This document shows, in pieces, positions 1-52,005 of a DNA stretch of 52,005 nucleotides (position 1 is the stretch's first letter; each line of letters opens with the position of its first letter). The position numbers and the translations under genes were made by a program. A model generated the notes under the pieces. The model was given only the letters and a program-made list of their open reading frames with translations. It was not told where the DNA came from and ran no database searches. The stretch is from Pseudomonadota bacterium. GTDB lineage: Bacteria > Pseudomonadota > Gammaproteobacteria > Steroidobacterales > Steroidobacteraceae. The stretch lies in assembly GCA_025357635.1 (NCBI GenBank), contig JANXOV010000066.1, forward strand, positions 1-52,005, read 5' to 3'.

Positions 1-2
1 TG

Positions 3-944
3 GCTGCGGTGCTGCTGGCCTTGTGCCGTTTCGGCCAGGGGTTGGGACTGGGTGGAGAATGGGGCGGCGCGGTGCTGCTGGCCACCGAGAACGCGCCGCC
101 CGGCAAACAGGCGTGGTACGGGTGCTTTCCGCAATTGGGGGCGCCGCTGGGGTTCTGGTGTTCCACCGGCGTGTTTTTATTGCTGACGCGCACCTTGAGC
201 GATGCGCAATTCTTCAGCTGGGGATGGCGCATTCCCTTCATCGCCAGCGCCGTGCTGGTTCTGATCGGTCTTTATGTGAGGCTGCAGTTGGTGGAGACGC
301 CGGCGTTCCGCCACAGCCTGGCCCAGGGTGAACGCGAGAAGGTGCCTCTGTTTGCGGTCTGCGGCAGGCATGCCGGCGCTTTGATTCTTGGAACGCTGGC
401 CGCCACGGCGACCTTCGTCGTGTTTTATCTGATGACGGTGTTCGCGTTGAGCTGGGCGACGACGGCGCTGCGCTACACGCGTTCGGAATTTCTGGTGCTG
501 CAGATGATCGGCGTACTGTTCTTCGGCGTCACCATTCCGTTCTCGGCGCTTGCCGCCGACCGGATCGGCAAGCGGCGCATGCTCATCATTGCAACGCTGG
601 CCATCATCGCGTTTGGTTTTGCATTCGAGCCCTTGTTCTCCGATCGATCCACCGCCAAGGTGCTGTCGTTCCTGTGCCTGGGCCTGACACTCATGGGCCT
701 TACCTACGGGCCCATCGGCAGTTTTCTGGCCGGCTTGTTTCCGACGGCGGTGCGCTATACCGGGACTTCGTTGACATTCAATCTGGCCGGCATCATCGGC
801 GCATCGCTGGCTCCGTACATTGCCACCACTTTGGCCTCGCAGTATGGGATCCGCTATGTTGGCTTCTATCTTTCGGCCATCGGGTGTCTCACCCTGGCTG
901 CGCTGCTGGCCCTGCGGCCCGAGGCCGCCGCCGCGCCTGATTGA
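3..944 (+). CDS. MHS-family MFS transporter, 3' part (5' end outside window)
   Basis: The reading frame is open from the left edge, so the true start lies upstream; the GTG at 9 is only an internal codon. The visible text begins with the RFGQGLGLGGEWGGA signature of the metabolite:H+ symporter branch of the major facilitator superfamily (relatives include the shikimate, alpha-ketoglutarate and proline/betaine carriers). It continues with a run of hydrophobic segments, a cytoplasmic loop rich in charged residues and an LAADRIGKRR-type loop. About 313 residues remain of a usual 430-450, so roughly the first quarter is missing. The role is proton-coupled uptake of a small organic acid or zwitterion across the inner membrane; the substrate cannot be read. 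It overlaps no downstream gene and may or may not serve the aromatic island that begins 5 kb further on. Confidence 0.85.
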   Translation, partial: AAVLLALCRFGQGLGLGGEWGGAVLLATENAPPGKQAWYGCFPQLGAPLGFWCSTGVFLLLTRTLSDAQFFSWGWRIPFIASAVLVLIGLYVRLQLVETPAFRHSLAQGEREKVPLFAVCGRHAGALILGTLAATATFVVFYLMTVFALSWATTALRYTRSEFLVLQMIGVLFFGVTIPFSALAADRIGKRRMLIIATLAIIAFGFAFEPLFSDRSTAKVLSFLCLGLTLMGLTYGPIGSFLAGLFPTAVRYTGTSLTFNLAGIIGASLAPYIATTLASQYGIRYVGFYLSAIGCLTLAALLALRPEAAAAPD

Positions 945-1000
945 TGGCCGGAAGGGGGGTAAGATGGGGCTTCAACCAGTCTTTGCGGGGGGGCAAGAAA

Positions 1001-1771
1001 ATGACTCATTCCACGGTCGCCAGAGGGCTTTGCCTGCTCGGTTGCCTGCTATGGACGGTGGGCGCGTCCGCCGCTGCGCCGGATCGATTCGATGCGGCCA
1101 TCGCACATGCGGGCCGCAGTGCTGCCGACCTGAAACGCGACGCGCGCGATCATTCCAGCGAGTTGCTGCGCCTGAGCGGCGTCAAGCCGGGCATGACAGT
1201 TGCAGACATGCTCGGCGGTGATGGTTACTACAGCGAGTCGTTCAGCTATGTAGTGGGCCCCAAGGGGCGCGTGCTGCTCATCAACAACACCGCCTTCGAT
1301 CAATGGAGCGAACCGGATCTCAAATCGCGGCTGGCCGGCAACCGGCTGCCGAACGTGGAGCATCGCACGCTGGATCTGAACCAGATGAACCTCAAGCCTC
1401 ATTCGCTCGATGCCATCCTGCTCAGCAAGGTGTATCACGACCTGTACTGGGTGGACAGCGAAGGCATCTGGCCGAAGATCGAAACCGCCGCCGTATTGGA
1501 CCAGTTGGCGCAGGCACTCAAGCGCGGCGGCGTGCTGCTGATCGTGGATCACTCGGCGCAAGCAGGGCATGGCAATGCGGATGCGTCCTCGCTGCACCGG
1601 ATCGACGAAGCCTATGCGGTCAAGGACTTCGAAGGCCGCGGCTTCAAGGTCATTGCCAGGAGCGATCTGTTGCGACAGCCCGAGGATGCGCGCGATCAGA
1701 TTTCCTACAAACCGCCGATGCTGGGCAAGACTGACCGTTTCGTGCTGGTGTTCAAGAAAGTGTCGAAATAG
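1001..1771 (+). CDS. Exported class I SAM-dependent methyltransferase-like protein
   Basis: The chosen ATG at 1001 gives a protein of about 256 residues beginning with a Sec signal peptide (MTHSTVARGLCLLGCLLW..., cleavage near ASAAA). The frame is open from 941, but an upstream start would bury the signal peptide. The mature part has a Rossmann-type methyltransferase core: a motif I region (VADMLGGDGYYSE), an acidic LDLNQM stretch, a motif IV-like SKVYHDLYW and a GGVLLIVDHS post-motif segment. Proteins of this sort, predicted to be periplasmic although SAM is cytoplasmic, occur in several proteobacteria and have no agreed function. Motif I lacks the classical D-x-G-x-G-x-G spacing, so catalysis is uncertain. 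It stands alone, with a 57-base gap from the transporter and its own candidate Shine-Dalgarno (a G run ending near 991). Confidence 0.7.
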   Translation: MTHSTVARGLCLLGCLLWTVGASAAAPDRFDAAIAHAGRSAADLKRDARDHSSELLRLSGVKPGMTVADMLGGDGYYSESFSYVVGPKGRVLLINNTAFDQWSEPDLKSRLAGNRLPNVEHRTLDLNQMNLKPHSLDAILLSKVYHDLYWVDSEGIWPKIETAAVLDQLAQALKRGGVLLIVDHSAQAGHGNADASSLHRIDEAYAVKDFEGRGFKVIARSDLLRQPEDARDQISYKPPMLGKTDRFVLVFKKVSK

Positions 1772-1847
1772 CCGCCTTTGGTCAAACCCCGTGTCGCAAA
1801 ATGCGCATGGCTTGCAGGAAACACTGGGTGTGCTAGGGTCTGCTCCC

Positions 1848-3827
1848 ATGCATAGTTTTCGTGTTTTTGCATCGTCCCTGGCGCTTGCGCTGAGCGCTTG
1901 TGGCGGAGGCGGCGGTGGATCGTCGAGCCCCGCGCCCACCGGCTCCATCTCGCTCGACAAATCGAGCGTGTCGGTTTCCGCATCGACCACCGACGCGGCC
2001 GCTCCCACGGGCACAGTCAACGTGTCCATCAGCATCACCGGCAGCGGCACGCCGACGGTGCTCGTCACCTCGACCACGAGCGGCATCGCCTCCGTATCCA
2101 AGGTGCTGGACAGCAACAGCCATGCCACCGTGACCATTCAATTCAAGGCGCCAACGGCGTTGGCCGCGGCAACCTACAACGACACCGTCACCATCAAGAC
2201 CTGCTTCGATGCCGGTTGCACACAGCCCCTGACGGGCAGTCCGGCCACGGTAACCACGCAGTTCGTCGTCACCGCGTCTGCCACGGTGGCGGTAAGCGGC
2301 AAGGTCACCTTTGACAAGGTGCCGGGCAATGCCACCGGCATCGGGTTGGATTACCCGGGCATCATCAACTCGCCGGCGCGCGGCGTGTTGGTGGAAGCCG
2401 TGCAAGTGTCGAATCGCACCACCGTGGCGGCCAGCACCAGCACCGATGCCGGCGGCAATTTCACGCTCAATGTGCCGTCGAATACGAATTTGTTCCTGCG
2501 CGCCAAGGCGGAGATGCTGCGCACGGGGACGCCGGGCTGGCATTTCAGGGTATTGGACAATACGGCCTCGAATGCGCTGTGGGCAATCAACGGGGCGGAT
2601 TTCAGCAGCGGCGCGGTCAATTCGACGCGCAATCTCAACGCCTCCTCCGGTTGGAATGGATCCAGCTATGCAAGCACACGTGCGGCTGCTCCGTTTGCGA
2701 TTCTGGATACGGTGTACAAGGCGTATACCCTGGTTCTGGGCGTGAACGCGGCCGCCGTCTTTCCAGACCTGGAGTTGTACTGGAGCAAGAACAACAAACC
2801 CAGTGCGTCGTTTACCGCGGCGACCGGAGACATCGAGACCACACAGTTCAATCCGGCCATTCCGGCGAACCAGACCAAGGCGGCGATCTACATTCTTGGC
2901 GATGAGAACGTGGATACGGACGAATACGATGACAGCGTGATCGCGCATGAATGGGGCCATTATTTCCAGGACAGCTTTTCGCGCGACGACAGCTTTGGCG
3001 GCGCGCATGCGCTGTCGGACCAGTTGGACCTGCGCGTGGCGTTCAGTGAAGGCTGGGGCGATGCATTTTCCGGCATGGCCTCCGGCAAGACGCTGTATCA
3101 GGATGCGCAGGGGCCCGGTCAAGCCAATGGCAGTTGCTCAGGTTTGGAGAGCAATTCACCGGTCGCCTGCGGTGCGCCTGCGAATCTCGGGTGGTACAAC
3201 GAACTTTCGGTCGCGCGCGTTTTGTTTGATGTCTTTGACTCCGCCAGCGACGGCGTCGACACGGTGAACCTGGGGTTCGGTCCGATTTTCACGGTCATGA
3301 ACAATGAGATGAAGACCACGCGTGCGCTCACCAGCATCTATGTGTTCGGCGCCGCGCTGAAAAGCCGCAATCCGAGTGACTCGGCGGGTATCGATGCGCT
3401 GTTGCACGCTCAGGACATTGCGACGGTGTCCCCGAACTTCGATGCCTACGGATCCGGTGAAACCAATAATGCCGGGGACCCGACGGTGGTGCCCGTCTAC
3501 GCGGCGCTCAGCGCGCCGGGTTCGTTGAGCAATGTCTGCAGCAATACGAATTTCGGAACCGACAACAAACTGGGTGTCAGTAAATACCTTAAGTTCACGC
3601 TGAGCGCCGCGCGCTCGGTCACCTTCACGGCCACCGGCGCCAGTGGCGCTGACCCTGATCTCGTGGTGTATGGTCCCGGCTTTCTCGTGTCGGGCGAGAA
3701 GACGGGTACCACCGAGACGCTGACCACGAGTCTGGGCGCCGGCGACTACGTGCTGGAAATCTACGAATACTCGAACACGACAACGACTCCTCTGGGCAAT
3801 ACCTGCTTCACCGTCGCCATCAATTGA
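1848..3827 (+). CDS. Lipoprotein zinc metalloprotease (HEWGH) with C-terminal PPC-like domain
   Basis: The start at 1848 gives 659 residues with a lipoprotein signal (LALALSAC, lipid cysteine at residue 18) and a glycine/serine linker. Residues about 30-150 look like a beta-rich Ig-like domain, and 150-250 like a carboxypeptidase-regulatory-type fold. The central region has a clear gluzincin motif, HEWGH at 367-371, followed by an SEGWGD segment whose Glu401 is a likely third zinc ligand. The last 120 residues resemble a pre-peptidase C-terminal domain (PDLVVYGPG ... GDYVLEIYEY). I expect an outer-membrane-anchored, periplasmic or surface-exposed zinc peptidase; the substrate is unknown. The open frame extends back to 1569, but that part overlaps the methyltransferase and lacks the signal peptide at its N terminus, so the later ATG is preferred. 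Confidence 0.75.
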   Translation: MHSFRVFASSLALALSACGGGGGGSSSPAPTGSISLDKSSVSVSASTTDAAAPTGTVNVSISITGSGTPTVLVTSTTSGIASVSKVLDSNSHATVTIQFKAPTALAAATYNDTVTIKTCFDAGCTQPLTGSPATVTTQFVVTASATVAVSGKVTFDKVPGNATGIGLDYPGIINSPARGVLVEAVQVSNRTTVAASTSTDAGGNFTLNVPSNTNLFLRAKAEMLRTGTPGWHFRVLDNTASNALWAINGADFSSGAVNSTRNLNASSGWNGSSYASTRAAAPFAILDTVYKAYTLVLGVNAAAVFPDLELYWSKNNKPSASFTAATGDIETTQFNPAIPANQTKAAIYILGDENVDTDEYDDSVIAHEWGHYFQDSFSRDDSFGGAHALSDQLDLRVAFSEGWGDAFSGMASGKTLYQDAQGPGQANGSCSGLESNSPVACGAPANLGWYNELSVARVLFDVFDSASDGVDTVNLGFGPIFTVMNNEMKTTRALTSIYVFGAALKSRNPSDSAGIDALLHAQDIATVSPNFDAYGSGETNNAGDPTVVPVYAALSAPGSLSNVCSNTNFGTDNKLGVSKYLKFTLSAARSVTFTATGASGADPDLVVYGPGFLVSGEKTGTTETLTTSLGAGDYVLEIYEYSNTTTTPLGNTCFTVAIN

Positions 3828-3852
3828 CGGCCCCATTCACGAGCACCTCCCC

Positions 3853-4380
3853 ATGCCGCTACGCCATCCGTCCGCCGCCGCTTTGATCGCCTGTTGGTTG
3901 CTGGCCGGGTGCGCGGCGCATGGTGATGCGCTTGCGGCAATTCCGGCGCGCGCTGCGCACGCCGGCAAGCCGGCGGCGCCCGTCACCTTGCATTCCAGCG
4001 TGGCGCACTCGATCCCCGTGGGTACACCCTCGCCGGTGCAGGTCGAATTGTCCGCGACAATCGATGCAGACAGCCTGGGAATCGTATGGGTTCCGAGCGC
4101 AGGCTTGGTGCTCGGTAAGGCGGATGTTCCGGTGACCATCACCAAGGTCGAAAAGAACAAAGTCTATAAGAATACCGTGAGCGTCTCCGCCGCCGGCGAT
4201 GGCGAGTATTTTCTGGGTGTCATCGCCACGCTGCACAGTGCGGGCTCGGCCCAGACCCGCGCCTTTTCCATTCGAGTCAACATAGGCTCCGCCGTGGCGA
4301 AGGCGAAGCCTGCGCTGCAGCGGGATGCGCAAGGCAATCCGATCGAATCGATGCCTGCGCAGGAAACCGTTTCAAAATAA
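3853..4380 (+). CDS. Small predicted lipoprotein, unknown function
   Basis: This 175-residue protein has a signal peptide ending in a lipobox (LLAGC, Cys20) followed by an alanine-rich linker and a compact domain of about 110 residues. The domain alternates hydrophobic and polar residues as in a beta sandwich (VQVELSATI, LGIVWVPSAG, FLGVIATL, FSIRVNIG). I do not recognise the family. It follows the metalloprotease by 25 bases on the same strand, and a GAGCACC stretch at 3840-3846 can serve as ribosome binding site, so the two are likely co-transcribed. It could be a partner or inhibitor of the protease, but nothing in the sequence shows that. Confidence 0.6.
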   Translation: MPLRHPSAAALIACWLLAGCAAHGDALAAIPARAAHAGKPAAPVTLHSSVAHSIPVGTPSPVQVELSATIDADSLGIVWVPSAGLVLGKADVPVTITKVEKNKVYKNTVSVSAAGDGEYFLGVIATLHSAGSAQTRAFSIRVNIGSAVAKAKPALQRDAQGNPIESMPAQETVSK

Positions 4381-4414
4381 CTGCGGACGCCCCGCGCGCC
4401 CGCCGCTTTCTACT

Positions 4415-5713
4415 TCAGTTGTGCGCGGCCGGCTTGTCCAGCGCGGCGATGGTCGCCGTGGAGGGCAGTTCAGCGCTCATGGAACGCGCCAGCGCCTCGT
4501 TTGCGGCCATCACGCGCAGCAGGTTCTCCCCGGCAATCGCGCGAATATCCTGATCGCTCCAGCCGCGCCGCATGAGTTCCTTGAGCAGCAGCGGATAGCC
4601 GTCCGCGCCGGTCATGGGCTCGGGCAGGTCCTCGACGCCGTCGATATCCGACCCCAGGCCGATGTGTTCGATGCCGGCAACCTTGCGGATGTGATCGATG
4701 TGATCCGCCACATCCGCGACGCTCACCGTCGGTTTGGGATGCGCGGCATGCCACGCCTGCATCGCCGCCTTGGCGCGTTCGGGTTGACCGATGTACAGGC
4801 CGGCGTAGGGAGGGCTGCTGTAGCGCGTCTGCTCCGCCGCCTCATCCGCCAGCCATTGATTGCGCGCATTGGAAACATAGCCGGGGTAGAAGTTCACCAT
4901 CACCACGCCGCCGTTCTGCGCGACGCGCGTCAACACGTCGTCCGGCACGTTGCGCGGATGATCGGTGATGCTGCGCGCCGAGGAGTGGGAAAAGATGACC
5001 GGCGCGCGGGTGGCATCCAGCACGCTGTGCATGGTTTCCGCGGAAACGTGGCTGATGTCCACCAGCATGCCGAGCCGGTTCATCTCGTGCACGACCGCCT
5101 TGCCGAAGGGCGTCAATCCATGATGATCCGGGTTGTCCGTGGCGGCGTCCGCCCAGCGCGTGTTGCGGGTGTGCGTGAGCGTCATGTAGCGTGCGCCCAG
5201 CGCATACATCTGGCGCAACGCGCTCAGCGACTCGTTGATCTGGTGGCCGCCTTCGATGCCGATCAGCGAGGCGATGCGGCCGGCCTTGTGGATGCGGCGG
5301 ATATCGGCGCTGCTCAAGGCGATCTCGAGCGCGGCCGGGTAGCGCGCGGCGAGGCTTTTGACCAGATCGATCTGCTCGATCGTGGTCTGCACGGCTTCCG
5401 GGCCCTGGATATCCACTGGAACCCACACGGACCAGAATTGTCCGCCGACGCGGCCGGCGCGCAGCCGCGGAATGTCGGTTTGCAGCGGCACTTTGAGCTT
5501 GGCCGTGCTGGCGTTGAGATCCACATCGAGCGCGCCGGCGCCGTAGCCTTGGCGCAGCGCCCAGGGCAGATCGTTGTGGCCGTCGATCAAGGGCGTCAGG
5601 CGCATCAGGCGGTCGACGCGTTTGTCCAGATCGGCATCGCCAGCCGGCGCCGCTTGCAGCGTGGCGCACACCAGGAGCAGACAGATCGGCGCAAAGCGGA
5701 GTTGACGCGGCAT
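4415..5713 (-). CDS. Exported membrane dipeptidase (peptidase family M19)
   Basis: The protein has 432 residues with a signal peptide (ICLLLVCATLQAAPA) and the renal-dipeptidase fold. Key marks are DGHNDLPW (first zinc-binding His/Asp pair), IGIEGGHQI (bridging Glu), LTHTRNTRWAD, VDISHVSAE and FSHSSAR (histidine ligands) and IGLGSDIDGVED near the C terminus. The family cleaves dipeptides, including some with D-residues, with a binuclear zinc centre; the signal peptide places this one in the periplasm. Length matches the family. It is convergent with the small lipoprotein upstream and divergent from the cyclase gene, with 168 bases between the two start codons. No gene here obviously shares a pathway with it. 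Confidence 0.9.
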   Translation of the reverse strand: MPRQLRFAPICLLLVCATLQAAPAGDADLDKRVDRLMRLTPLIDGHNDLPWALRQGYGAGALDVDLNASTAKLKVPLQTDIPRLRAGRVGGQFWSVWVPVDIQGPEAVQTTIEQIDLVKSLAARYPAALEIALSSADIRRIHKAGRIASLIGIEGGHQINESLSALRQMYALGARYMTLTHTRNTRWADAATDNPDHHGLTPFGKAVVHEMNRLGMLVDISHVSAETMHSVLDATRAPVIFSHSSARSITDHPRNVPDDVLTRVAQNGGVVMVNFYPGYVSNARNQWLADEAAEQTRYSSPPYAGLYIGQPERAKAAMQAWHAAHPKPTVSVADVADHIDHIRKVAGIEHIGLGSDIDGVEDLPEPMTGADGYPLLLKELMRRGWSDQDIRAIAGENLLRVMAANEALARSMSAELPSTATIAALDKPAAHN

Positions 5714-5881
5714 GAAGCGACCTCTACGAAACGGGCATGGAGTGGCGCTGGGTAGAGTAGCGCAGTCTGACCGGGCCGTGCGTCGAGTTTTGGCAGGTGG
5801 TGACAGCGGCGCTGCGCAGGACTAGGATTCGAAACCTCGCGCAGTGTACAGGCGCTACTCACAATACGACGGAGCAACACG

Positions 5882-6667
5882 ATGTCGGCTAGCAATGCGT
5901 TGGAAGTTCTGGTGCAGGCACTGAGCAGCGGGTCGGTCAGGGTGGTGGATCTGACGGTCCCCTTGCAGCCTTCCACACCCGTCATCAAGCTGCCGGAAAT
6001 GTTTGCGCCCTCCAAGCCGTTTGCGTTGGAGGAAATCTCCCGCTACGACCATCGCGGGCCGGCCTGGTACTGGAACAACATCAGCTGCGGCGAGCACACC
6101 GGCACGCACTTCGATGCGCCCATTCACTGGGTGACCGGCAAGGACTATCCGAACAATGCCACGCACAACATTCCGGTGGAACGTTTCATCGGTCCGGCCT
6201 TCGTCATCGACGTGGCCAAGGAAGTGGCCGCGAATCCGGACTTCCTGCTGGACCGCGACGGCGTGCTGAGCTGGGAAAAGCGGCACGGCAGGATATCCCC
6301 GAAATCCTGGGTGCTGGTGCGCACCGACTGGTCCAAGCGCCCGAATGCAGAGGCCTATCTCAACATCAAGGACGACGGTGCGCACACGCCGGGCTTCCAC
6401 AAGTCCGCGGTCACTTTTCTTGCCGAGGAACGCGACGTGCTCGGCGTCGGCGTGGAAACCGTGGGCACCGATGCCGGCCAGGCGCCAACCTTCGACCCGA
6501 TGTTTCCCTGCCATACGCTGATGCATGGCAGCAATAAGTTCGGGCTTGCGAGCCTCATGAATCTGGATCAATTGCCGCCCACGGGTGCGGTGGTGATCGC
6601 GCCGCCGTTGAAGATTGTGAACGGCTCGGGCAGTCCGCTGCGGGTGCTGGCGCTGATCCCCGGTTGA
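5882..6667 (+). CDS. Cyclase-family metal hydrolase, isatin hydrolase-like (or kynurenine formamidase-like)
   Basis: The 261-residue protein carries the cyclase-family metal site HTGTHFDAP (His72, His76, Asp78), the PAWYWNNI segment ahead of it and GVGVETVGTDAG plus PCHTLMHG later. Both kynurenine formamidase and isatin hydrolase use this manganese/zinc site. The length, the ITMGEHTG-like approach to the metal site and the C-terminal LDQLPPTGA ... IAPPLKI run remind me more of isatin hydrolases (about 260 residues) than of KynB (about 210 residues). The expected reaction is opening of an aryl lactam: isatin + water -> isatinate. Neighbours fit: a convergent MarR gene 26 bases downstream, then an IorAB pair whose substrate could be isatinate, a 2-oxoacid. 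Ribosome binding site GGAG lies just upstream at 5871. The isatin assignment is inference. Confidence 0.7.
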   Translation: MSASNALEVLVQALSSGSVRVVDLTVPLQPSTPVIKLPEMFAPSKPFALEEISRYDHRGPAWYWNNISCGEHTGTHFDAPIHWVTGKDYPNNATHNIPVERFIGPAFVIDVAKEVAANPDFLLDRDGVLSWEKRHGRISPKSWVLVRTDWSKRPNAEAYLNIKDDGAHTPGFHKSAVTFLAEERDVLGVGVETVGTDAGQAPTFDPMFPCHTLMHGSNKFGLASLMNLDQLPPTGAVVIAPPLKIVNGSGSPLRVLALIPG

Positions 6668-6693
6668 CAGCGCCGCCTGAGCGCAGCGGCCGC

Positions 6694-7200
6694 TCAGGAG
6701 CTGAAGTTCAGATTGGCAAACGCCCGGCGCAGCAATGCGTTGAGGGTTTGTATTTCCTGGGATGAAAAATCGTGAAACGCCAGGCGGTAAATGCGGCTGG
6801 CGCACTCGCGCACGCGTTCCACGGCCGCATGACCTTTGTCGGTGAGCATGACATCTGTTTTGCGGCCATCGCTCTTGCGGCTTGCGAGCCGTACCAGACC
6901 CTGCTTTTCCAGGCGCTGCACCACGCGCGTCACGGTGGACAGCTGGATGACGGCGCGTTCGGCGATTTCCGAGACGCTGCTGGGGTTCTGCTCGCGCAGG
7001 ATCATCAACGCACGCCAGCGCGGAATGTCCATGCCCACCGACTTGAGGATGCGCTGCATGTCGATGGCATAGCGGCCGCTGGTGCGCGCAATCAGGTAGA
7101 ACGGGGAGTCATCGAGCACGAAGCGCTCGCAGGCCGGATCGCCGCGGCGCTTGGCATCGCGCGCGGCTCGGGAGCGCTTGGCGGGTGGTCTGGCTGGCAT
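6694..7200 (-). CDS. MarR-family transcriptional regulator, divergent from iorAB-like genes
   Basis: A 168-residue winged-helix regulator. A basic N-terminal tail (about 20 residues, rich in Arg/Lys/Ala) precedes dimerisation helices, the recognition helix (IAERAVIQLSTVTRVVQRLEKQG) and a wing with RKSDGRKTDVMLTDKG. MarR proteins of this kind usually repress aromatic-catabolism operons and are released by an aromatic acid or acyl-CoA. The gene is divergent from the IorA-like gene with 132 bases between them, holding a palindrome inside a promoter (7249-7284), so it likely controls both that operon and itself. It ends 26 bases from the cyclase stop codon, which it faces. Confidence 0.88.
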   Translation of the reverse strand: MPARPPAKRSRAARDAKRRGDPACERFVLDDSPFYLIARTSGRYAIDMQRILKSVGMDIPRWRALMILREQNPSSVSEIAERAVIQLSTVTRVVQRLEKQGLVRLASRKSDGRKTDVMLTDKGHAAVERVRECASRIYRLAFHDFSSQEIQTLNALLRRAFANLNFSS

Positions 7201-7248
7201 GGCTCCATACTGACATTTTTTGCGGCGCGCGCAAGCCGGACCGAACCT

Positions 7249-7284
7249 GTCATTACTTGACTTTTCACGTGAATGTCATAGGGT
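7249..7284 (+). promoter_or_regulatory. Candidate promoter and MarR operator for the iorAB-like operon
   Basis: A TTGACT -35 box (7257-7262) and a TAGGGT -10-like box (7279-7284) are separated by 16 bases. Between them lies a perfect 10-base palindrome, TTCACGTGAA (7264-7273), where a bound dimer would block polymerase. A second short inverted pair, GTCA/TGAC, sits at 7249-7261, and TGACATT at 7211-7217 is the inverse of AATGTCA at 7272-7278. The site lies in the gap between a divergent MarR gene and the IorA-like gene. The assignment rests on position and symmetry only. Confidence 0.45.
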
Positions 7285-7332
7285 AGCGGCGAGTCTTCCC
7301 CGCCGTGATCCGCAGCTTGAAAGGGGTTCGCC

Positions 7333-9474
7333 TTGGCCGAGCGCTCGTTTGCAAAAGAAGTTCAATCCTTGCGGCTTGAAGCCGGCGCACTGTTCGAAGG
7401 CGAGGGCATTCTCGCCGTCACCAAGGCACTGCTGCAATCCGGCGTCGGCTACGTGGGCGGCTATCAGGGCGCTCCGGTGTCGCACCTCATGGACGTGCTG
7501 GCGGACGCCAATGACATCCTCGCCGAACTGGGCGTGCGTTTCGAGTCCTCGGCCAGCGAAGCCACCGCGGCGGCCATGCTCGCAGCGTCGGTCAACTATC
7601 CGATTCGCGGCGCCGTCACCTGGAAGTCCACGGTGGGCACCAATGTCGCCTCCGATGCGCTGTCCAATCTGGCCTCCGCCGGGGTGATCGGCGGGGCGCT
7701 CATCGTGCTGGGCGAGGACTATGGCGAGGGCGCCAGCATCATGCAGGAGCGCACGCACGCCTTCGCAATGAAGTCGCAGATGTGGCTGCTGGATCCGCGG
7801 CCGAATCTGCCGTGCATCGTGCAGGCGGTGGAGCAGGGCTTCGAATTATCCGAAGCGAGCAACACGCCGGTCATGCTCATGATGCGCATCCGCGCCTGTC
7901 ATGTGGTGGGGCGCTTCAAGGTCAAGGCCAACCGCCGTCCGCCCTTCACGCTGCAGCAGGCCATGGACCATCCCAGCCGCACCTTCGACAAGATCATCCT
8001 GCCGCCCTCGACCTACGCGCAGGAACGCGCCAAGATCGAACATCGCTGGCCGGCGGCGGTGAAGTACATTCGCGATCGCCAGCTGAACGAGTTTTTCCCG
8101 GCTGATTCGGCCGATGTGGGCATCGTCATGCAGGGCGGGCTGTACAACACGGTGCTGCGCTCGCTCGAGCGTCTGGGTCTGGCGGACGTGTTCGGCAATT
8201 CGAAGATTCCGCTGTACGTTTTGAACGTCACCTACCCGCTCATTCCGGAAGAATTCGTGCAGTTCGCCCATGGCAAGCGCGCCATCCTGATCGTGGAGGA
8301 AGGGCAGCCGGAATTCATCGAACAAGCCGCCAGCCTGTTTCTGCGGCAGGCCGATGTGCAGACGCGCATCGCCGGCAAGGGGCCGCTGCCGCTCGCCGGT
8401 GAGTACACGGGCGCCGTGGTGCTGGCGGGGGTGCGCAAGTTCTTGTCCGAGTACGGACATTTACCCGAACAGACCAAGCCCTTGCTGCCCGCCGCGGCAC
8501 TCATGTCCGCGCCCGTAGCTACGCCCGTAGCCACGCCCGTAGCCAATGTGCCCATGCGTCCGTCCGGATTGTGCACGGGTTGTCCCGAGCGCCCGCTGTT
8601 CGCCTCCATGAAGCTGGTGGCGCGCGAACTCGGCCCCATGCAGGTCAGCGCCGACATCGGCTGCCATTCGTTTGCCACCCTGCCGCCCTTCGACATCGGC
8701 GGCAGCATCATGGGCTATGGCCTGGGGGCGGCCGGCGGCGCATCGTTCAACATGCCGAACAAACGCCGTGCGCTGTCGATGATGGGCGATGGCGGCTTCT
8801 GGCACAACGGCCTCACCAGCGGCATCGGCAATGCCGTGTTCAACCGCCACGATGGCGTGACCATCATCGTCGACAACGGGTACTCGGCCGCCACGGGCGG
8901 CCAGTACATTCCCTCCTCGACGGTTGAAATCAAGGGCCGGCGCGCGAAGAACCGCATCGAGACCGCGGTGCGTGGCGTCGGTGTGGAATGGGTGCGCACC
9001 ATCCGCACCTACGATATGAAACAGACCATGTCGGTGCTGAAAGAAGCGCTGCAGACTCAATTCATCGGTCCGAAGATCATCATCGCCGAGGGCGAATGCC
9101 AGTTGAACCGGCAGCGGCGCGTCGCGCCGGCGATCAGGAAAATGATCGGCGCCGGCAAACGCGTGGTGCGCGAGCGCTTCGGCATCGACGCCGACATCTG
9201 TACGGGTGATCACTCCTGCGTGCGGCTGTCGGGTTGTCCGTCGCTCACCATCAAGACCCATCCGGATCCGCTGCGCCGCGACCCGGTGGCGCACGTCGAC
9301 AACAGTTGCGTGGGCTGCGGCGTGTGCGGCGAGGTGGCGCATGCGGCCGTGCTGTGTCCCTCGTTTTACCGGGCTGAGGTCATCGTCAACCCGACGGCCT
9401 GGGACCGCATCCTGCACCGCTTCCGTGCCGCGGTGATTCGCCTGCTGAGCGGCCCGCCCGCAAAAGAGGCTTAA
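7333..9474 (+). CDS. Indolepyruvate ferredoxin oxidoreductase alpha-like subunit (TPP, Fe-S)
   Basis: A 713-residue thiamine-diphosphate enzyme of the 2-oxoacid oxidoreductase family. The N-terminal pyrimidine-binding domain begins with LFEGEGILAV and GGYQGAP; the TPP motif GDGG (residues 485-488) runs to VDNGYSAATGG. The C terminus holds two Fe-S cysteine sets: one starting at Cys623 (CTGDHSC ... GC) and a ferredoxin-like CxxCxxC set starting at Cys659. An alanine/proline/valine linker of three repeats lies near residues 394-405. The family oxidatively decarboxylates aryl 2-oxoacids to aryl-acyl-CoA, passing electrons to ferredoxin or another acceptor. The start is TTG at 7333 with AAAGGGG 7 bases upstream. 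The beta subunit follows after 4 bases. Its likely substrate here, isatinate, is inferred from neighbours. Confidence 0.85.
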   Translation: MAERSFAKEVQSLRLEAGALFEGEGILAVTKALLQSGVGYVGGYQGAPVSHLMDVLADANDILAELGVRFESSASEATAAAMLAASVNYPIRGAVTWKSTVGTNVASDALSNLASAGVIGGALIVLGEDYGEGASIMQERTHAFAMKSQMWLLDPRPNLPCIVQAVEQGFELSEASNTPVMLMMRIRACHVVGRFKVKANRRPPFTLQQAMDHPSRTFDKIILPPSTYAQERAKIEHRWPAAVKYIRDRQLNEFFPADSADVGIVMQGGLYNTVLRSLERLGLADVFGNSKIPLYVLNVTYPLIPEEFVQFAHGKRAILIVEEGQPEFIEQAASLFLRQADVQTRIAGKGPLPLAGEYTGAVVLAGVRKFLSEYGHLPEQTKPLLPAAALMSAPVATPVATPVANVPMRPSGLCTGCPERPLFASMKLVARELGPMQVSADIGCHSFATLPPFDIGGSIMGYGLGAAGGASFNMPNKRRALSMMGDGGFWHNGLTSGIGNAVFNRHDGVTIIVDNGYSAATGGQYIPSSTVEIKGRRAKNRIETAVRGVGVEWVRTIRTYDMKQTMSVLKEALQTQFIGPKIIIAEGECQLNRQRRVAPAIRKMIGAGKRVVRERFGIDADICTGDHSCVRLSGCPSLTIKTHPDPLRRDPVAHVDNSCVGCGVCGEVAHAAVLCPSFYRAEVIVNPTAWDRILHRFRAAVIRLLSGPPAKEA
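8511..8546 (+). repeat. Three tandem 12-base units inside the IorA-like gene
   Basis: Three copies of a 12-base unit (core CGCCCGTAGC) encode the peptide PVAT repeated as A-PVAT-PVAT-PVAN. They form the flexible linker between the central domain and the TPP-binding domain. Being in frame and a multiple of three bases, copy number can vary without a frameshift. Confidence 0.8.
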
Positions 9475-9478
9475 GATC

Positions 9479-11014
9479 ATGGCGGCTGCGCAACGGCCCA
9501 TCACCTTGTCCATCGCGGCCCTGGGCGGGCAGGGCGGCGGCGTGGTCACCGATTGGCTGGTGCTGGCGGCGCGGCGCGCCGGCTACATCGTTCAGGCCAC
9601 CTCGGTTCCCGGCGTTGCGCAGCGGACCGGCGCGACCATCTACTATCTGGAATTCTTTGCGCAAAGCGCGCTGGGCGCGGACGGGCGTGAACCCATCCTG
9701 GCATTGATGCCCAGTCCCGGCGATGTGGATATCGTGGTCGCATCGGAATGGGTCGAGGTGGGCCGGGCCATCAATCGCGGCCTGGTCACGCCGGACCGCA
9801 CCACGCTCATCGCCTCCACGCACCGCGACTACACCATCAGCGAAAAAATGGCGCTGGGCGATGGCCGGGCAAATTCACAGAACATTCTGGCGGGAGCCAC
9901 GGCCGCCGCAGCCAGGCTCATCGCCTTCGACATGGCGGCCATCGCCGAGAAGTCCGGCGGCCGCATCAGCGCCGTCATTTTCGGCGCGATTGCCGGCGCC
10001 GGCGTGCTGCCCTGGACGCTGGAACATTTTCACGAGGCGATCCGCGAATCGGGCATCGGTGTGGAGCCCAGCCTGGCCGCGTTTGAAGTGGGCCGGCAGG
10101 CGGCGCTCGCGGCTATTGGGGGCGGGCTGGCGACAGTGATACCCGCTGCCGGGGAGGCTCAGAGTCCGGCAGCGCCGTTCTCCACTGCGCTGGCCGCCGC
10201 GCTGCGCCAGCGCATCGCGGCGCAGTTCCCGGCCGAGTTGCAGGGCGTGCTGAGCCGCGCCGCGGCGCGGCTTTCGGACTATCAGGACGCAGCGTACGCA
10301 TCGCTGTTCCTGGAGCGGGTGGCGCAGATCCTCGCGCTGGAGACCCCGGGGCGCGGCTCGGCGCAGCTCACCGCGGTCACGGCGCGTTCACTGGCCTTGT
10401 GGATGAGTTTCGAGGACGTGATCCGCGTGGCGCAGGTCAAGACGCGTGCGGGCAGGCCGGAGCAGATCCGCCAGGAAGTTCGGGCCAATCCGGGTGAGCT
10501 TGTGCGGGTGAGTGAGTTCGTCAAGCCGCGCGTGGAGGAGATCTGCGCGACGCTCCCCGCCGGACTCGGCCGGTTCATGCTCGGCTCCACGCGCGCAAAG
10601 CGCATCCTGTCGTGTTTCACCGCAGGACGTCAGATACCCACCTCCCGCATCGGCGGATTCGCGCTGCTGCGCTGCATCGCGGGATTGCGGCGGTTCCGTC
10701 GCGCGACGCTGCGCTTTCAGACCGAACAAGAGCGCATCGAACTCTGGCTGCAGCAGATCCGCAGTGTCGCCGCGGCAGATTATGCGCTGGCGGTGGAGAT
10801 CGCCGAGTGCCAGAACCTGGTCAAGGGCTATGGCGACACGCACGAGCGCGGCTGGCGATCCTTCTCGGAAATCTGCGCGCTGGCCGCAGGCCTTGCGGGC
10901 ACGAGCAAGGGCGCACAACAGCTGCGCGCGCTGCGCGAGGCCGCCCTGGCCGACGATACCGGCGCCAGACTCGGGCAGGCCATCGCCGGTTTGAAGCTGT
11001 CCGCGTCGGTTTGA
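9479..11014 (+). CDS. Indolepyruvate ferredoxin oxidoreductase beta-like subunit with C-terminal DUF6537
   Basis: A 511-residue partner of the preceding gene. Residues about 10-190 form the pyruvate-ferredoxin-oxidoreductase gamma-type domain (AALGGQGGGVVTDWL, then SVPGVAQRTGAT), which in the family binds CoA and completes the active site. Residues about 245-490 are an alpha-helical, arginine-rich extension of the DUF6537 type often fused to IorB homologues in aerobic proteobacteria. Canonical archaeal IorB is only about 200 residues. The 4-base spacing to the alpha gene implies translation as one complex. The reaction expected is 2-oxoacid + CoA -> acyl-CoA + CO2 with release of electrons. 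The natural electron acceptor is not evident in the window. Confidence 0.85.
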   Translation: MAAAQRPITLSIAALGGQGGGVVTDWLVLAARRAGYIVQATSVPGVAQRTGATIYYLEFFAQSALGADGREPILALMPSPGDVDIVVASEWVEVGRAINRGLVTPDRTTLIASTHRDYTISEKMALGDGRANSQNILAGATAAAARLIAFDMAAIAEKSGGRISAVIFGAIAGAGVLPWTLEHFHEAIRESGIGVEPSLAAFEVGRQAALAAIGGGLATVIPAAGEAQSPAAPFSTALAAALRQRIAAQFPAELQGVLSRAAARLSDYQDAAYASLFLERVAQILALETPGRGSAQLTAVTARSLALWMSFEDVIRVAQVKTRAGRPEQIRQEVRANPGELVRVSEFVKPRVEEICATLPAGLGRFMLGSTRAKRILSCFTAGRQIPTSRIGGFALLRCIAGLRRFRRATLRFQTEQERIELWLQQIRSVAAADYALAVEIAECQNLVKGYGDTHERGWRSFSEICALAAGLAGTSKGAQQLRALREAALADDTGARLGQAIAGLKLSASV

Positions 11015-11058
11015 GGCGGGCGCGCGCCTCTCATCCGCCGCTGGTGCTTTGGGTCTGG

Positions 11059-11078
11059 ATATTTTAGACTTCAAATAT
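11059..11078. promoter_or_regulatory. Candidate MarR operator upstream of the anthraniloyl-CoA monooxygenase-like gene
   Basis: The AT-rich inverted repeat ATATTT (11059-11064) and AAATAT (11073-11078), with an 8-base spacer, stands out in GC-rich surroundings 22 bases before the start codon at 11100. Size and symmetry suit a MarR dimer, and a second MarR gene lies within this operon. A TTGACA at 11078-11083 is too close to the start to be this gene's -35 box. The binding role is inference. Confidence 0.4.
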
Positions 11079-11099
11079 TGACATATAGGTGTATGCCGT

Positions 11100-13382
11100 A
11101 TGAAACGAATCGTGTGCATGGGCGGCGGCCCTGCCGGCTTGTACTCCGCCATACTCTTCAAGAAGGCGCTCCCCGGGGCGCGCATCGAAGTGTTCGAGCG
11201 CAATCAGCCGGACGACACCTTCGGCTGGGGCGTGGTGTTTTCCGACAAGACCATGGGGAATTTCCAGGAAGCGGACGCTGAATCGCACGGCCGCATCGTG
11301 GATGACTTCTACCATTGGGACGACATCGACGTGCACTTCAAGGGCCAGATGGTGCGCTCCGGCGGTCACGGCTTTGCGGGCATATCGCGCAAGAAGCTGC
11401 TGAACATTCTGCAGGAGCGCGCGGCGCAGCTGGGGGTTGTGCAGAGCTTCCAGGCCGAACTCGACGACGATGCGGCATTCGAGGACGCGGACCTGGTGGT
11501 CGTTGCCGAGGGCGTCAACAGCAAGACGCGCGCGCGGCATGCCGATGTGTTCGAGCCCGACATCGATGTGCGCAAGTGCCGCTTCATCTGGCTGGGAACC
11601 ACCCAGAAGTTCAAAGCTTTCACCTTTGCATTCGAGAAGACCGAGCACGGCTGGTTCCAGATACACGCCTATCAGTTCAGCAAGGACCTTTCCACCGTCA
11701 TCGTGGAAACGCGCGAGGAGACCTGGGCCGCGCATGGACTGGACAGCGCCAACACCGACCAGTCCATCGCATTCTGCGAAAAGCTGTTCGCAAAATACCT
11801 GGGCGGCGCGCCGCTCATTTCCAACGCCAGGCATCTGCGCGGTTCGGCCTGGTTGAATTTCAACCGGGTGGTGTGCCGGCGCTGGCATGACGGCAAGCGC
11901 GTGCTCATCGGCGATGCAGCACACACCGCGCATTTCTCCATCGGCTCCGGCACGAAGCTGGCGATGGAGGATGCCATTTCGCTGGTGCATCACCTGAGTC
12001 ACGCCGGCGATGTTGACGCGGGGCTGCTGACGTATCAGAACGAGCGCAGCATCGAGGCGCTGAAGCTGCAGAACTCCGCGCGCAACCGCATGGAATGGTT
12101 CGAAAACATCGGCCGCTACGAAAATCTGCAACCGCTGCAGTTCACCTACAGTCTGCTCACCGGCAGCCAGCGCATCGGCCATGCGAATCTGAAGCTGCGC
12201 GATGCGAAGTTCATCGAGCGCGTGGAGCAGGATTTGGCGCAGCGGCATCAGGTGACCGGGTCGCGGCCGCCCATGTTCCTGCCTTTGCGTCTGCGCGACA
12301 TGCCATTGGTCAATCGCGTCGTGGTCTCGCCCATGGCGCAGTACCGCGCGCGGGACGGCGTGCCGGGCGACTGGCATCTGGTGCATTACGGCGCCCGCGC
12401 CACGGGCGGCGCCGGCTTGCTGTTCACGGAGATGACCTGCACCTCGGCGGATGCCCGCATCACTCCGGGCTGCACCGGGTTGTGGAATGATGCGCAGAGG
12501 GTCGGCTGGCGCCGGATCGTGGATTTCGTGCACGCCGAATCCGACGCGCGCATCTGTCTGCAGATCGGGCATGCGGGCCGCAAGGGATCGACGCAGGTGG
12601 GCTGGGAGCAGGCCGATCATCCCTTGCCCAAGGACAACTGGCCGCTGTGGGCGCCTTCAGCCTTGCCCTACCTGCCAGGCATCAGCCCGGTGCCGCAGGC
12701 CCTGGACCGTGCGCGCATGCAGGCCATCACCCAGGATTTCGTCAAGTCTGCGCAATTGGGCGCCGCCGCCGGATTCGACATGCTGGAACTGCACATGGCG
12801 CACGGCTATCTGCTGGCAAGTTTTCTGTCACCGCTGACCAACCAGCGCCTGGATGAGTACGGCGGCTCAGTCGCCAATCGGCTGCGTTTTCCGCTGGAAG
12901 TTTTGCAGGCGGTGCGGACGGCGTGGCCGTCGCAGAAGCCCTTGAGTGTGCGCATATCGGCCAGCGATTGGGCGCCGGGCGGCTTGAGCGAGACGGATCT
13001 GCTGCAGATCGCACGCGCGCTGGTGGCTGCCGGCGCCGACGTTCTGGACATTTCCTCCGGTCAAACCGTGCCCACCCAGAAGCCGGTGTATGGCCGGATG
13101 TGGCAGACGCCTTTTTCCGACATGCTGCGCAATATGCTGAATGTCCCGACCATCGCCGTGGGCAACATCTTCGAGGCTGATCACGTGAATTCCATCGTGG
13201 CCGCGGGCCGTGCGGATTTGTGCGCCATCGCTCGTCCGCATCTGGCAAATCCGTCCTGGACCTTGCAGCAGGCCGCGGCGCAAGGCTATGGCCCGCAGCA
13301 TTGGCCTGATCCTTACAAGTCCGCCAAGGGACAGCTGGAGCGCAATCTCGAACGCGCCGCAGCGTTGGTGGGGCCGGTATGA
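11100..13382 (+). CDS. Bifunctional anthraniloyl-CoA (2-aminobenzoyl-CoA) monooxygenase/reductase-like flavoprotein
   Basis: A 760-residue fusion of two flavoenzymes. Residues 1-385 are an FAD aromatic-ring hydroxylase (GGGPAGLYSA near residue 8, GWGVVFSD, IGDAAHTAHFSIGSG). Residues about 390-755 are an Old-Yellow-Enzyme/NADH:flavin oxidoreductase domain (LVNRVVVSPMAQY, QIGHAGRKGS near 487, ELHMAHGYLLASFLSP). The same architecture and length are known from 2-aminobenzoyl-CoA monooxygenase/reductase of Aromatoleum/Azoarcus, which hydroxylates and then hydrogenates the ring, giving 2-amino-5-oxocyclohex-1-enecarbonyl-CoA. Database labels often read salicylyl-CoA 5-hydroxylase. No CoA ligase gene is in the window, so the thioester presumably comes from the IorAB-like complex next door. 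The SDR gene starts inside its stop codon (ATGA). Confidence 0.85.
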   Translation: MKRIVCMGGGPAGLYSAILFKKALPGARIEVFERNQPDDTFGWGVVFSDKTMGNFQEADAESHGRIVDDFYHWDDIDVHFKGQMVRSGGHGFAGISRKKLLNILQERAAQLGVVQSFQAELDDDAAFEDADLVVVAEGVNSKTRARHADVFEPDIDVRKCRFIWLGTTQKFKAFTFAFEKTEHGWFQIHAYQFSKDLSTVIVETREETWAAHGLDSANTDQSIAFCEKLFAKYLGGAPLISNARHLRGSAWLNFNRVVCRRWHDGKRVLIGDAAHTAHFSIGSGTKLAMEDAISLVHHLSHAGDVDAGLLTYQNERSIEALKLQNSARNRMEWFENIGRYENLQPLQFTYSLLTGSQRIGHANLKLRDAKFIERVEQDLAQRHQVTGSRPPMFLPLRLRDMPLVNRVVVSPMAQYRARDGVPGDWHLVHYGARATGGAGLLFTEMTCTSADARITPGCTGLWNDAQRVGWRRIVDFVHAESDARICLQIGHAGRKGSTQVGWEQADHPLPKDNWPLWAPSALPYLPGISPVPQALDRARMQAITQDFVKSAQLGAAAGFDMLELHMAHGYLLASFLSPLTNQRLDEYGGSVANRLRFPLEVLQAVRTAWPSQKPLSVRISASDWAPGGLSETDLLQIARALVAAGADVLDISSGQTVPTQKPVYGRMWQTPFSDMLRNMLNVPTIAVGNIFEADHVNSIVAAGRADLCAIARPHLANPSWTLQQAAAQGYGPQHWPDPYKSAKGQLERNLERAAALVGPV

Positions 13383-14164
13383 GCGATGCCGGGTCCTTGA
13401 ATGGGCGGCACGCCTTGGTGACGGGCGCGGGGCGCGGCATCGGCGTCAGCATTGCGCGCCGGCTCGCGGCCTGCGGCGCCAAGGTGACGCTGCTGGGACG
13501 GACGGCGGCGACGCTGGAGTCGGTTGCGAATGAACTCAAAGCGGCGGGTGCGCAGGCGCATTGCGTGGTCGCGGACGTGAGCAAGCGGGAATCGGTCGAT
13601 GCGGCTTTCGCCGCCGCGCGCGCGGTGTTCGGCGGCATCGACCTGCTGATCAACAACGCCGGCCAGGCCGGCAGCGCGCCCATCACCAAGCGCGACGATC
13701 AGCTGTGGAACGGGCTGCTCGCGATCAATCTCACCGGCACGTATTTCTGCATTCAGGCAGCGCTGCCGGAAATGATGAAGAACAACTTCGGCCGCATCGT
13801 CAACATCGCAAGCACGGCCGGCCTGACCGGCTACGCCTATGTCGCAGCCTACTGCGCCGCCAAGCACGGCGTGGTCGGACTGACGCGCGCGGTGGCGCGC
13901 GAGGTGGCCAGCCGCAACATCACCGTGAATGCCGTGTGTCCCGGTTACACGGATACCGACATCGTGCAGGACGCCGCCCGGAAAATCGCCGCCGTCACCG
14001 GGCGCAGCATCAGCGATGCAGTGCAGGTGATGGCCAAGACCAATCCGCAGGGCCGCTTGATTCAGCCCGAGGAGGTCGCCAACACGGTCGCGTGGCTGTG
14101 CATGCCGGGGAGTGAGTCGATCACGGGGCAAAGTATTGTCGTTGCCGGTGGAGAGTTGATGTGA
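13379..14164 (+). CDS. Short-chain dehydrogenase, probable hydroxyacyl-CoA dehydrogenase
   Basis: A 261-residue classical SDR with the NAD(P) motif TGAGRGIG near residue 16, NNAG, catalytic serine in IASTAG, the YxxxK pair in YCAAK and a C-terminal ITGQSIVVAGG. It oxidises or reduces a secondary alcohol/ketone. In this operon the likely job is a 3-hydroxyacyl-CoA dehydrogenase step after ring opening. It overlaps the preceding fused flavoprotein by 4 bases and the following MarR gene by 4 bases (GTGA), so the three are translationally coupled. The exact substrate is inferred from context. Confidence 0.85.
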   Translation: MSDAGSLNGRHALVTGAGRGIGVSIARRLAACGAKVTLLGRTAATLESVANELKAAGAQAHCVVADVSKRESVDAAFAAARAVFGGIDLLINNAGQAGSAPITKRDDQLWNGLLAINLTGTYFCIQAALPEMMKNNFGRIVNIASTAGLTGYAYVAAYCAAKHGVVGLTRAVAREVASRNITVNAVCPGYTDTDIVQDAARKIAAVTGRSISDAVQVMAKTNPQGRLIQPEEVANTVAWLCMPGSESITGQSIVVAGGELM

Positions 14165-14706
14165 GCGCGCGCGCCGCGCGCAGCGACCGTGCGCCGGGCC
14201 GCCGGCCGCCGGGGCGCCGGCCGTTGGACCGCCGGCCGTTGGACCTTGAATCCCGTCTGACGCAAGATCATCACGATTCACTGCGATTGTGGCTGCGTCT
14301 GCTCACCTGTTCGAATCTGATTCAGGTGCGCGTGCGCAAGGCCATGGCATCGCGCTTCAACACCACGCTGCCGCGCTTTGATCTCATGGCGCAGCTCGAG
14401 CGCGCGCCGGAGGGCCTGCAGATGGGCGAGCTGTCGCGGCGCATGCTGGTGACCGGCGGCAACGTCACGGGAATCGCGGATCAGCTGGAGCACGCCGGCC
14501 TCGTGGTGCGCGCGGCGGACCCGCATGACCGGCGCGCCTATCGCATCAAGCTCACGCGTGAGGGGCGGCGGGTGTTCGAGCAGATGGCCATCGAGCACGA
14601 GCGATGGATCGTGGGCATGTTCGAAGGCTTGAATGCGCGCGACAAGCGTGCGATGAATGAGTTGTTGTCACGGCTGCGCGTGTGTTTGCGGCAAGGCGAG
14701 GAATGA
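14161..14706 (+). CDS. MarR-family regulator inside the operon, with Arg/Pro repeat N-terminal tail
   Basis: A 181-residue MarR protein starting with GTG inside the SDR stop codon. The first 38 residues are an unusual low-complexity tail containing three five-residue units, [15 protein letters not shown]. Helices and the wing follow: [22 protein letters not shown] is the recognition helix region, and [16 protein letters not shown] the wing. It resembles the MarR repressors of CoA-dependent aromatic pathways, which respond to aryl-CoA thioesters. Being co-transcribed with its putative targets suggests autoregulation; the AT-rich palindrome at 11059-11078 is a candidate site. Without the tail the protein has the usual family length (about 145 residues). 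Confidence 0.85.
14201..14245 (+). repeat. 15-base tandem repeat, three copies, at the start of the second MarR gene
   Basis: The unit GCCGGCCGTTGGACC occurs exactly twice in direct tandem (14216-14230 and 14231-14245). A degenerate copy (11 of 15 identical) lies at 14201-14215. Each copy encodes five residues, giving the RRPxx pentapeptides of the MarR tail. Confidence 0.85.
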
Positions 14707-15530
14707 TGGACGTAGGCAGGCAGAGTTTGAGCGCTTACCAGGCAAAGCATTTTCTGTGGGAAATGCAGGGGCAGGTCGGCTGGATCACGTTGAACCGCCC
14801 GGAGCGGAAAAACCCGCTGACCTTCGACAGCTACGCGGAGTTGCGCGATTTGTTCCGCCGCCTGCCGTATGCAACCGACGTCAAGGTCATCGTGCTGACC
14901 GGCGCCGGCGGCAATTTCTGCTCAGGCGGTGACGTGCATGAAATCATCGGTCCGCTGACGCGCATGAGCATGCCGGAGCTGCTGGATTTCACCCGCATGA
15001 CCGGCGATCTGGTCAAAGCCATGCGCGGTTGTCCGCAGCCCGTCGTGGCGGCGGTCGACGGCATCTGCGCCGGCGCCGGCGCCATCATGGCCATGTGCGC
15101 CGACATCCGTCTGTGCACGCCGGCATCCAAGACGGCATTTTTGTTCACGCGCGTTGGACTGGCGGGCTGCGACATGGGTGCATGCGCGATTCTGCCGCGC
15201 ATCATCGGCCACGGCCGCGCCGCCGAATGGCTTTTCTCCGGACGCAGCGTGCCGGCGGAGGAAGCGCTGGCCTGCGGGTTTTTCAGCCGTGTGGTGAGCG
15301 CGGATGAATTGCATCCGGCCGCCCGGCAGCTGGCGCAGAACTTGAGCGAAGGCCCGACGTTCGCGCATGGCATCACCAAGACCATGCTCAATCAGGAGTG
15401 GAACATGGGGCTGGATCAGGCCATCGAGTCCGAAGCGCAGGCGCAGGCGCTGTGCATGAAGACCGAGGATTTCCGCCGCGCCTTCGAGGCGTTCGCCGCC
15501 AAACAGCGTCCCGTCTTCAAGGGGAATTGA
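14703..15530 (+). CDS. Crotonase-superfamily protein lacking the enoyl-CoA hydratase glutamates; possible ring-opening hydrolase
   Basis: A protein of 275 residues from the ATG at 14703, which overlaps the MarR stop (ATGA) and has GGCGAGGA just ahead; the next codon, 14706, is also ATG and equally possible. The crotonase fold is clear: [28 protein letters not shown], and [14 protein letters not shown] for the oxyanion hole. By hand alignment with rat enoyl-CoA hydratase, Glu144 is replaced by Ile128 and Glu164 by a non-acidic residue (Arg or Phe). An aspartate, Asp157 in AGCDMG, stands where 4-chlorobenzoyl-CoA dehalogenase has its nucleophile. It is therefore unlikely to be a simple hydratase. 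In this pathway a BadI-like hydrolysis of a cyclic beta-keto thioester would fit. The superfamily assignment is firm, the reaction is inference. Confidence 0.82.
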
Positions 15531-15531
15531 G

Positions 15532-16725
15532 ATGCGGCTCGCTTCGCACACGGACTGGCCCTTTTTCGACGCGCCGCATCGCGAACTGGCGCAGCACATC
15601 GGCGCCTGGGCGCAATCCGAACTCGGGCATGAGCATCCGGCAGCCTGCGATGCGGTGGATGCGCATTGCCGTGCGCTGGTCCGCCGTCTGGGCCAGGCAG
15701 GCTTCACCCGCTATTGCGTGCGCAAGGAGTTCGGCGGCGCGCTGCAGGAGTTCGACGCCCGCGCCATCGGGTTGATCCGCGAGACGCTCAGCTTTCACGA
15801 CGGCCTGGCAGATTTTGCCTTCGCCATGCAAGGCCTGGGCAGCGGTGCGCTGTCCCTCGCCGCCGAACAGCCGCTGCAGCAGCGTTATCTTCCGCGCGTG
15901 GCGGCCGGCACCGCCATTGCCGCCTTCGCGTTGTCGGAGCCTGATGCGGGGTCCGATGTCGCCGCCATGCAGATGACGGCGCGCAAGTCCGGTTCTGATT
16001 ATGTGCTCGACGGCCAGAAGACCTGGATATCCAACGGCGGCATTGCCGACTTTTATTGCGTGTTCGCGCGCACCAGCGCCGGCGAGCGCCGCGCCAACGG
16101 CAGCGTCGGCGCGCAGGGCATTTCCGCGTTCGTCGTCGATGCCGAGACCCCGGGGCTGCGCGTGGCCGAGCGCATCGAATTGATCGCGCCGCACCCGATG
16201 GCACGGCTGGTGTTCGAGAATTGCGTGATCCCGAAAGAACAGAGAATCGGCGCCGAGGGCGAGGGATTCAAGATCGCGATGCGCACGCTCGATGTGTTTC
16301 GCAGCACCGTGGCGGCTGCTGCCGTCGGCTTCGCGCGGCGCGCGCTGGCGGAGGCGCTGAGCCACACGCAGCAGCGGCGCATGTTCGGCGGCACACTGTC
16401 CGACTTCCAGCTCACGCAGGCGGCGCTCGCCGACATGGCGACGCAGATCGATGCGGCGGCGCTGCTGACCTATCGCGCGGCGTGGCTGCGCGACCGCGGC
16501 AAGCCGGTGACGCGCGAAGCGGCCATGGCCAAGCTCACCGCGACGGAATCGGCGCAGTGGATCATCGATCGTGCGCAGCAGATGTTCGGCGGCCGCGGCG
16601 TGGTCAGCGGCGAGGTGCTTGAGCGCCTGTACCGCGAAATTCGCGCGCTCAGGATCTACGAAGGAGCCAGCGAAGTGCAAAAGCTCATCATCGGCCGCGA
16701 TCTACTCACGGGGAAATCCGCATGA
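15532..16725 (+). CDS. Acyl-CoA dehydrogenase
   Basis: A 397-residue acyl-CoA dehydrogenase of normal length. It shows [13 protein letters not shown] (FAD/substrate region), [18 protein letters not shown] and the catalytic loop IYEGASEVQ with the base Glu377. It introduces an alpha,beta double bond into an acyl-CoA, passing electrons to ETF. One base separates it from the crotonase gene and it overlaps the Rid gene by 4 bases, so it belongs to the same operon. A dicarboxyl-CoA such as oxopimeloyl-CoA or glutaryl-CoA would be a sensible substrate after ring opening, but the sequence alone does not decide chain length. Confidence 0.9.
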
Positions 16726-17174
16726 TTCACGACGTGTTGCAGCCGCCGGAGTGGCCGCGCCCGAAGGGTTATTCGAACGGCATCGCCGCGCGCGGCCGGC
16801 TGGTGTTCATCGCCGGCCAGATCGGCTGGGACGCACAGGGAAAATTCGACAGCGACACGCTGGCCGGACAGGTGCGTCAGGCGCTGAGCAATATCATGCA
16901 AGTGCTGGCGCAGGCCGGCGGCACGCCGGAACATCTGGTGCGGCTCACCTGGTTCGTGCTCAGCCGCGAGGCCTACTATCAGGAATTGCGTGAGATCGGC
17001 GCCGGTTACACGGCCGTGCTGGGCCGGCACTTCCCCACCATGTCGGTGGTGCAGGTCAGCGCCTTGATGGAAAAGCAGGCGCTGGTGGAGATCGAGGCCA
17101 CGGCTGTCATTCCCGATGTAGCCACCGACTCCACCATCAAGCTTCCCATCCATGGCCACGTGGCGTCCGCCTGA
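16722..17174 (+). CDS. Rid (YjgF/YER057c/UK114) family protein lacking the RidA arginine
   Basis: A 150-residue Rid-family protein: [22 protein letters not shown], then [27 protein letters not shown] and the C-terminal VEIEATAV strand. RidA proper deaminates 2-imino acids and needs an arginine (Arg105 in E. coli) that binds the substrate carboxylate. By hand alignment that position is Met107 here ([13 protein letters not shown]). It therefore belongs to one of the other Rid subfamilies and may hydrolyse an enamine/imine without a free alpha-carboxylate. An aminocyclohexenyl-CoA thioester made by the fused flavoprotein upstream would be such a substrate. The downstream oxidoreductase gene starts within its last 23 bases. 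Confidence 0.85.
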
Positions 17175-18597
17175 GCGGATCAAGTACGCGCCTCTGCAGG
17201 CGCCCTGGCCCGACGCTCGCGAGGCGGCGCAGTCGCGGCTGTTCACGCCGATAAAGGTTGGCGCGCTGACGCTCGCCTCCCGCACCTGGGTGCCGGCGAT
17301 GGTGCCCTGGCGCGCCTCGGAAGAGGGCGAGGTCACCCCCGATGTCCTGGCATGGTACGAGCGTTTCGCTCGCGGACGGCCGGGAGCCCTGGTGGTCGAA
17401 GCCACCGGTGTGCGCGACGTGCCCAGCGGTCCGCTGCTGCGCATCGGTCACGACCGCTTCCTGCCGGGCTTGTGGGAATTGACCGAGCGGGTGCGCTGCG
17501 CCAGCCAGGGTGAGACCAAACTTTTCATTCAGATCATCGATTTCCTCAATGTGCGGCGCCGTCCCACGCGCGAGAAGTTTCTTCAGCGGCATTTGCTGAT
17601 CACCGACCGGCACCGCGAATTTCTGCGGCTTGCCGATATGCCGGAGGATGCGGTGCGCGCCGCCCTCGCTCAGCTCGATGATGATCAACTGCAGCAGGCG
17701 CTGACTGCGCGCGACTGGGAGTCGCTTCAGAAGGGATTTCGCGAGCGTGTCACGGATGTCGAGGTGCCTGCGGTGCGTGACTTGCCCAAGACCCTGCCCG
17801 GCAGCTTCGCGGCTGCCGCCGGGCGCGCCAAACGCGCCGGGTTCGACGGCGTCGAACTGCACTATGCGCACGCATACACCATGGCATCGTTCCTGTCAGC
17901 CCTAAACACCCGCGGCGATGGCTACGGCGGTGCGCGTGAACAGCGCGTGCGGCTGCCGCTGGAGGTGTATGCGGCCGTGCGCGCAGCGGTGGGCGCGGAC
18001 TACACGGTGGGATGCCGCTTGCTGTCCGAAGACTGCATCGACAACGGCAGCAGTGTCGAGGACGCTGAATATTTTTCCTGCCGCTTCGCCTCAGCCGGCA
18101 TGGACTTCATCTCACTGTCGCGCGGCGGCAAATTTGAAGATGCCATGCAGCCCAAGGTGGGCGAGGCGGTTTATCCGTATACCGGACGCAGCGGCTATGA
18201 ATGCATGCCCTCGTATTACTCGGATGCCAAAGGGCCCTTTGGACGCAATCTCGAGCCGGCCACGCGTATCCGGCGCGCGTTACGCGCCGCCGGCCTGCAG
18301 ACTCCCACCGTGCTTGCCGGCGGCATCCATCATTTCCGCCAGGCTGAGGAGGCATTGCTGCACGGTCAGGCCGATATCGTGGGCCTCGCGCGCCAGGCAT
18401 TGGCGGACCCGGATTGGTTCGCGAAGGTGAAGAACGGGCAGGGCGCGCAGGTACGTCTGTGCCTGTACACGAATTACTGCGAGGCGCTGGACCAACGCCA
18501 TCGCCAGGTGACCTGCGAGCTGTGGGACCGGTTGAACCTGGACGAGCCCGGCGTGATGCTCTCCAGCGACGGCAAGCGGCGGCTGATCCCGCCTTAG
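17152..18597 (+). CDS. Old-Yellow-Enzyme-type NADH:flavin oxidoreductase
   Basis: A 481-residue FMN-dependent TIM-barrel reductase. It has LFTPIKVGALTLASRTWVPAM at the N terminus, ELHYAHAYTMASFLS in mid-barrel, RLPLEVYAAVRAAVG, and a C-terminal PTVLAGGIHH ... DIVGLARQALADPDW phosphate-binding region. It lacks the Fe-S and FAD domains of full-length 2,4-dienoyl-CoA reductase. Compared with the OYE half of the fused protein at 11100 it has a longer insertion around residues 115-215. It is the last gene of the aromatic operon and overlaps the Rid gene by 23 bases. A role in reducing an unsaturated or oxo intermediate of the same pathway is likely; the exact one is not visible. Confidence 0.82.
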   Translation: MATWRPPERIKYAPLQAPWPDAREAAQSRLFTPIKVGALTLASRTWVPAMVPWRASEEGEVTPDVLAWYERFARGRPGALVVEATGVRDVPSGPLLRIGHDRFLPGLWELTERVRCASQGETKLFIQIIDFLNVRRRPTREKFLQRHLLITDRHREFLRLADMPEDAVRAALAQLDDDQLQQALTARDWESLQKGFRERVTDVEVPAVRDLPKTLPGSFAAAAGRAKRAGFDGVELHYAHAYTMASFLSALNTRGDGYGGAREQRVRLPLEVYAAVRAAVGADYTVGCRLLSEDCIDNGSSVEDAEYFSCRFASAGMDFISLSRGGKFEDAMQPKVGEAVYPYTGRSGYECMPSYYSDAKGPFGRNLEPATRIRRALRAAGLQTPTVLAGGIHHFRQAEEALLHGQADIVGLARQALADPDWFAKVKNGQGAQVRLCLYTNYCEALDQRHRQVTCELWDRLNLDEPGVMLSSDGKRRLIPP

Positions 18598-18641
18598 GCG
18601 GCTGAGGCCTCTTCAGGGCTGGCAGTCGCGTTGAAATCGGC

Positions 18642-18659
18642 GTTATAACGTGTTATAAC
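18642..18659. promoter_or_regulatory. Twin palindromic operator in front of the AbrB-type antitoxin
   Basis: The octamer GTTATAAC, itself a perfect palindrome, occurs twice (18642-18649 and 18652-18659) with a 2-base spacer. The centres are thus 10 bases apart, one helical turn. The second copy ends 6 bases before the ATG at 18666. No Shine-Dalgarno fits between, so the transcript may be leaderless or very short-leadered. Placement over the start and the AT-rich core inside GC-rich DNA suit autorepression by the antitoxin or the toxin-antitoxin complex. Confidence 0.65.
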
Positions 18660-18665
18660 AACACC

Positions 18666-19106
18666 ATGAAGCTGTCGATACGGCGCATTGGAAACTCCCT
18701 CGGCGTCATTCTTCCCAAAGCCACGCTTGAGGGATGGGGGCTGGGTGAGGGTGATACCCTTGAGTTGAACGATCGGGGCGTGCAGGTTGCGCCGCGCGCC
18801 GGATTTTCTCATGTCGAGTTGGACGAACTGAAGCGAAGCATCGCGATGGCCGTCATTCGCGATTTTTCCACACAGCAAATCCGTGCGCAGATCCTCGCTA
18901 ATCTGCATCGCTGGAAGAACCAGGGAATGTGGGTTTCGGCTTACGATGAATGGCAGGAACTTGCGAGCGGCGCGACAGATGGCGCCCTGTTCGCCGTCAT
19001 GCTCGGCCGTGATGATGCGGCCGTGAGGCTCAGGCAGTCGATGCCGTTTGTCGGATTGCTGCAACCGGCACAGCTGAAGCGGATGTATGACGAAGCAACA
19101 GGTTGA
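18666..19106 (+). CDS. AbrB/MazE-type antitoxin with long C-terminal extension
   Basis: A 146-residue protein. Residues 1-48 match the swapped-hairpin AbrB fold (MKLSIRRIGNSLGVILPKATL ... GDTLELNDRGVQVAP), the DNA-binding part of MazE-like antitoxins. Residues 50-146 form a helical extension with aromatic residues (RWKNQGMWVSAYDEWQEL), probably the toxin-neutralising part. The next gene, a nucleotidyltransferase, starts 20 bases before this one ends, the tight overlap common in toxin-antitoxin pairs. Autoregulation through the twin octamer upstream is likely. An alternative is a chromosomal regulator unrelated to a toxin, but the linkage argues against it. Confidence 0.75.
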   Translation: MKLSIRRIGNSLGVILPKATLEGWGLGEGDTLELNDRGVQVAPRAGFSHVELDELKRSIAMAVIRDFSTQQIRAQILANLHRWKNQGMWVSAYDEWQELASGATDGALFAVMLGRDDAAVRLRQSMPFVGLLQPAQLKRMYDEATG

Positions 19107-19617
19107 TCATGTGCTGCGCGCGGCGGGCAGAATCACGGGCGAGAAGCAATTCGTCATCATTGGCAGCCAGTCTTTGCACGGAAAACACCCGGATCTGGCG
19201 GATGACCTCGTGCTGTCCGCCGAAGTCGACCTGATTGCAACCAAGCACGCGGATCGGACCGAATGGCTGAATGCCATTGGCGTGCACTCTCAGTTTCATG
19301 AGAGTTTTGGATACTACGCGGACCCCGTTGATGAAACGACTGCGATCCTGCCTGATGGGTGGAAGGCGAGATTGGTGAACCTGCCGCCCGGCGATACAGA
19401 CGGCGTGCGCGGCCTGTGTCTGGATCCGCATGATCTGGCGATTGCCAAGTATGTTGTCCGTCGCGACAAGGATATCGCCTTCAATCGGCAGTTGGTTCGC
19501 CGCAGGATCATCGCCCGCAGAAAACTGCTCGCGTTGCTCGATAAGACACCCGTTGATGAACCCTCGCAGCAGCGGATCCGAGCCTACATTGCGCAGGATT
19601 TTGACGAAGCGCGCTGA
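19087..19617 (+). CDS. Nucleotidyltransferase-fold protein, probable toxin (DUF6036-like)
   Basis: A 176-residue protein with a minimal nucleotidyltransferase signature: FVIIGSQSLHG (the G-S of the family) followed about 20 residues later by SAEVDLIA, whose acidic residues are the expected metal ligands. Then comes a helical C-terminal half with LDPHDLAIAKYVVRRDKD, a pattern seen in DUF6036/AbiEii-like proteins. Such proteins act in toxin-antitoxin or abortive-infection pairs, for example by adding nucleotides to tRNA in the MenT group. The gene overlaps the antitoxin by 20 bases. The toxin role is inferred from pairing; the fold call is moderately sure. Confidence 0.65.
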   Translation: MTKQQVDHVLRAAGRITGEKQFVIIGSQSLHGKHPDLADDLVLSAEVDLIATKHADRTEWLNAIGVHSQFHESFGYYADPVDETTAILPDGWKARLVNLPPGDTDGVRGLCLDPHDLAIAKYVVRRDKDIAFNRQLVRRRIIARRKLLALLDKTPVDEPSQQRIRAYIAQDFDEAR

Positions 19618-19622
19618 GGCTG

Positions 19623-20756
19623 TCAGGCGCGCATCCGGCGGTTCATCGCGATCAGCGCTGCGATCGAGGCAGCGACTGCGAACAGCAGGATGGGCAGCGA
19701 CTCAGCGATCACGAATCCGCCATCCACATCCTTGAGCGTGATGCCGCGCACGATGCGCAGGAAATGCGTGAGAGGCAGCAGTTCGCCGATCCAGCGCGCC
19801 CAATGCGGCATCGCGACGAACGGGAACATGAATCCCGACAGCAGCGATGAAGGCAGAAAAAAGAAGAAGCTCATTTGCATGGCTTGCATCTGCTGGCGGG
19901 CCAGGCAGGAGAACAGAAATCCCAGCGCCAGATTGGCGCATGCGAACAACATCGTGGCGATCAGGATGGCCGGCACCGACCCCTGGATCTGGATGTCGAA
20001 GGCAGCGCGCGCCACGATCAAGATCAACACGGCCTGCAGCATACCGAACAGGAGGTAAGGCAGCAGCTTTCCGGCCCAGAGTTCCGCCGGCCGGATGCCC
20101 AGAATCGCCAGACCCTCAAACGTGCCTCGCTCGCGCTCGCGCGAGACCGTCAGAGCGCTCATCATGACCATGGTCATGGTGAGTATGACGCCCAGCAACC
20201 CCGGCACCAGATACGCTTGAGAATTCGCCTGCGGGTTGTAGAGCATGCGCACTTCGAAGGCCGGCTTGGAAGAGTCTTCTTCCAGATCCGCATTGCCGAG
20301 CGAGCGCGCGAAGCGCTCGATGGCATTGGCGGCCTGCGCCGCCAGCACCGGATCGGTGGCATCCACGAGAATGCGCACGGGGCGCGTTGTGGCGTCGATC
20401 ACCACCACGGCCTTGCCATTGAGCAGATCGGCCTGCGCACGCTCGATGGAAGGCTCGATGCGCAATTGCGCAAACGCCGGCTGCGATGCGAGCCGGCGCT
20501 GCAGCATGCCCGGATCCGCAGCCGCGGTGGAGGGTGGCGGCACCAGCACCATGGGAACGGCATGCGGCGCCAATTCGATCGCGCAACCGAACAGCAGGAT
20601 CTGCAGCAGCGGCACGCCGATCAGCATGCCCAGGCTCGCACGGTCGCGGCACAGCTGCAGCCATTCCTTCCAGGCGAGCGCGACGACACGGCGCAACCGG
20701 GTACGGAACAAGGTCGTGCGCGGTATCGTGGCCTGTGCCGGGGACGCAATGCTCAT
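19623..20756 (-). CDS. ABC-2 type transporter permease
   Basis: A 377-residue membrane protein with one N-terminal membrane segment (LGMLIGVPLLQILLFGCAI), a large periplasmic domain of about 140 residues and five C-terminal membrane segments. TVSRERERGTFEGLAILGIRPAELWAGKLLPY is the hallmark of the YhhJ/DrrB-like ABC-2 family. It pairs with the ATPase gene just upstream on the same strand (ATGA overlap at 20753-20756). It probably exports a lipid-like or hydrophobic product, or a small peptide. A ketosynthase, a ferritin-like protein and a bufferin-like lipoprotein precede it in the same run, so its cargo may come from them; this is inference. Confidence 0.88.
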   Translation of the reverse strand: MSIASPAQATIPRTTLFRTRLRRVVALAWKEWLQLCRDRASLGMLIGVPLLQILLFGCAIELAPHAVPMVLVPPPSTAAADPGMLQRRLASQPAFAQLRIEPSIERAQADLLNGKAVVVIDATTRPVRILVDATDPVLAAQAANAIERFARSLGNADLEEDSSKPAFEVRMLYNPQANSQAYLVPGLLGVILTMTMVMMSALTVSRERERGTFEGLAILGIRPAELWAGKLLPYLLFGMLQAVLILIVARAAFDIQIQGSVPAILIATMLFACANLALGFLFSCLARQQMQAMQMSFFFFLPSSLLSGFMFPFVAMPHWARWIGELLPLTHFLRIVRGITLKDVDGGFVIAESLPILLFAVAASIAALIAMNRRMRA

Positions 20757-21418
20757 GGTCGATTCCCGGCCGCGCTCGCATCCACCACCGCGCCATCGGC
20801 CATGACCGTGCTTGAATCGCAGCGCTGCGCATCGCCCGCTTCGTGCGTGGTCAGAATGACAGTCACTCCAGCCGCCAACAGCGTGCCCAGGCGCTGCCAG
20901 AGCGCGTCGCGAGCGCGGGAATCCAACGCGGTGGTCGGCTCGTCCAGCAGCAGCAATGCCGGCTGATGCAGCAATGCGCCGGCGAGCATCAACCGTTGCC
21001 GCTGTCCGCCTGACAAGAACCCGGCTCGACGCCGGGCGCAGTCGATGAGAGCGAACTCGTGCAGCGCTCGCTCGATGACCGGCGCCTCGGCCCCGATGGT
21101 CCGCATGTTTGCAATAAAGCGCAGATTTTCGCGAGTGGTCAGCTCTTCGTAGTAGCAGAAGCGCTGCGGCACATAGCCGATCTTGGGCAGGTAGGCGTGC
21201 CTTTCTCGAACCACATCGTGACCAAGGCTGCGAACACTGCCCTCATCCGGATCCAGCAGCCCGGCCATGATCCGCAGCAGCGTGGTCTTGCCGCTGGCAT
21301 TGGGCCCCAACAGCGCATGACATTGGCCCGGCGCAACTTTCAACGACACTGCGCGCAGCGCGTGGTTGGCGCCGAACGATTTGCTCAAATTGCTCGCCGT
21401 CACCGCTGCATCGATCAT
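20753..21418 (-). CDS. ABC transporter ATP-binding protein
   Basis: A 221-residue ATPase with Walker A GPNASGKTT, Q-loop GYVPQRF, signature LSGGQRQRL, Walker B LLLLDEP and the H-switch LTTHE. It energises the ABC-2 permease encoded immediately downstream, with which it overlaps by 4 bases. It lies 15 bases after the ketosynthase gene. The size is that of a minimal single-domain exporter ATPase. Confidence 0.92.
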   Translation of the reverse strand: MIDAAVTASNLSKSFGANHALRAVSLKVAPGQCHALLGPNASGKTTLLRIMAGLLDPDEGSVRSLGHDVVRERHAYLPKIGYVPQRFCYYEELTTRENLRFIANMRTIGAEAPVIERALHEFALIDCARRRAGFLSGGQRQRLMLAGALLHQPALLLLDEPTTALDSRARDALWQRLGTLLAAGVTVILTTHEAGDAQRCDSSTVMADGAVVDASAAGNRP

Positions 21419-21433
21419 CGGGAGCGCTTGTCT

Positions 21434-22495
21434 TCAGTTCTCGCCATGCACATAAATGAATCCGCCAAACATATACTTGCTAGCTTCGGCACCCAAAACC
21501 GCCACCCGGTTCCCCGGCCGCAGTCGTCCTGAGCGCCGCAGGCGGTCAAGGGATACCCAGATCGCGGCACTGCCGGTGTTGCCGACTCCATCCGCGTCGC
21601 AGACGATGCGCTCCGCCGGCAGCTGCAAATGGCGGGCGCACACTTCCACCATACGCCCATTGGCCTGATGAGGGATCCACCAATCCACCGTGCTGCGGTC
21701 AAAGCCTGCCAGCTTGCACACCGTGAGTGCCTCGCGCAGCAGATTCAGGCCGTACTCGCGCACCGAATCGAAGCGGTGAGTGAAATGAGGGATGCCGAGG
21801 GTCGTGACCACGGGCGCCCCGGATCCCCCCTGCGCAATGCAGATCCCCGGTTCCCGGCCCAATCCGTTGCTGCCGTAGTAGACGAATTCGATGCGCGAAT
21901 CGCCGGCGGCGCCGCCGCCGCCCAGGACGATGGCCCCGGCCGCGTCGCCCATTTGCATGAGGTTCACCAGCTGCGCGCGATCCGTAGCAATGGCGCGCGG
22001 ATCGAACAGCGTGGAGCCCAGTTCGGATCCGACGATGGCCACCGGCGATATGCCGGCGCTGCGCATGCTGGCCGCGATGAGCGTGGCGGCTGCGAAACCC
22101 GTGCACGCCTGACGCAGTTCCACATGCGGGCCGCCATAGCCCAACCGATCGGCGCTCCAGGCGATGTTCGAGGGAAGAAGAGTGTGCGGCGTGGTGGTGT
22201 GACCGATCAGAAACCGGATCGAGTCCCAGTCCAGGCCGCTGCCTGCGATGGCGGCGCTCAACGCGTCGGCGGCAAGATGCGGCGCATCGTCCTGCGGTCG
22301 CGGTGCGCCGGCCGCTTGCGCGAAACTGCGCGACAGGTGCCGGAAGCGCACGCCCAGTTTGTCGCCGATGCGTTTGCCCAGGCGCGCATCGGCGCTGGAA
22401 ATGAAGGGCGCCACCGCCGCAAGCAATGCCTCGTTGCCGATCGCGGGCCCGGGCAGCTTGGAACCGGTGCCCAGCACCGCCAGGCTGACCGGCAT
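21434..22495 (-). CDS. Beta-ketoacyl-ACP synthase III-like protein
   Basis: A 353-residue thiolase-fold condensing enzyme with the full KAS III triad: Cys131 in RQACTGF, His276 in WIPHQANGRM and Asn306 in GNTGSAAI. The spacing of 30 residues between His and Asn is that of FabH. Starting at the ATG at 22495 gives MPVSLAVLGTGSKLPG; the open frame extends 18 codons further but would overlap the ferritin-like gene. FabH homologues outside fatty-acid operons often initiate specialised acyl chains or join acyl units to another molecule. Here it lies between a ferritin-like gene (10 bases upstream) and an ABC exporter, not among fab genes, so a specialised role is likely. Confidence 0.85.
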   Translation of the reverse strand: MPVSLAVLGTGSKLPGPAIGNEALLAAVAPFISSADARLGKRIGDKLGVRFRHLSRSFAQAAGAPRPQDDAPHLAADALSAAIAGSGLDWDSIRFLIGHTTTPHTLLPSNIAWSADRLGYGGPHVELRQACTGFAAATLIAASMRSAGISPVAIVGSELGSTLFDPRAIATDRAQLVNLMQMGDAAGAIVLGGGGAAGDSRIEFVYYGSNGLGREPGICIAQGGSGAPVVTTLGIPHFTHRFDSVREYGLNLLREALTVCKLAGFDRSTVDWWIPHQANGRMVEVCARHLQLPAERIVCDADGVGNTGSAAIWVSLDRLRRSGRLRPGNRVAVLGAEASKYMFGGFIYVHGEN

Positions 22496-22505
22496 TGCCG
22501 TCAAT

Positions 22506-23090
22506 TCATGGCGTGGCACGGCTGAGTCGGCATAGCAGGTCGCCGGCATTCACACCGAGTGATTGGAAATCTTCCGCGTGCCTTTCGAGGACGGCACAGA
22601 ACGCACTGCGCGTCTGCAGGTCCATCTCGCGCATCAGGCCGTCGGATGCACCGTAGCGCAGCGCAGCCCGGCGCGAGATGCGCACATGGCGGCCTTCGTC
22701 CTGCCGGATGCCGGCCAAGGTCATGCGCAGGCCCGATTCAGCCGGTGAGCGCAGGCTGCATGACAAGACCTGTGTGATGATCTGGCACACGCAGGCATCC
22801 AGCGCGGCGATCCTCGACAGGTGCACGCGGATGTCGCGGTCGCGCAATCCGATGAAGAATCGGCGCACCGCACCGCTCATGCGCAACCTCGGGATGTGAC
22901 CGGTAACGGCGGCGAGTTCGCGATCATGACGATGCTCCTCCGCTGCCACCCGCGCCAGCATGCCGCGATACGGGTCGGTGGCGCCGAGCGCCGCGGATCG
23001 CGACAAGCGGTCGAAGGCAAGCTCAGCCGACTGCTCGCCCAACCGCAGCAGGGAAACGAGCACGGCGGTGGGCGGCGTCGCGGCACCCAA
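22506..23090 (-). CDS. Ferritin-like diiron-type protein
   Basis: A 194-residue all-helical protein with two metal-binding signatures, EEHRHD (about residue 51) and a second acidic/histidine pair in DEGRHVRISRR (about residue 131), plus further acidic residues in neighbouring helices (GEQSAELAFDR). That is the pattern of ferritin-like carboxylate-bridged diiron proteins, either oxygenases or stores. The start is TTG at 23090, directly after the TAG of the preceding gene, supported by AGGAG nine bases upstream. The enzyme class is uncertain. With the ketosynthase it might modify an acyl product oxidatively. Confidence 0.65.
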   Translation of the reverse strand: MGAATPPTAVLVSLLRLGEQSAELAFDRLSRSAALGATDPYRGMLARVAAEEHRHDRELAAVTGHIPRLRMSGAVRRFFIGLRDRDIRVHLSRIAALDACVCQIITQVLSCSLRSPAESGLRMTLAGIRQDEGRHVRISRRAALRYGASDGLMREMDLQTRSAFCAVLERHAEDFQSLGVNAGDLLCRLSRATP

Positions 23091-23366
23091 CTAGGTGTTC
23101 TCCTGGAGCCTGCCGCCGACGATGCGCTCGCAGGTGCCGGCGGGCAGGTAGACGAATGCGGCAGTGTCGTGGTCCTGGCGGGACCAGCCGGCGCAGATGT
23201 GGGCCTGCGTCTTGCAGTCATTCTGGCCCGCTCGGGCAACGCCGAAACAGCGCTCCGGCGCGCCACGCGCTTCGGCGTCTTGTTTCTTGAAATGGGCCAC
23301 CTGGGTCGCGCAGCCATCGAGTGCAGGCACGATTAACAGGGCGCTGAGGGCGAGCGAAATGCGCAT
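23091..23366 (-). CDS. Bufferin-like (BufA1/DUF2282-type) small lipoprotein
   Basis: A 91-residue protein with a signal peptide ending PALDGC, so probably a lipoprotein. After a short spacer comes a cysteine pattern like DUF2282/BufA1: ERCFGVARAGQNDCKTQ, then HICAGWS and LPAGTCERIVGG. Four cysteines sit in the same contexts as in copper-binding bufferins, which are ribosomally made and modified by a DUF692 (BufB) / BufC pair. No such modification genes are in this window. ATG at 23366 is chosen over TTG at 23372 because GGAGAC lies 9 bases before it. The stop codon abuts the ferritin-like gene. The family resemblance is by memory of the motif and needs a profile search. Confidence 0.6.
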   Translation of the reverse strand: MRISLALSALLIVPALDGCATQVAHFKKQDAEARGAPERCFGVARAGQNDCKTQAHICAGWSRQDHDTAAFVYLPAGTCERIVGGRLQENT

Positions 23367-23469
23367 GGGCAACAGTCTCCAGGTCGTTTGGTCAGCAGAC
23401 CCGGCCGCGCCGATGGTTATTACAAGCGCCGGCGGATACTGCGCCGGGGCAATGCCGTTGCAGTGTGCT

Positions 23470-24786
23470 TCAGGAAAAATTCCGCGGCAGCCGCCCGGTG
23501 GCCCAGATGCCCAGCGCCGAAATCAGGCCCGGTACGGCGACGGCTGCGAATATCAGCGGAATGGGCCATCCCAGGGTCAGCATCAAAGCGCCGGCCAGCG
23601 GACCGAAGACCGAGCCCAGGCGGCCGATGCCCAGGACCGTGCCCACGCCGGTGGATCGGATCTTAGTGGGGTAGACCGACGCGATCAGCGAATACGCCCC
23701 GATCTGCGCACCCAGAACGCAAAAGCCCGTGACGAACAGAGCCGGCAGCAGCAGGACTTTGGATTCGTTTCCGAAGCCCACCATCAAGATGGCCGCGGCG
23801 GCGGTGACGCCGGCAAAGCTCATGGCGCGGAAATTGCCGAACCTGTCCATCAGGATGCCCCACGAGAAGGCGCCCAGGGTGCCGCCGAGATTGATCAGGA
23901 TGGAACTCCACAGCGCATTGGCCTGCGTCATGCCGGCAATGTGCATGAGCGTGGGAATCCAGTTGAGAAGAAAATACAGCATGAACATGTTCATGCCGAT
24001 GCTCAGGCTCAACAGCAAGGTGGTCGGCGTTCGATTCGGCCCGAATACGTCCAGCGGCGAGGACTTCTGCTGCAGCGGCGCCATCAGCGCCGGGGTCACG
24101 TCAGCCGGGATCGCCGCCAGCGGAGCGATTCTTTTCAGCAGGGCGAGGACGGCCGGTCGGTTGGCGGCGTCCAACAACAGATAGCGGATTGATTCCGGCA
24201 GCAGAAAACTGGCCGCAACGGCAATGAGGATGGGGATGATGCCGCCGATAAAAAAAATCGAGGGCCATCCGAACTGCGGAATCGCCCAGCGCGCCAGCAG
24301 TCCACCCAGCATCGACCCCAGCGGCAGGCCGCAAAAGGCCACGGCGGTGATGGTGCCGCGCAGTCGCGTGGGCGAGTACTCGTTCACCAGCGAGATGAGA
24401 TTGGGCAGCGCGCCACCCAATCCGATGCCGGTGAGGAATCGCAGCAGGGTCAATTCCGGCACCGAGGTCACCCGCGTAGTCGCCAGAGTGAGCAGTCCGA
24501 ACAACAGCGTGGCGGCGATGATGAGCCATTTGCGCCCGAAGCGGTCCGCCAGCGGACCCAGCCCCAGGGCCCCGACAATCATGCCGGCGGGGGCCGCCAT
24601 GAACACCGGTCCCAGATCCTTGGGCTGCAGGCCCCAGTCGTGCGCCAGCGCCGGCGCGGCGACGCCGATGAGCTGAATGTCCATTCCGTCCAGCAAGCCG
24701 ATGCTCAGACAAATGGCGATGGCCTGCCATTGGAATCGGCTCAAGGGCGCTGCGTCTATGAATGACTCGATATCGATGGATGACAT
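23470..24786 (-). CDS. MFS transporter, aromatic acid:H+ symporter type
   Basis: A 438-residue, 12-helix transporter. It has LDGMDIQLIGVAAPAL in helix 1, LGPLADRFGRKW in the loop 2-3, and LRFLTGIGLGGALPNLISLVNEY in helix 4, which is typical of the aromatic acid:H+ symporter (PcaK/BenK) group. Its job is import of an aromatic carboxylate through the inner membrane. It is divergent from the CsrA-like gene and ends about 100 bases from the start of the bufferin-like gene, on the same strand. It could supply the aromatic island 5 kb away; no direct proof. Confidence 0.88.
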   Translation of the reverse strand: MSSIDIESFIDAAPLSRFQWQAIAICLSIGLLDGMDIQLIGVAAPALAHDWGLQPKDLGPVFMAAPAGMIVGALGLGPLADRFGRKWLIIAATLLFGLLTLATTRVTSVPELTLLRFLTGIGLGGALPNLISLVNEYSPTRLRGTITAVAFCGLPLGSMLGGLLARWAIPQFGWPSIFFIGGIIPILIAVAASFLLPESIRYLLLDAANRPAVLALLKRIAPLAAIPADVTPALMAPLQQKSSPLDVFGPNRTPTTLLLSLSIGMNMFMLYFLLNWIPTLMHIAGMTQANALWSSILINLGGTLGAFSWGILMDRFGNFRAMSFAGVTAAAAILMVGFGNESKVLLLPALFVTGFCVLGAQIGAYSLIASVYPTKIRSTGVGTVLGIGRLGSVFGPLAGALMLTLGWPIPLIFAAVAVPGLISALGIWATGRLPRNFS

Positions 24787-24883
24787 GGCGAGGTTGACCT
24801 GTGATGGCGCGCGCTAACTGTAGCTTGGAATCTGATCTGCGTGTAGGCTTTGACCCTTGGCTGGGTTTGAAGTGTGTTCGCGT

Positions 24884-25132
24884 ATGCTTTGTTTTACGCG
24901 CCGCGCAGGGCAGAAGCTGCGGATCGGCAATGACATCGTGATGTCGGTGCAACGTGTGCGGGGCGGCTCGGTGCGGCTGGGTTTCGATGTCCCGCCGGAT
25001 GTGAGCGTCGATCGCGAGGAGATCGCGGAATTCAAGAAACGCGAGCGCGTCGCCGCCAATCTCAAACAAGTGGCCGATCGCAAACCGGTCAGGTCCGCTG
25101 CGAAGAAAAAATCACGCAACCACTCCGCGTAG
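24884..25132 (+). CDS. CsrA/RsmA-like RNA-binding protein with basic tail
   Basis: From the ATG at 24884 the protein has 82 residues. The first 50 match CsrA: MLCFTRRAGQKLRIG, then VQRVRGGSVRLGFDVPPDVSVDREEI, with the conserved Leu2-x-x-x-Arg-Arg region and the RNA-contacting Arg of VDREEI (normally VHREEI). The remaining 32 residues form an unusual basic tail (KPVRSAAKKKSRNHSA). CsrA proteins bind GGA motifs in mRNA leaders and repress translation. Housekeeping CsrA is about 60 residues and usually lies near alaS; this is therefore probably a second copy. The gene converges on the CoA-transferase gene and their 3' ends overlap by 21 bases. Confidence 0.8.
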   Translation: MLCFTRRAGQKLRIGNDIVMSVQRVRGGSVRLGFDVPPDVSVDREEIAEFKKRERVAANLKQVADRKPVRSAAKKKSRNHSA

Positions 25133-26335
25133 TTTGAGCGCACTGAATTCATCGCCGGGTATGCCGGCCTCTGCGGCCAGCACCGCCGCCGTGTGTTGTC
25201 CCAACAGCGGCGGGGGCACTGCATAGTCCAGCGACGTGCGCGAATACAAGATGGGATTGCGCACCTGCGCAACCGTGCCGCCCAGCGGATGCGCCAGGTC
25301 CAATCGCATCTGCCGGTACCGGACCTGCGGGTCGGCAAACACCGCGGCCAGATCGTTGATGGGTCCGCACGGAACGCTGTTGTCGGTGAGCGCCTGCAGC
25401 CACTGCGCTTGCGTGCGTTCGCGGCACCAGTTCTCCAGTTCGGGTATCAGTTCACGGCGGTTCGCCACGCGCGCCGCATTGCTGGCGAAGCGCGGATCCT
25501 GAGCGAGTGACTCCCGGCCGGCGATGCGGCAGAAGTCGGCGAACTGACGGTCATTGCCGATGGCGAGCATGAAGGCGCCATCCTTGGCCGGCATGGCCTG
25601 ATAGGGCACGAGGTTGGGATGCGCGCTGCCCATGCGCTGCGGCACGCGCCCCGTCAGGAGATAGTTCAGGTTCTGGTTGGCGAGCATCGCCACCTGCGTG
25701 TCCAGCAGGCTCAGATCGATATGCTGACCCAAGCCGGATCCGCGCCGCTCATACAAAGCGGCCGTGATGGCGGCGACCGCATACATGCCCGTCATCAAAT
25801 CCGCCACGGCCACGCCGGCTTTTTGCGGTGCGCCGCCGGCGGACTCCGGCGGATTGCCGGTAAGGCTCATCAGTCCGCCGCGGCCTTGAATCATGGCATC
25901 GTAGCCGGCACCGGCCGCATCCGGTCCGTCCTGTCCGAAGGCGGAAATGGAACAGTAGATCAGGGACGGATTGATTCTCTGCAGCGCAGGCCAATCCAGT
26001 GCGTACTTTGCCAGTCCACCCACTTTGAAATTTTCCACGAACACGTCCGCGCGCTGCGCCAGTTTGCGGATGAGTTCCTGACCCTCTGCTTGCGCGATGT
26101 CGATGGCGAGGGAGCGCTTGGCGCGATTGGTGCTCAGAAAGTACGCCGACTCGGTGCTGTCGCGGCCTTGCGTGTCGGCAAGCCAGGGGGGTCCCCATTG
26201 GCGCGTGTCATCGCCGGCGCCCGGCTTTTCGACTTTCCAGACATCCGCGCCGAAATCAGCCAGACATTGCGTGGCCCAGGGTCCCGCCAGAATGCGGCTC
26301 AAATCCAGAACTTTGACTCCTGACAGCGGCCCCAT
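25112..26335 (-). CDS. Family III CoA-transferase (CaiB/BaiF)
   Basis: A 407-residue CoA-transferase with VKVLDLSRILAGPWATQ, FGADVWKVEKPGAGDDTR, the active-site aspartate region GYDAMIQGRGG and DLMTGMYAV. Enzymes of this family move CoA between carboxylic acids, usually from succinyl-CoA or an acyl-CoA product to a fresh substrate. It is a plausible activator or recycler for an acid in the neighbouring aromatic pathway, though it is separated from it by other operons. Its 3' end overlaps the CsrA-like gene on the other strand. Confidence 0.9.
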   Translation of the reverse strand: MGPLSGVKVLDLSRILAGPWATQCLADFGADVWKVEKPGAGDDTRQWGPPWLADTQGRDSTESAYFLSTNRAKRSLAIDIAQAEGQELIRKLAQRADVFVENFKVGGLAKYALDWPALQRINPSLIYCSISAFGQDGPDAAGAGYDAMIQGRGGLMSLTGNPPESAGGAPQKAGVAVADLMTGMYAVAAITAALYERRGSGLGQHIDLSLLDTQVAMLANQNLNYLLTGRVPQRMGSAHPNLVPYQAMPAKDGAFMLAIGNDRQFADFCRIAGRESLAQDPRFASNAARVANRRELIPELENWCRERTQAQWLQALTDNSVPCGPINDLAAVFADPQVRYRQMRLDLAHPLGGTVAQVRNPILYSRTSLDYAVPPPLLGQHTAAVLAAEAGIPGDEFSALKLRGVVA

Positions 26336-26534
26336 GACGCCTCACATTGATTATGGTGAATTGCGAACGCCCGCTGCGATTCGCGTTTTTTCGATCATAG
26401 CCTCAGATGCAGCGTGCGTGGCGCACACTTTCGTCTCTTCTCGACGACGCGCAGCCCTGCGCTGTCAACGCTTTGAGTACATGACCCGTTGCTTGCGATC
26501 AGACGGTTCGTACTATCGAAGGAGCATTGTCATC

Positions 26535-28484
26535 ATGTCGAGCAGACACTTACGCTTGTTGTTGAGCGGCGCACTGGCGCTGACCCTGGCCGCCTGTGGC
26601 GGCGGTTCGGGCGGCGTCGCCACGAATCCGCCGGGCACCGCGCCGCAGTCCGCCGTGGTTCCCATGATTTTGAGCGATGCCTCCAGCGAGGACTGGGCGC
26701 TGATCGGCGTCAAGGTGCTGAGCATCGATCTGATGCCGCAGGGCGGCGGCACGCCGGTGACCGTGTTCACGGCGCAATCACCGGTACCGTCAGTGAATCT
26801 GGCGCAGCTGGATCAACTCGGCGAGATTCTCGCCAATGCCAGCGTGCCCTTGGGGACTTACACGGGAGCCACGCTGACCGTGGGCGCCAATCCAGGCGAT
26901 GTGCTGCTCACGGTGGCAGCGGACCCGCAGCCCGGCTTCGACGGGGTTCCCGGCAGCAGCATTCCGGCGGATCAAATTCAGATTCAAGGCAAAAAGGGCA
27001 GCGCGCCCAATCTCAGCGTGCCGGTCAAGGTGGCGTTCGCATCGCCGTGGGTGGTGGGTGCGGATAGCAACGGCGCCCTGGATCTGGAAGTGGATCTGTC
27101 GCATCCGGCCTTCATCATCGGTCATCAGCGTCCGGGCGCGGCGGCCACGATCTGGGCCGTCAATTTTAACGGTCCGGTGCGTCATCATCACCGCAAGGAT
27201 CTGAGGCGGTTGGTGCTGCGTCACTCGTATGGTCATGTCACGGCCGTGGCGGCGGACAATGCCTCGATCACCCTGGCCAAGGATCTGCCGGCGCTGCCCG
27301 TGCAGAACCCGCAAACGCCGGTGAGCACGGCGGTCTCGCTGCAAATTCAGGCCGATGCCCTCAACGGCACCTATCTGTATGACGTGGATGCCAAGACGCG
27401 CACACTGATCAAGGACTTCGCCGCGCAGGCCGCGACTTTGGTGGGCAAGTATCTTCGCGTCGCGGCCCGTTATCAGCAGGACGGCACGCTGGTGGCGACC
27501 CGCATCTGGGTCGCGAGCGATTTCAACAGCGTCTGGCTGAGTCCTGAAGGACATGTGCTGCATGTGGATGCGGCCAATGGCGTGATCGAAGTGGCCGGGG
27601 AATCCGGTGCGCCGGTGTCGTTGAGCGTAGATGCGAACACGCAGTTCTTTTTCCGCACCCCGCAGGATGCGCAGGCTGACGCGGCGCCCATCGGCACCGG
27701 CACTGCGTTCCTGGCTTCGCACAATCTGGTGCGCGGATTCAAGATCCACGCCAGCCTGGTTGACCCGCTGGCGGCAACCTGGGTGGCGCAGAGCATCGAC
27801 ATCGAAACCGCGGTGTACGATGGCCGCATCACGGCCGCCGATCCGGCCGGCTTCGTGCAGACCCGCAGCTTCCGGCGGGCGAGCGATGACTACAGCTATC
27901 AGCTGAACTACATACCCGGTGATGACCCCAATGGCACCGATGCCAACGGCGCTGCGATCACTGGATTCAAGTGGTGGAATTTTGCCTACCCGAGCCTGAC
28001 CAACAGCGGCGCGACGGCGGCCGATGCGTTCATCGCCGCGACCAACGGCAGCGTGGATTTCGGCGGCACGGTTGGCAGTCTGACGCCCTGGGGCATCACT
28101 TTTGCATGCTGGAATCAGACCTCAAACCCGGATGGCTGGTCGGCGGCGAACACGGTGCTCGTACCGACTCGCCTGCCGCTGGGCACGGTCGCCAATGCGT
28201 ATGCGAACGGAAGCTTCACGCTGACGGTTCCCGGCGGCGTGACCGCCGCAACGGTGCAGATCAGCAGCAGCGCCGGGTCGGCGACGCTTGCCTACCAGAT
28301 CGATCGCAGCGGCGGCTTGGTCACCATCAGTCCGGTGGACGTCACCAGCAGCGAGGGCATGAGCGCTCTCACGGCCGGATTGATCAGCGGAACGCTCGTG
28401 AAGGTCTACGGCGTACCGCAGGCAGATGGGTCGATCAAGGCTTATGCGATCGCATACTACACGGGGGATGCGCCGGCGAATTAA
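26535..28484 (+). CDS. Large lipoprotein with DUF4382-like N-terminal domain
   Basis: A 649-residue lipoprotein from the ATG at 26535 with GGAG 14 bases upstream. The signal ends in LTLAAC (Cys21), followed by GGGSGG. Residues about 45-200 read like a DUF4382 domain (LIGVKVLSIDLMPQGG, LGTYTGATLTVG, LDLEVDLSHPAFII). Then come about 400 residues of beta-rich sequence with two DUF5666-like stretches (GHVTAVAADNASITL; GHVLHVDAANGVIEVAGE). The function is unknown; it is probably outer-membrane anchored. The open frame begins at 26097 but that part overlaps the CoA-transferase and lacks a signal at its N terminus. The 199-base gap 26336-26534 shows no other gene. Confidence 0.7.
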   Translation: MSSRHLRLLLSGALALTLAACGGGSGGVATNPPGTAPQSAVVPMILSDASSEDWALIGVKVLSIDLMPQGGGTPVTVFTAQSPVPSVNLAQLDQLGEILANASVPLGTYTGATLTVGANPGDVLLTVAADPQPGFDGVPGSSIPADQIQIQGKKGSAPNLSVPVKVAFASPWVVGADSNGALDLEVDLSHPAFIIGHQRPGAAATIWAVNFNGPVRHHHRKDLRRLVLRHSYGHVTAVAADNASITLAKDLPALPVQNPQTPVSTAVSLQIQADALNGTYLYDVDAKTRTLIKDFAAQAATLVGKYLRVAARYQQDGTLVATRIWVASDFNSVWLSPEGHVLHVDAANGVIEVAGESGAPVSLSVDANTQFFFRTPQDAQADAAPIGTGTAFLASHNLVRGFKIHASLVDPLAATWVAQSIDIETAVYDGRITAADPAGFVQTRSFRRASDDYSYQLNYIPGDDPNGTDANGAAITGFKWWNFAYPSLTNSGATAADAFIAATNGSVDFGGTVGSLTPWGITFACWNQTSNPDGWSAANTVLVPTRLPLGTVANAYANGSFTLTVPGGVTAATVQISSSAGSATLAYQIDRSGGLVTISPVDVTSSEGMSALTAGLISGTLVKVYGVPQADGSIKAYAIAYYTGDAPAN

Positions 28485-28505
28485 GCATCGATCGCCTTGT
28501 TCGCG

Positions 28506-28534
28506 ACTGCCGCCGGCTACTCCCCGGCGGCAGT
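28506..28534. terminator. GC-rich hairpin between convergent genes
   Basis: A perfect 11-base-pair stem (28506-28516 with 28524-28534; ACTGCCGCCGG pairing with CCGGCGGCAGT) and a 7-base loop lie just after the lipoprotein stop. The stem includes the last codons and stop of the convergent esterase. There is no T run on either side, so it is only a candidate bidirectional terminator or 3'-end stabiliser. Confidence 0.4.
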
Positions 28535-29482
28535 TGCGTCATGCGCACCGGTGGCCGCCAGTCTGAGTGCAACGGCCATCGCGTCGATGGCCACGTGCGC
28601 CGCCGGAATCACGCGCCCCATCGTGACGAAGCCGTGAATCTGACCCGGAATACGCCAAACGCTCACCGGCACACCGGCGCGAACCAGTTTGAATGCATAG
28701 TCCTCGCCTTCGTCGCGCAGCGGATCAAATTCGGCCGTCAGGACAAACGCCGGTGGCAGTGCGGAGAAGTCCGCCGCATGGGCAGGTGACAGACGCCAGT
28801 CGGTCAGGTTCTTGAAGCCGCCCAGATAGTGCCGGTGAAACCACTGTTGGTTGGCGCGCGTCAGCAGATAGCCGTCGGCGAACGCACGCTGCGATTCGGA
28901 CTTCATCTGAAAGTCGGTCGCCGGATAAATCAGAAGCTGATACGCAATTCGCGGTCCTCGTTCATCGCGCGCGCGCAAGCAGGCCACGGCTGAAAAATTG
29001 CCGCCGGCGCTGTCGCCGCCGACGGCGATGTGATCCGGATCACCGCCCAGCGCGACTGCCTGTCCGGCCACCCAGCACAAGGCGGCATAGGCATCGTCGA
29101 GGCCCGCGGGGAAGGGATGTTCGGGGGCCAGCCGGTAGTCCACCGACACCACAATGTGCTGCGAGCCGTTGGCCAATGCGCGGCACACCGGGTCGACGGA
29201 ATTCAAATTGCCCAGCACCCAGCCGCCGCCATGCAGGTACACGAGGATGGGCAGACGCTTGGCGGCAGATGCCGGTCGATAGTAGCGCAGGCCGATGGGG
29301 CCGCGCGGCCCGGGTGCGCTCACTTCGCGCACTTCCGCGACCGGCTGCGGATCGGCGGCAAGATAAGGACGGCCGGCATCGTAGAAGCCGCGCGCGGCCA
29401 CGGCGCTGAGGGCTTCATAGGGCGGGATGCCCGATGCGGCGATGCGCGCGAGCAGGGTCTGAGCGTCGTTGTCGAGTTGCAT
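28517..29482 (-). CDS. Alpha/beta hydrolase, hormone-sensitive-lipase (family IV) esterase
   Basis: A 321-residue esterase from the ATG at 29482. It has the oxyanion-hole motif YLHGGGWV, the nucleophile GDSAGG, the acid in AEFDPLRDEGEDY and the histidine in IPGQIHGF, all in the order and spacing of bacterial hormone-sensitive-lipase-type esterases. The frame is open back to 30277, but that stretch lies antisense to the DadA-like gene and has no relation to the family, so it is excluded. It hydrolyses short-chain esters or lactones in the cytoplasm; no substrate can be named. It is divergent from the dehydrogenase with a 60-base gap. Confidence 0.9.
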   Translation of the reverse strand: MQLDNDAQTLLARIAASGIPPYEALSAVAARGFYDAGRPYLAADPQPVAEVREVSAPGPRGPIGLRYYRPASAAKRLPILVYLHGGGWVLGNLNSVDPVCRALANGSQHIVVSVDYRLAPEHPFPAGLDDAYAALCWVAGQAVALGGDPDHIAVGGDSAGGNFSAVACLRARDERGPRIAYQLLIYPATDFQMKSESQRAFADGYLLTRANQQWFHRHYLGGFKNLTDWRLSPAHAADFSALPPAFVLTAEFDPLRDEGEDYAFKLVRAGVPVSVWRIPGQIHGFVTMGRVIPAAHVAIDAMAVALRLAATGAHDATAAGE

Positions 29483-29542
29483 GCCGCCATCGTACGGCGT
29501 CTTGAAAAATCTTTCGACAATTCCGCGGGGCAGTTGAATATC

Positions 29543-30850
29543 ATGTCGCCTTCGCCAAAGAACACAAACATGCACGTCATCGTCATCGGAGCCGGGCTGG
29601 CCGGTCTCACCACCGCCTACTATCTGCAGCGCGACGGCGCGCAAGTCACCGTCATCGACCGTGCGGCCGGCCCTGGCCTGGAGACCAGCTTTGCCAATGG
29701 TGCATTGCTGCACCCGAGCCTGGTCGAGCCGTGGAATTCCCCCGGTGTTTTCTGGCAGGTGCTGCGCTGGATCGGCCGCGAAGACGCGCCCATGCTGTTG
29801 CGCGCCAAAGCAATCCCTGGCTTGCTCACCTGGGGCCCGCGTTTTCTGCGCAACTCCACGCCGGAGCGCTTTGCGCTCAATACGCAGAAGAATCTTCGCC
29901 TGGCCATCTACAGCCTGCAATTGATGCAGCAGATCCGCGAGCAGACGCCGATCCGTTACGAGCATCAAGCACGCGGCTTGATCGCCGTGTTTCGCAGCGA
30001 AGCGATGCAACGACAGATGTTGCATGCTGCCGAGGCGCTGGCGCGGCACGGTCTGGCGTTCCGGCCGCTGGATCAAGCGGGGCTGCTTTCGTTGGAGCCG
30101 GCGCTTGCGCCGATTGCCGGGCAACTCGTCGGCGGAATTCACTACCCGACCGATGAGGGCGGCGATGCGCATTTGTTCTGCCGCGAATTGACCCGCGTGC
30201 TGGAGCAGGGCGGCGCCCGGCTGCGCTTCGGACTGAGCGCGGATTCGATCCACGCGCAGGGCCGGCGCATCAGCCATATACAGTGTGCCGGGGAGTCTTT
30301 ACAGGCCGATGCCTATGTGCTCGCGGCCGGCAGTTATTCGCCGCTGTTGGCCCGCTCTGCGGGGCTGAGTCTTCCCATCCGTCCCGGCAAGGGATATTCG
30401 ATCACCATGCCGCGTGGACGCGCTGCGCAGGCCGCGCCGCGCATCGGCATCATAGATGCCGACCTGCATGCCGTTGTCGTGCCGGTGGGCGAGGACCGCG
30501 TTCGGGTCGCCGGAACGGCGGAGCTGGCTGGTTACGATCTGTCCATCCGGCCGCAGCGCATCGAGAATCTCAAGCGTCTGCTGGAGCGCATGTTCCCGCG
30601 CTTTGCAGAAAAAATGACTTCCGGGGACTTTCTTCCCTGGACCGGACTGCGACCAATGTGCGCCGACGGCGTGCCGATTCTCGGCGCCACGCGGCTCGAC
30701 AATCTGTTCTTGAATACCGGGCACGGGCATCTGGGCTGGACGCTGGCGGCAGCGTCCGGACGTCTCGTTGCCGACAGCGTCGTCCGGCGCGCGCCGTCCG
30801 CTGCGGTTGCAGTGGATCCGGCGGATTATTCCCTGCAGCGCTTCGCCTGA
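29543..30850 (+). CDS. FAD-dependent D-amino-acid dehydrogenase (DadA-like)
   Basis: A flavoprotein of 435 residues from 29543 (or 426 from the ATG at 29570, whose MHVIVIGAGLAG begins in the usual place). The ATG at 29543 has GCGGGGCAG about 10 bases upstream and is used here. It shows the dinucleotide motif GAGLAG, the ANGALLHPS segment, the GGDAHLFCRELTRVL helix, RPGKGYSI and the C-terminal LNTGHGHLGWTLAAASG. DadA-type enzymes oxidatively deaminate D-amino acids at the membrane, passing electrons to the respiratory chain. Its neighbour on the right is an arginase/ornithine cyclodeaminase pair, so an amino-acid catabolic setting is plausible. Confidence 0.85.
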   Translation: MSPSPKNTNMHVIVIGAGLAGLTTAYYLQRDGAQVTVIDRAAGPGLETSFANGALLHPSLVEPWNSPGVFWQVLRWIGREDAPMLLRAKAIPGLLTWGPRFLRNSTPERFALNTQKNLRLAIYSLQLMQQIREQTPIRYEHQARGLIAVFRSEAMQRQMLHAAEALARHGLAFRPLDQAGLLSLEPALAPIAGQLVGGIHYPTDEGGDAHLFCRELTRVLEQGGARLRFGLSADSIHAQGRRISHIQCAGESLQADAYVLAAGSYSPLLARSAGLSLPIRPGKGYSITMPRGRAAQAAPRIGIIDADLHAVVVPVGEDRVRVAGTAELAGYDLSIRPQRIENLKRLLERMFPRFAEKMTSGDFLPWTGLRPMCADGVPILGATRLDNLFLNTGHGHLGWTLAAASGRLVADSVVRRAPSAAVAVDPADYSLQRFA

Positions 30851-30930
30851 GAGATGACGAGGGCGTTCTGCGCATGGATCGCGCGGCCGCAAGCTACTTC
30901 AGTATATTGACTGCCATTGCGTGAGATCCC

Positions 30931-31845
30931 TCAGCGCCGCATCAAGGTGCTCTTGCCGAACAGCGAGGCGACCAGGTCCACCGCCACCTCGGCGGTGCGA
31001 TTTCGGATATCCAGCGCCGGATTCAGCTCCATGATGTCGAGCGATGCCATGCGGCCGGTGTCGGCGATCATTTCCATGCACAGCTGTGCTTCGCGATACG
31101 AAGGTCCGCCCGGCACCGTGGTGCCGACGCCCGGCGCGATATCCGGATCGAGAAAGTCGACATCGAAGCTGACGTGCAGATGCGCATCGGCGGGCAGATT
31201 TTCCAGTGCAATTTCCAGCGTGCGGCGCATGCCCACTTCGTCGATGTAGCGCATGTCGAACACTTCCATGCCCACTTCATGTACGAAGCGCTTCTCGCCC
31301 TGATCAACGCTGCGGATGCCGATCTGCCGGATCACGCCGGCATCGATTGCCGGGACCGCGCCGCTCATGCGGATCAATTCGTCAGGGCCGTGCCCGCACA
31401 GGCATGCCACCGGCATGCCGTGAATGTTGCCGCTCGGCGTCAGCACGCTGGTGTTGAAATCCGCATGCGCATCCAGCCAGATCACGCGCAGCGGCTGTTG
31501 ACGCTCGCGGCAACGCCGCGCCACGGCGCTGATCGAACCGATGCTCAGGCAGTGATCACCGCCCAGCAGAATCGGCAGCCGGGCGAGCGCCAGTTCGGCG
31601 GATACGGCATCGTGAACCGACTGCGTCCAGGCGCGAACCTGCTCCAGGTGCCGATACCCGGCCAGCGGCGCAAGATCCGGATTGGCCGGCCCGCTCAGAT
31701 CGCCCCGGTCCAGAACCTCCACGCCCTGGGATTCCAGCGTGGGACGGATGCGCGCGACGCGCAGGGCTTCGGGTCCCATGGACGCGCCACGCATGCCGGC
31801 GCCGATATCGGTAGGGGCGCCAATCAGGGAAACCGGAGTGGGCAT
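30931..31845 (-). CDS. rocF: Arginase
   Basis: A 304-residue ureohydrolase with all manganese-binding motifs: GGDHCLS, WLDAHADFN and SFDVDFLDP, plus VSLIGAPTDIGAG at the N terminus and MELNPALD at the C terminus. These match arginase rather than agmatinase. It converts arginine to ornithine and urea. The ornithine cyclodeaminase gene lies 12 bases upstream on the same strand, so the pair makes a two-step route from arginine to proline. A divergent Lrp/AsnC gene probably controls it. Confidence 0.9.
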   Translation of the reverse strand: MPTPVSLIGAPTDIGAGMRGASMGPEALRVARIRPTLESQGVEVLDRGDLSGPANPDLAPLAGYRHLEQVRAWTQSVHDAVSAELALARLPILLGGDHCLSIGSISAVARRCRERQQPLRVIWLDAHADFNTSVLTPSGNIHGMPVACLCGHGPDELIRMSGAVPAIDAGVIRQIGIRSVDQGEKRFVHEVGMEVFDMRYIDEVGMRRTLEIALENLPADAHLHVSFDVDFLDPDIAPGVGTTVPGGPSYREAQLCMEMIADTGRMASLDIMELNPALDIRNRTAEVAVDLVASLFGKSTLMRR

Positions 31846-31857
31846 GCGCGTTACCCG

Positions 31858-32928
31858 TCAGGCGGTCTTGCGCAGTCGCGCGCGTGCCGTGCCGCCGCCC
31901 AGCGTGCCGCCGAACAGGTCCTTCGGATCCTCGAGCACGGGCACCAGATCGATCTGGCGCGCCGCATGGCGCTGTTCTTTCGTCAGCTTGTGCAGGAAGT
32001 GCAGCGCGGAATAGTCCTCAAGAGCAAACCCGACCGAGTCGAAGATCGTGATCTGTTCCGGGGAGGTGCGCGCCGGCGTCTTGCCGCTGCACACATCGGC
32101 GAATTCCGTGACCGGAAATTGCGCTTCCATTTGCTGAATCTCGCCTTCGATGCGCGACTGCGGTTCGTATTCGACCACCACGCGTGCGCCCGGCATGCGC
32201 AGCACATCGGCATGCAGTTCGGTCTTGCCGGGGCAGTCTCCGCCGACCGCATTGAGGTGCATGCCGGGACGGACCATCGGCGGCGTCAGAATCACGGCGT
32301 TGCGTTTGTCGGCCGTCACGGTGGTGAGGATATCGGCGCCGCGGCAGGCTTCCGATGTGGAGGAGGCGCGGGTGATGCTCAGATCGGACAACTCGGGCAT
32401 GGCGCGCAGATTGCGCTCGAGCTTGGCGCTCGCCAGCGGATCGACATCGAACAGCCGCAATTCGCGGATGCCCAGCATGCGGTGAAAGGCGATGGCCTGG
32501 AATTCGCTCTGCGCGCCATTGCCGATCAGCGCCATGACGCGTGAATCCTTGCGCGCCATCCATTTGGCGGCCAGCGCCGACATCGCCGCGGTGCGCAGCG
32601 CGGTGGTGACGGTGAGTTCGGACAGCAGCAGCGGATATCCCGTGGCGACATCGGCCAGCACGCCGAAAGCCGTCACCGTGAGCAGGCCTGCAGCGGTGTT
32701 CTTCGGGTGCCCGTTGACGTATTTGAAGGAGTACAGGCGGCCATCGCTGGTGGGCATGAGTTCGATGACACCAACGTCCGAGTGGCTGGCGAGGCGCGCG
32801 GATTTCTCGAACTCACTCCAGCGGCGGTAGTCGAGTTCGATCTCCGCGGCGAGACGCTCGATGAAGGTCCCGGCGCCGACGGATTGAATCAGACGCGCAA
32901 CGTCACTGACGCCGATGTAGTCGACCAT
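31858..32928 (-). CDS. Ornithine cyclodeaminase
   Basis: A 356-residue member of the ornithine cyclodeaminase/mu-crystallin family. It has LMPTSDGRLYSFKYVNGHP (substrate binding), TALRTAAMSALAAKWMA and the NAD-binding MALIGNGAQSEFQ. The length exceeds the 310-330 of many relatives and suits the longer proteobacterial ornithine cyclodeaminases. It turns ornithine into proline and ammonia. I place the start at the ATG at 32928, with GGGAG six bases upstream; a TTG two codons earlier is less likely. It is the first gene of the operon with arginase and is divergent from the Lrp/AsnC-type regulator. Confidence 0.88.
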   Translation of the reverse strand: MVDYIGVSDVARLIQSVGAGTFIERLAAEIELDYRRWSEFEKSARLASHSDVGVIELMPTSDGRLYSFKYVNGHPKNTAAGLLTVTAFGVLADVATGYPLLLSELTVTTALRTAAMSALAAKWMARKDSRVMALIGNGAQSEFQAIAFHRMLGIRELRLFDVDPLASAKLERNLRAMPELSDLSITRASSTSEACRGADILTTVTADKRNAVILTPPMVRPGMHLNAVGGDCPGKTELHADVLRMPGARVVVEYEPQSRIEGEIQQMEAQFPVTEFADVCSGKTPARTSPEQITIFDSVGFALEDYSALHFLHKLTKEQRHAARQIDLVPVLEDPKDLFGGTLGGGTARARLRKTA

Positions 32929-33000
32929 GGGCAACTCCCGATCAATAAAGGGTCATGATCCGGGGTTTTGGCGCTAACAAGAAGGCAGCAGAACGACTAG

Positions 33001-33049
33001 AATATGCTATAAATAGATCAAAATGACAGTTACAATTGCCATATTGATC
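33001..33049. promoter_or_regulatory. AT-rich divergent control region with inverted repeat, likely Lrp-type site
   Basis: Between the ornithine cyclodeaminase and regulator genes lies a clearly AT-rich stretch in GC-rich DNA. It contains the inverted repeat GATCAA (33016-33021) and TTGATC (33044-33049). TATAAA preceded by TGC (33006-33013) looks like an extended -10 box for the rightward direction. On the left strand TTGTAA and TTATAG spaced by 17 bases are a possible promoter. Lrp-type proteins prefer such degenerate AT-rich palindromes. Binding is inferred. Confidence 0.5.
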
Positions 33050-33069
33050 AATCCTGGAGGCGGCTCAGA

Positions 33070-33492
33070 ATGGACGACATCGACCGGCAACTGATCGCCC
33101 TGCTGCGGGCCAACGCCCGGGCGTCCGTAGCCTCGCTTGCCAAATCGCTGCAGGTGGCGCGAGGCACCGTGCAGAACCGCATCGCCAAACTGGAGCGCTC
33201 GGGCACGATTGCCGGCTACGGCGTGCGCCTGCGACCGCAAACCGACACGCATCGCATCGCCGCCATGATGACCATCGAAGTGGAGGGCAATCACCTGGAC
33301 AAGGTGTTGCGCACCTTGCGCGGTGATGCGTCCGTGCACACGCTGCACACCACCAACGGGCGCTGGGACCTGATTGCCGAACTCAGCGCCGACAGTCTTG
33401 AGGCCATCGATCAGGTGATCAGCCGCATCCGCAAGATCGACAGCATCGCCCGCACGGAAACGAGTCTGCTGCTCTCAACGCACAAGCTGTAG
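33070..33492 (+). CDS. Lrp/AsnC-family transcriptional regulator
   Basis: A 140-residue regulator. The N-terminal helix-turn-helix (MDDIDRQLIALLRANARAS, VARGTVQNRIAKLERSGTI) is followed by the RAM ligand-binding domain (MMTIEVEGNHLDKVLRTL ... GRWDLIAELSADSLEAID). The Shine-Dalgarno GGAGG (33056-33060) lies nine bases before ATG. Divergent from the arginine-to-proline genes, it most likely responds to arginine, ornithine or a related amino acid and controls them; the ligand is inferred from position only. Confidence 0.9.
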   Translation: MDDIDRQLIALLRANARASVASLAKSLQVARGTVQNRIAKLERSGTIAGYGVRLRPQTDTHRIAAMMTIEVEGNHLDKVLRTLRGDASVHTLHTTNGRWDLIAELSADSLEAIDQVISRIRKIDSIARTETSLLLSTHKL

Positions 33493-33527
33493 TGCGAGCC
33501 GGCCTAAGCCTGCTGCTTCGCTTGTAC

Positions 33528-33533
33528 TATAAT
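33528..33533 (+). promoter_or_regulatory. TATAAT -10 box for the exported protein at 33585
   Basis: A perfect TATAAT lies 36 bases after the Lrp-type gene and 52 before the next ATG. The -35 region at the right distance is weak. Together with AGGGGA before the ATG at 33585, it suggests an independent promoter. Confidence 0.5.
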
Positions 33534-33584
33534 GTGGTCTCTCCATCAGTCGGGTGCATCCTTCACATTCAACAGGGGATTCCT

Positions 33585-34826
33585 ATGTCGGTCATGCAAT
33601 TGCAGCGTCGCGGTCTTTGCGTTGTATTGGGTGCAGTGCTGGCGGGCGCCGCTGGCGTCGCCTCGGCCGATGTGACCGTTGAAGAAAAGGCGACCATCGA
33701 GCTTCCGATTTTCAAGGCGCACGCCAATTCCACCGAGAGTTTCTCTGCCGACAAGAAGCGCCGTGATTACGAAATGAATTGCGAAGGCATGTTGTCGATG
33801 CTGTGCGGCAAGACGCAGAGCGGAGAAATCGTGCGTCTGGACAAGAGTGTGAGCTACGAGCTGGAGCCGAAAAAGAAAAAATATCGCGAACTGCCGTTCC
33901 CGACCGAAGCGGAGCGCAAAGAGTTCCAAAAACGGATGGTGGACAATTTGGAGAAGATGAAGCAATGCGCGGCGCAGCAACCGGCGCAACCGGCAAAACC
34001 GGCGCTCGATACCTCCAAATGCCAGATGTCGCCGGCGAAAGTCGACGTCAAGAATCTCGGCGCCGACGGCCAGATCTTAGGACATGACGTGCATCGCTCG
34101 GTGGTGAATCTCACCACGAGTTGCACTAACAAAGAAACCGGCGACGTCTGCGACATGCAATTCGGATTCGATGTCTGGCTGACCGGTGACAAAGTGCCGG
34201 GGCTGGAGGATAAGCTCGCCTTTGAAAAGGCCTATATGACCAAGTTGGGTCTGACGGGGGAAGGCTCGGCCGTCATGGCCGGTCAGGTGCAGCAGATGCT
34301 GGCCCCCTATGCCGAACAGATGAAAGAACTCAAGGCCAAGTCCGGGGACCTGAAAGGTCAGGCACTGCGAACCTCGTTTCACATGGCCTTTGGCGGCGCC
34401 CATTGCGCCGCGGCCAGTAAATCAAGCAGCGGCGGCGGTTCGCCGGCAGGCGGCGGCGATCTGGGCCAGCAGACCAAGGACGCCGTGGCGGAATCCACGG
34501 CGGCGGTGGCGGCCTCGAAGGTGGCGGGCGGCGGCGTGGCTGGGGACATTGCCGCGCGCGCGATGTCATCGGTGGGCGGCAAGCTGCTTTCCGGCATGTT
34601 CTCCAAAAAGAAGAAGCCTGAGAGCGAGGTTGCGGCGAAACCGGCGGAACCCGAGGCGCCTGGCATGCTGACCATGGTCAAGTTCACCACCGAGACCACC
34701 GCCATCCGAACCGACCCCGTCGCGGCAGATCGATTCGAAGTGCCGGCGGATTGGAAAAAAATCGTGCCGAAGACGCCTGGCAAGGAAGAGCCATTCACCT
34801 GTCCGAAGAACGAGAAAGCCGAATAG
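33585..34826 (+). CDS. Exported protein of unknown function
   Basis: From the ATG at 33585 (AGGGGA 8 bases upstream) the protein has 413 residues with a signal peptide cleaved near GVASA. The mature part has six cysteines in a first domain (MNCEGMLSMLCG, KQCAAQQ, SKCQMS, TTSCTNKETGDVCD), suggesting disulfides. It then has an Ala/Gly/Ser-rich segment (residues about 280-330), a KKKK stretch and a C-terminal domain with FTCPKNE. It resembles no family I can name. The low-complexity alanine segment AVAASKVAGGGVAGDIAARAMSS could insert in or lie on a membrane. Expression is expected to be strong from its promoter and ribosome site. Confidence 0.65.
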   Translation: MSVMQLQRRGLCVVLGAVLAGAAGVASADVTVEEKATIELPIFKAHANSTESFSADKKRRDYEMNCEGMLSMLCGKTQSGEIVRLDKSVSYELEPKKKKYRELPFPTEAERKEFQKRMVDNLEKMKQCAAQQPAQPAKPALDTSKCQMSPAKVDVKNLGADGQILGHDVHRSVVNLTTSCTNKETGDVCDMQFGFDVWLTGDKVPGLEDKLAFEKAYMTKLGLTGEGSAVMAGQVQQMLAPYAEQMKELKAKSGDLKGQALRTSFHMAFGGAHCAAASKSSSGGGSPAGGGDLGQQTKDAVAESTAAVAASKVAGGGVAGDIAARAMSSVGGKLLSGMFSKKKKPESEVAAKPAEPEAPGMLTMVKFTTETTAIRTDPVAADRFEVPADWKKIVPKTPGKEEPFTCPKNEKAE

Positions 34827-34871
34827 CGTAAGGCCTGTATATAAAACCAAACCCAAGGGTTCCGCGCAGGC

Positions 34872-35495
34872 ATGCAATGGTATTTCGACTTCATCTCGCC
34901 CTATGCCTACCTGCAGTTCAAGCGCCTCGAGGCGCTTGGGCTGCTGGGTGAACTGCGCCCGACACCCATTCTGTTCGCCGGCATCCTGAGCCATTGGGGT
35001 CAGCGCGGCCCGGCTGAGATACCGCCCAAGCGGCTGTTTACCTACCGCCACGTCTCGTGGCTCGCGCGTTCGCTGGGTGTTCCCTTCAAGATGCCCGAAG
35101 GCCACCCGTTCAATCCGTTGAAGCTGCTGCGCCTGGCAATCTACGGCAGCGTGGAAATGAAACTCGTGGCGCGCCTGTTCGATTTCGTCTGGCGCGACGG
35201 GTTCGTCCCCGACAACGCCGCCGCCTTTACGGTCTTGCTGCAGGAACTGGACATGGCCGATGCCGAGGAAGGCATGAACCGGCCGCAGGTCAAGGCGGCG
35301 CTGCGATCGAACACCGAGCGCGCCATCGCCGCCGGCGTGTTTGGAGTGCCCACCATTGCATTGGGAACGCACCTGTTCTGGGGACAGGACGCGACTCACA
35401 TGGCGTTGGACTTTTTGCGTGACCCGGGCGCGTTCGCCGCGACGGATCGCATCATCGAGGCGTTGCCGGTATCGGCGGCCCGGCCGGCATCCTGA
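34872..35495 (+). CDS. 2-hydroxychromene-2-carboxylate isomerase-like (DsbA-fold, kappa-GST type)
   Basis: A 207-residue protein with the opening WYFDFISPYAYLQFKRL that marks NahD/kappa-class glutathione transferases. The active Ser occupies the position of the DsbA cysteine, and GVFGVPTIALGTHLFWGQD is the cis-proline loop. Characterised relatives isomerise 2-hydroxychromene-2-carboxylate in naphthalene breakdown using glutathione. Many homologues lie outside such pathways, and no naphthalene genes are seen here, so the substrate stays open. It follows the exported protein by 45 bases, and its 3' end faces the FHA gene. Confidence 0.85.
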   Translation: MQWYFDFISPYAYLQFKRLEALGLLGELRPTPILFAGILSHWGQRGPAEIPPKRLFTYRHVSWLARSLGVPFKMPEGHPFNPLKLLRLAIYGSVEMKLVARLFDFVWRDGFVPDNAAAFTVLLQELDMADAEEGMNRPQVKAALRSNTERAIAAGVFGVPTIALGTHLFWGQDATHMALDFLRDPGAFAATDRIIEALPVSAARPAS

Positions 35496-35512
35496 GGCCC
35501 GAATCCAATTTT

Positions 35513-36817
35513 CTAATAGTCTCCGACCGCGCGCTCTTCGCCGGCGGGTTCCTCACGATCCGCACCGAAGGCGCTGCGACGCGAGGCTTTGGCGGCGGTG
35601 ATCTTTTCTTCGAACGACCGCGCGAACGTTTCGACGAACAAATGCGGGAAGCCGTCTTTGGGGCGTTGCGCCAGCGTGTTGAACAACTCCGTGTACAAAT
35701 CCCAATAACGGGCCTTGTTCTGCGTGCCGAACACCCCGCGCTTCGCGTTGCGTTCGAATCGCTCTTCCAACTCCTTGGGATCCAGGCGGCCGAGGCACTC
35801 CTCGAATGCGGCGTGCATGGCCGAGATGATCGCCGCCTGCTGGGATTTAAGGTCCTGGAAGCCTTCACGGATGGCGTCCACCGATCCGCCGCGCACCGAG
35901 GTCGTTGAGATCAGCCGTCTGACGGCCTCATTCGCGCCGCGCGCGAAGAAATTCGAGTCATCATCGCGCGGCGCCGCCGGGATGCGGAAGCGGTTGCGGA
36001 ATTCATTGCCCGACTGCGACACGTCCATCAAACCAACGGCGACCTCGCGCAGCAGGCGGCCGCACAACTGCAGCGCGGCGGCTCGATACTCAGGCGCAAT
36101 GGAATCCAGGTCGATGCCTGCGCCGCGGCAGATCTCGGCGAGTCCCGGTTCGGTGTCCGCATCAAACAAAGCGGATGACTTGGTACGTCCAGGTGGCGAT
36201 GTCAGCGGTTCGGTCAGCCGCGCTTCTGCCGCCGGGCTGCGCTCAACCTTGAAAGGCCGGGTCATCATGTGCCACGGCGTGGCTTCGGGCTCCTCCGTCA
36301 CGGTCTGACCGTAGGCATCGTTCGCCGGCACCCGCGGCGCGATGGACGGCGCGCCGAATTCATCGCTGGGCTCCAGCAGTTCACTCAGGTCCAGGTTGGC
36401 GCCGATGTCGCCTGCGATCGATTGCTTGACGGCAGAGGAGGGCGCGCCGCCGCCGTAGGCGACGATTGCGCTCTCATCGGGCGGAAAATCGTTGCCCTGA
36501 TCGATGCTGACCAGCATTTCGTAGTCGCCCAGCCGCAGGTAGTCTCCGTCTTTGAGTTCGCGCTGGTTTGATTTGCCCAGCGGGGTCTGTGAGCCGTTGA
36601 CGTAGGTGCCGTTGGAACTGCCGTCGATGATGAAAAAGCTGCCGGTGCGGAACTCCACGCGCGCGTGCTTTCCAGACAAATAGCGTTCCGGATCGTGCAA
36701 GACCCAGTCATTGTCGGTGGCGCGACCAATCGAACCGCCGTGCACGCCGAAAACCTTGGATGCCCGGGTTCCGAGGCGGCGGGCATGGTCGCTCACGATG
36801 CGCAAGCGCAAGGCCAT
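35513..36817 (-). CDS. FHA-domain protein, TagH-like (type VI secretion-associated)
   Basis: A 434-residue protein from the ATG at 36817, preceded by AGGAGAG at a good distance. Residues about 20-95 are an FHA phosphothreonine-binding domain (GSIGRATDNDW, YLSGKHARVEF, DGSSNGTYVNG, GDYLRLGDYEMLV). A disordered middle follows, then a C-terminal alpha-helical domain of about 200 residues (ALQLCGRLLREVAVGLMDV, FEERFERNAKRG-like RNAKRGVFGTQNKARYWDLY) as in TagH/ImpI proteins of type VI secretion. In those systems a Thr kinase phosphorylates a partner that FHA then binds. No other secretion gene is in the window; a Ser/Thr kinase starts at 51384, far away. Confidence 0.8.
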   Translation of the reverse strand: MALRLRIVSDHARRLGTRASKVFGVHGGSIGRATDNDWVLHDPERYLSGKHARVEFRTGSFFIIDGSSNGTYVNGSQTPLGKSNQRELKDGDYLRLGDYEMLVSIDQGNDFPPDESAIVAYGGGAPSSAVKQSIAGDIGANLDLSELLEPSDEFGAPSIAPRVPANDAYGQTVTEEPEATPWHMMTRPFKVERSPAAEARLTEPLTSPPGRTKSSALFDADTEPGLAEICRGAGIDLDSIAPEYRAAALQLCGRLLREVAVGLMDVSQSGNEFRNRFRIPAAPRDDDSNFFARGANEAVRRLISTTSVRGGSVDAIREGFQDLKSQQAAIISAMHAAFEECLGRLDPKELEERFERNAKRGVFGTQNKARYWDLYTELFNTLAQRPKDGFPHLFVETFARSFEEKITAAKASRRSAFGADREEPAGEERAVGDY

Positions 36818-36838
36818 TCTCGTTCTCTCCTGCAAGAT

Positions 36839-36868
36839 CTGACGTCAGGGCGTCAGGCCCCGTATAAT
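36839..36868 (+). promoter_or_regulatory. Promoter for the DUF1820-purL pair
   Basis: TATAAT (36863-36868) is a consensus -10 box; CTGACG (36839-36844) with an 18-base spacer matches four of six -35 positions. The -35 box overlaps the perfect palindrome TGACGTCA (36840-36847). The ATG of the DUF1820 gene lies 34 bases downstream, giving a short leader. Confidence 0.6.
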
Positions 36869-36902
36869 AAAGGTGGAGATTATCAAGGCGGGAGCCCTCT
36901 AA

Positions 36903-37244
36903 ATGGCTGCGAGTCACATTTTTAAGGTTCTATTTGTCAATCAGGGCAAGGTCTACGAGATTTACGCCCGCAAGGTCAGCCATGGCAGCCTGTTTGGGTT
37001 CATCGAGGTCGAGGAGCTGGTTTTCGGTGAGCGTTCCAGCGTGGTCGTGGACCCCGCCGAGGAGAAGATCAAGGCGGAGTTTACCGGCGTCAATCGAACC
37101 TATCTGCCCATGCACTCGGTCTTGAGAATCGATGAGGTCAAGAAACAGGGCGTCAGCAAGATCTCGGCGCTGGAAGGCACGAACATCGCACAGTTTCCCG
37201 TTCCCCTGTACACGCCGGGTGGAGATTCGAACGCTCGCAAGTAA
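36903..37244 (+). CDS. DUF1820 family protein
   Basis: A 113-residue protein matching the DUF1820 pattern: HIFKVLFVNQGKVYEIYARKV, then FIEVEELVFGERSSVVVDPAEE and MHSVLRIDEVKKQG. The family is widespread in Gammaproteobacteria and has no established function; the fold is probably a small beta barrel. The ribosome site GGGAG lies about 9 bases before ATG. PurL follows after 15 bases, so they are co-transcribed from the promoter at 36839-36868. Confidence 0.85.
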   Translation: MAASHIFKVLFVNQGKVYEIYARKVSHGSLFGFIEVEELVFGERSSVVVDPAEEKIKAEFTGVNRTYLPMHSVLRIDEVKKQGVSKISALEGTNIAQFPVPLYTPGGDSNARK

Positions 37245-37259
37245 ATTCGAGGGTCTGCG

Positions 37260-40200
37260 ATGCTGAGTTTGTTGGGTGCTCCTGCGCTGTCGCAGTTCCG
37301 TATCGATCGATTGCTGAACAAAGTCCGCGAGATTGAACCGGGCGTGACGGCGCTTGCCTCGCGTTTCGTGCATTTCGTCGATGTGGCGGAGCAATTGGGC
37401 GAAGCGCAATTGCTGCTGCTCAACCGGCTGCTCACCTACGGTCCGAGCGCAACGGTGGGCGCCGAGCGCGGCGCTCATCTGACGGTCACGCCTCGCGTGG
37501 GAACCCTCTCTGCCTGGTCGAGCAAGGCCACCGACATCGTGCACGTGTGCGGCCTTGCTGCGGTGCGCCGCATCGAACGCGGCGCCATTTACTTCATCGA
37601 TGCGCAGCCGGCGTTGAGCGCGGCGGCCTTGCAGCGCATCGCGCCGCTGTTTTTCGATCGCATGACCGAATCCGTCTGGGTCGATCATCTGGATCCAAAG
37701 GTGCTGTTCGAGCACGCTGAATCGCGGGGCCTGCGCACAGTCCCTGTGCTGGCCGCTGGGCGCGCCGCGCTGATCGACGCCAACGCCGACTGGGGGCTCG
37801 CCCTGTCCGATGACGAGATCGACTATCTGCTCGCGGCCTTCAATGCCATGCATCGCGATCCGACCGATGTCGAGTTGATGATGTTCGCGCAGGCCAATTC
37901 CGAGCATTGCCGCCATAAGATATTCAACGCGGATTTTCGCATCGATGGCGAGGCCATGCCGGCGTCGCTGTTCAGCATGATTCGCGCCACCTATGCCAGC
38001 AATTCGCGCGGTGTGTTGTCCGCCTACCGTGACAACGCGGCGGTGCTGGCCGGTCCGACCGCGCAGCGCTTTTTCCCCGATCCTGCATCGCAGCGTTATC
38101 AAGGGTGCACCGAGCCGGTGGATATCCTGATCAAAGTCGAAACGCACAATCATCCCACCGCGATCGCACCCTTCGCCGGTGCGGCGACCGGGGCGGGCGG
38201 GGAGATCCGCGATGAGGGCGCCACCGGCATCGGCGCCAAACCCAAGGCGGGACTGTGCGGCTTTTCAGTTTCCAACCTGCACATTCCCGCGGCGCCGCAA
38301 CCCTGGGAATTCCCGCCGTCCTCACCCGGTCGCATCGCCACGCCCCTGGAGATCATGATTCACGGGCCCTTGGGCGCCGCCGCGTTCAACAACGAGTTCG
38401 GCCGGCCGAGCATCTGCGGTTACTTTCGCACCTTCGAGCAGCGCGAGGAGGCTGACGCCGGCGCGGTCGCGCGGGTACGCGGCTACCACAAACCCATCAT
38501 GATCGCCGGTGGACTGGGAAACATTCGCCGCTCGCATGTCGAAAAGAAAGACGTCGTGGTGGCGGCGGAGCTGATCGTGCTGGGCGGCCCTGCCATGTTG
38601 ATCGGTTTGGGGGGTGGCGCCGCGTCCTCGGTGGGCAGCGGTCAAAGTTCCTCGGAGCTGGACTTTGCCTCGGTGCAGCGCGGCAATCCGGAAATCCAGC
38701 GTCGCGCGCAGGAAGTGCTCGACCGCTGCTGGGCCATGGGTGATGCGAACCCGATCCTTCTGATTCACGACGTGGGTGCGGGTGGTCTGTCCAATGCGCT
38801 GCCCGAAGCGATCGCGCACAGTCAGCGCGGCGGGACCATCGATCTGCGGCGCATTCCAAGCGCCGAAAGCGCTCTGTCGCCGCTGGAGCTGTGGTGCAAC
38901 GAGGCGCAGGAGCGCTACGTCATCGCACTGGCCCCCGGCGCGCTGCCGCTGTTCGAACAACTGTGCGCGCGTGAACGCTGCCCCTTTGCCGTGGTCGGTC
39001 ACGTGACCGGCGACGGCCGTTTGCTGGTCATCGATGCCAAAGCAGGCAACTATCCGGTGGACATGCCCATCGAGGTGCTGCTGGGCAAGCCGCCGCGCAT
39101 GACCCGCGATGTGCGCCGCCTTGCGAAGCCCGCGCGCCCATTGTCGAGCGCCGGTTACGGCCTCGCCGACTCGCTGCACCGGGTGCTGCGTCTGCCGACC
39201 GTTGCCGACAAGAGCTTTCTGATCACCATCGGTGACCGCAGCGTCGGTGGTCTGATCAGCCGCGATCAAATGGTCGGCCCGTGGCAGGTGCCGGTGGCCG
39301 ATGTCGGCGTCACCTTGAGCGATTACGTCGGCTACACCGGCGAGGCCATGGCCATGGGCGAACGATCACCGGTGGCGCTGTTGAATGCGCGCGCCTCGGG
39401 CCGGCTGGCCGTCGCCGAAGCGGTGACCAATATTGCGGCGGCGGATGTGCGTCAGCTCACCGACATCCGGCTCTCGGCCAATTGGATGGCGGCCTGCGGC
39501 GAGCCGGGCGAGGATGCGGATCTGTATGACACGGTGCGCGCCGTGGGGGCGGAACTGTGCGCAGAACTCGGCATCACCATTCCGGTGGGCAAAGATTCGT
39601 TGTCGATGAAGACCCAGTGGAGCGATGCGCAGGGAGGACACAGCGTCGTTGCGCCCGTGTCCGTGGTCATTTCCGCCTTCGCGCCCGTCGAGGACGCGCG
39701 CGCCACGCTCACGCCGATGCTGCGCCGGCACGCCAGTTCGCGGTTGCTGCTCATCGATCTGGGCAACGGCCAGAACCGTCTGGGTGGCTCTTGCTGGGCG
39801 CAGGTGCACAACCTTAGCGGCGGCGTGGCGCCGGATCTTGATTCGCCGCAACGCTTGCGCGCATTTTTCGCGGCGCTGCGCGAGATCAAGGACCTGGATC
39901 TTGCGCTGGCGTATCACGACCGCTCCGACGGCGGCCTGCTGATCACGCTGCTGGAGATGGCCTTTGCGGCGCATTGCGGACTGGACATCGATCTGGGCCG
40001 CACCGAGGATGTCATCGCGAGCTGTTTTTCCGAGGAACTCGGCGCTGTCATCCAGACGCCGCTGGATCAGGTGCCCATGGTGTTCGAGATTCTCGAACGG
40101 CATGGCCTTCGCGATTGCTGCCGTGACGTTGGCACGCTGCGCGATGACTCGAGCGTGACCATTCGCGCCAATCGCGCGCCTCTTTTTTCCGGATCGCGCA

Positions 40201-41150
40201 TCGAACTGCAGCGACTGTGGAGCGAGACCTCATTTCGTATCCAGGAATTGCGCGACAACCCCGAGTGCGCCCGCCAGGAGTACGAACAGATTCTGGATGC
40301 GCACGATCCGGGCCTGCATTCGCGCCTGACTTTCGATGTCACCGAGGACATCGCCGCTCCTTACATCGCGCGCGGCGCCCGCCCGGCCATTGCCATCGTG
40401 CGCGAACAGGGCGTGAACAGCCAGGTGGAAATGGCGGCTGTGTTTACGCGCGCCGGCTTTGACGCCTTTGACGTGCACATGACCGACATTCTCAGCGGCC
40501 GCGCGGCGTTGTCGAGGTTCACCGGGCTGGTCGCCTGTGGCGGGTTCTCCTTCGGCGACGTGCTCGGCGCCGGCGAGGGCTGGGCCAAGTCGATCCTTTT
40601 CAATTCGCGGCTGCGCGACGAGTTCAGCGCTTTCTTTGATCGCAGTGCGACCTTCACGCTGGGCGTGTGCAATGGCTGTCAGATGCTGGCGGCGCTCAAG
40701 GAGCTGATCCCGGGCGCGGAAAACTGGCCGCAATTCGTAACCAACGCATCCGAGCGCTACGAGGCGAGATTGAGTCTGGTCGAAGTGCCGCGCTCACGCT
40801 CGGTGCTGATGGCCGGCATGCACGGCTCGGTCCTGCCCATCGTGGTGGCGCACGGCGAGGGCCGCGCCGACATCGGGCGCGAGCAGGCGCGCCAATTGAG
40901 CCAGTTAGGATTGACGAGTCTGCGATTCGTGGACAATCGCGGCGCGGTGGCCGAACGCTATCCGCAGAATCCGAACGGTTCGCCGCTGGGTCTTGCCGGA
41001 TTGACGAGCATGGATGGCCGCGTGACCGCGCTCATGCCGCATCCGGAGCGCGTCTATCGCAGCGTGCAGAATTCCTGGCATCCGCCAGAATGGGGTGAGG
41101 ACGGCGGCTGGATGCGCCTGTTCCGCAACGCACGCGTGTTGCTCAGCTGA
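37260..41150 (+). CDS. purL: Phosphoribosylformylglycinamidine synthase (large single-chain PurL)
   Basis: A 1,296-residue enzyme with the full proteobacterial layout: the N-terminal PurS-like domain, a linker with [13 protein letters not shown], the first AIRS-type domain ([30 protein letters not shown]), the second synthetase half, and the C-terminal glutamine amidotransferase. The latter has nucleophile Cys1137 in GVCNGCQML and His1261/Glu1263 in PHPER. It converts FGAR, glutamine and ATP to FGAM in step 4 of purine synthesis. It is preceded by DUF1820. Its last 8 bases overlap the 3' end of the zinc-ribbon gene on the other strand. Confidence 0.97.
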
Positions 41151-41841
41151 TCGCCTTGCCCGCGGGGTTCAGCGTCAGCGGCGTCAGGAAGCGCCGCACC
41201 GTCATCGCCTGCTGCAGCCGGCTTTTGCGCACGAAGGTTTGATACAGCAGGTCTTTCATGACCTCGAGCAGGACGCCGGCGCTCTGCGAATCCACCTGCG
41301 GCTGGTGCGCCCAGGGGTCGGTGTCGCTGCCGAAAATCACCGCGCGCAGCACGCCGAAAGTTTCATCGTCCAGTTCTGCGAGCAGGCGGATGTCCTGCAG
41401 CGTGTCGAACAGCTCCAGTTTGCCCAGTTCACCCAACTCGTGGAACAGCGATTGTGCCGTTCGCCGGCACATGGTGGCGAATGCGTTCAGGCACCCGGCC
41501 GCATAGCACTGCAGCGCTTCCTTGAACAGCGTCTCGGTCTGTTCGGGCAGGTAGGTCAGCGGAAAACTTTCGCGCGCGCGTTCGATTTCCTGAAAGTTGT
41601 TGCCCAGTTCCACCCGCAGGTCGGTGTAGGCCTTGACCGGAAACTTCAGGAACACCGGTTCACTGCACGCATCGCAGCGAAACACGATGCCGATGTGCTT
41701 GGGCTTGCTCCGGGACAATGACTCGAATCTCGGCACGCCGGCCGAGGTCAGGTGCGACAGTGTCTGACACTGCGGGCAGGTCAGCGCGATCCCCTGGTAG
41801 TCGGTGTGCAATTCGTCGTGCGGATCGATGTAGATCGTCAT
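41143..41841 (-). CDS. DUF4145-like protein with N-terminal zinc ribbon
   Basis: A 232-residue protein. The first 60 residues have two cysteine pairs, CPQC and CDAC, forming a zinc ribbon. The rest is helical, with [32 protein letters not shown], the core of DUF4145-like domains, a family often found alone or fused to restriction and defence enzymes. No function is assigned. It is next to ettA on the same strand (2 bases apart) and probably co-transcribed with it. A link to translation stress would be speculation. Confidence 0.7.
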
Positions 41842-41843
41842 GC

Positions 41844-43517
<1,674 letters not shown>

Positions 43518-43614
43518 AGCAGTAACCTGATTGCGGGGTCACGAGGAGAAGGCCTGCGATTATCAGGCAGAGCGCCGCGCTTGTCACGGCATGTGCTGTG
43601 CTAGTCTTTGGAAC

Positions 43615-44565
43615 ATGTCCGCACCCGTCGCGCTCGTCTGTGGAAAAGACATTGCCCGCTATGGCTTCGCCAACGGGCATCCGTTCGGGCCTGACCGGCA
43701 TGATCACTTCGTCAATGAGTTGCAGCAGGAAGGCTTGAGCGAGCGCGTCACGCATCTGGCGCCGCGCGCCGCCACCGCGGAAGAGTTGCTGAGCTTTCAT
43801 ACCCCGCAGTATCTGGATCTGGTCGCACGTAAATCCGTGACCGGGGAGGGTTATCTGGATGGCGGGGACACACCGGCGTTTCGCGGTGTCTTCGATGCTG
43901 CCAGTTCCGTCGTCGGCGCCACTCTGGTGGCCGTGGAGGCGATCATGCGCGGCGACCAGCGGCGCGCATTCGTCCCCATCGCCGGTTTGCACCACGCCGG
44001 CCGCGACAACGCCGCCGGCTTTTGCGTGTTCAACGATTGCGGCGTGGCCATCGAACTGCTGCGCTCCCGTTATGGATTGCGCCGCATCGCGTATGTGGAC
44101 ATCGATGCGCATCATGGCGATGGGGTGTTCTATGCGTTCGAAAGCGACCCCGACGTTTCATTTGCCGACATTCATGAAGACGGGCGCTCGCTGTATCCCG
44201 GCACCGGCGCGGCCGAGGAGACCGGCAAGGGCGCCGCCGCCGGCACCAAATTGAACCTGCCGCTTCCCGCCGGCGCGGGGGATACGGAGTTTTACGCGGC
44301 CTGGCAACGCATCGAGAGCTATTTGCAGGAATTTCCGGCGGATTTCATCATTTTACAATGTGGCGCCGACAGCCTGGCCGGGGACCCGATCACGCATCTG
44401 CAATTCTCCGAAGAGGCGCACGCTCACGCTGCGGCGCGCCTGTGCGCCATTGCCGATGCCCAGGGCCACGGCCGCGTGCTCGGTCTTGGGGGAGGCGGTT
44501 ACAATCGCCGCAATCTGGCGCGGGCCTGGACCCGGGTGGTGCGCTCTTTTCTCGACGCCGGCTGA
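43615..44565 (+). CDS. Histone deacetylase/acetoin-utilisation (AcuC-like) family protein
   Basis: A 316-residue zinc deacylase from the ATG at 43615. It has [25 protein letters not shown] (catalytic His pair), [16 protein letters not shown] (zinc ligands Asp/His) and [11 protein letters not shown], then the GLGGGGYN turn, all as in class I-type bacterial deacetylases. Substrates may be acetylated proteins such as acetyl-CoA synthetase or acetylpolyamines. It stands between ettA (divergent) and glyA (99 bases downstream); no acetoin gene is near. Confidence 0.88.
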
Positions 44566-44625
44566 ATGCCGCCGCGCACTCCGGTGCGGGGCGGGTCCGG
44601 CGACCCGTACGCGGCGCGTTTGGGC

Positions 44626-44631
44626 TACAAT
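44626..44631 (+). promoter_or_regulatory. Possible -10 box (TACAAT) for glyA
   Basis: TACAAT lies 33 bases before the glyA ATG in the 98-base gap; CGGAG before the ATG is the ribosome site. The -35 region at 44603-44608 is poor, so this is only a weak call. Confidence 0.3.
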
Positions 44632-44663
44632 TTAACCCTTTGCCCACTCGCGGAGATTTGCTC

Positions 44664-45917
<1,254 letters not shown>

Positions 45918-45971
45918 GGGCATGCTGAGCGCGCGCCGCAGATGCGCGTGCATGCACCTTGAGGCTTCGCT

Positions 45972-46454
45972 ATGCATTGCCCCTTTTGCAATCATGCCGA
46001 CACCAAGGTGATCGATTCGCGGCTGGCCGGCGAGGGCCGCCAGATCCGGCGGCGGCGCGAGTGCCTGCAATGCGCCGAGCGCTTCACCACCTTCGAAGTG
46101 GCCGAACTGCTGCTGCCCGCCGTGGTCAAGAGCGATCAAAGCCGCGAACCTTTCGACGAACACAAACTGCGCTTGGGACTGCAAAAGGCGTTGGAGAAGC
46201 GGCCCGTCAGCAGCGAGGCCATCGAGCAGGCCGTGGCGCGGATCTGTCACCACCTGCGCAGTCTCGGCGAGCGCGAAGTGTCCTCGCGTATGGTGGGCGA
46301 GATGGTCATGGACGAATTGCGGCACCTGGATGAAGTGGGCTATGTGCGCTTTGCATCCGTGTATCGCAGTTTTCAGGATGTCGAGGCTTTTCGAACCGAG
46401 ATCGATCAGCTGCGCATCAGCGCCGCCGCCGCGAGCCCAGCAAGGCGCAGCTGA
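45972..46454 (+). CDS. nrdR: NrdR transcriptional repressor of ribonucleotide reductases
   Basis: A 160-residue regulator with the N-terminal zinc ribbon ([32 protein letters not shown]) and an ATP-cone domain. The ATP-cone senses dATP/ATP and the protein binds NrdR boxes ahead of nrd genes. It lies 54 bases after glyA and before ribD, the usual proteobacterial arrangement. Length is normal. Confidence 0.96.
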
Positions 46455-46491
46455 CCCTGCTGCCGGGAGACTCGAAGGACGAGATCAAAAA

Positions 46492-47583
46492 ATGAGCGCA
46501 AGTGAGGCGGAACTGGATGTGCTGCATCTTGCGCGCGCGTTGCAATTGGCCGAACGGGGTCTTTACACAACCGATCCGAATCCTCGCGTCGGCTGCGTGC
46601 TGGCCAAGGGCGAGCGCATCGTGGGCGAGGGCTGGCACGAGCGGGCGGGTGGTTCGCATGCGGAAGTCCATGCGCTGCGTGCCGCCGGCGCGCAGGCGGC
46701 CGGCGCGAGCGCTTATGTCACGCTGGAACCCTGCAGCCACGTCGGGCGCACCCCGCCATGCGCCGAGGCGTTGATCGCCGCCGGCGTTACCCGGGTCGTT
46801 GCCTGCACCGCCGATCCCAGCCCCAAAGTGGCGGGCGCGGGTTTTGCGCGCCTGCGCGCCGCCGGCATCCAAGTGAGCACGGGTTTTCTCGAGCGCGAGG
46901 CGCGTGACTTGAACCCGGGCTTTTTCTCCCGCTTCGAAAGGCACAGGCCGTTCGTGCGATTGAAACTGGCGATGAGCGTGGACGGCAGAACGGCCTTGCG
47001 CGACGGGCAGAGTCAATGGATCACCGGCGAAGCGGCGCGCCTGGACGTGCAGCGTTTTCGCGCCCGCAGTTCCGCGATCCTCACTGGCGCAGGCACTGTG
47101 CGGGCCGATGATCCGCAGCTGAATGTCCGACTGAACTACGGCGCATGGGTGCGTCAGCCACTGCGGGTTGTGCTGGACGCGCAGCTGTCGCTCGCTCCCG
47201 CCTCCAGGGTGTTTGCCGGCGGGGATGCGCTGGTGTTCGCCGCCGCCGATGCGGCGGCGGCGAATTTTCCGGCGGCGGTCGAGCGCGTCGCCGGCACCGG
47301 CGGGCAACTGGACTTGCCGGCGGTTCTGAGTGCGCTCGCTGCGCGCGGCATCAACGAACTGCTGGTGGAGTGCGGGCCGCGGCTGGCAGCCTCGTTTTTG
47401 CGGCAGGGCCTGGTGGATCAGTGGATAATCTACATGGCGCCGGTGGTATTCGGAGCCGATGCAAGGGCGTTGACGGCGATGCAGGGTTTGACTTCGATCC
47501 TCGATGCTCCCCGATTCCACTTTGCAGACGTTTGCACCGTCGGCGAGGATCTGCGTTTGATTCTGCAACCAAAGCAAGCATAG
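46492..47583 (+). CDS. ribD: Bifunctional riboflavin deaminase/reductase
   Basis: A 363-residue enzyme from the ATG at 46492. The N-terminal deaminase has TDPNPRVGCVLAKG, the zinc motif HAEVHAL and LEPCSHVGRTPPCAEAL. The C-terminal reductase (from about residue 150) has VRLKLAMSVDGRTA and ECGPRLAASFLRQGLVD. It deaminates and then reduces the pyrimidine intermediate of riboflavin synthesis. It lies 37 bases after nrdR; riboflavin synthase follows 2 bases later. Confidence 0.95.
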   Translation: MSASEAELDVLHLARALQLAERGLYTTDPNPRVGCVLAKGERIVGEGWHERAGGSHAEVHALRAAGAQAAGASAYVTLEPCSHVGRTPPCAEALIAAGVTRVVACTADPSPKVAGAGFARLRAAGIQVSTGFLEREARDLNPGFFSRFERHRPFVRLKLAMSVDGRTALRDGQSQWITGEAARLDVQRFRARSSAILTGAGTVRADDPQLNVRLNYGAWVRQPLRVVLDAQLSLAPASRVFAGGDALVFAAADAAAANFPAAVERVAGTGGQLDLPAVLSALAARGINELLVECGPRLAASFLRQGLVDQWIIYMAPVVFGADARALTAMQGLTSILDAPRFHFADVCTVGEDLRLILQPKQA

Positions 47584-47585
47584 CC

Positions 47586-48179
47586 ATGTTTACCGGCATC
47601 ATTCAGGGCTTGGGCCGCATCGAGGCCATCGAGGAGCGCGGAGGCGACCGCCTGCTGCGTGTTCACGCGCAGGGCCTGGATCTGTCGCGCGCCGCCGTCG
47701 GCGACAGCATCAGTGTGCAGGGTGTTTGTCTGACCGCGACCCGCATCGAGGGCGAACGCTTCGATGCCGACGTGTCGCGCGAAACCCTGGATAAGACCAC
47801 GCTGAAGGAAGTTCGCGCCGGCGATCGCGTGAATCTGGAGCCGGCGCTGCGCGCCGGCGATCCGTTGGGCGGACATCTGGTGAGCGGTCACGTGGATGCG
47901 GTGGGACGGCTCACCGCATTGCGCGAAGACGCCCGCTCCTGGCGGATGGAATTCGAAGTGCCTGACGAACTGGCGCGCTTCGTGGCGCCGAAGGGCTCGA
48001 TTTGCCTGGATGGCGTCAGCCTGACAGTGAACGCGGTGCACGGCGCACGCTTCGACGTGAACATCATTCCGCACACGTTCAGCGTGACCTCGCTGGGTGC
48101 GCGGCGCGCCGGCGATGAAGTCAATGTGGAAATCGACCTGATCGCGCGCTACCTTGACCGGCTGATTTCAAAAACCTGA
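47586..48179 (+). CDS. ribE: Riboflavin synthase alpha chain
   Basis: A 197-residue protein with the duplicated lumazine-binding fold. The N-terminal barrel starts MFTGIIQGLGRI and has VGDSISVQGVCLTATRI; the second barrel has HLVSGHVDAVGRL and GSICLDGVSLTVNAV. It dismutates two molecules of 6,7-dimethyl-8-ribityllumazine to riboflavin. It lies 2 bases after ribD and 19 before ribBA, in the same operon. Confidence 0.95.
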   Translation: MFTGIIQGLGRIEAIEERGGDRLLRVHAQGLDLSRAAVGDSISVQGVCLTATRIEGERFDADVSRETLDKTTLKEVRAGDRVNLEPALRAGDPLGGHLVSGHVDAVGRLTALREDARSWRMEFEVPDELARFVAPKGSICLDGVSLTVNAVHGARFDVNIIPHTFSVTSLGARRAGDEVNVEIDLIARYLDRLISKT

Positions 48180-48198
48180 TTACGAGAAGACAAAGCCT

Positions 48199-49314
48199 AT
48201 GCCCGGTTTCAATACCATCGACGAAATCCTCGAGGACCTGCGCCAGGGCAAGATGGCGGTGATCATGGACGACGAGGATCGCGAAAACGAAGGCGATCTG
48301 ATCATGGCGGCAAGCTGCGTGAGGCCAGAGGACATCAACTTCATGGCGCGCTACGGGCGCGGGCTGATTTGTCTCACCTTGACCAAGGAGCGCTGCAGGC
48401 AGTTGCGCCTGCCGCTGATGGTGAGCGAGACCGACGGGTTTCACGCCACCAATTTTACCGTGTCCATCGAAGCAGCCGAGGGCGTCACGACCGGCATTTC
48501 GGCTTACGACCGTGCGCATACCGTGCGCACGGCCGTGGCGCCGGGCGTCACGCCTGAACATCTGCGCCAGCCGGGCCATATTTTTCCGCTGATGGCGCAG
48601 CCCGGCGGCGTGCTGACCCGCGCAGGCCACACCGAGGCCGGCTGCGATCTGGCGCGGCTGGCCGGATTTGAACCCGCGGCCGTGATCGTGGAAATACTCA
48701 ACGATGATGGCTCGATGGCGCGGCGCGCGGATCTGCAGTCCTTCGCCCGGCAGCATGGCCTGAAGATCGGCACCATTGCCGATCTGATCCGCTACCGCTT
48801 GAAGAACGAGCGAACCGTCGAACGAATCTACGACGGTTCGGTGGACACCGAGTTTGGCGCATTCCGGCTGTGCTGCTATGAGGATCACGTGCATCGCCAT
48901 GTTCACATCGTGCTGGTCAAGGGCGATCTGAATTCCGAGGTGCCTCCGCTGGTGCGGGTGCACCTGAAGGATACCTTTCGCGATCTCGTGGGCGTGCAAA
49001 GCGAAAGCCTCGGCTGGCCGCTGCGCTCGGCCATCGCGCGCGTGGCGCGCGAGCCTTCCGGCGTGGTGGTGATCCTGCAGCCGGAGGAAAACCCGCGCGA
49101 TCTGATGGAGGCGGTCCGTCAGCTGCATGCCAAACCTGCGCACGCGGCACAGGAGGGCGCAACCGTCGTGCGGACCTACGGCATCGGCGCGCAGATTCTC
49201 AAGGATCTGGGGCTCACGCGCATGCGCGTGCTCAGTGCGCCGAAGCAATTGCAGGGACTGTCGGCTTTCGATCTGGAAGTCTGTGACTACGTCGACGGCA
49301 GCGACGGTCTATAA
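48199..49314 (+). CDS. ribBA: 3,4-dihydroxy-2-butanone-4-phosphate synthase with degenerate GTP cyclohydrolase II domain
   Basis: A 371-residue RibBA-type fusion. The first 200 residues are a complete DHBP synthase ([36 protein letters not shown]). The second domain (about 205-370) keeps the fold ([27 protein letters not shown]) but lacks the three zinc cysteines of cyclohydrolase II; that stretch reads [17 protein letters not shown]. It should therefore make only the butanone phosphate, as in the RibBX-type proteins known from many proteobacteria. A separate ribA would be needed elsewhere. Confidence 0.9.
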
Positions 49315-49322
49315 TTGAAGCC

Positions 49323-49820
49323 ATGTCCAAACATTCAAGCGTGGCTGCCGGTCGGCAGCAGGCATTGCAGGGCGAGCGCCAGGCGCAAGGGATGCGCATC
49401 GCCATCATCGCCGGCCGGTTCAACGAATTCATCGTCGAAGCGCTGCTGAGCGGCGCCGTCGACCTGCTGGAGCAGCATGGCGCGGACCGCGGTGCCGTCA
49501 AGGTGCTGCACGTGCCCGGCGCGTTTGAACTGCCCTTGGTCGCACAAAAGCTCGCCGCATCCGGCCGCTTCGATGCGGTGATCGCGCTCGGCGCGGTGAT
49601 CCGCGGCGATACGCCGCACTTCGAATTCGTCGCCGGAGAGTGCGCTGCGGGACTGTCGCGCGTGGCGCTGGACACCGGCGTGCCGGTGATTTTTGGCGTG
49701 CTGACGACTGACACGATCGAGCAGGCCAGCGATCGCGCCGGCGGCAAGCACGGTAACAAAGGCGCGGAGGCGGCGCTGACCGCAATTGAGATGGTGCGAT
49801 TGTTGCGCGACGCGTCATGA
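49323..49820 (+). CDS. ribH: 6,7-dimethyl-8-ribityllumazine synthase
   Basis: A 165-residue lumazine synthase with [43 protein letters not shown] and [17 protein letters not shown]. It condenses the butanone phosphate with the ribityl pyrimidine, usually in a 60-mer or decamer. It follows ribBA by 8 bases and overlaps nusB by 4 bases (ATGA). Confidence 0.95.
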
Positions 49821-50254
49821 GCTCGCATCCCGAAAAGCGCGCGCGCAGCCTGGCGCGGCGCCTGGCGCTCCAGGCCATGTATCAGATTCAGATCAATCCG
49901 CGCACCTGGCAGGACACGCATCAGCAATTCGACGCCGACCCAGAAGCCGAGCGCGTCGATCGCGATTATTTTCGCGCGCTGATCACGGCCATTGCGCCCA
50001 ATCGCGAGGCGCTGGATGTGCAGTTGGCGCAATTCGGCCAGATACCGCCGGGCGAGCTGGATCCTGTCGAACATGCGGCGCTGTGGCTGGGGCTGCATGA
50101 ACTGCAGGAGTATCCGGATCTGCCGTATCGCGTGGTCCTGGCTGAAGCGGTGCAGCTCGCCAGGCAGTTTGGCGGCACCGACGGGCACAAATACGTGAAT
50201 GCGGTTCTGGATCGCGCCGCCCGTGAAATCCGCGCGGACGAATACGGCCTCTGA
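49817..50254 (+). CDS. nusB: Transcription antitermination protein NusB
   Basis: A 145-residue all-helical protein with [16 protein letters not shown] at the N terminus and [35 protein letters not shown], the signature of NusB. It binds boxA RNA with NusE in rRNA antitermination. It is translationally coupled to ribH by an ATGA overlap, the conserved rib-nus order of proteobacteria. Confidence 0.95.
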
Positions 50255-50282
50255 AGTCTGTGCGCATGATCGGCCCGCGCAA

Positions 50283-51272
50283 ATGAGCCTGAGCGAGTTT
50301 GAGATCATCCAGCGCTTCTTCACGCGCTCCGGAGGCAGGACTGCGCTGCAATCCGGCACGCGTCTGGGTGTGGGCGATGACGCTGCGCTGCTGGCCGTGC
50401 CGCCGGGTTGCGAGCTGGTGGCCGCCATTGACACCCTTGTTGCGGCACATCACTTTTTGCCCGATGCCGCACCGCGCGCCATCGGGCACCGGGCGCTGGC
50501 GGTGAACCTGAGCGATCTGGCGGCCATGGGCGCAACGCCGGCCTGGGCGCTGCTGGCGCTTACCTTGCCGCAGGCGGATGAAGCGTGGCTGAGCGAATTC
50601 TCCACAGGATGGTTCGAACTGGCCGATTGCCATGGCGTGGATCTTGTGGGCGGCGACACCACGCGCGGACCGCTGACCATCAGCGTGCAGATTCTCGGCA
50701 CTGTCGAACAGGGCACGGCCCTGCGCCGCTCGGGCGGGCGGGCAGGGGATTGCATCGTGGTGACCGGCAACCTGGGCGATGCCGGCGCCGGCCTTGCGAT
50801 CGCGCGCGGCGCACACGGGCATGCCATTGCCACGGCCAGTCTGGCGGCCATCGACGAGCTGCGTTCGCGCTTCGAGTATCCCGTCCCGCGGGTCGGGTTT
50901 GGGCGAGCCGCACGGGGCATTGCCAGCGCTGCCATGGACCTGTCTGACGGGCTCGCGGGCGATCTGCCCAAGCTGGCGCAGGCCAGCGGCTTGGCCGCCC
51001 ACATCGAGGTGGAGCGGCTGCCACTGTCCGCGGCCCTGTTGAGCTTCGCCTCGCTGCCGCAAGCCCGCGAATGGGCCTTGAGCGCCGGCGATGACTACGA
51101 ATTGCTGATGACCGTGCCGCGGTCGCGTTATCAACAGCTGCACGATCTGGCGGCCGGTTTCGGCCTGCGCCTCACCCGGATCGGTGAGCTGCGGGCGGGC
51201 GGCGGTGTGACCTGGTCGATGGATGGCGCAGACATCCGCGTCGCGGCGGCGGGATTCGATCACTTTCGCTGA
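50283..51272 (+). CDS. thiL: Thiamine-monophosphate kinase
   Basis: A 329-residue kinase from the ATG at 50283. It has SEFEIIQRFF, VGDDAALL, AVNLSDLAAMGATP, LVGGDTTRG, the glycine-rich VTGNLGDAGAGL, and SAAMDLSDGLAGDL. It phosphorylates thiamine monophosphate to the diphosphate cofactor, which the IorAB-like enzyme in the same window needs. It lies 28 bases after nusB and closes the operon. Confidence 0.95.
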   Translation: MSLSEFEIIQRFFTRSGGRTALQSGTRLGVGDDAALLAVPPGCELVAAIDTLVAAHHFLPDAAPRAIGHRALAVNLSDLAAMGATPAWALLALTLPQADEAWLSEFSTGWFELADCHGVDLVGGDTTRGPLTISVQILGTVEQGTALRRSGGRAGDCIVVTGNLGDAGAGLAIARGAHGHAIATASLAAIDELRSRFEYPVPRVGFGRAARGIASAAMDLSDGLAGDLPKLAQASGLAAHIEVERLPLSAALLSFASLPQAREWALSAGDDYELLMTVPRSRYQQLHDLAAGFGLRLTRIGELRAGGGVTWSMDGADIRVAAAGFDHFR

Positions 51273-51383
51273 CGCTGCGGAACCAAGTCACAGTCTGCCC
51301 CCGGCAGAGTTAAGTATGCTGCCCGGCACGTTCAATCCCAACAGATCATCCGGCGCGCAACTATCGTGACCAACCTTCGATCC

Positions 51384-52005
51384 ATGAATTCCCCGAAAGC
51401 CGGCGTGCCGCGCCCTGCGACGCCGGAGAAGATCGGCAAGTACGCGATCATCAATGAAGTTGGCCGCGGCAGCACCGGCATCGTGTATCTGTCGCACGAC
51501 CCCTACTACGGACGCGACGTGGCCATCAAGGTCTACAACGTCGATGCCAGCGGCGATGAGGACCGCCGGCGTATCGCGCGCAAGATGTTCCTGTCCGAGG
51601 CGCACATGGTCGGCATGCTGCAGCATCCGAACATCCTGCCGATCTACGACGCGGGCGAGGAAAACGGCCGCTGCTATATCGTCACCGAGCACGTGCACGG
51701 CGCGCGTACGCTGGCGGCCTATTGCCGCCCGGACAATCTGCTGCGCGTCGATGACGTGGTGGAACTGGTATTCAAGGCCGCGCGCGCGCTGCACTATGCA
51801 CATTCGCGCGGCGTCATCCACCGCGACATCAAGCCCAGCAACATCATGCTCACGCTCGACAGCGATGTGCGCATCATCGACTTCGGCATTGCATTGGTCG
51901 CGGACTCCGAGATCTCGCGCATCGAAGGCATCGCCGGCAGCCCCTCCTACATGTCGCCTGAGCAGGTGCAGTCGATCGAACTCACCAATCGCTCGGATCT
52001 GTATT
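51384..52005 (+). CDS. Ser/Thr protein kinase, 5' part (runs off window)
   Basis: Translated directly from the sequence. The first ATG is at 51384, with an in-frame GTG at 51366 as an alternative; the frame is open to the right edge (about 207 residues visible). It is a Hanks-type kinase: glycine loop GRGSTGIVY, lysine in VAIKVYN, catalytic loop HRDIKPSN, DFGIAL, and the activation-segment end SPSYMSPEQ. All key residues are present, so it should be active. The C-terminal part, possibly membrane or sensor domains, is outside. No strong ribosome site is seen. The 111-base gap after thiL suggests a separate transcript. A link with the FHA protein at 35513 is possible but unproven. Confidence 0.88.
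   Translation, partial: MNSPKAGVPRPATPEKIGKYAIINEVGRGSTGIVYLSHDPYYGRDVAIKVYNVDASGDEDRRRIARKMFLSEAHMVGMLQHPNILPIYDAGEENGRCYIVTEHVHGARTLAAYCRPDNLLRVDDVVELVFKAARALHYAHSRGVIHRDIKPSNIMLTLDSDVRIIDFGIALVADSEISRIEGIAGSPSYMSPEQVQSIELTNRSDLY

Follow-up and report, generated by a model that had tools for sequence, protein, structure and literature searches.

A bacterial gene cluster that probably takes isatin through CoA thioesters to ring opening

Introduction

The window, that is, the whole 52,005-nucleotide stretch of Steroidobacteraceae DNA analyzed here (contig JANXOV010000066.1), raises the question of how isatin, an auxin breakdown product, could enter a ring-opening pathway that runs on CoA thioesters when the respective cluster (positions 5882-18597) yields no ligase gene in profile searches. 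The cluster probably converts isatin straight into a CoA thioester of a ring compound, with ring opening to follow. This points to a possible function for iadA and iadB, both of which serve as markers of auxin degradation in bacteria. Auxin breakdown in root bacteria alters root growth, and loci of the iad type reverse root growth inhibition more effectively than the other auxin-degradation type, according to the accessible part of a preprint (PMC12633357).

Gene content of the cluster

Profile searches of the cluster recovered, in this order, genes for an isatin hydrolase homologue, a MarR-type regulator, IorA, IorB, a fused flavoprotein of the 2-aminobenzoyl-CoA monooxygenase/reductase type (ABM), a short-chain dehydrogenase (SDR), a second MarR-type regulator, a crotonase-family enzyme, an acyl-CoA dehydrogenase, a Rid-family protein, and an Old-yellow-enzyme-type (OYE) reductase. 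Every family named in the initial annotation was found at the position given there, while the two MarR genes were missing from its list. All enzyme genes are on the plus strand, with overlaps of a few bases between several neighbors. The first MarR gene (6694-7200, minus strand; PF01047, 52.1 bits) is divergent from iorA, and the iorA promoter region (7201-7332) includes, by reading of the sequence, an imperfect inverted repeat, TGACTTT-N7-AATGTCA (7258-7278), a possible MarR operator. A MarR gene occupies the equivalent position in many iad-type loci. Similarly, the location of the second MarR gene (14161-14706, plus strand; PF12802, 48.8 bits) within the abm gene set, between the SDR and crotonase genes, recurs in related loci. 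The cluster is regarded as more than a chance assembly because its gene set recurs, differently arranged, in three other genomes (loci L019, L023, and L048, with ABM proteins 69-70% identical to that of the window; the OYE gene was not seen in the L048 stretch).

Isatin hydrolase

The first gene (5882-6667, plus strand) encodes a member of the PF04199 cyclase family (138.6 bits). Its product matches the isatin hydrolases 5nmp (338 bits), 5nna and 5nnb (328 bits each), and 4j0n (275 bits), whereas kynurenine formamidases reach no more than 30.4 bits. The latter activity was rejected, given the far better matches to isatin hydrolases and a TIGR03035 score of 36.7 against the cut-off of 223. The HxGTHxD motif is found at residues 72-78. 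In the alignment with LaIHA (PMC6117287), the protein matches the Mn ligands His69, His73, and Asp75, as well as the other listed residues His79, His207, Trp59, Trp61, and Trp80; its HTGTHFD sequence, the following His-Trp pair, the Asp of TDAG, and a late His align with the Mn-binding and Asp-His catalytic residues of that study. Gln219 is replaced by Ala, as in LaIHB, and Tyr204 by Phe. Isatin hydrolysis is known for homologous enzymes, and the conserved metal site allows the prediction that this protein hydrolyzes isatin to isatinate (2-aminophenylglyoxylate), the first step of the proposed pathway.

IorAB, a putative isatinate oxidoreductase

The iorA gene (7333-9474, plus strand, TTG start) encodes a thiamine diphosphate half followed by a ferredoxin-type cluster domain, with the motifs GDG-X27-N at residues 485-515 and CxxCxxC-X9-C at residues 659-675; iorB (9479-11014, plus strand) encodes a POR domain (PF01558) and DUF6537 (PF20169). 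The TPP domain, the POR domain, and the ferredoxin-type cluster motif of 2-oxoacid:acceptor oxidoreductases are thus all present. IorB scores 625.8 bits against NF006179/PRK08312, above the cut-off of 348, and is the sole IorB match in the genome at an E value of 1e-20 or better. IorA is 59-65% identical to five plasmid homologues and 63-64% identical to IorA of the Variovorax loci L022, L025, L032, L038, and L040. Neither subunit matched any PDB sequence at an E value of 0.01.

In the second proposed step, this thiamine-diphosphate/iron-sulfur enzyme would oxidatively decarboxylate isatinate in the presence of CoA, yielding 2-aminobenzoyl-CoA (anthraniloyl-CoA). Phenylglyoxylate:acceptor oxidoreductase, a multi-subunit enzyme from an anaerobe, similarly uses CoA in the oxidative decarboxylation of an aryl 2-oxoacid, with an aroyl-CoA as the product. 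The assignment of isatinate and anthraniloyl-CoA as the substrate and product of IorAB is drawn from the genomic context described below.

Genomic context of IorAB

The isatin-pathway interpretation put forward in the initial annotation is supported by a neighborhood search for co-occurrence, which turned up no consistent alternative substrate-defining gene. Isatin hydrolase is encoded in the flanks of 48 of the 80 related IorB loci (within 1 kb of iorAB in 18 of the 48), and a purpose-built profile detected a divergent cyclase-type hydrolase in 5 more; a Rieske oxygenase gene is found in 29 of the 80. In the class sample of 369 genomes, ABM is encoded in 11 of the 12 genomes with a close IorB (over 420 bits) versus 6 of the other 357, and, without the score limit, in 11 of 16 versus 6 of 353, kinship being ignored in both counts. 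Where genomes of this sample encode isatin hydrolase, its gene is no more than 5 kb from that of IorB in 5 cases out of 6. ABM was also detected, at an E value of 1e-100 or better, in 45 of 46 hand-picked IorB genomes. As evidence against the reading, G314 encodes isatin hydrolase and IorB but has no ABM match at 1e-100.

These counts bear on the name that the homologues of IorAB carry. They are annotated as indolepyruvate oxidoreductases, as are the family models, and an indole acid is the substrate of the iad loci. IorAB might accordingly be an ordinary indolepyruvate (arylpyruvate) oxidoreductase that produces arylacetyl-CoA in upstream auxin or tryptophan breakdown; its adjacency to isatin hydrolase would then reflect shared induction, and anthraniloyl-CoA would be made by an unrecognized ligase, for which the AMP-dependent ligases and the kynureninase of this genome (see below) leave room. 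However, IorA scores only 267.6 bits against TIGR03336, the IOR_alpha equivalog model for indolepyruvate ferredoxin oxidoreductase, far below its cut-off of 650.9. Furthermore, 14 of the 80 loci combine isatin hydrolase with abm genes, and in 12 of these 14 the examined stretch lacks a Rieske gene for auxin oxygenation; other loci (L016, L021, L026, L027, L031, and L051) have IorAB and isatin hydrolase with neither abm nor Rieske genes. The indolepyruvate role is considered unlikely. It was not adopted as the main reading, since the recognized partner found most often with IorAB is isatin hydrolase and ABM tracks IorB genome-wide.

Another alternative accepts isatinate as the substrate of IorAB but has the product hydrolyzed to anthranilate for tryptophan synthesis or other pathways, with ABM fed separately. 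The iad loci have been reported to yield anthranilate as their final product (PMC9613470, PMC11630574, and PMC12633357, in their accessible parts), and a thioesterase gene follows iorB in 9 of the 80 loci, isatin hydrolase being encoded in 8 of these nine; three loci (L034, L044, and L062) combine IorAB, thioesterase, and isatin hydrolase with no ABM in the flank. A thioesterase at this position is also compatible with the proposed reaction because its product is a CoA ester. In the window, however, profile searches matched none of the cluster genes to a thioesterase family, ABM is encoded directly after IorB, and no close ligase homologue that could reactivate anthranilate was found in the genome. 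This route is therefore deemed improbable here, and isatinate-to-anthraniloyl-CoA conversion followed by ABM remains the preferred reading.

ABM and the putative ring-opening genes

The ABM gene (11100-13382, plus strand) encodes fused FAD_binding_3 and Oxidored_FMN domains, scores 1222 bits against NF006101, above the cut-off, and is the only such match in the genome at an E value of 1e-100 or better. Such a fused monooxygenase/reductase acts on 2-aminobenzoyl-CoA in the aerobic abm pathway of Azoarcus evansii and Arthrobacter sp. Rue61a, as described in the accessible text of PMC3534580. By analogy with that chemistry, the window protein would hydroxylate and reduce 2-aminobenzoyl-CoA to 2-amino-5-oxocyclohex-1-ene-carboxyl-CoA.

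The SDR gene (13379-14164, plus strand; PF00106, 214.9 bits), assigned to the lower pathway, recurs next to ABM in related loci. The crotonase-family enzyme (14703-15530, plus strand), described initially as atypical, fits a subfamily of its own (NF006107/PRK08258, 480.5 bits, above the cut-off), with 3g64 as the best solved match (241 bits), and has a probable role in ring opening or hydration. It is followed by the acyl-CoA dehydrogenase (15532-16725, plus strand; PF00441, 158.2 bits) and the Rid-family protein (16722-17174, plus strand; PF01042, 83.9 bits). The latter had also been called atypical, which the alignment with YabJ bears out: it has Met in place of the Arg of the P-A-R-S motif, presumably a catalytic residue. 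This Met variant is a candidate for enamine hydrolysis. The OYE reductase (17152-18597, plus strand; PF00724, 127 bits in three stretches) has homologues, 62-66% identical, in the ABM neighborhoods of L019, L023, L080, L092, L153, and L160, and is a part-time companion of ABM. Together, the Rid protein, crotonase, SDR, and acyl-CoA dehydrogenase may deaminate, open, and oxidize the ring, with the OYE protein as an accessory reductase.

NF006101 is named salicylyl-CoA 5-hydroxylase by NCBI, so its score leaves undecided whether the substrate carries an amino or a hydroxy group. An oxygen-analogue pathway, in which 2-hydroxyphenylglyoxylate or a related aryl 2-oxoacid gives salicyl-CoA that is then hydroxylated by the flavoprotein, would suit this name, and a variant locus with a gentisate-dioxygenase-like cupin does exist. 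It is nevertheless highly improbable: isatin hydrolases are the best matches of the hydrolase, an enamine intermediate would fit the presence of a Rid protein, and ABM, SDR, crotonase, acyl-CoA dehydrogenase, and Rid also occur with a ligase in Limnohabitans locus L101 (in the order ABM, SDR, crotonase, acyl-CoA dehydrogenase, AMP ligase, Rid). That ligase is nearest the benzoate-CoA ligase family, albeit below the family cut-off.

Search for anthranilate-CoA ligase

The abm pathway starts with an anthranilate-CoA ligase; in contrast, the window cluster has isatin hydrolase and IorAB instead. The best match to the L101 ligase in the window genome is 33% identical over 342 residues; the other AMP-dependent ligases are at 25-33% identity, and one 125-residue fragment is at 36%. 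Genome-wide best matches reach 36% in G412 and 31% in G413, and G414 has none at an E value of 1e-35. None of these four window-type genomes showed a full-length homologue of anthranilate-CoA ligase exceeding 36% identity. Likewise, none of the 14 loci with isatin hydrolase and abm genes has a ligase gene in the examined stretch. It is therefore likely, judging from the genomic evidence, that the cluster degrades isatin via CoA thioesters with no ligation of free anthranilate. Still, a distant ligase of the window genome, at no more than 33% identity across most of its sequence, could act on anthranilate, which can also arise by another route since the genome encodes a kynureninase.

The notion that a missing ligase means IorAB everywhere was rejected, as many iad/IorB genomes hold a ligase too, which also counts against the proposed IorAB reaction. 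The ligase is encoded in 23 of the 38 ABM neighborhoods from IorB genomes, and 13 of the genomes behind the 15 ligase-free ones carry a homologue of at least 49% identity elsewhere. IorAB, ABM, and ligase genes occur together in L053, L090, and L155, and in G202, isatin hydrolase, IorAB, and ABM are accompanied by a 52% identical ligase encoded ∼4.6 kb beyond ABM.

Relation to the iad auxin degradation loci

In the accessible part of PMC9613470, iadA and iadB are exclusive markers of iad-type loci, whose pathway passes through isatin and isatinic acid. IorAB correspond to IadA/IadB, and the window encodes these homologues together with the MarR regulator. The iad loci of Variovorax paradoxus CL14, Achromobacter, and Bradyrhizobium japonicum resemble it in this pair, in the MarR gene beside iadA, and in the isatin-hydrolase-like IadI. 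The initial annotation had considered the role of IorAB novel: their occurrence beside isatin hydrolase was already known, but the reaction appears unassigned, the same part of that paper giving none for IadA/IadB. Loci L022, L025, L063, and L089 are related to the published type.

Unlike in iad loci, the oxygenase and side-chain genes are on other contigs, and the abm ring-opening genes adjoin the isatin part. Genes similar to iadDEF and iadGHI are found on contigs C56 and C113 and are 64-75% identical to those of Variovorax loci; the iadDE oxygenase, absent from the cluster, has its homologues on C56 (74-75% identical to L022 and L025). The isatin would probably come from indole-3-acetate via these genes.

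In the accessible part of the preprint PMC12633357, a whole-locus deletion strain overexpressing iadC-K2, which lacks iadAB according to the gene order in PMC9613470, accumulated C8H7NO3, the formula of isatinic acid. The same genes restored anthranilate formation, and IadAB is therefore unnecessary for free anthranilate. On balance, we favor IadA/IadB as an isatinate oxidoreductase acylating CoA, with anthraniloyl-CoA as the true aerobic iad product, free anthranilate as a leak, and two lower routes: abm, with the ligase lost here, and one with thioesterase and a gentisate-dioxygenase-like protein (in Alcaligenaceae, Burkholderiaceae, and some others). If so, auxin breakdown would end at anthraniloyl-CoA instead of anthranilate, saving ATP-dependent ligation and joining the aerobic hybrid CoA pathways, and engineered strains with only iadC-K2 would be expected to accumulate isatinate. 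The anaerobic iaa auxin pathway of Aromatoleum also ends at 2-aminobenzoyl-CoA (PMC9613470, accessible part) but is encoded by a different locus (iaaABC...).

IorAB loci lacking isatin hydrolase

That IorB always means isatin was rejected, as 27 of the 80 loci had no cyclase-type hydrolase in the examined sequence, many stretches being short. Also against the isatin reading, 21.6 kb of L072, a member of the window IorA subclade, shows no isatin hydrolase gene, and across the IorA tree this gene switches between presence and absence no fewer than 11 times. For loci without isatin hydrolase, only Pfam-matched frames were used, as longest-ORF calling, applied to such G+C-rich DNA, often picked frames on the wrong strand. 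A TRAP transporter family (represented by the large subunit) is common to 10 of the 26 loci of at least 11 kb that lack a close isatin hydrolase; 8 of these 10 group together in a 16-row set within the IorA tree (SH-aLRT 89 in a quick tree), which also includes the isatin hydrolase locus L051. This part of the tree, without isatin hydrolase and often TRAP-linked, therefore probably acts on a different substrate. In plasmid locus L015, IorAB is paired with an FMN-dependent alpha-hydroxy-acid oxidase.

Gene content of the cluster and predicted reaction of IorAB

Profile searches of the cluster at positions 5882 to 18597 recovered every gene family named in the initial annotation, whose list left out the two MarR genes. 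Sequence comparison marks the cyclase-family protein as a homologue of isatin hydrolase: alignment to the four isatin hydrolases of the PDB listing gives 338, 328, 328, and 275 bits, whereas no kynurenine formamidase exceeds 30.4 bits. The LaIHA residues for metal binding and proton transfer, as listed in the available text of PMC6117287, are conserved in this alignment with two exceptions, Gln219 (replaced by Ala, as in LaIHB) and Tyr204 (replaced by Phe). IorA has a thiamine diphosphate motif (GDG-X27-N) and a cysteine motif of the ferredoxin type, and its score falls far short of the threshold set for the indolepyruvate oxidoreductase model; IorB combines a POR domain with DUF6537 and exceeds the PRK08312 subfamily cut-off. 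The fused flavoprotein, a 2-aminobenzoyl-CoA monooxygenase/reductase type protein (ABM), exceeds the cut-off of NF006101, a model named bifunctional salicylyl-CoA 5-hydroxylase/oxidoreductase. An imperfect inverted repeat, TGACTTT-N7-AATGTCA, at positions 7258 to 7278 between MarR1 and iorA is a possible operator. Directly behind the cluster (18666 to 19617), a MazE-antitoxin-domain gene is followed by a DUF6036 nucleotidyltransferase-like gene, possibly a toxin-antitoxin-like pair.

The reaction of IorAB is best explained as conversion of isatinate and CoA to anthraniloyl-CoA, because the oxidoreductase family yields CoA esters, its genes sit between those for isatin hydrolase and a consumer of aminobenzoyl-CoA, and no close ligase homologue was found in the genome. 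Isatin hydrolase would supply isatinate, IorAB would turn it with CoA into anthraniloyl-CoA, and ABM would consume the aminobenzoyl-CoA. As a whole, this explanation appears quite probable; the order of the later ring-opening steps is a prediction.

An oxidoreductase step with isatinate and CoA was not found in the available text of the open-licence literature searched, and conversion of isatinate to anthraniloyl-CoA is absent from the accessible parts of PMC9613470, PMC12633357, PMC6117287, PMC8383072, PMC3534580, PMC6221969, PMC10374108, PMC11630574, and PMC12409115. Conway et al. is the sole open-licence paper found whose available text pairs isatin with indolepyruvate ferredoxin oxidoreductase. 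No reaction is named for IadA/IadB, the IorAB of auxin (indole-3-acetate, IAA) degradation loci, in the available portions of PMC10374108 and PMC11630574. In PMC8383072, the names iadA/iadB are applied to a cluster homologous to the iac genes, so its mutants are irrelevant to the IorAB question. According to the available text of a 2025 preprint (PMC12633357), iadC-K2 restores anthranilate in a strain from which the entire locus was removed, and strains that overexpress the iadC-K2 region accumulate C8H7NO3 and C7H7NO; the main text of the preprint nowhere uses the terms iadA and iadB. Isatinic acid is assigned the formula C8H7NO3 in the accessible part of PMC8383072, and we infer that the accumulating compound is this acid. 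Accumulation of C8H7NO3 without iadAB fits IorAB acting on isatinate; formation of anthranilate without iadAB shows another origin for free anthranilate.

Neighborhoods and types of IorAB loci

A scan of the genome collection for IorB matched at least 594 stretches, at least 474 of which encode relatives. The best 80 loci of these, a sample biased towards close relatives, were searched with reference proteins at fixed thresholds (at least 50% identity for isatin hydrolase) over 10-kb flanks, or as far as the contig extended. This neighborhood search, suggested with the initial annotation, found isatin hydrolase in 48 of the 80 loci (45 of the 63 that span at least 15 kb), Rieske auxin oxygenase in 29, ABM in 18, and a close anthranilate-CoA ligase homologue in 2. 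Five further loci encode a divergent cyclase-type hydrolase recognized by a purpose-built profile; for L029 and L080, Pfam searches served as a second check. The distance from isatin hydrolase to iorAB is at most 1 kb in 18 of the 48 loci and at most 2 kb in 23; in the remaining 25, mostly of the iad type with intervening oxygenase and ligase genes, it is 3.8 to 9.2 kb.

Five types of loci can be distinguished. In the window type (L019, L023, and L048), the genes for ABM, SDR, MarR2, crotonase, acyl-CoA dehydrogenase, and Rid are divergent from those for isatin hydrolase, IorA, and IorB, whereas all enzyme genes in the window run in the same direction; OYE is present in L019 and L023. The iad type, found in Variovorax, Achromobacter, and Bradyrhizobium, usually comprises MarR, IorA, IorB, a reductase, a Rieske pair, and an IadF-type ligase, with isatin hydrolase. 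The third type combines IorA, IorB, thioesterase, ABM, a gentisate-dioxygenase-like cupin, and FAH, in most cases with isatin hydrolase. The fourth, exemplified by Sulfitobacter locus L016, has IorAB and isatin hydrolase without abm (ABM and lower-pathway) or Rieske genes, and the fifth lacks isatin hydrolase. A quick tree of IorA with 82 rows shows at least 11 switches in the presence of isatin hydrolase. The window IorA groups with L059, L019, L023, L048, and L072 in a supported set of six rows; no isatin hydrolase was found in the 21.6 kb examined of L072.

Co-occurrence across genomes

In an evenly drawn sample of 369 genomes of the class, including that of the window, IorB was found in 16 (E of 1e-20 or better), ABM in 17 (E of 1e-100 or better), and isatin hydrolase in 6 (at least 300 bits, a limit set post hoc in the gap between 309 and 142 bits). 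ABM is encoded in 11 of the 16 IorB genomes and 6 of the 353 others (Fisher p = 1e-13, uncorrected for kinship). With IorB above 420 bits, also a post hoc limit, the fractions are 11/12 and 6/357 (p = 4e-16), and the association without the window's genome has p = 8e-15, both likewise uncorrected. Isatin hydrolase is on the IorB contig, at most 5 kb away, in 5 of its 6 genomes; no IorB was found in the sixth (G340, 71% complete). Of the 80 genomes, 46 were picked by hand: 20 of the iad type, 8 that were of the fourth type or had a thioesterase, 15 in which isatin hydrolase had no close match, and 3 of the window type. The 34 left outside this set had mostly short loci or abm genes already seen, and also included L074, L082, L085, L092, and L093. 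ABM was found in 45 of the 46 picked genomes, all but G407; a few of the matches are partial or split.

Distribution of the ligase

In L101, an ABM cluster without IorAB, the gene order is ABM, SDR, crotonase, acyl-CoA dehydrogenase, AMP ligase, and Rid. Among the six class genomes with ABM and no IorB, a ligase of 53 to 73% identity adjoins ABM in four and none does in G086 and G340. Within the stretches examined, none of the 14 loci that combine IorAB with isatin hydrolase and abm genes showed a ligase; of the 6 loci where IorAB and abm genes occur in the absence of isatin hydrolase, 2 contain one. In the window's genome, the best-scoring match to the L101 ligase has 33% identity and one 125-residue fragment has 36%. 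In window-type genomes, the matches listed (7 of 8 from G412) reach 36% in G412 and 31% in G413, with none in G414 at E 1e-35. In G202, however, which encodes isatin hydrolase, IorAB, and ABM, a ligase of 52% identity lies about 4.6 kb beyond ABM. A ligase is in or near the ABM cluster in 4 of 7 class genomes examined that have both IorB and ABM (G014, G087, G107, and G202); none was seen around ABM in G093, G120, and G214, whose stretches stop early at contig ends. Among 38 ABM neighborhoods from hand-picked IorB genomes, 23 have a ligase and 15 do not; 13 of these 15 genomes have a homologue of at least 49% identity elsewhere, possibly benzoate-CoA ligase, and G376 and G406 have none at that level. 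Ligase loss thus characterizes the window type and a small number of others rather than IorAB genomes in general.

Auxin genes elsewhere in the genome

The window IorB and ABM are the only ones in their genome at E 1e-20 and E 1e-100, respectively. Its auxin genes are divided between two contigs: iadDEF-like genes lie at the end of one and iadGHI-like genes on the other. Two Rieske subunit genes and the start of an IadF-like ligase gene lie at the end of contig C56 (1 to 2278), their products being 74 to 75% and 66 to 69% identical, respectively, to those of Variovorax iad loci L022 and L025. Contig C113 (141058 to 145958) encodes a thiolase, an OB-fold/SDR fusion, and a second isatin hydrolase, 64 to 75% identical to their Variovorax counterparts and in the same order; a lactate-permease-family gene precedes them. 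Given these homologues, the route from IAA to isatinate is probably encoded in this genome. Kynureninase is also present.

Possible second lower route and other IorAB subgroups

Genes for IorAB, thioesterase, ABM, cupin, FAH, and nitrilase-like proteins occur with isatin hydrolase in L013 (12809 to 25195), L036, L041, L043, L055, and L060; L028 has the same set, with no isatin hydrolase seen in the stretch examined. Some of these loci contain an arylmalonate-decarboxylase-like gene. The cupin is near gentisate 1,2-dioxygenase (330 bits with TIGR02272, below its cut-off, and 563 bits with 3bu7). L036 and L043 are from Alcaligenaceae. Degradation of IAA via anthranilate to gentisate in Alcaligenes is cited in the available text of PMC8383072, and the gene for the gentisate branch was not revealed, according to the accessible part of PMC6221969. 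The IorAB/thioesterase/ABM/cupin/FAH set is a candidate for this branch.

A TRAP transporter large subunit is common to 10 loci without close isatin hydrolase (L052, L057, L058, L067, L075, L076, L079, L095, L096, and L097). Since 8 of them cluster in a single region of the IorA tree, the substrate of this IorAB subgroup may be an aryl 2-oxoacid taken up from outside. On a Variovorax boronicumulans plasmid (L015, 13806 to 19989), IorAB adjoins an FMN alpha-hydroxy-acid oxidase and an ABC importer, a gene set that suggests an aryl 2-oxoacid derived from a mandelate-like acid. In a Woeseia metagenome-assembled genome (L080, 797 to 21485), IorAB, SDR, crotonase, acyl-CoA dehydrogenase, Rid, ABM, and OYE are encoded alongside a divergent hydrolase of the cyclase family and a fusion of aldehyde dehydrogenase with MaoC that adjoins an AMP ligase.
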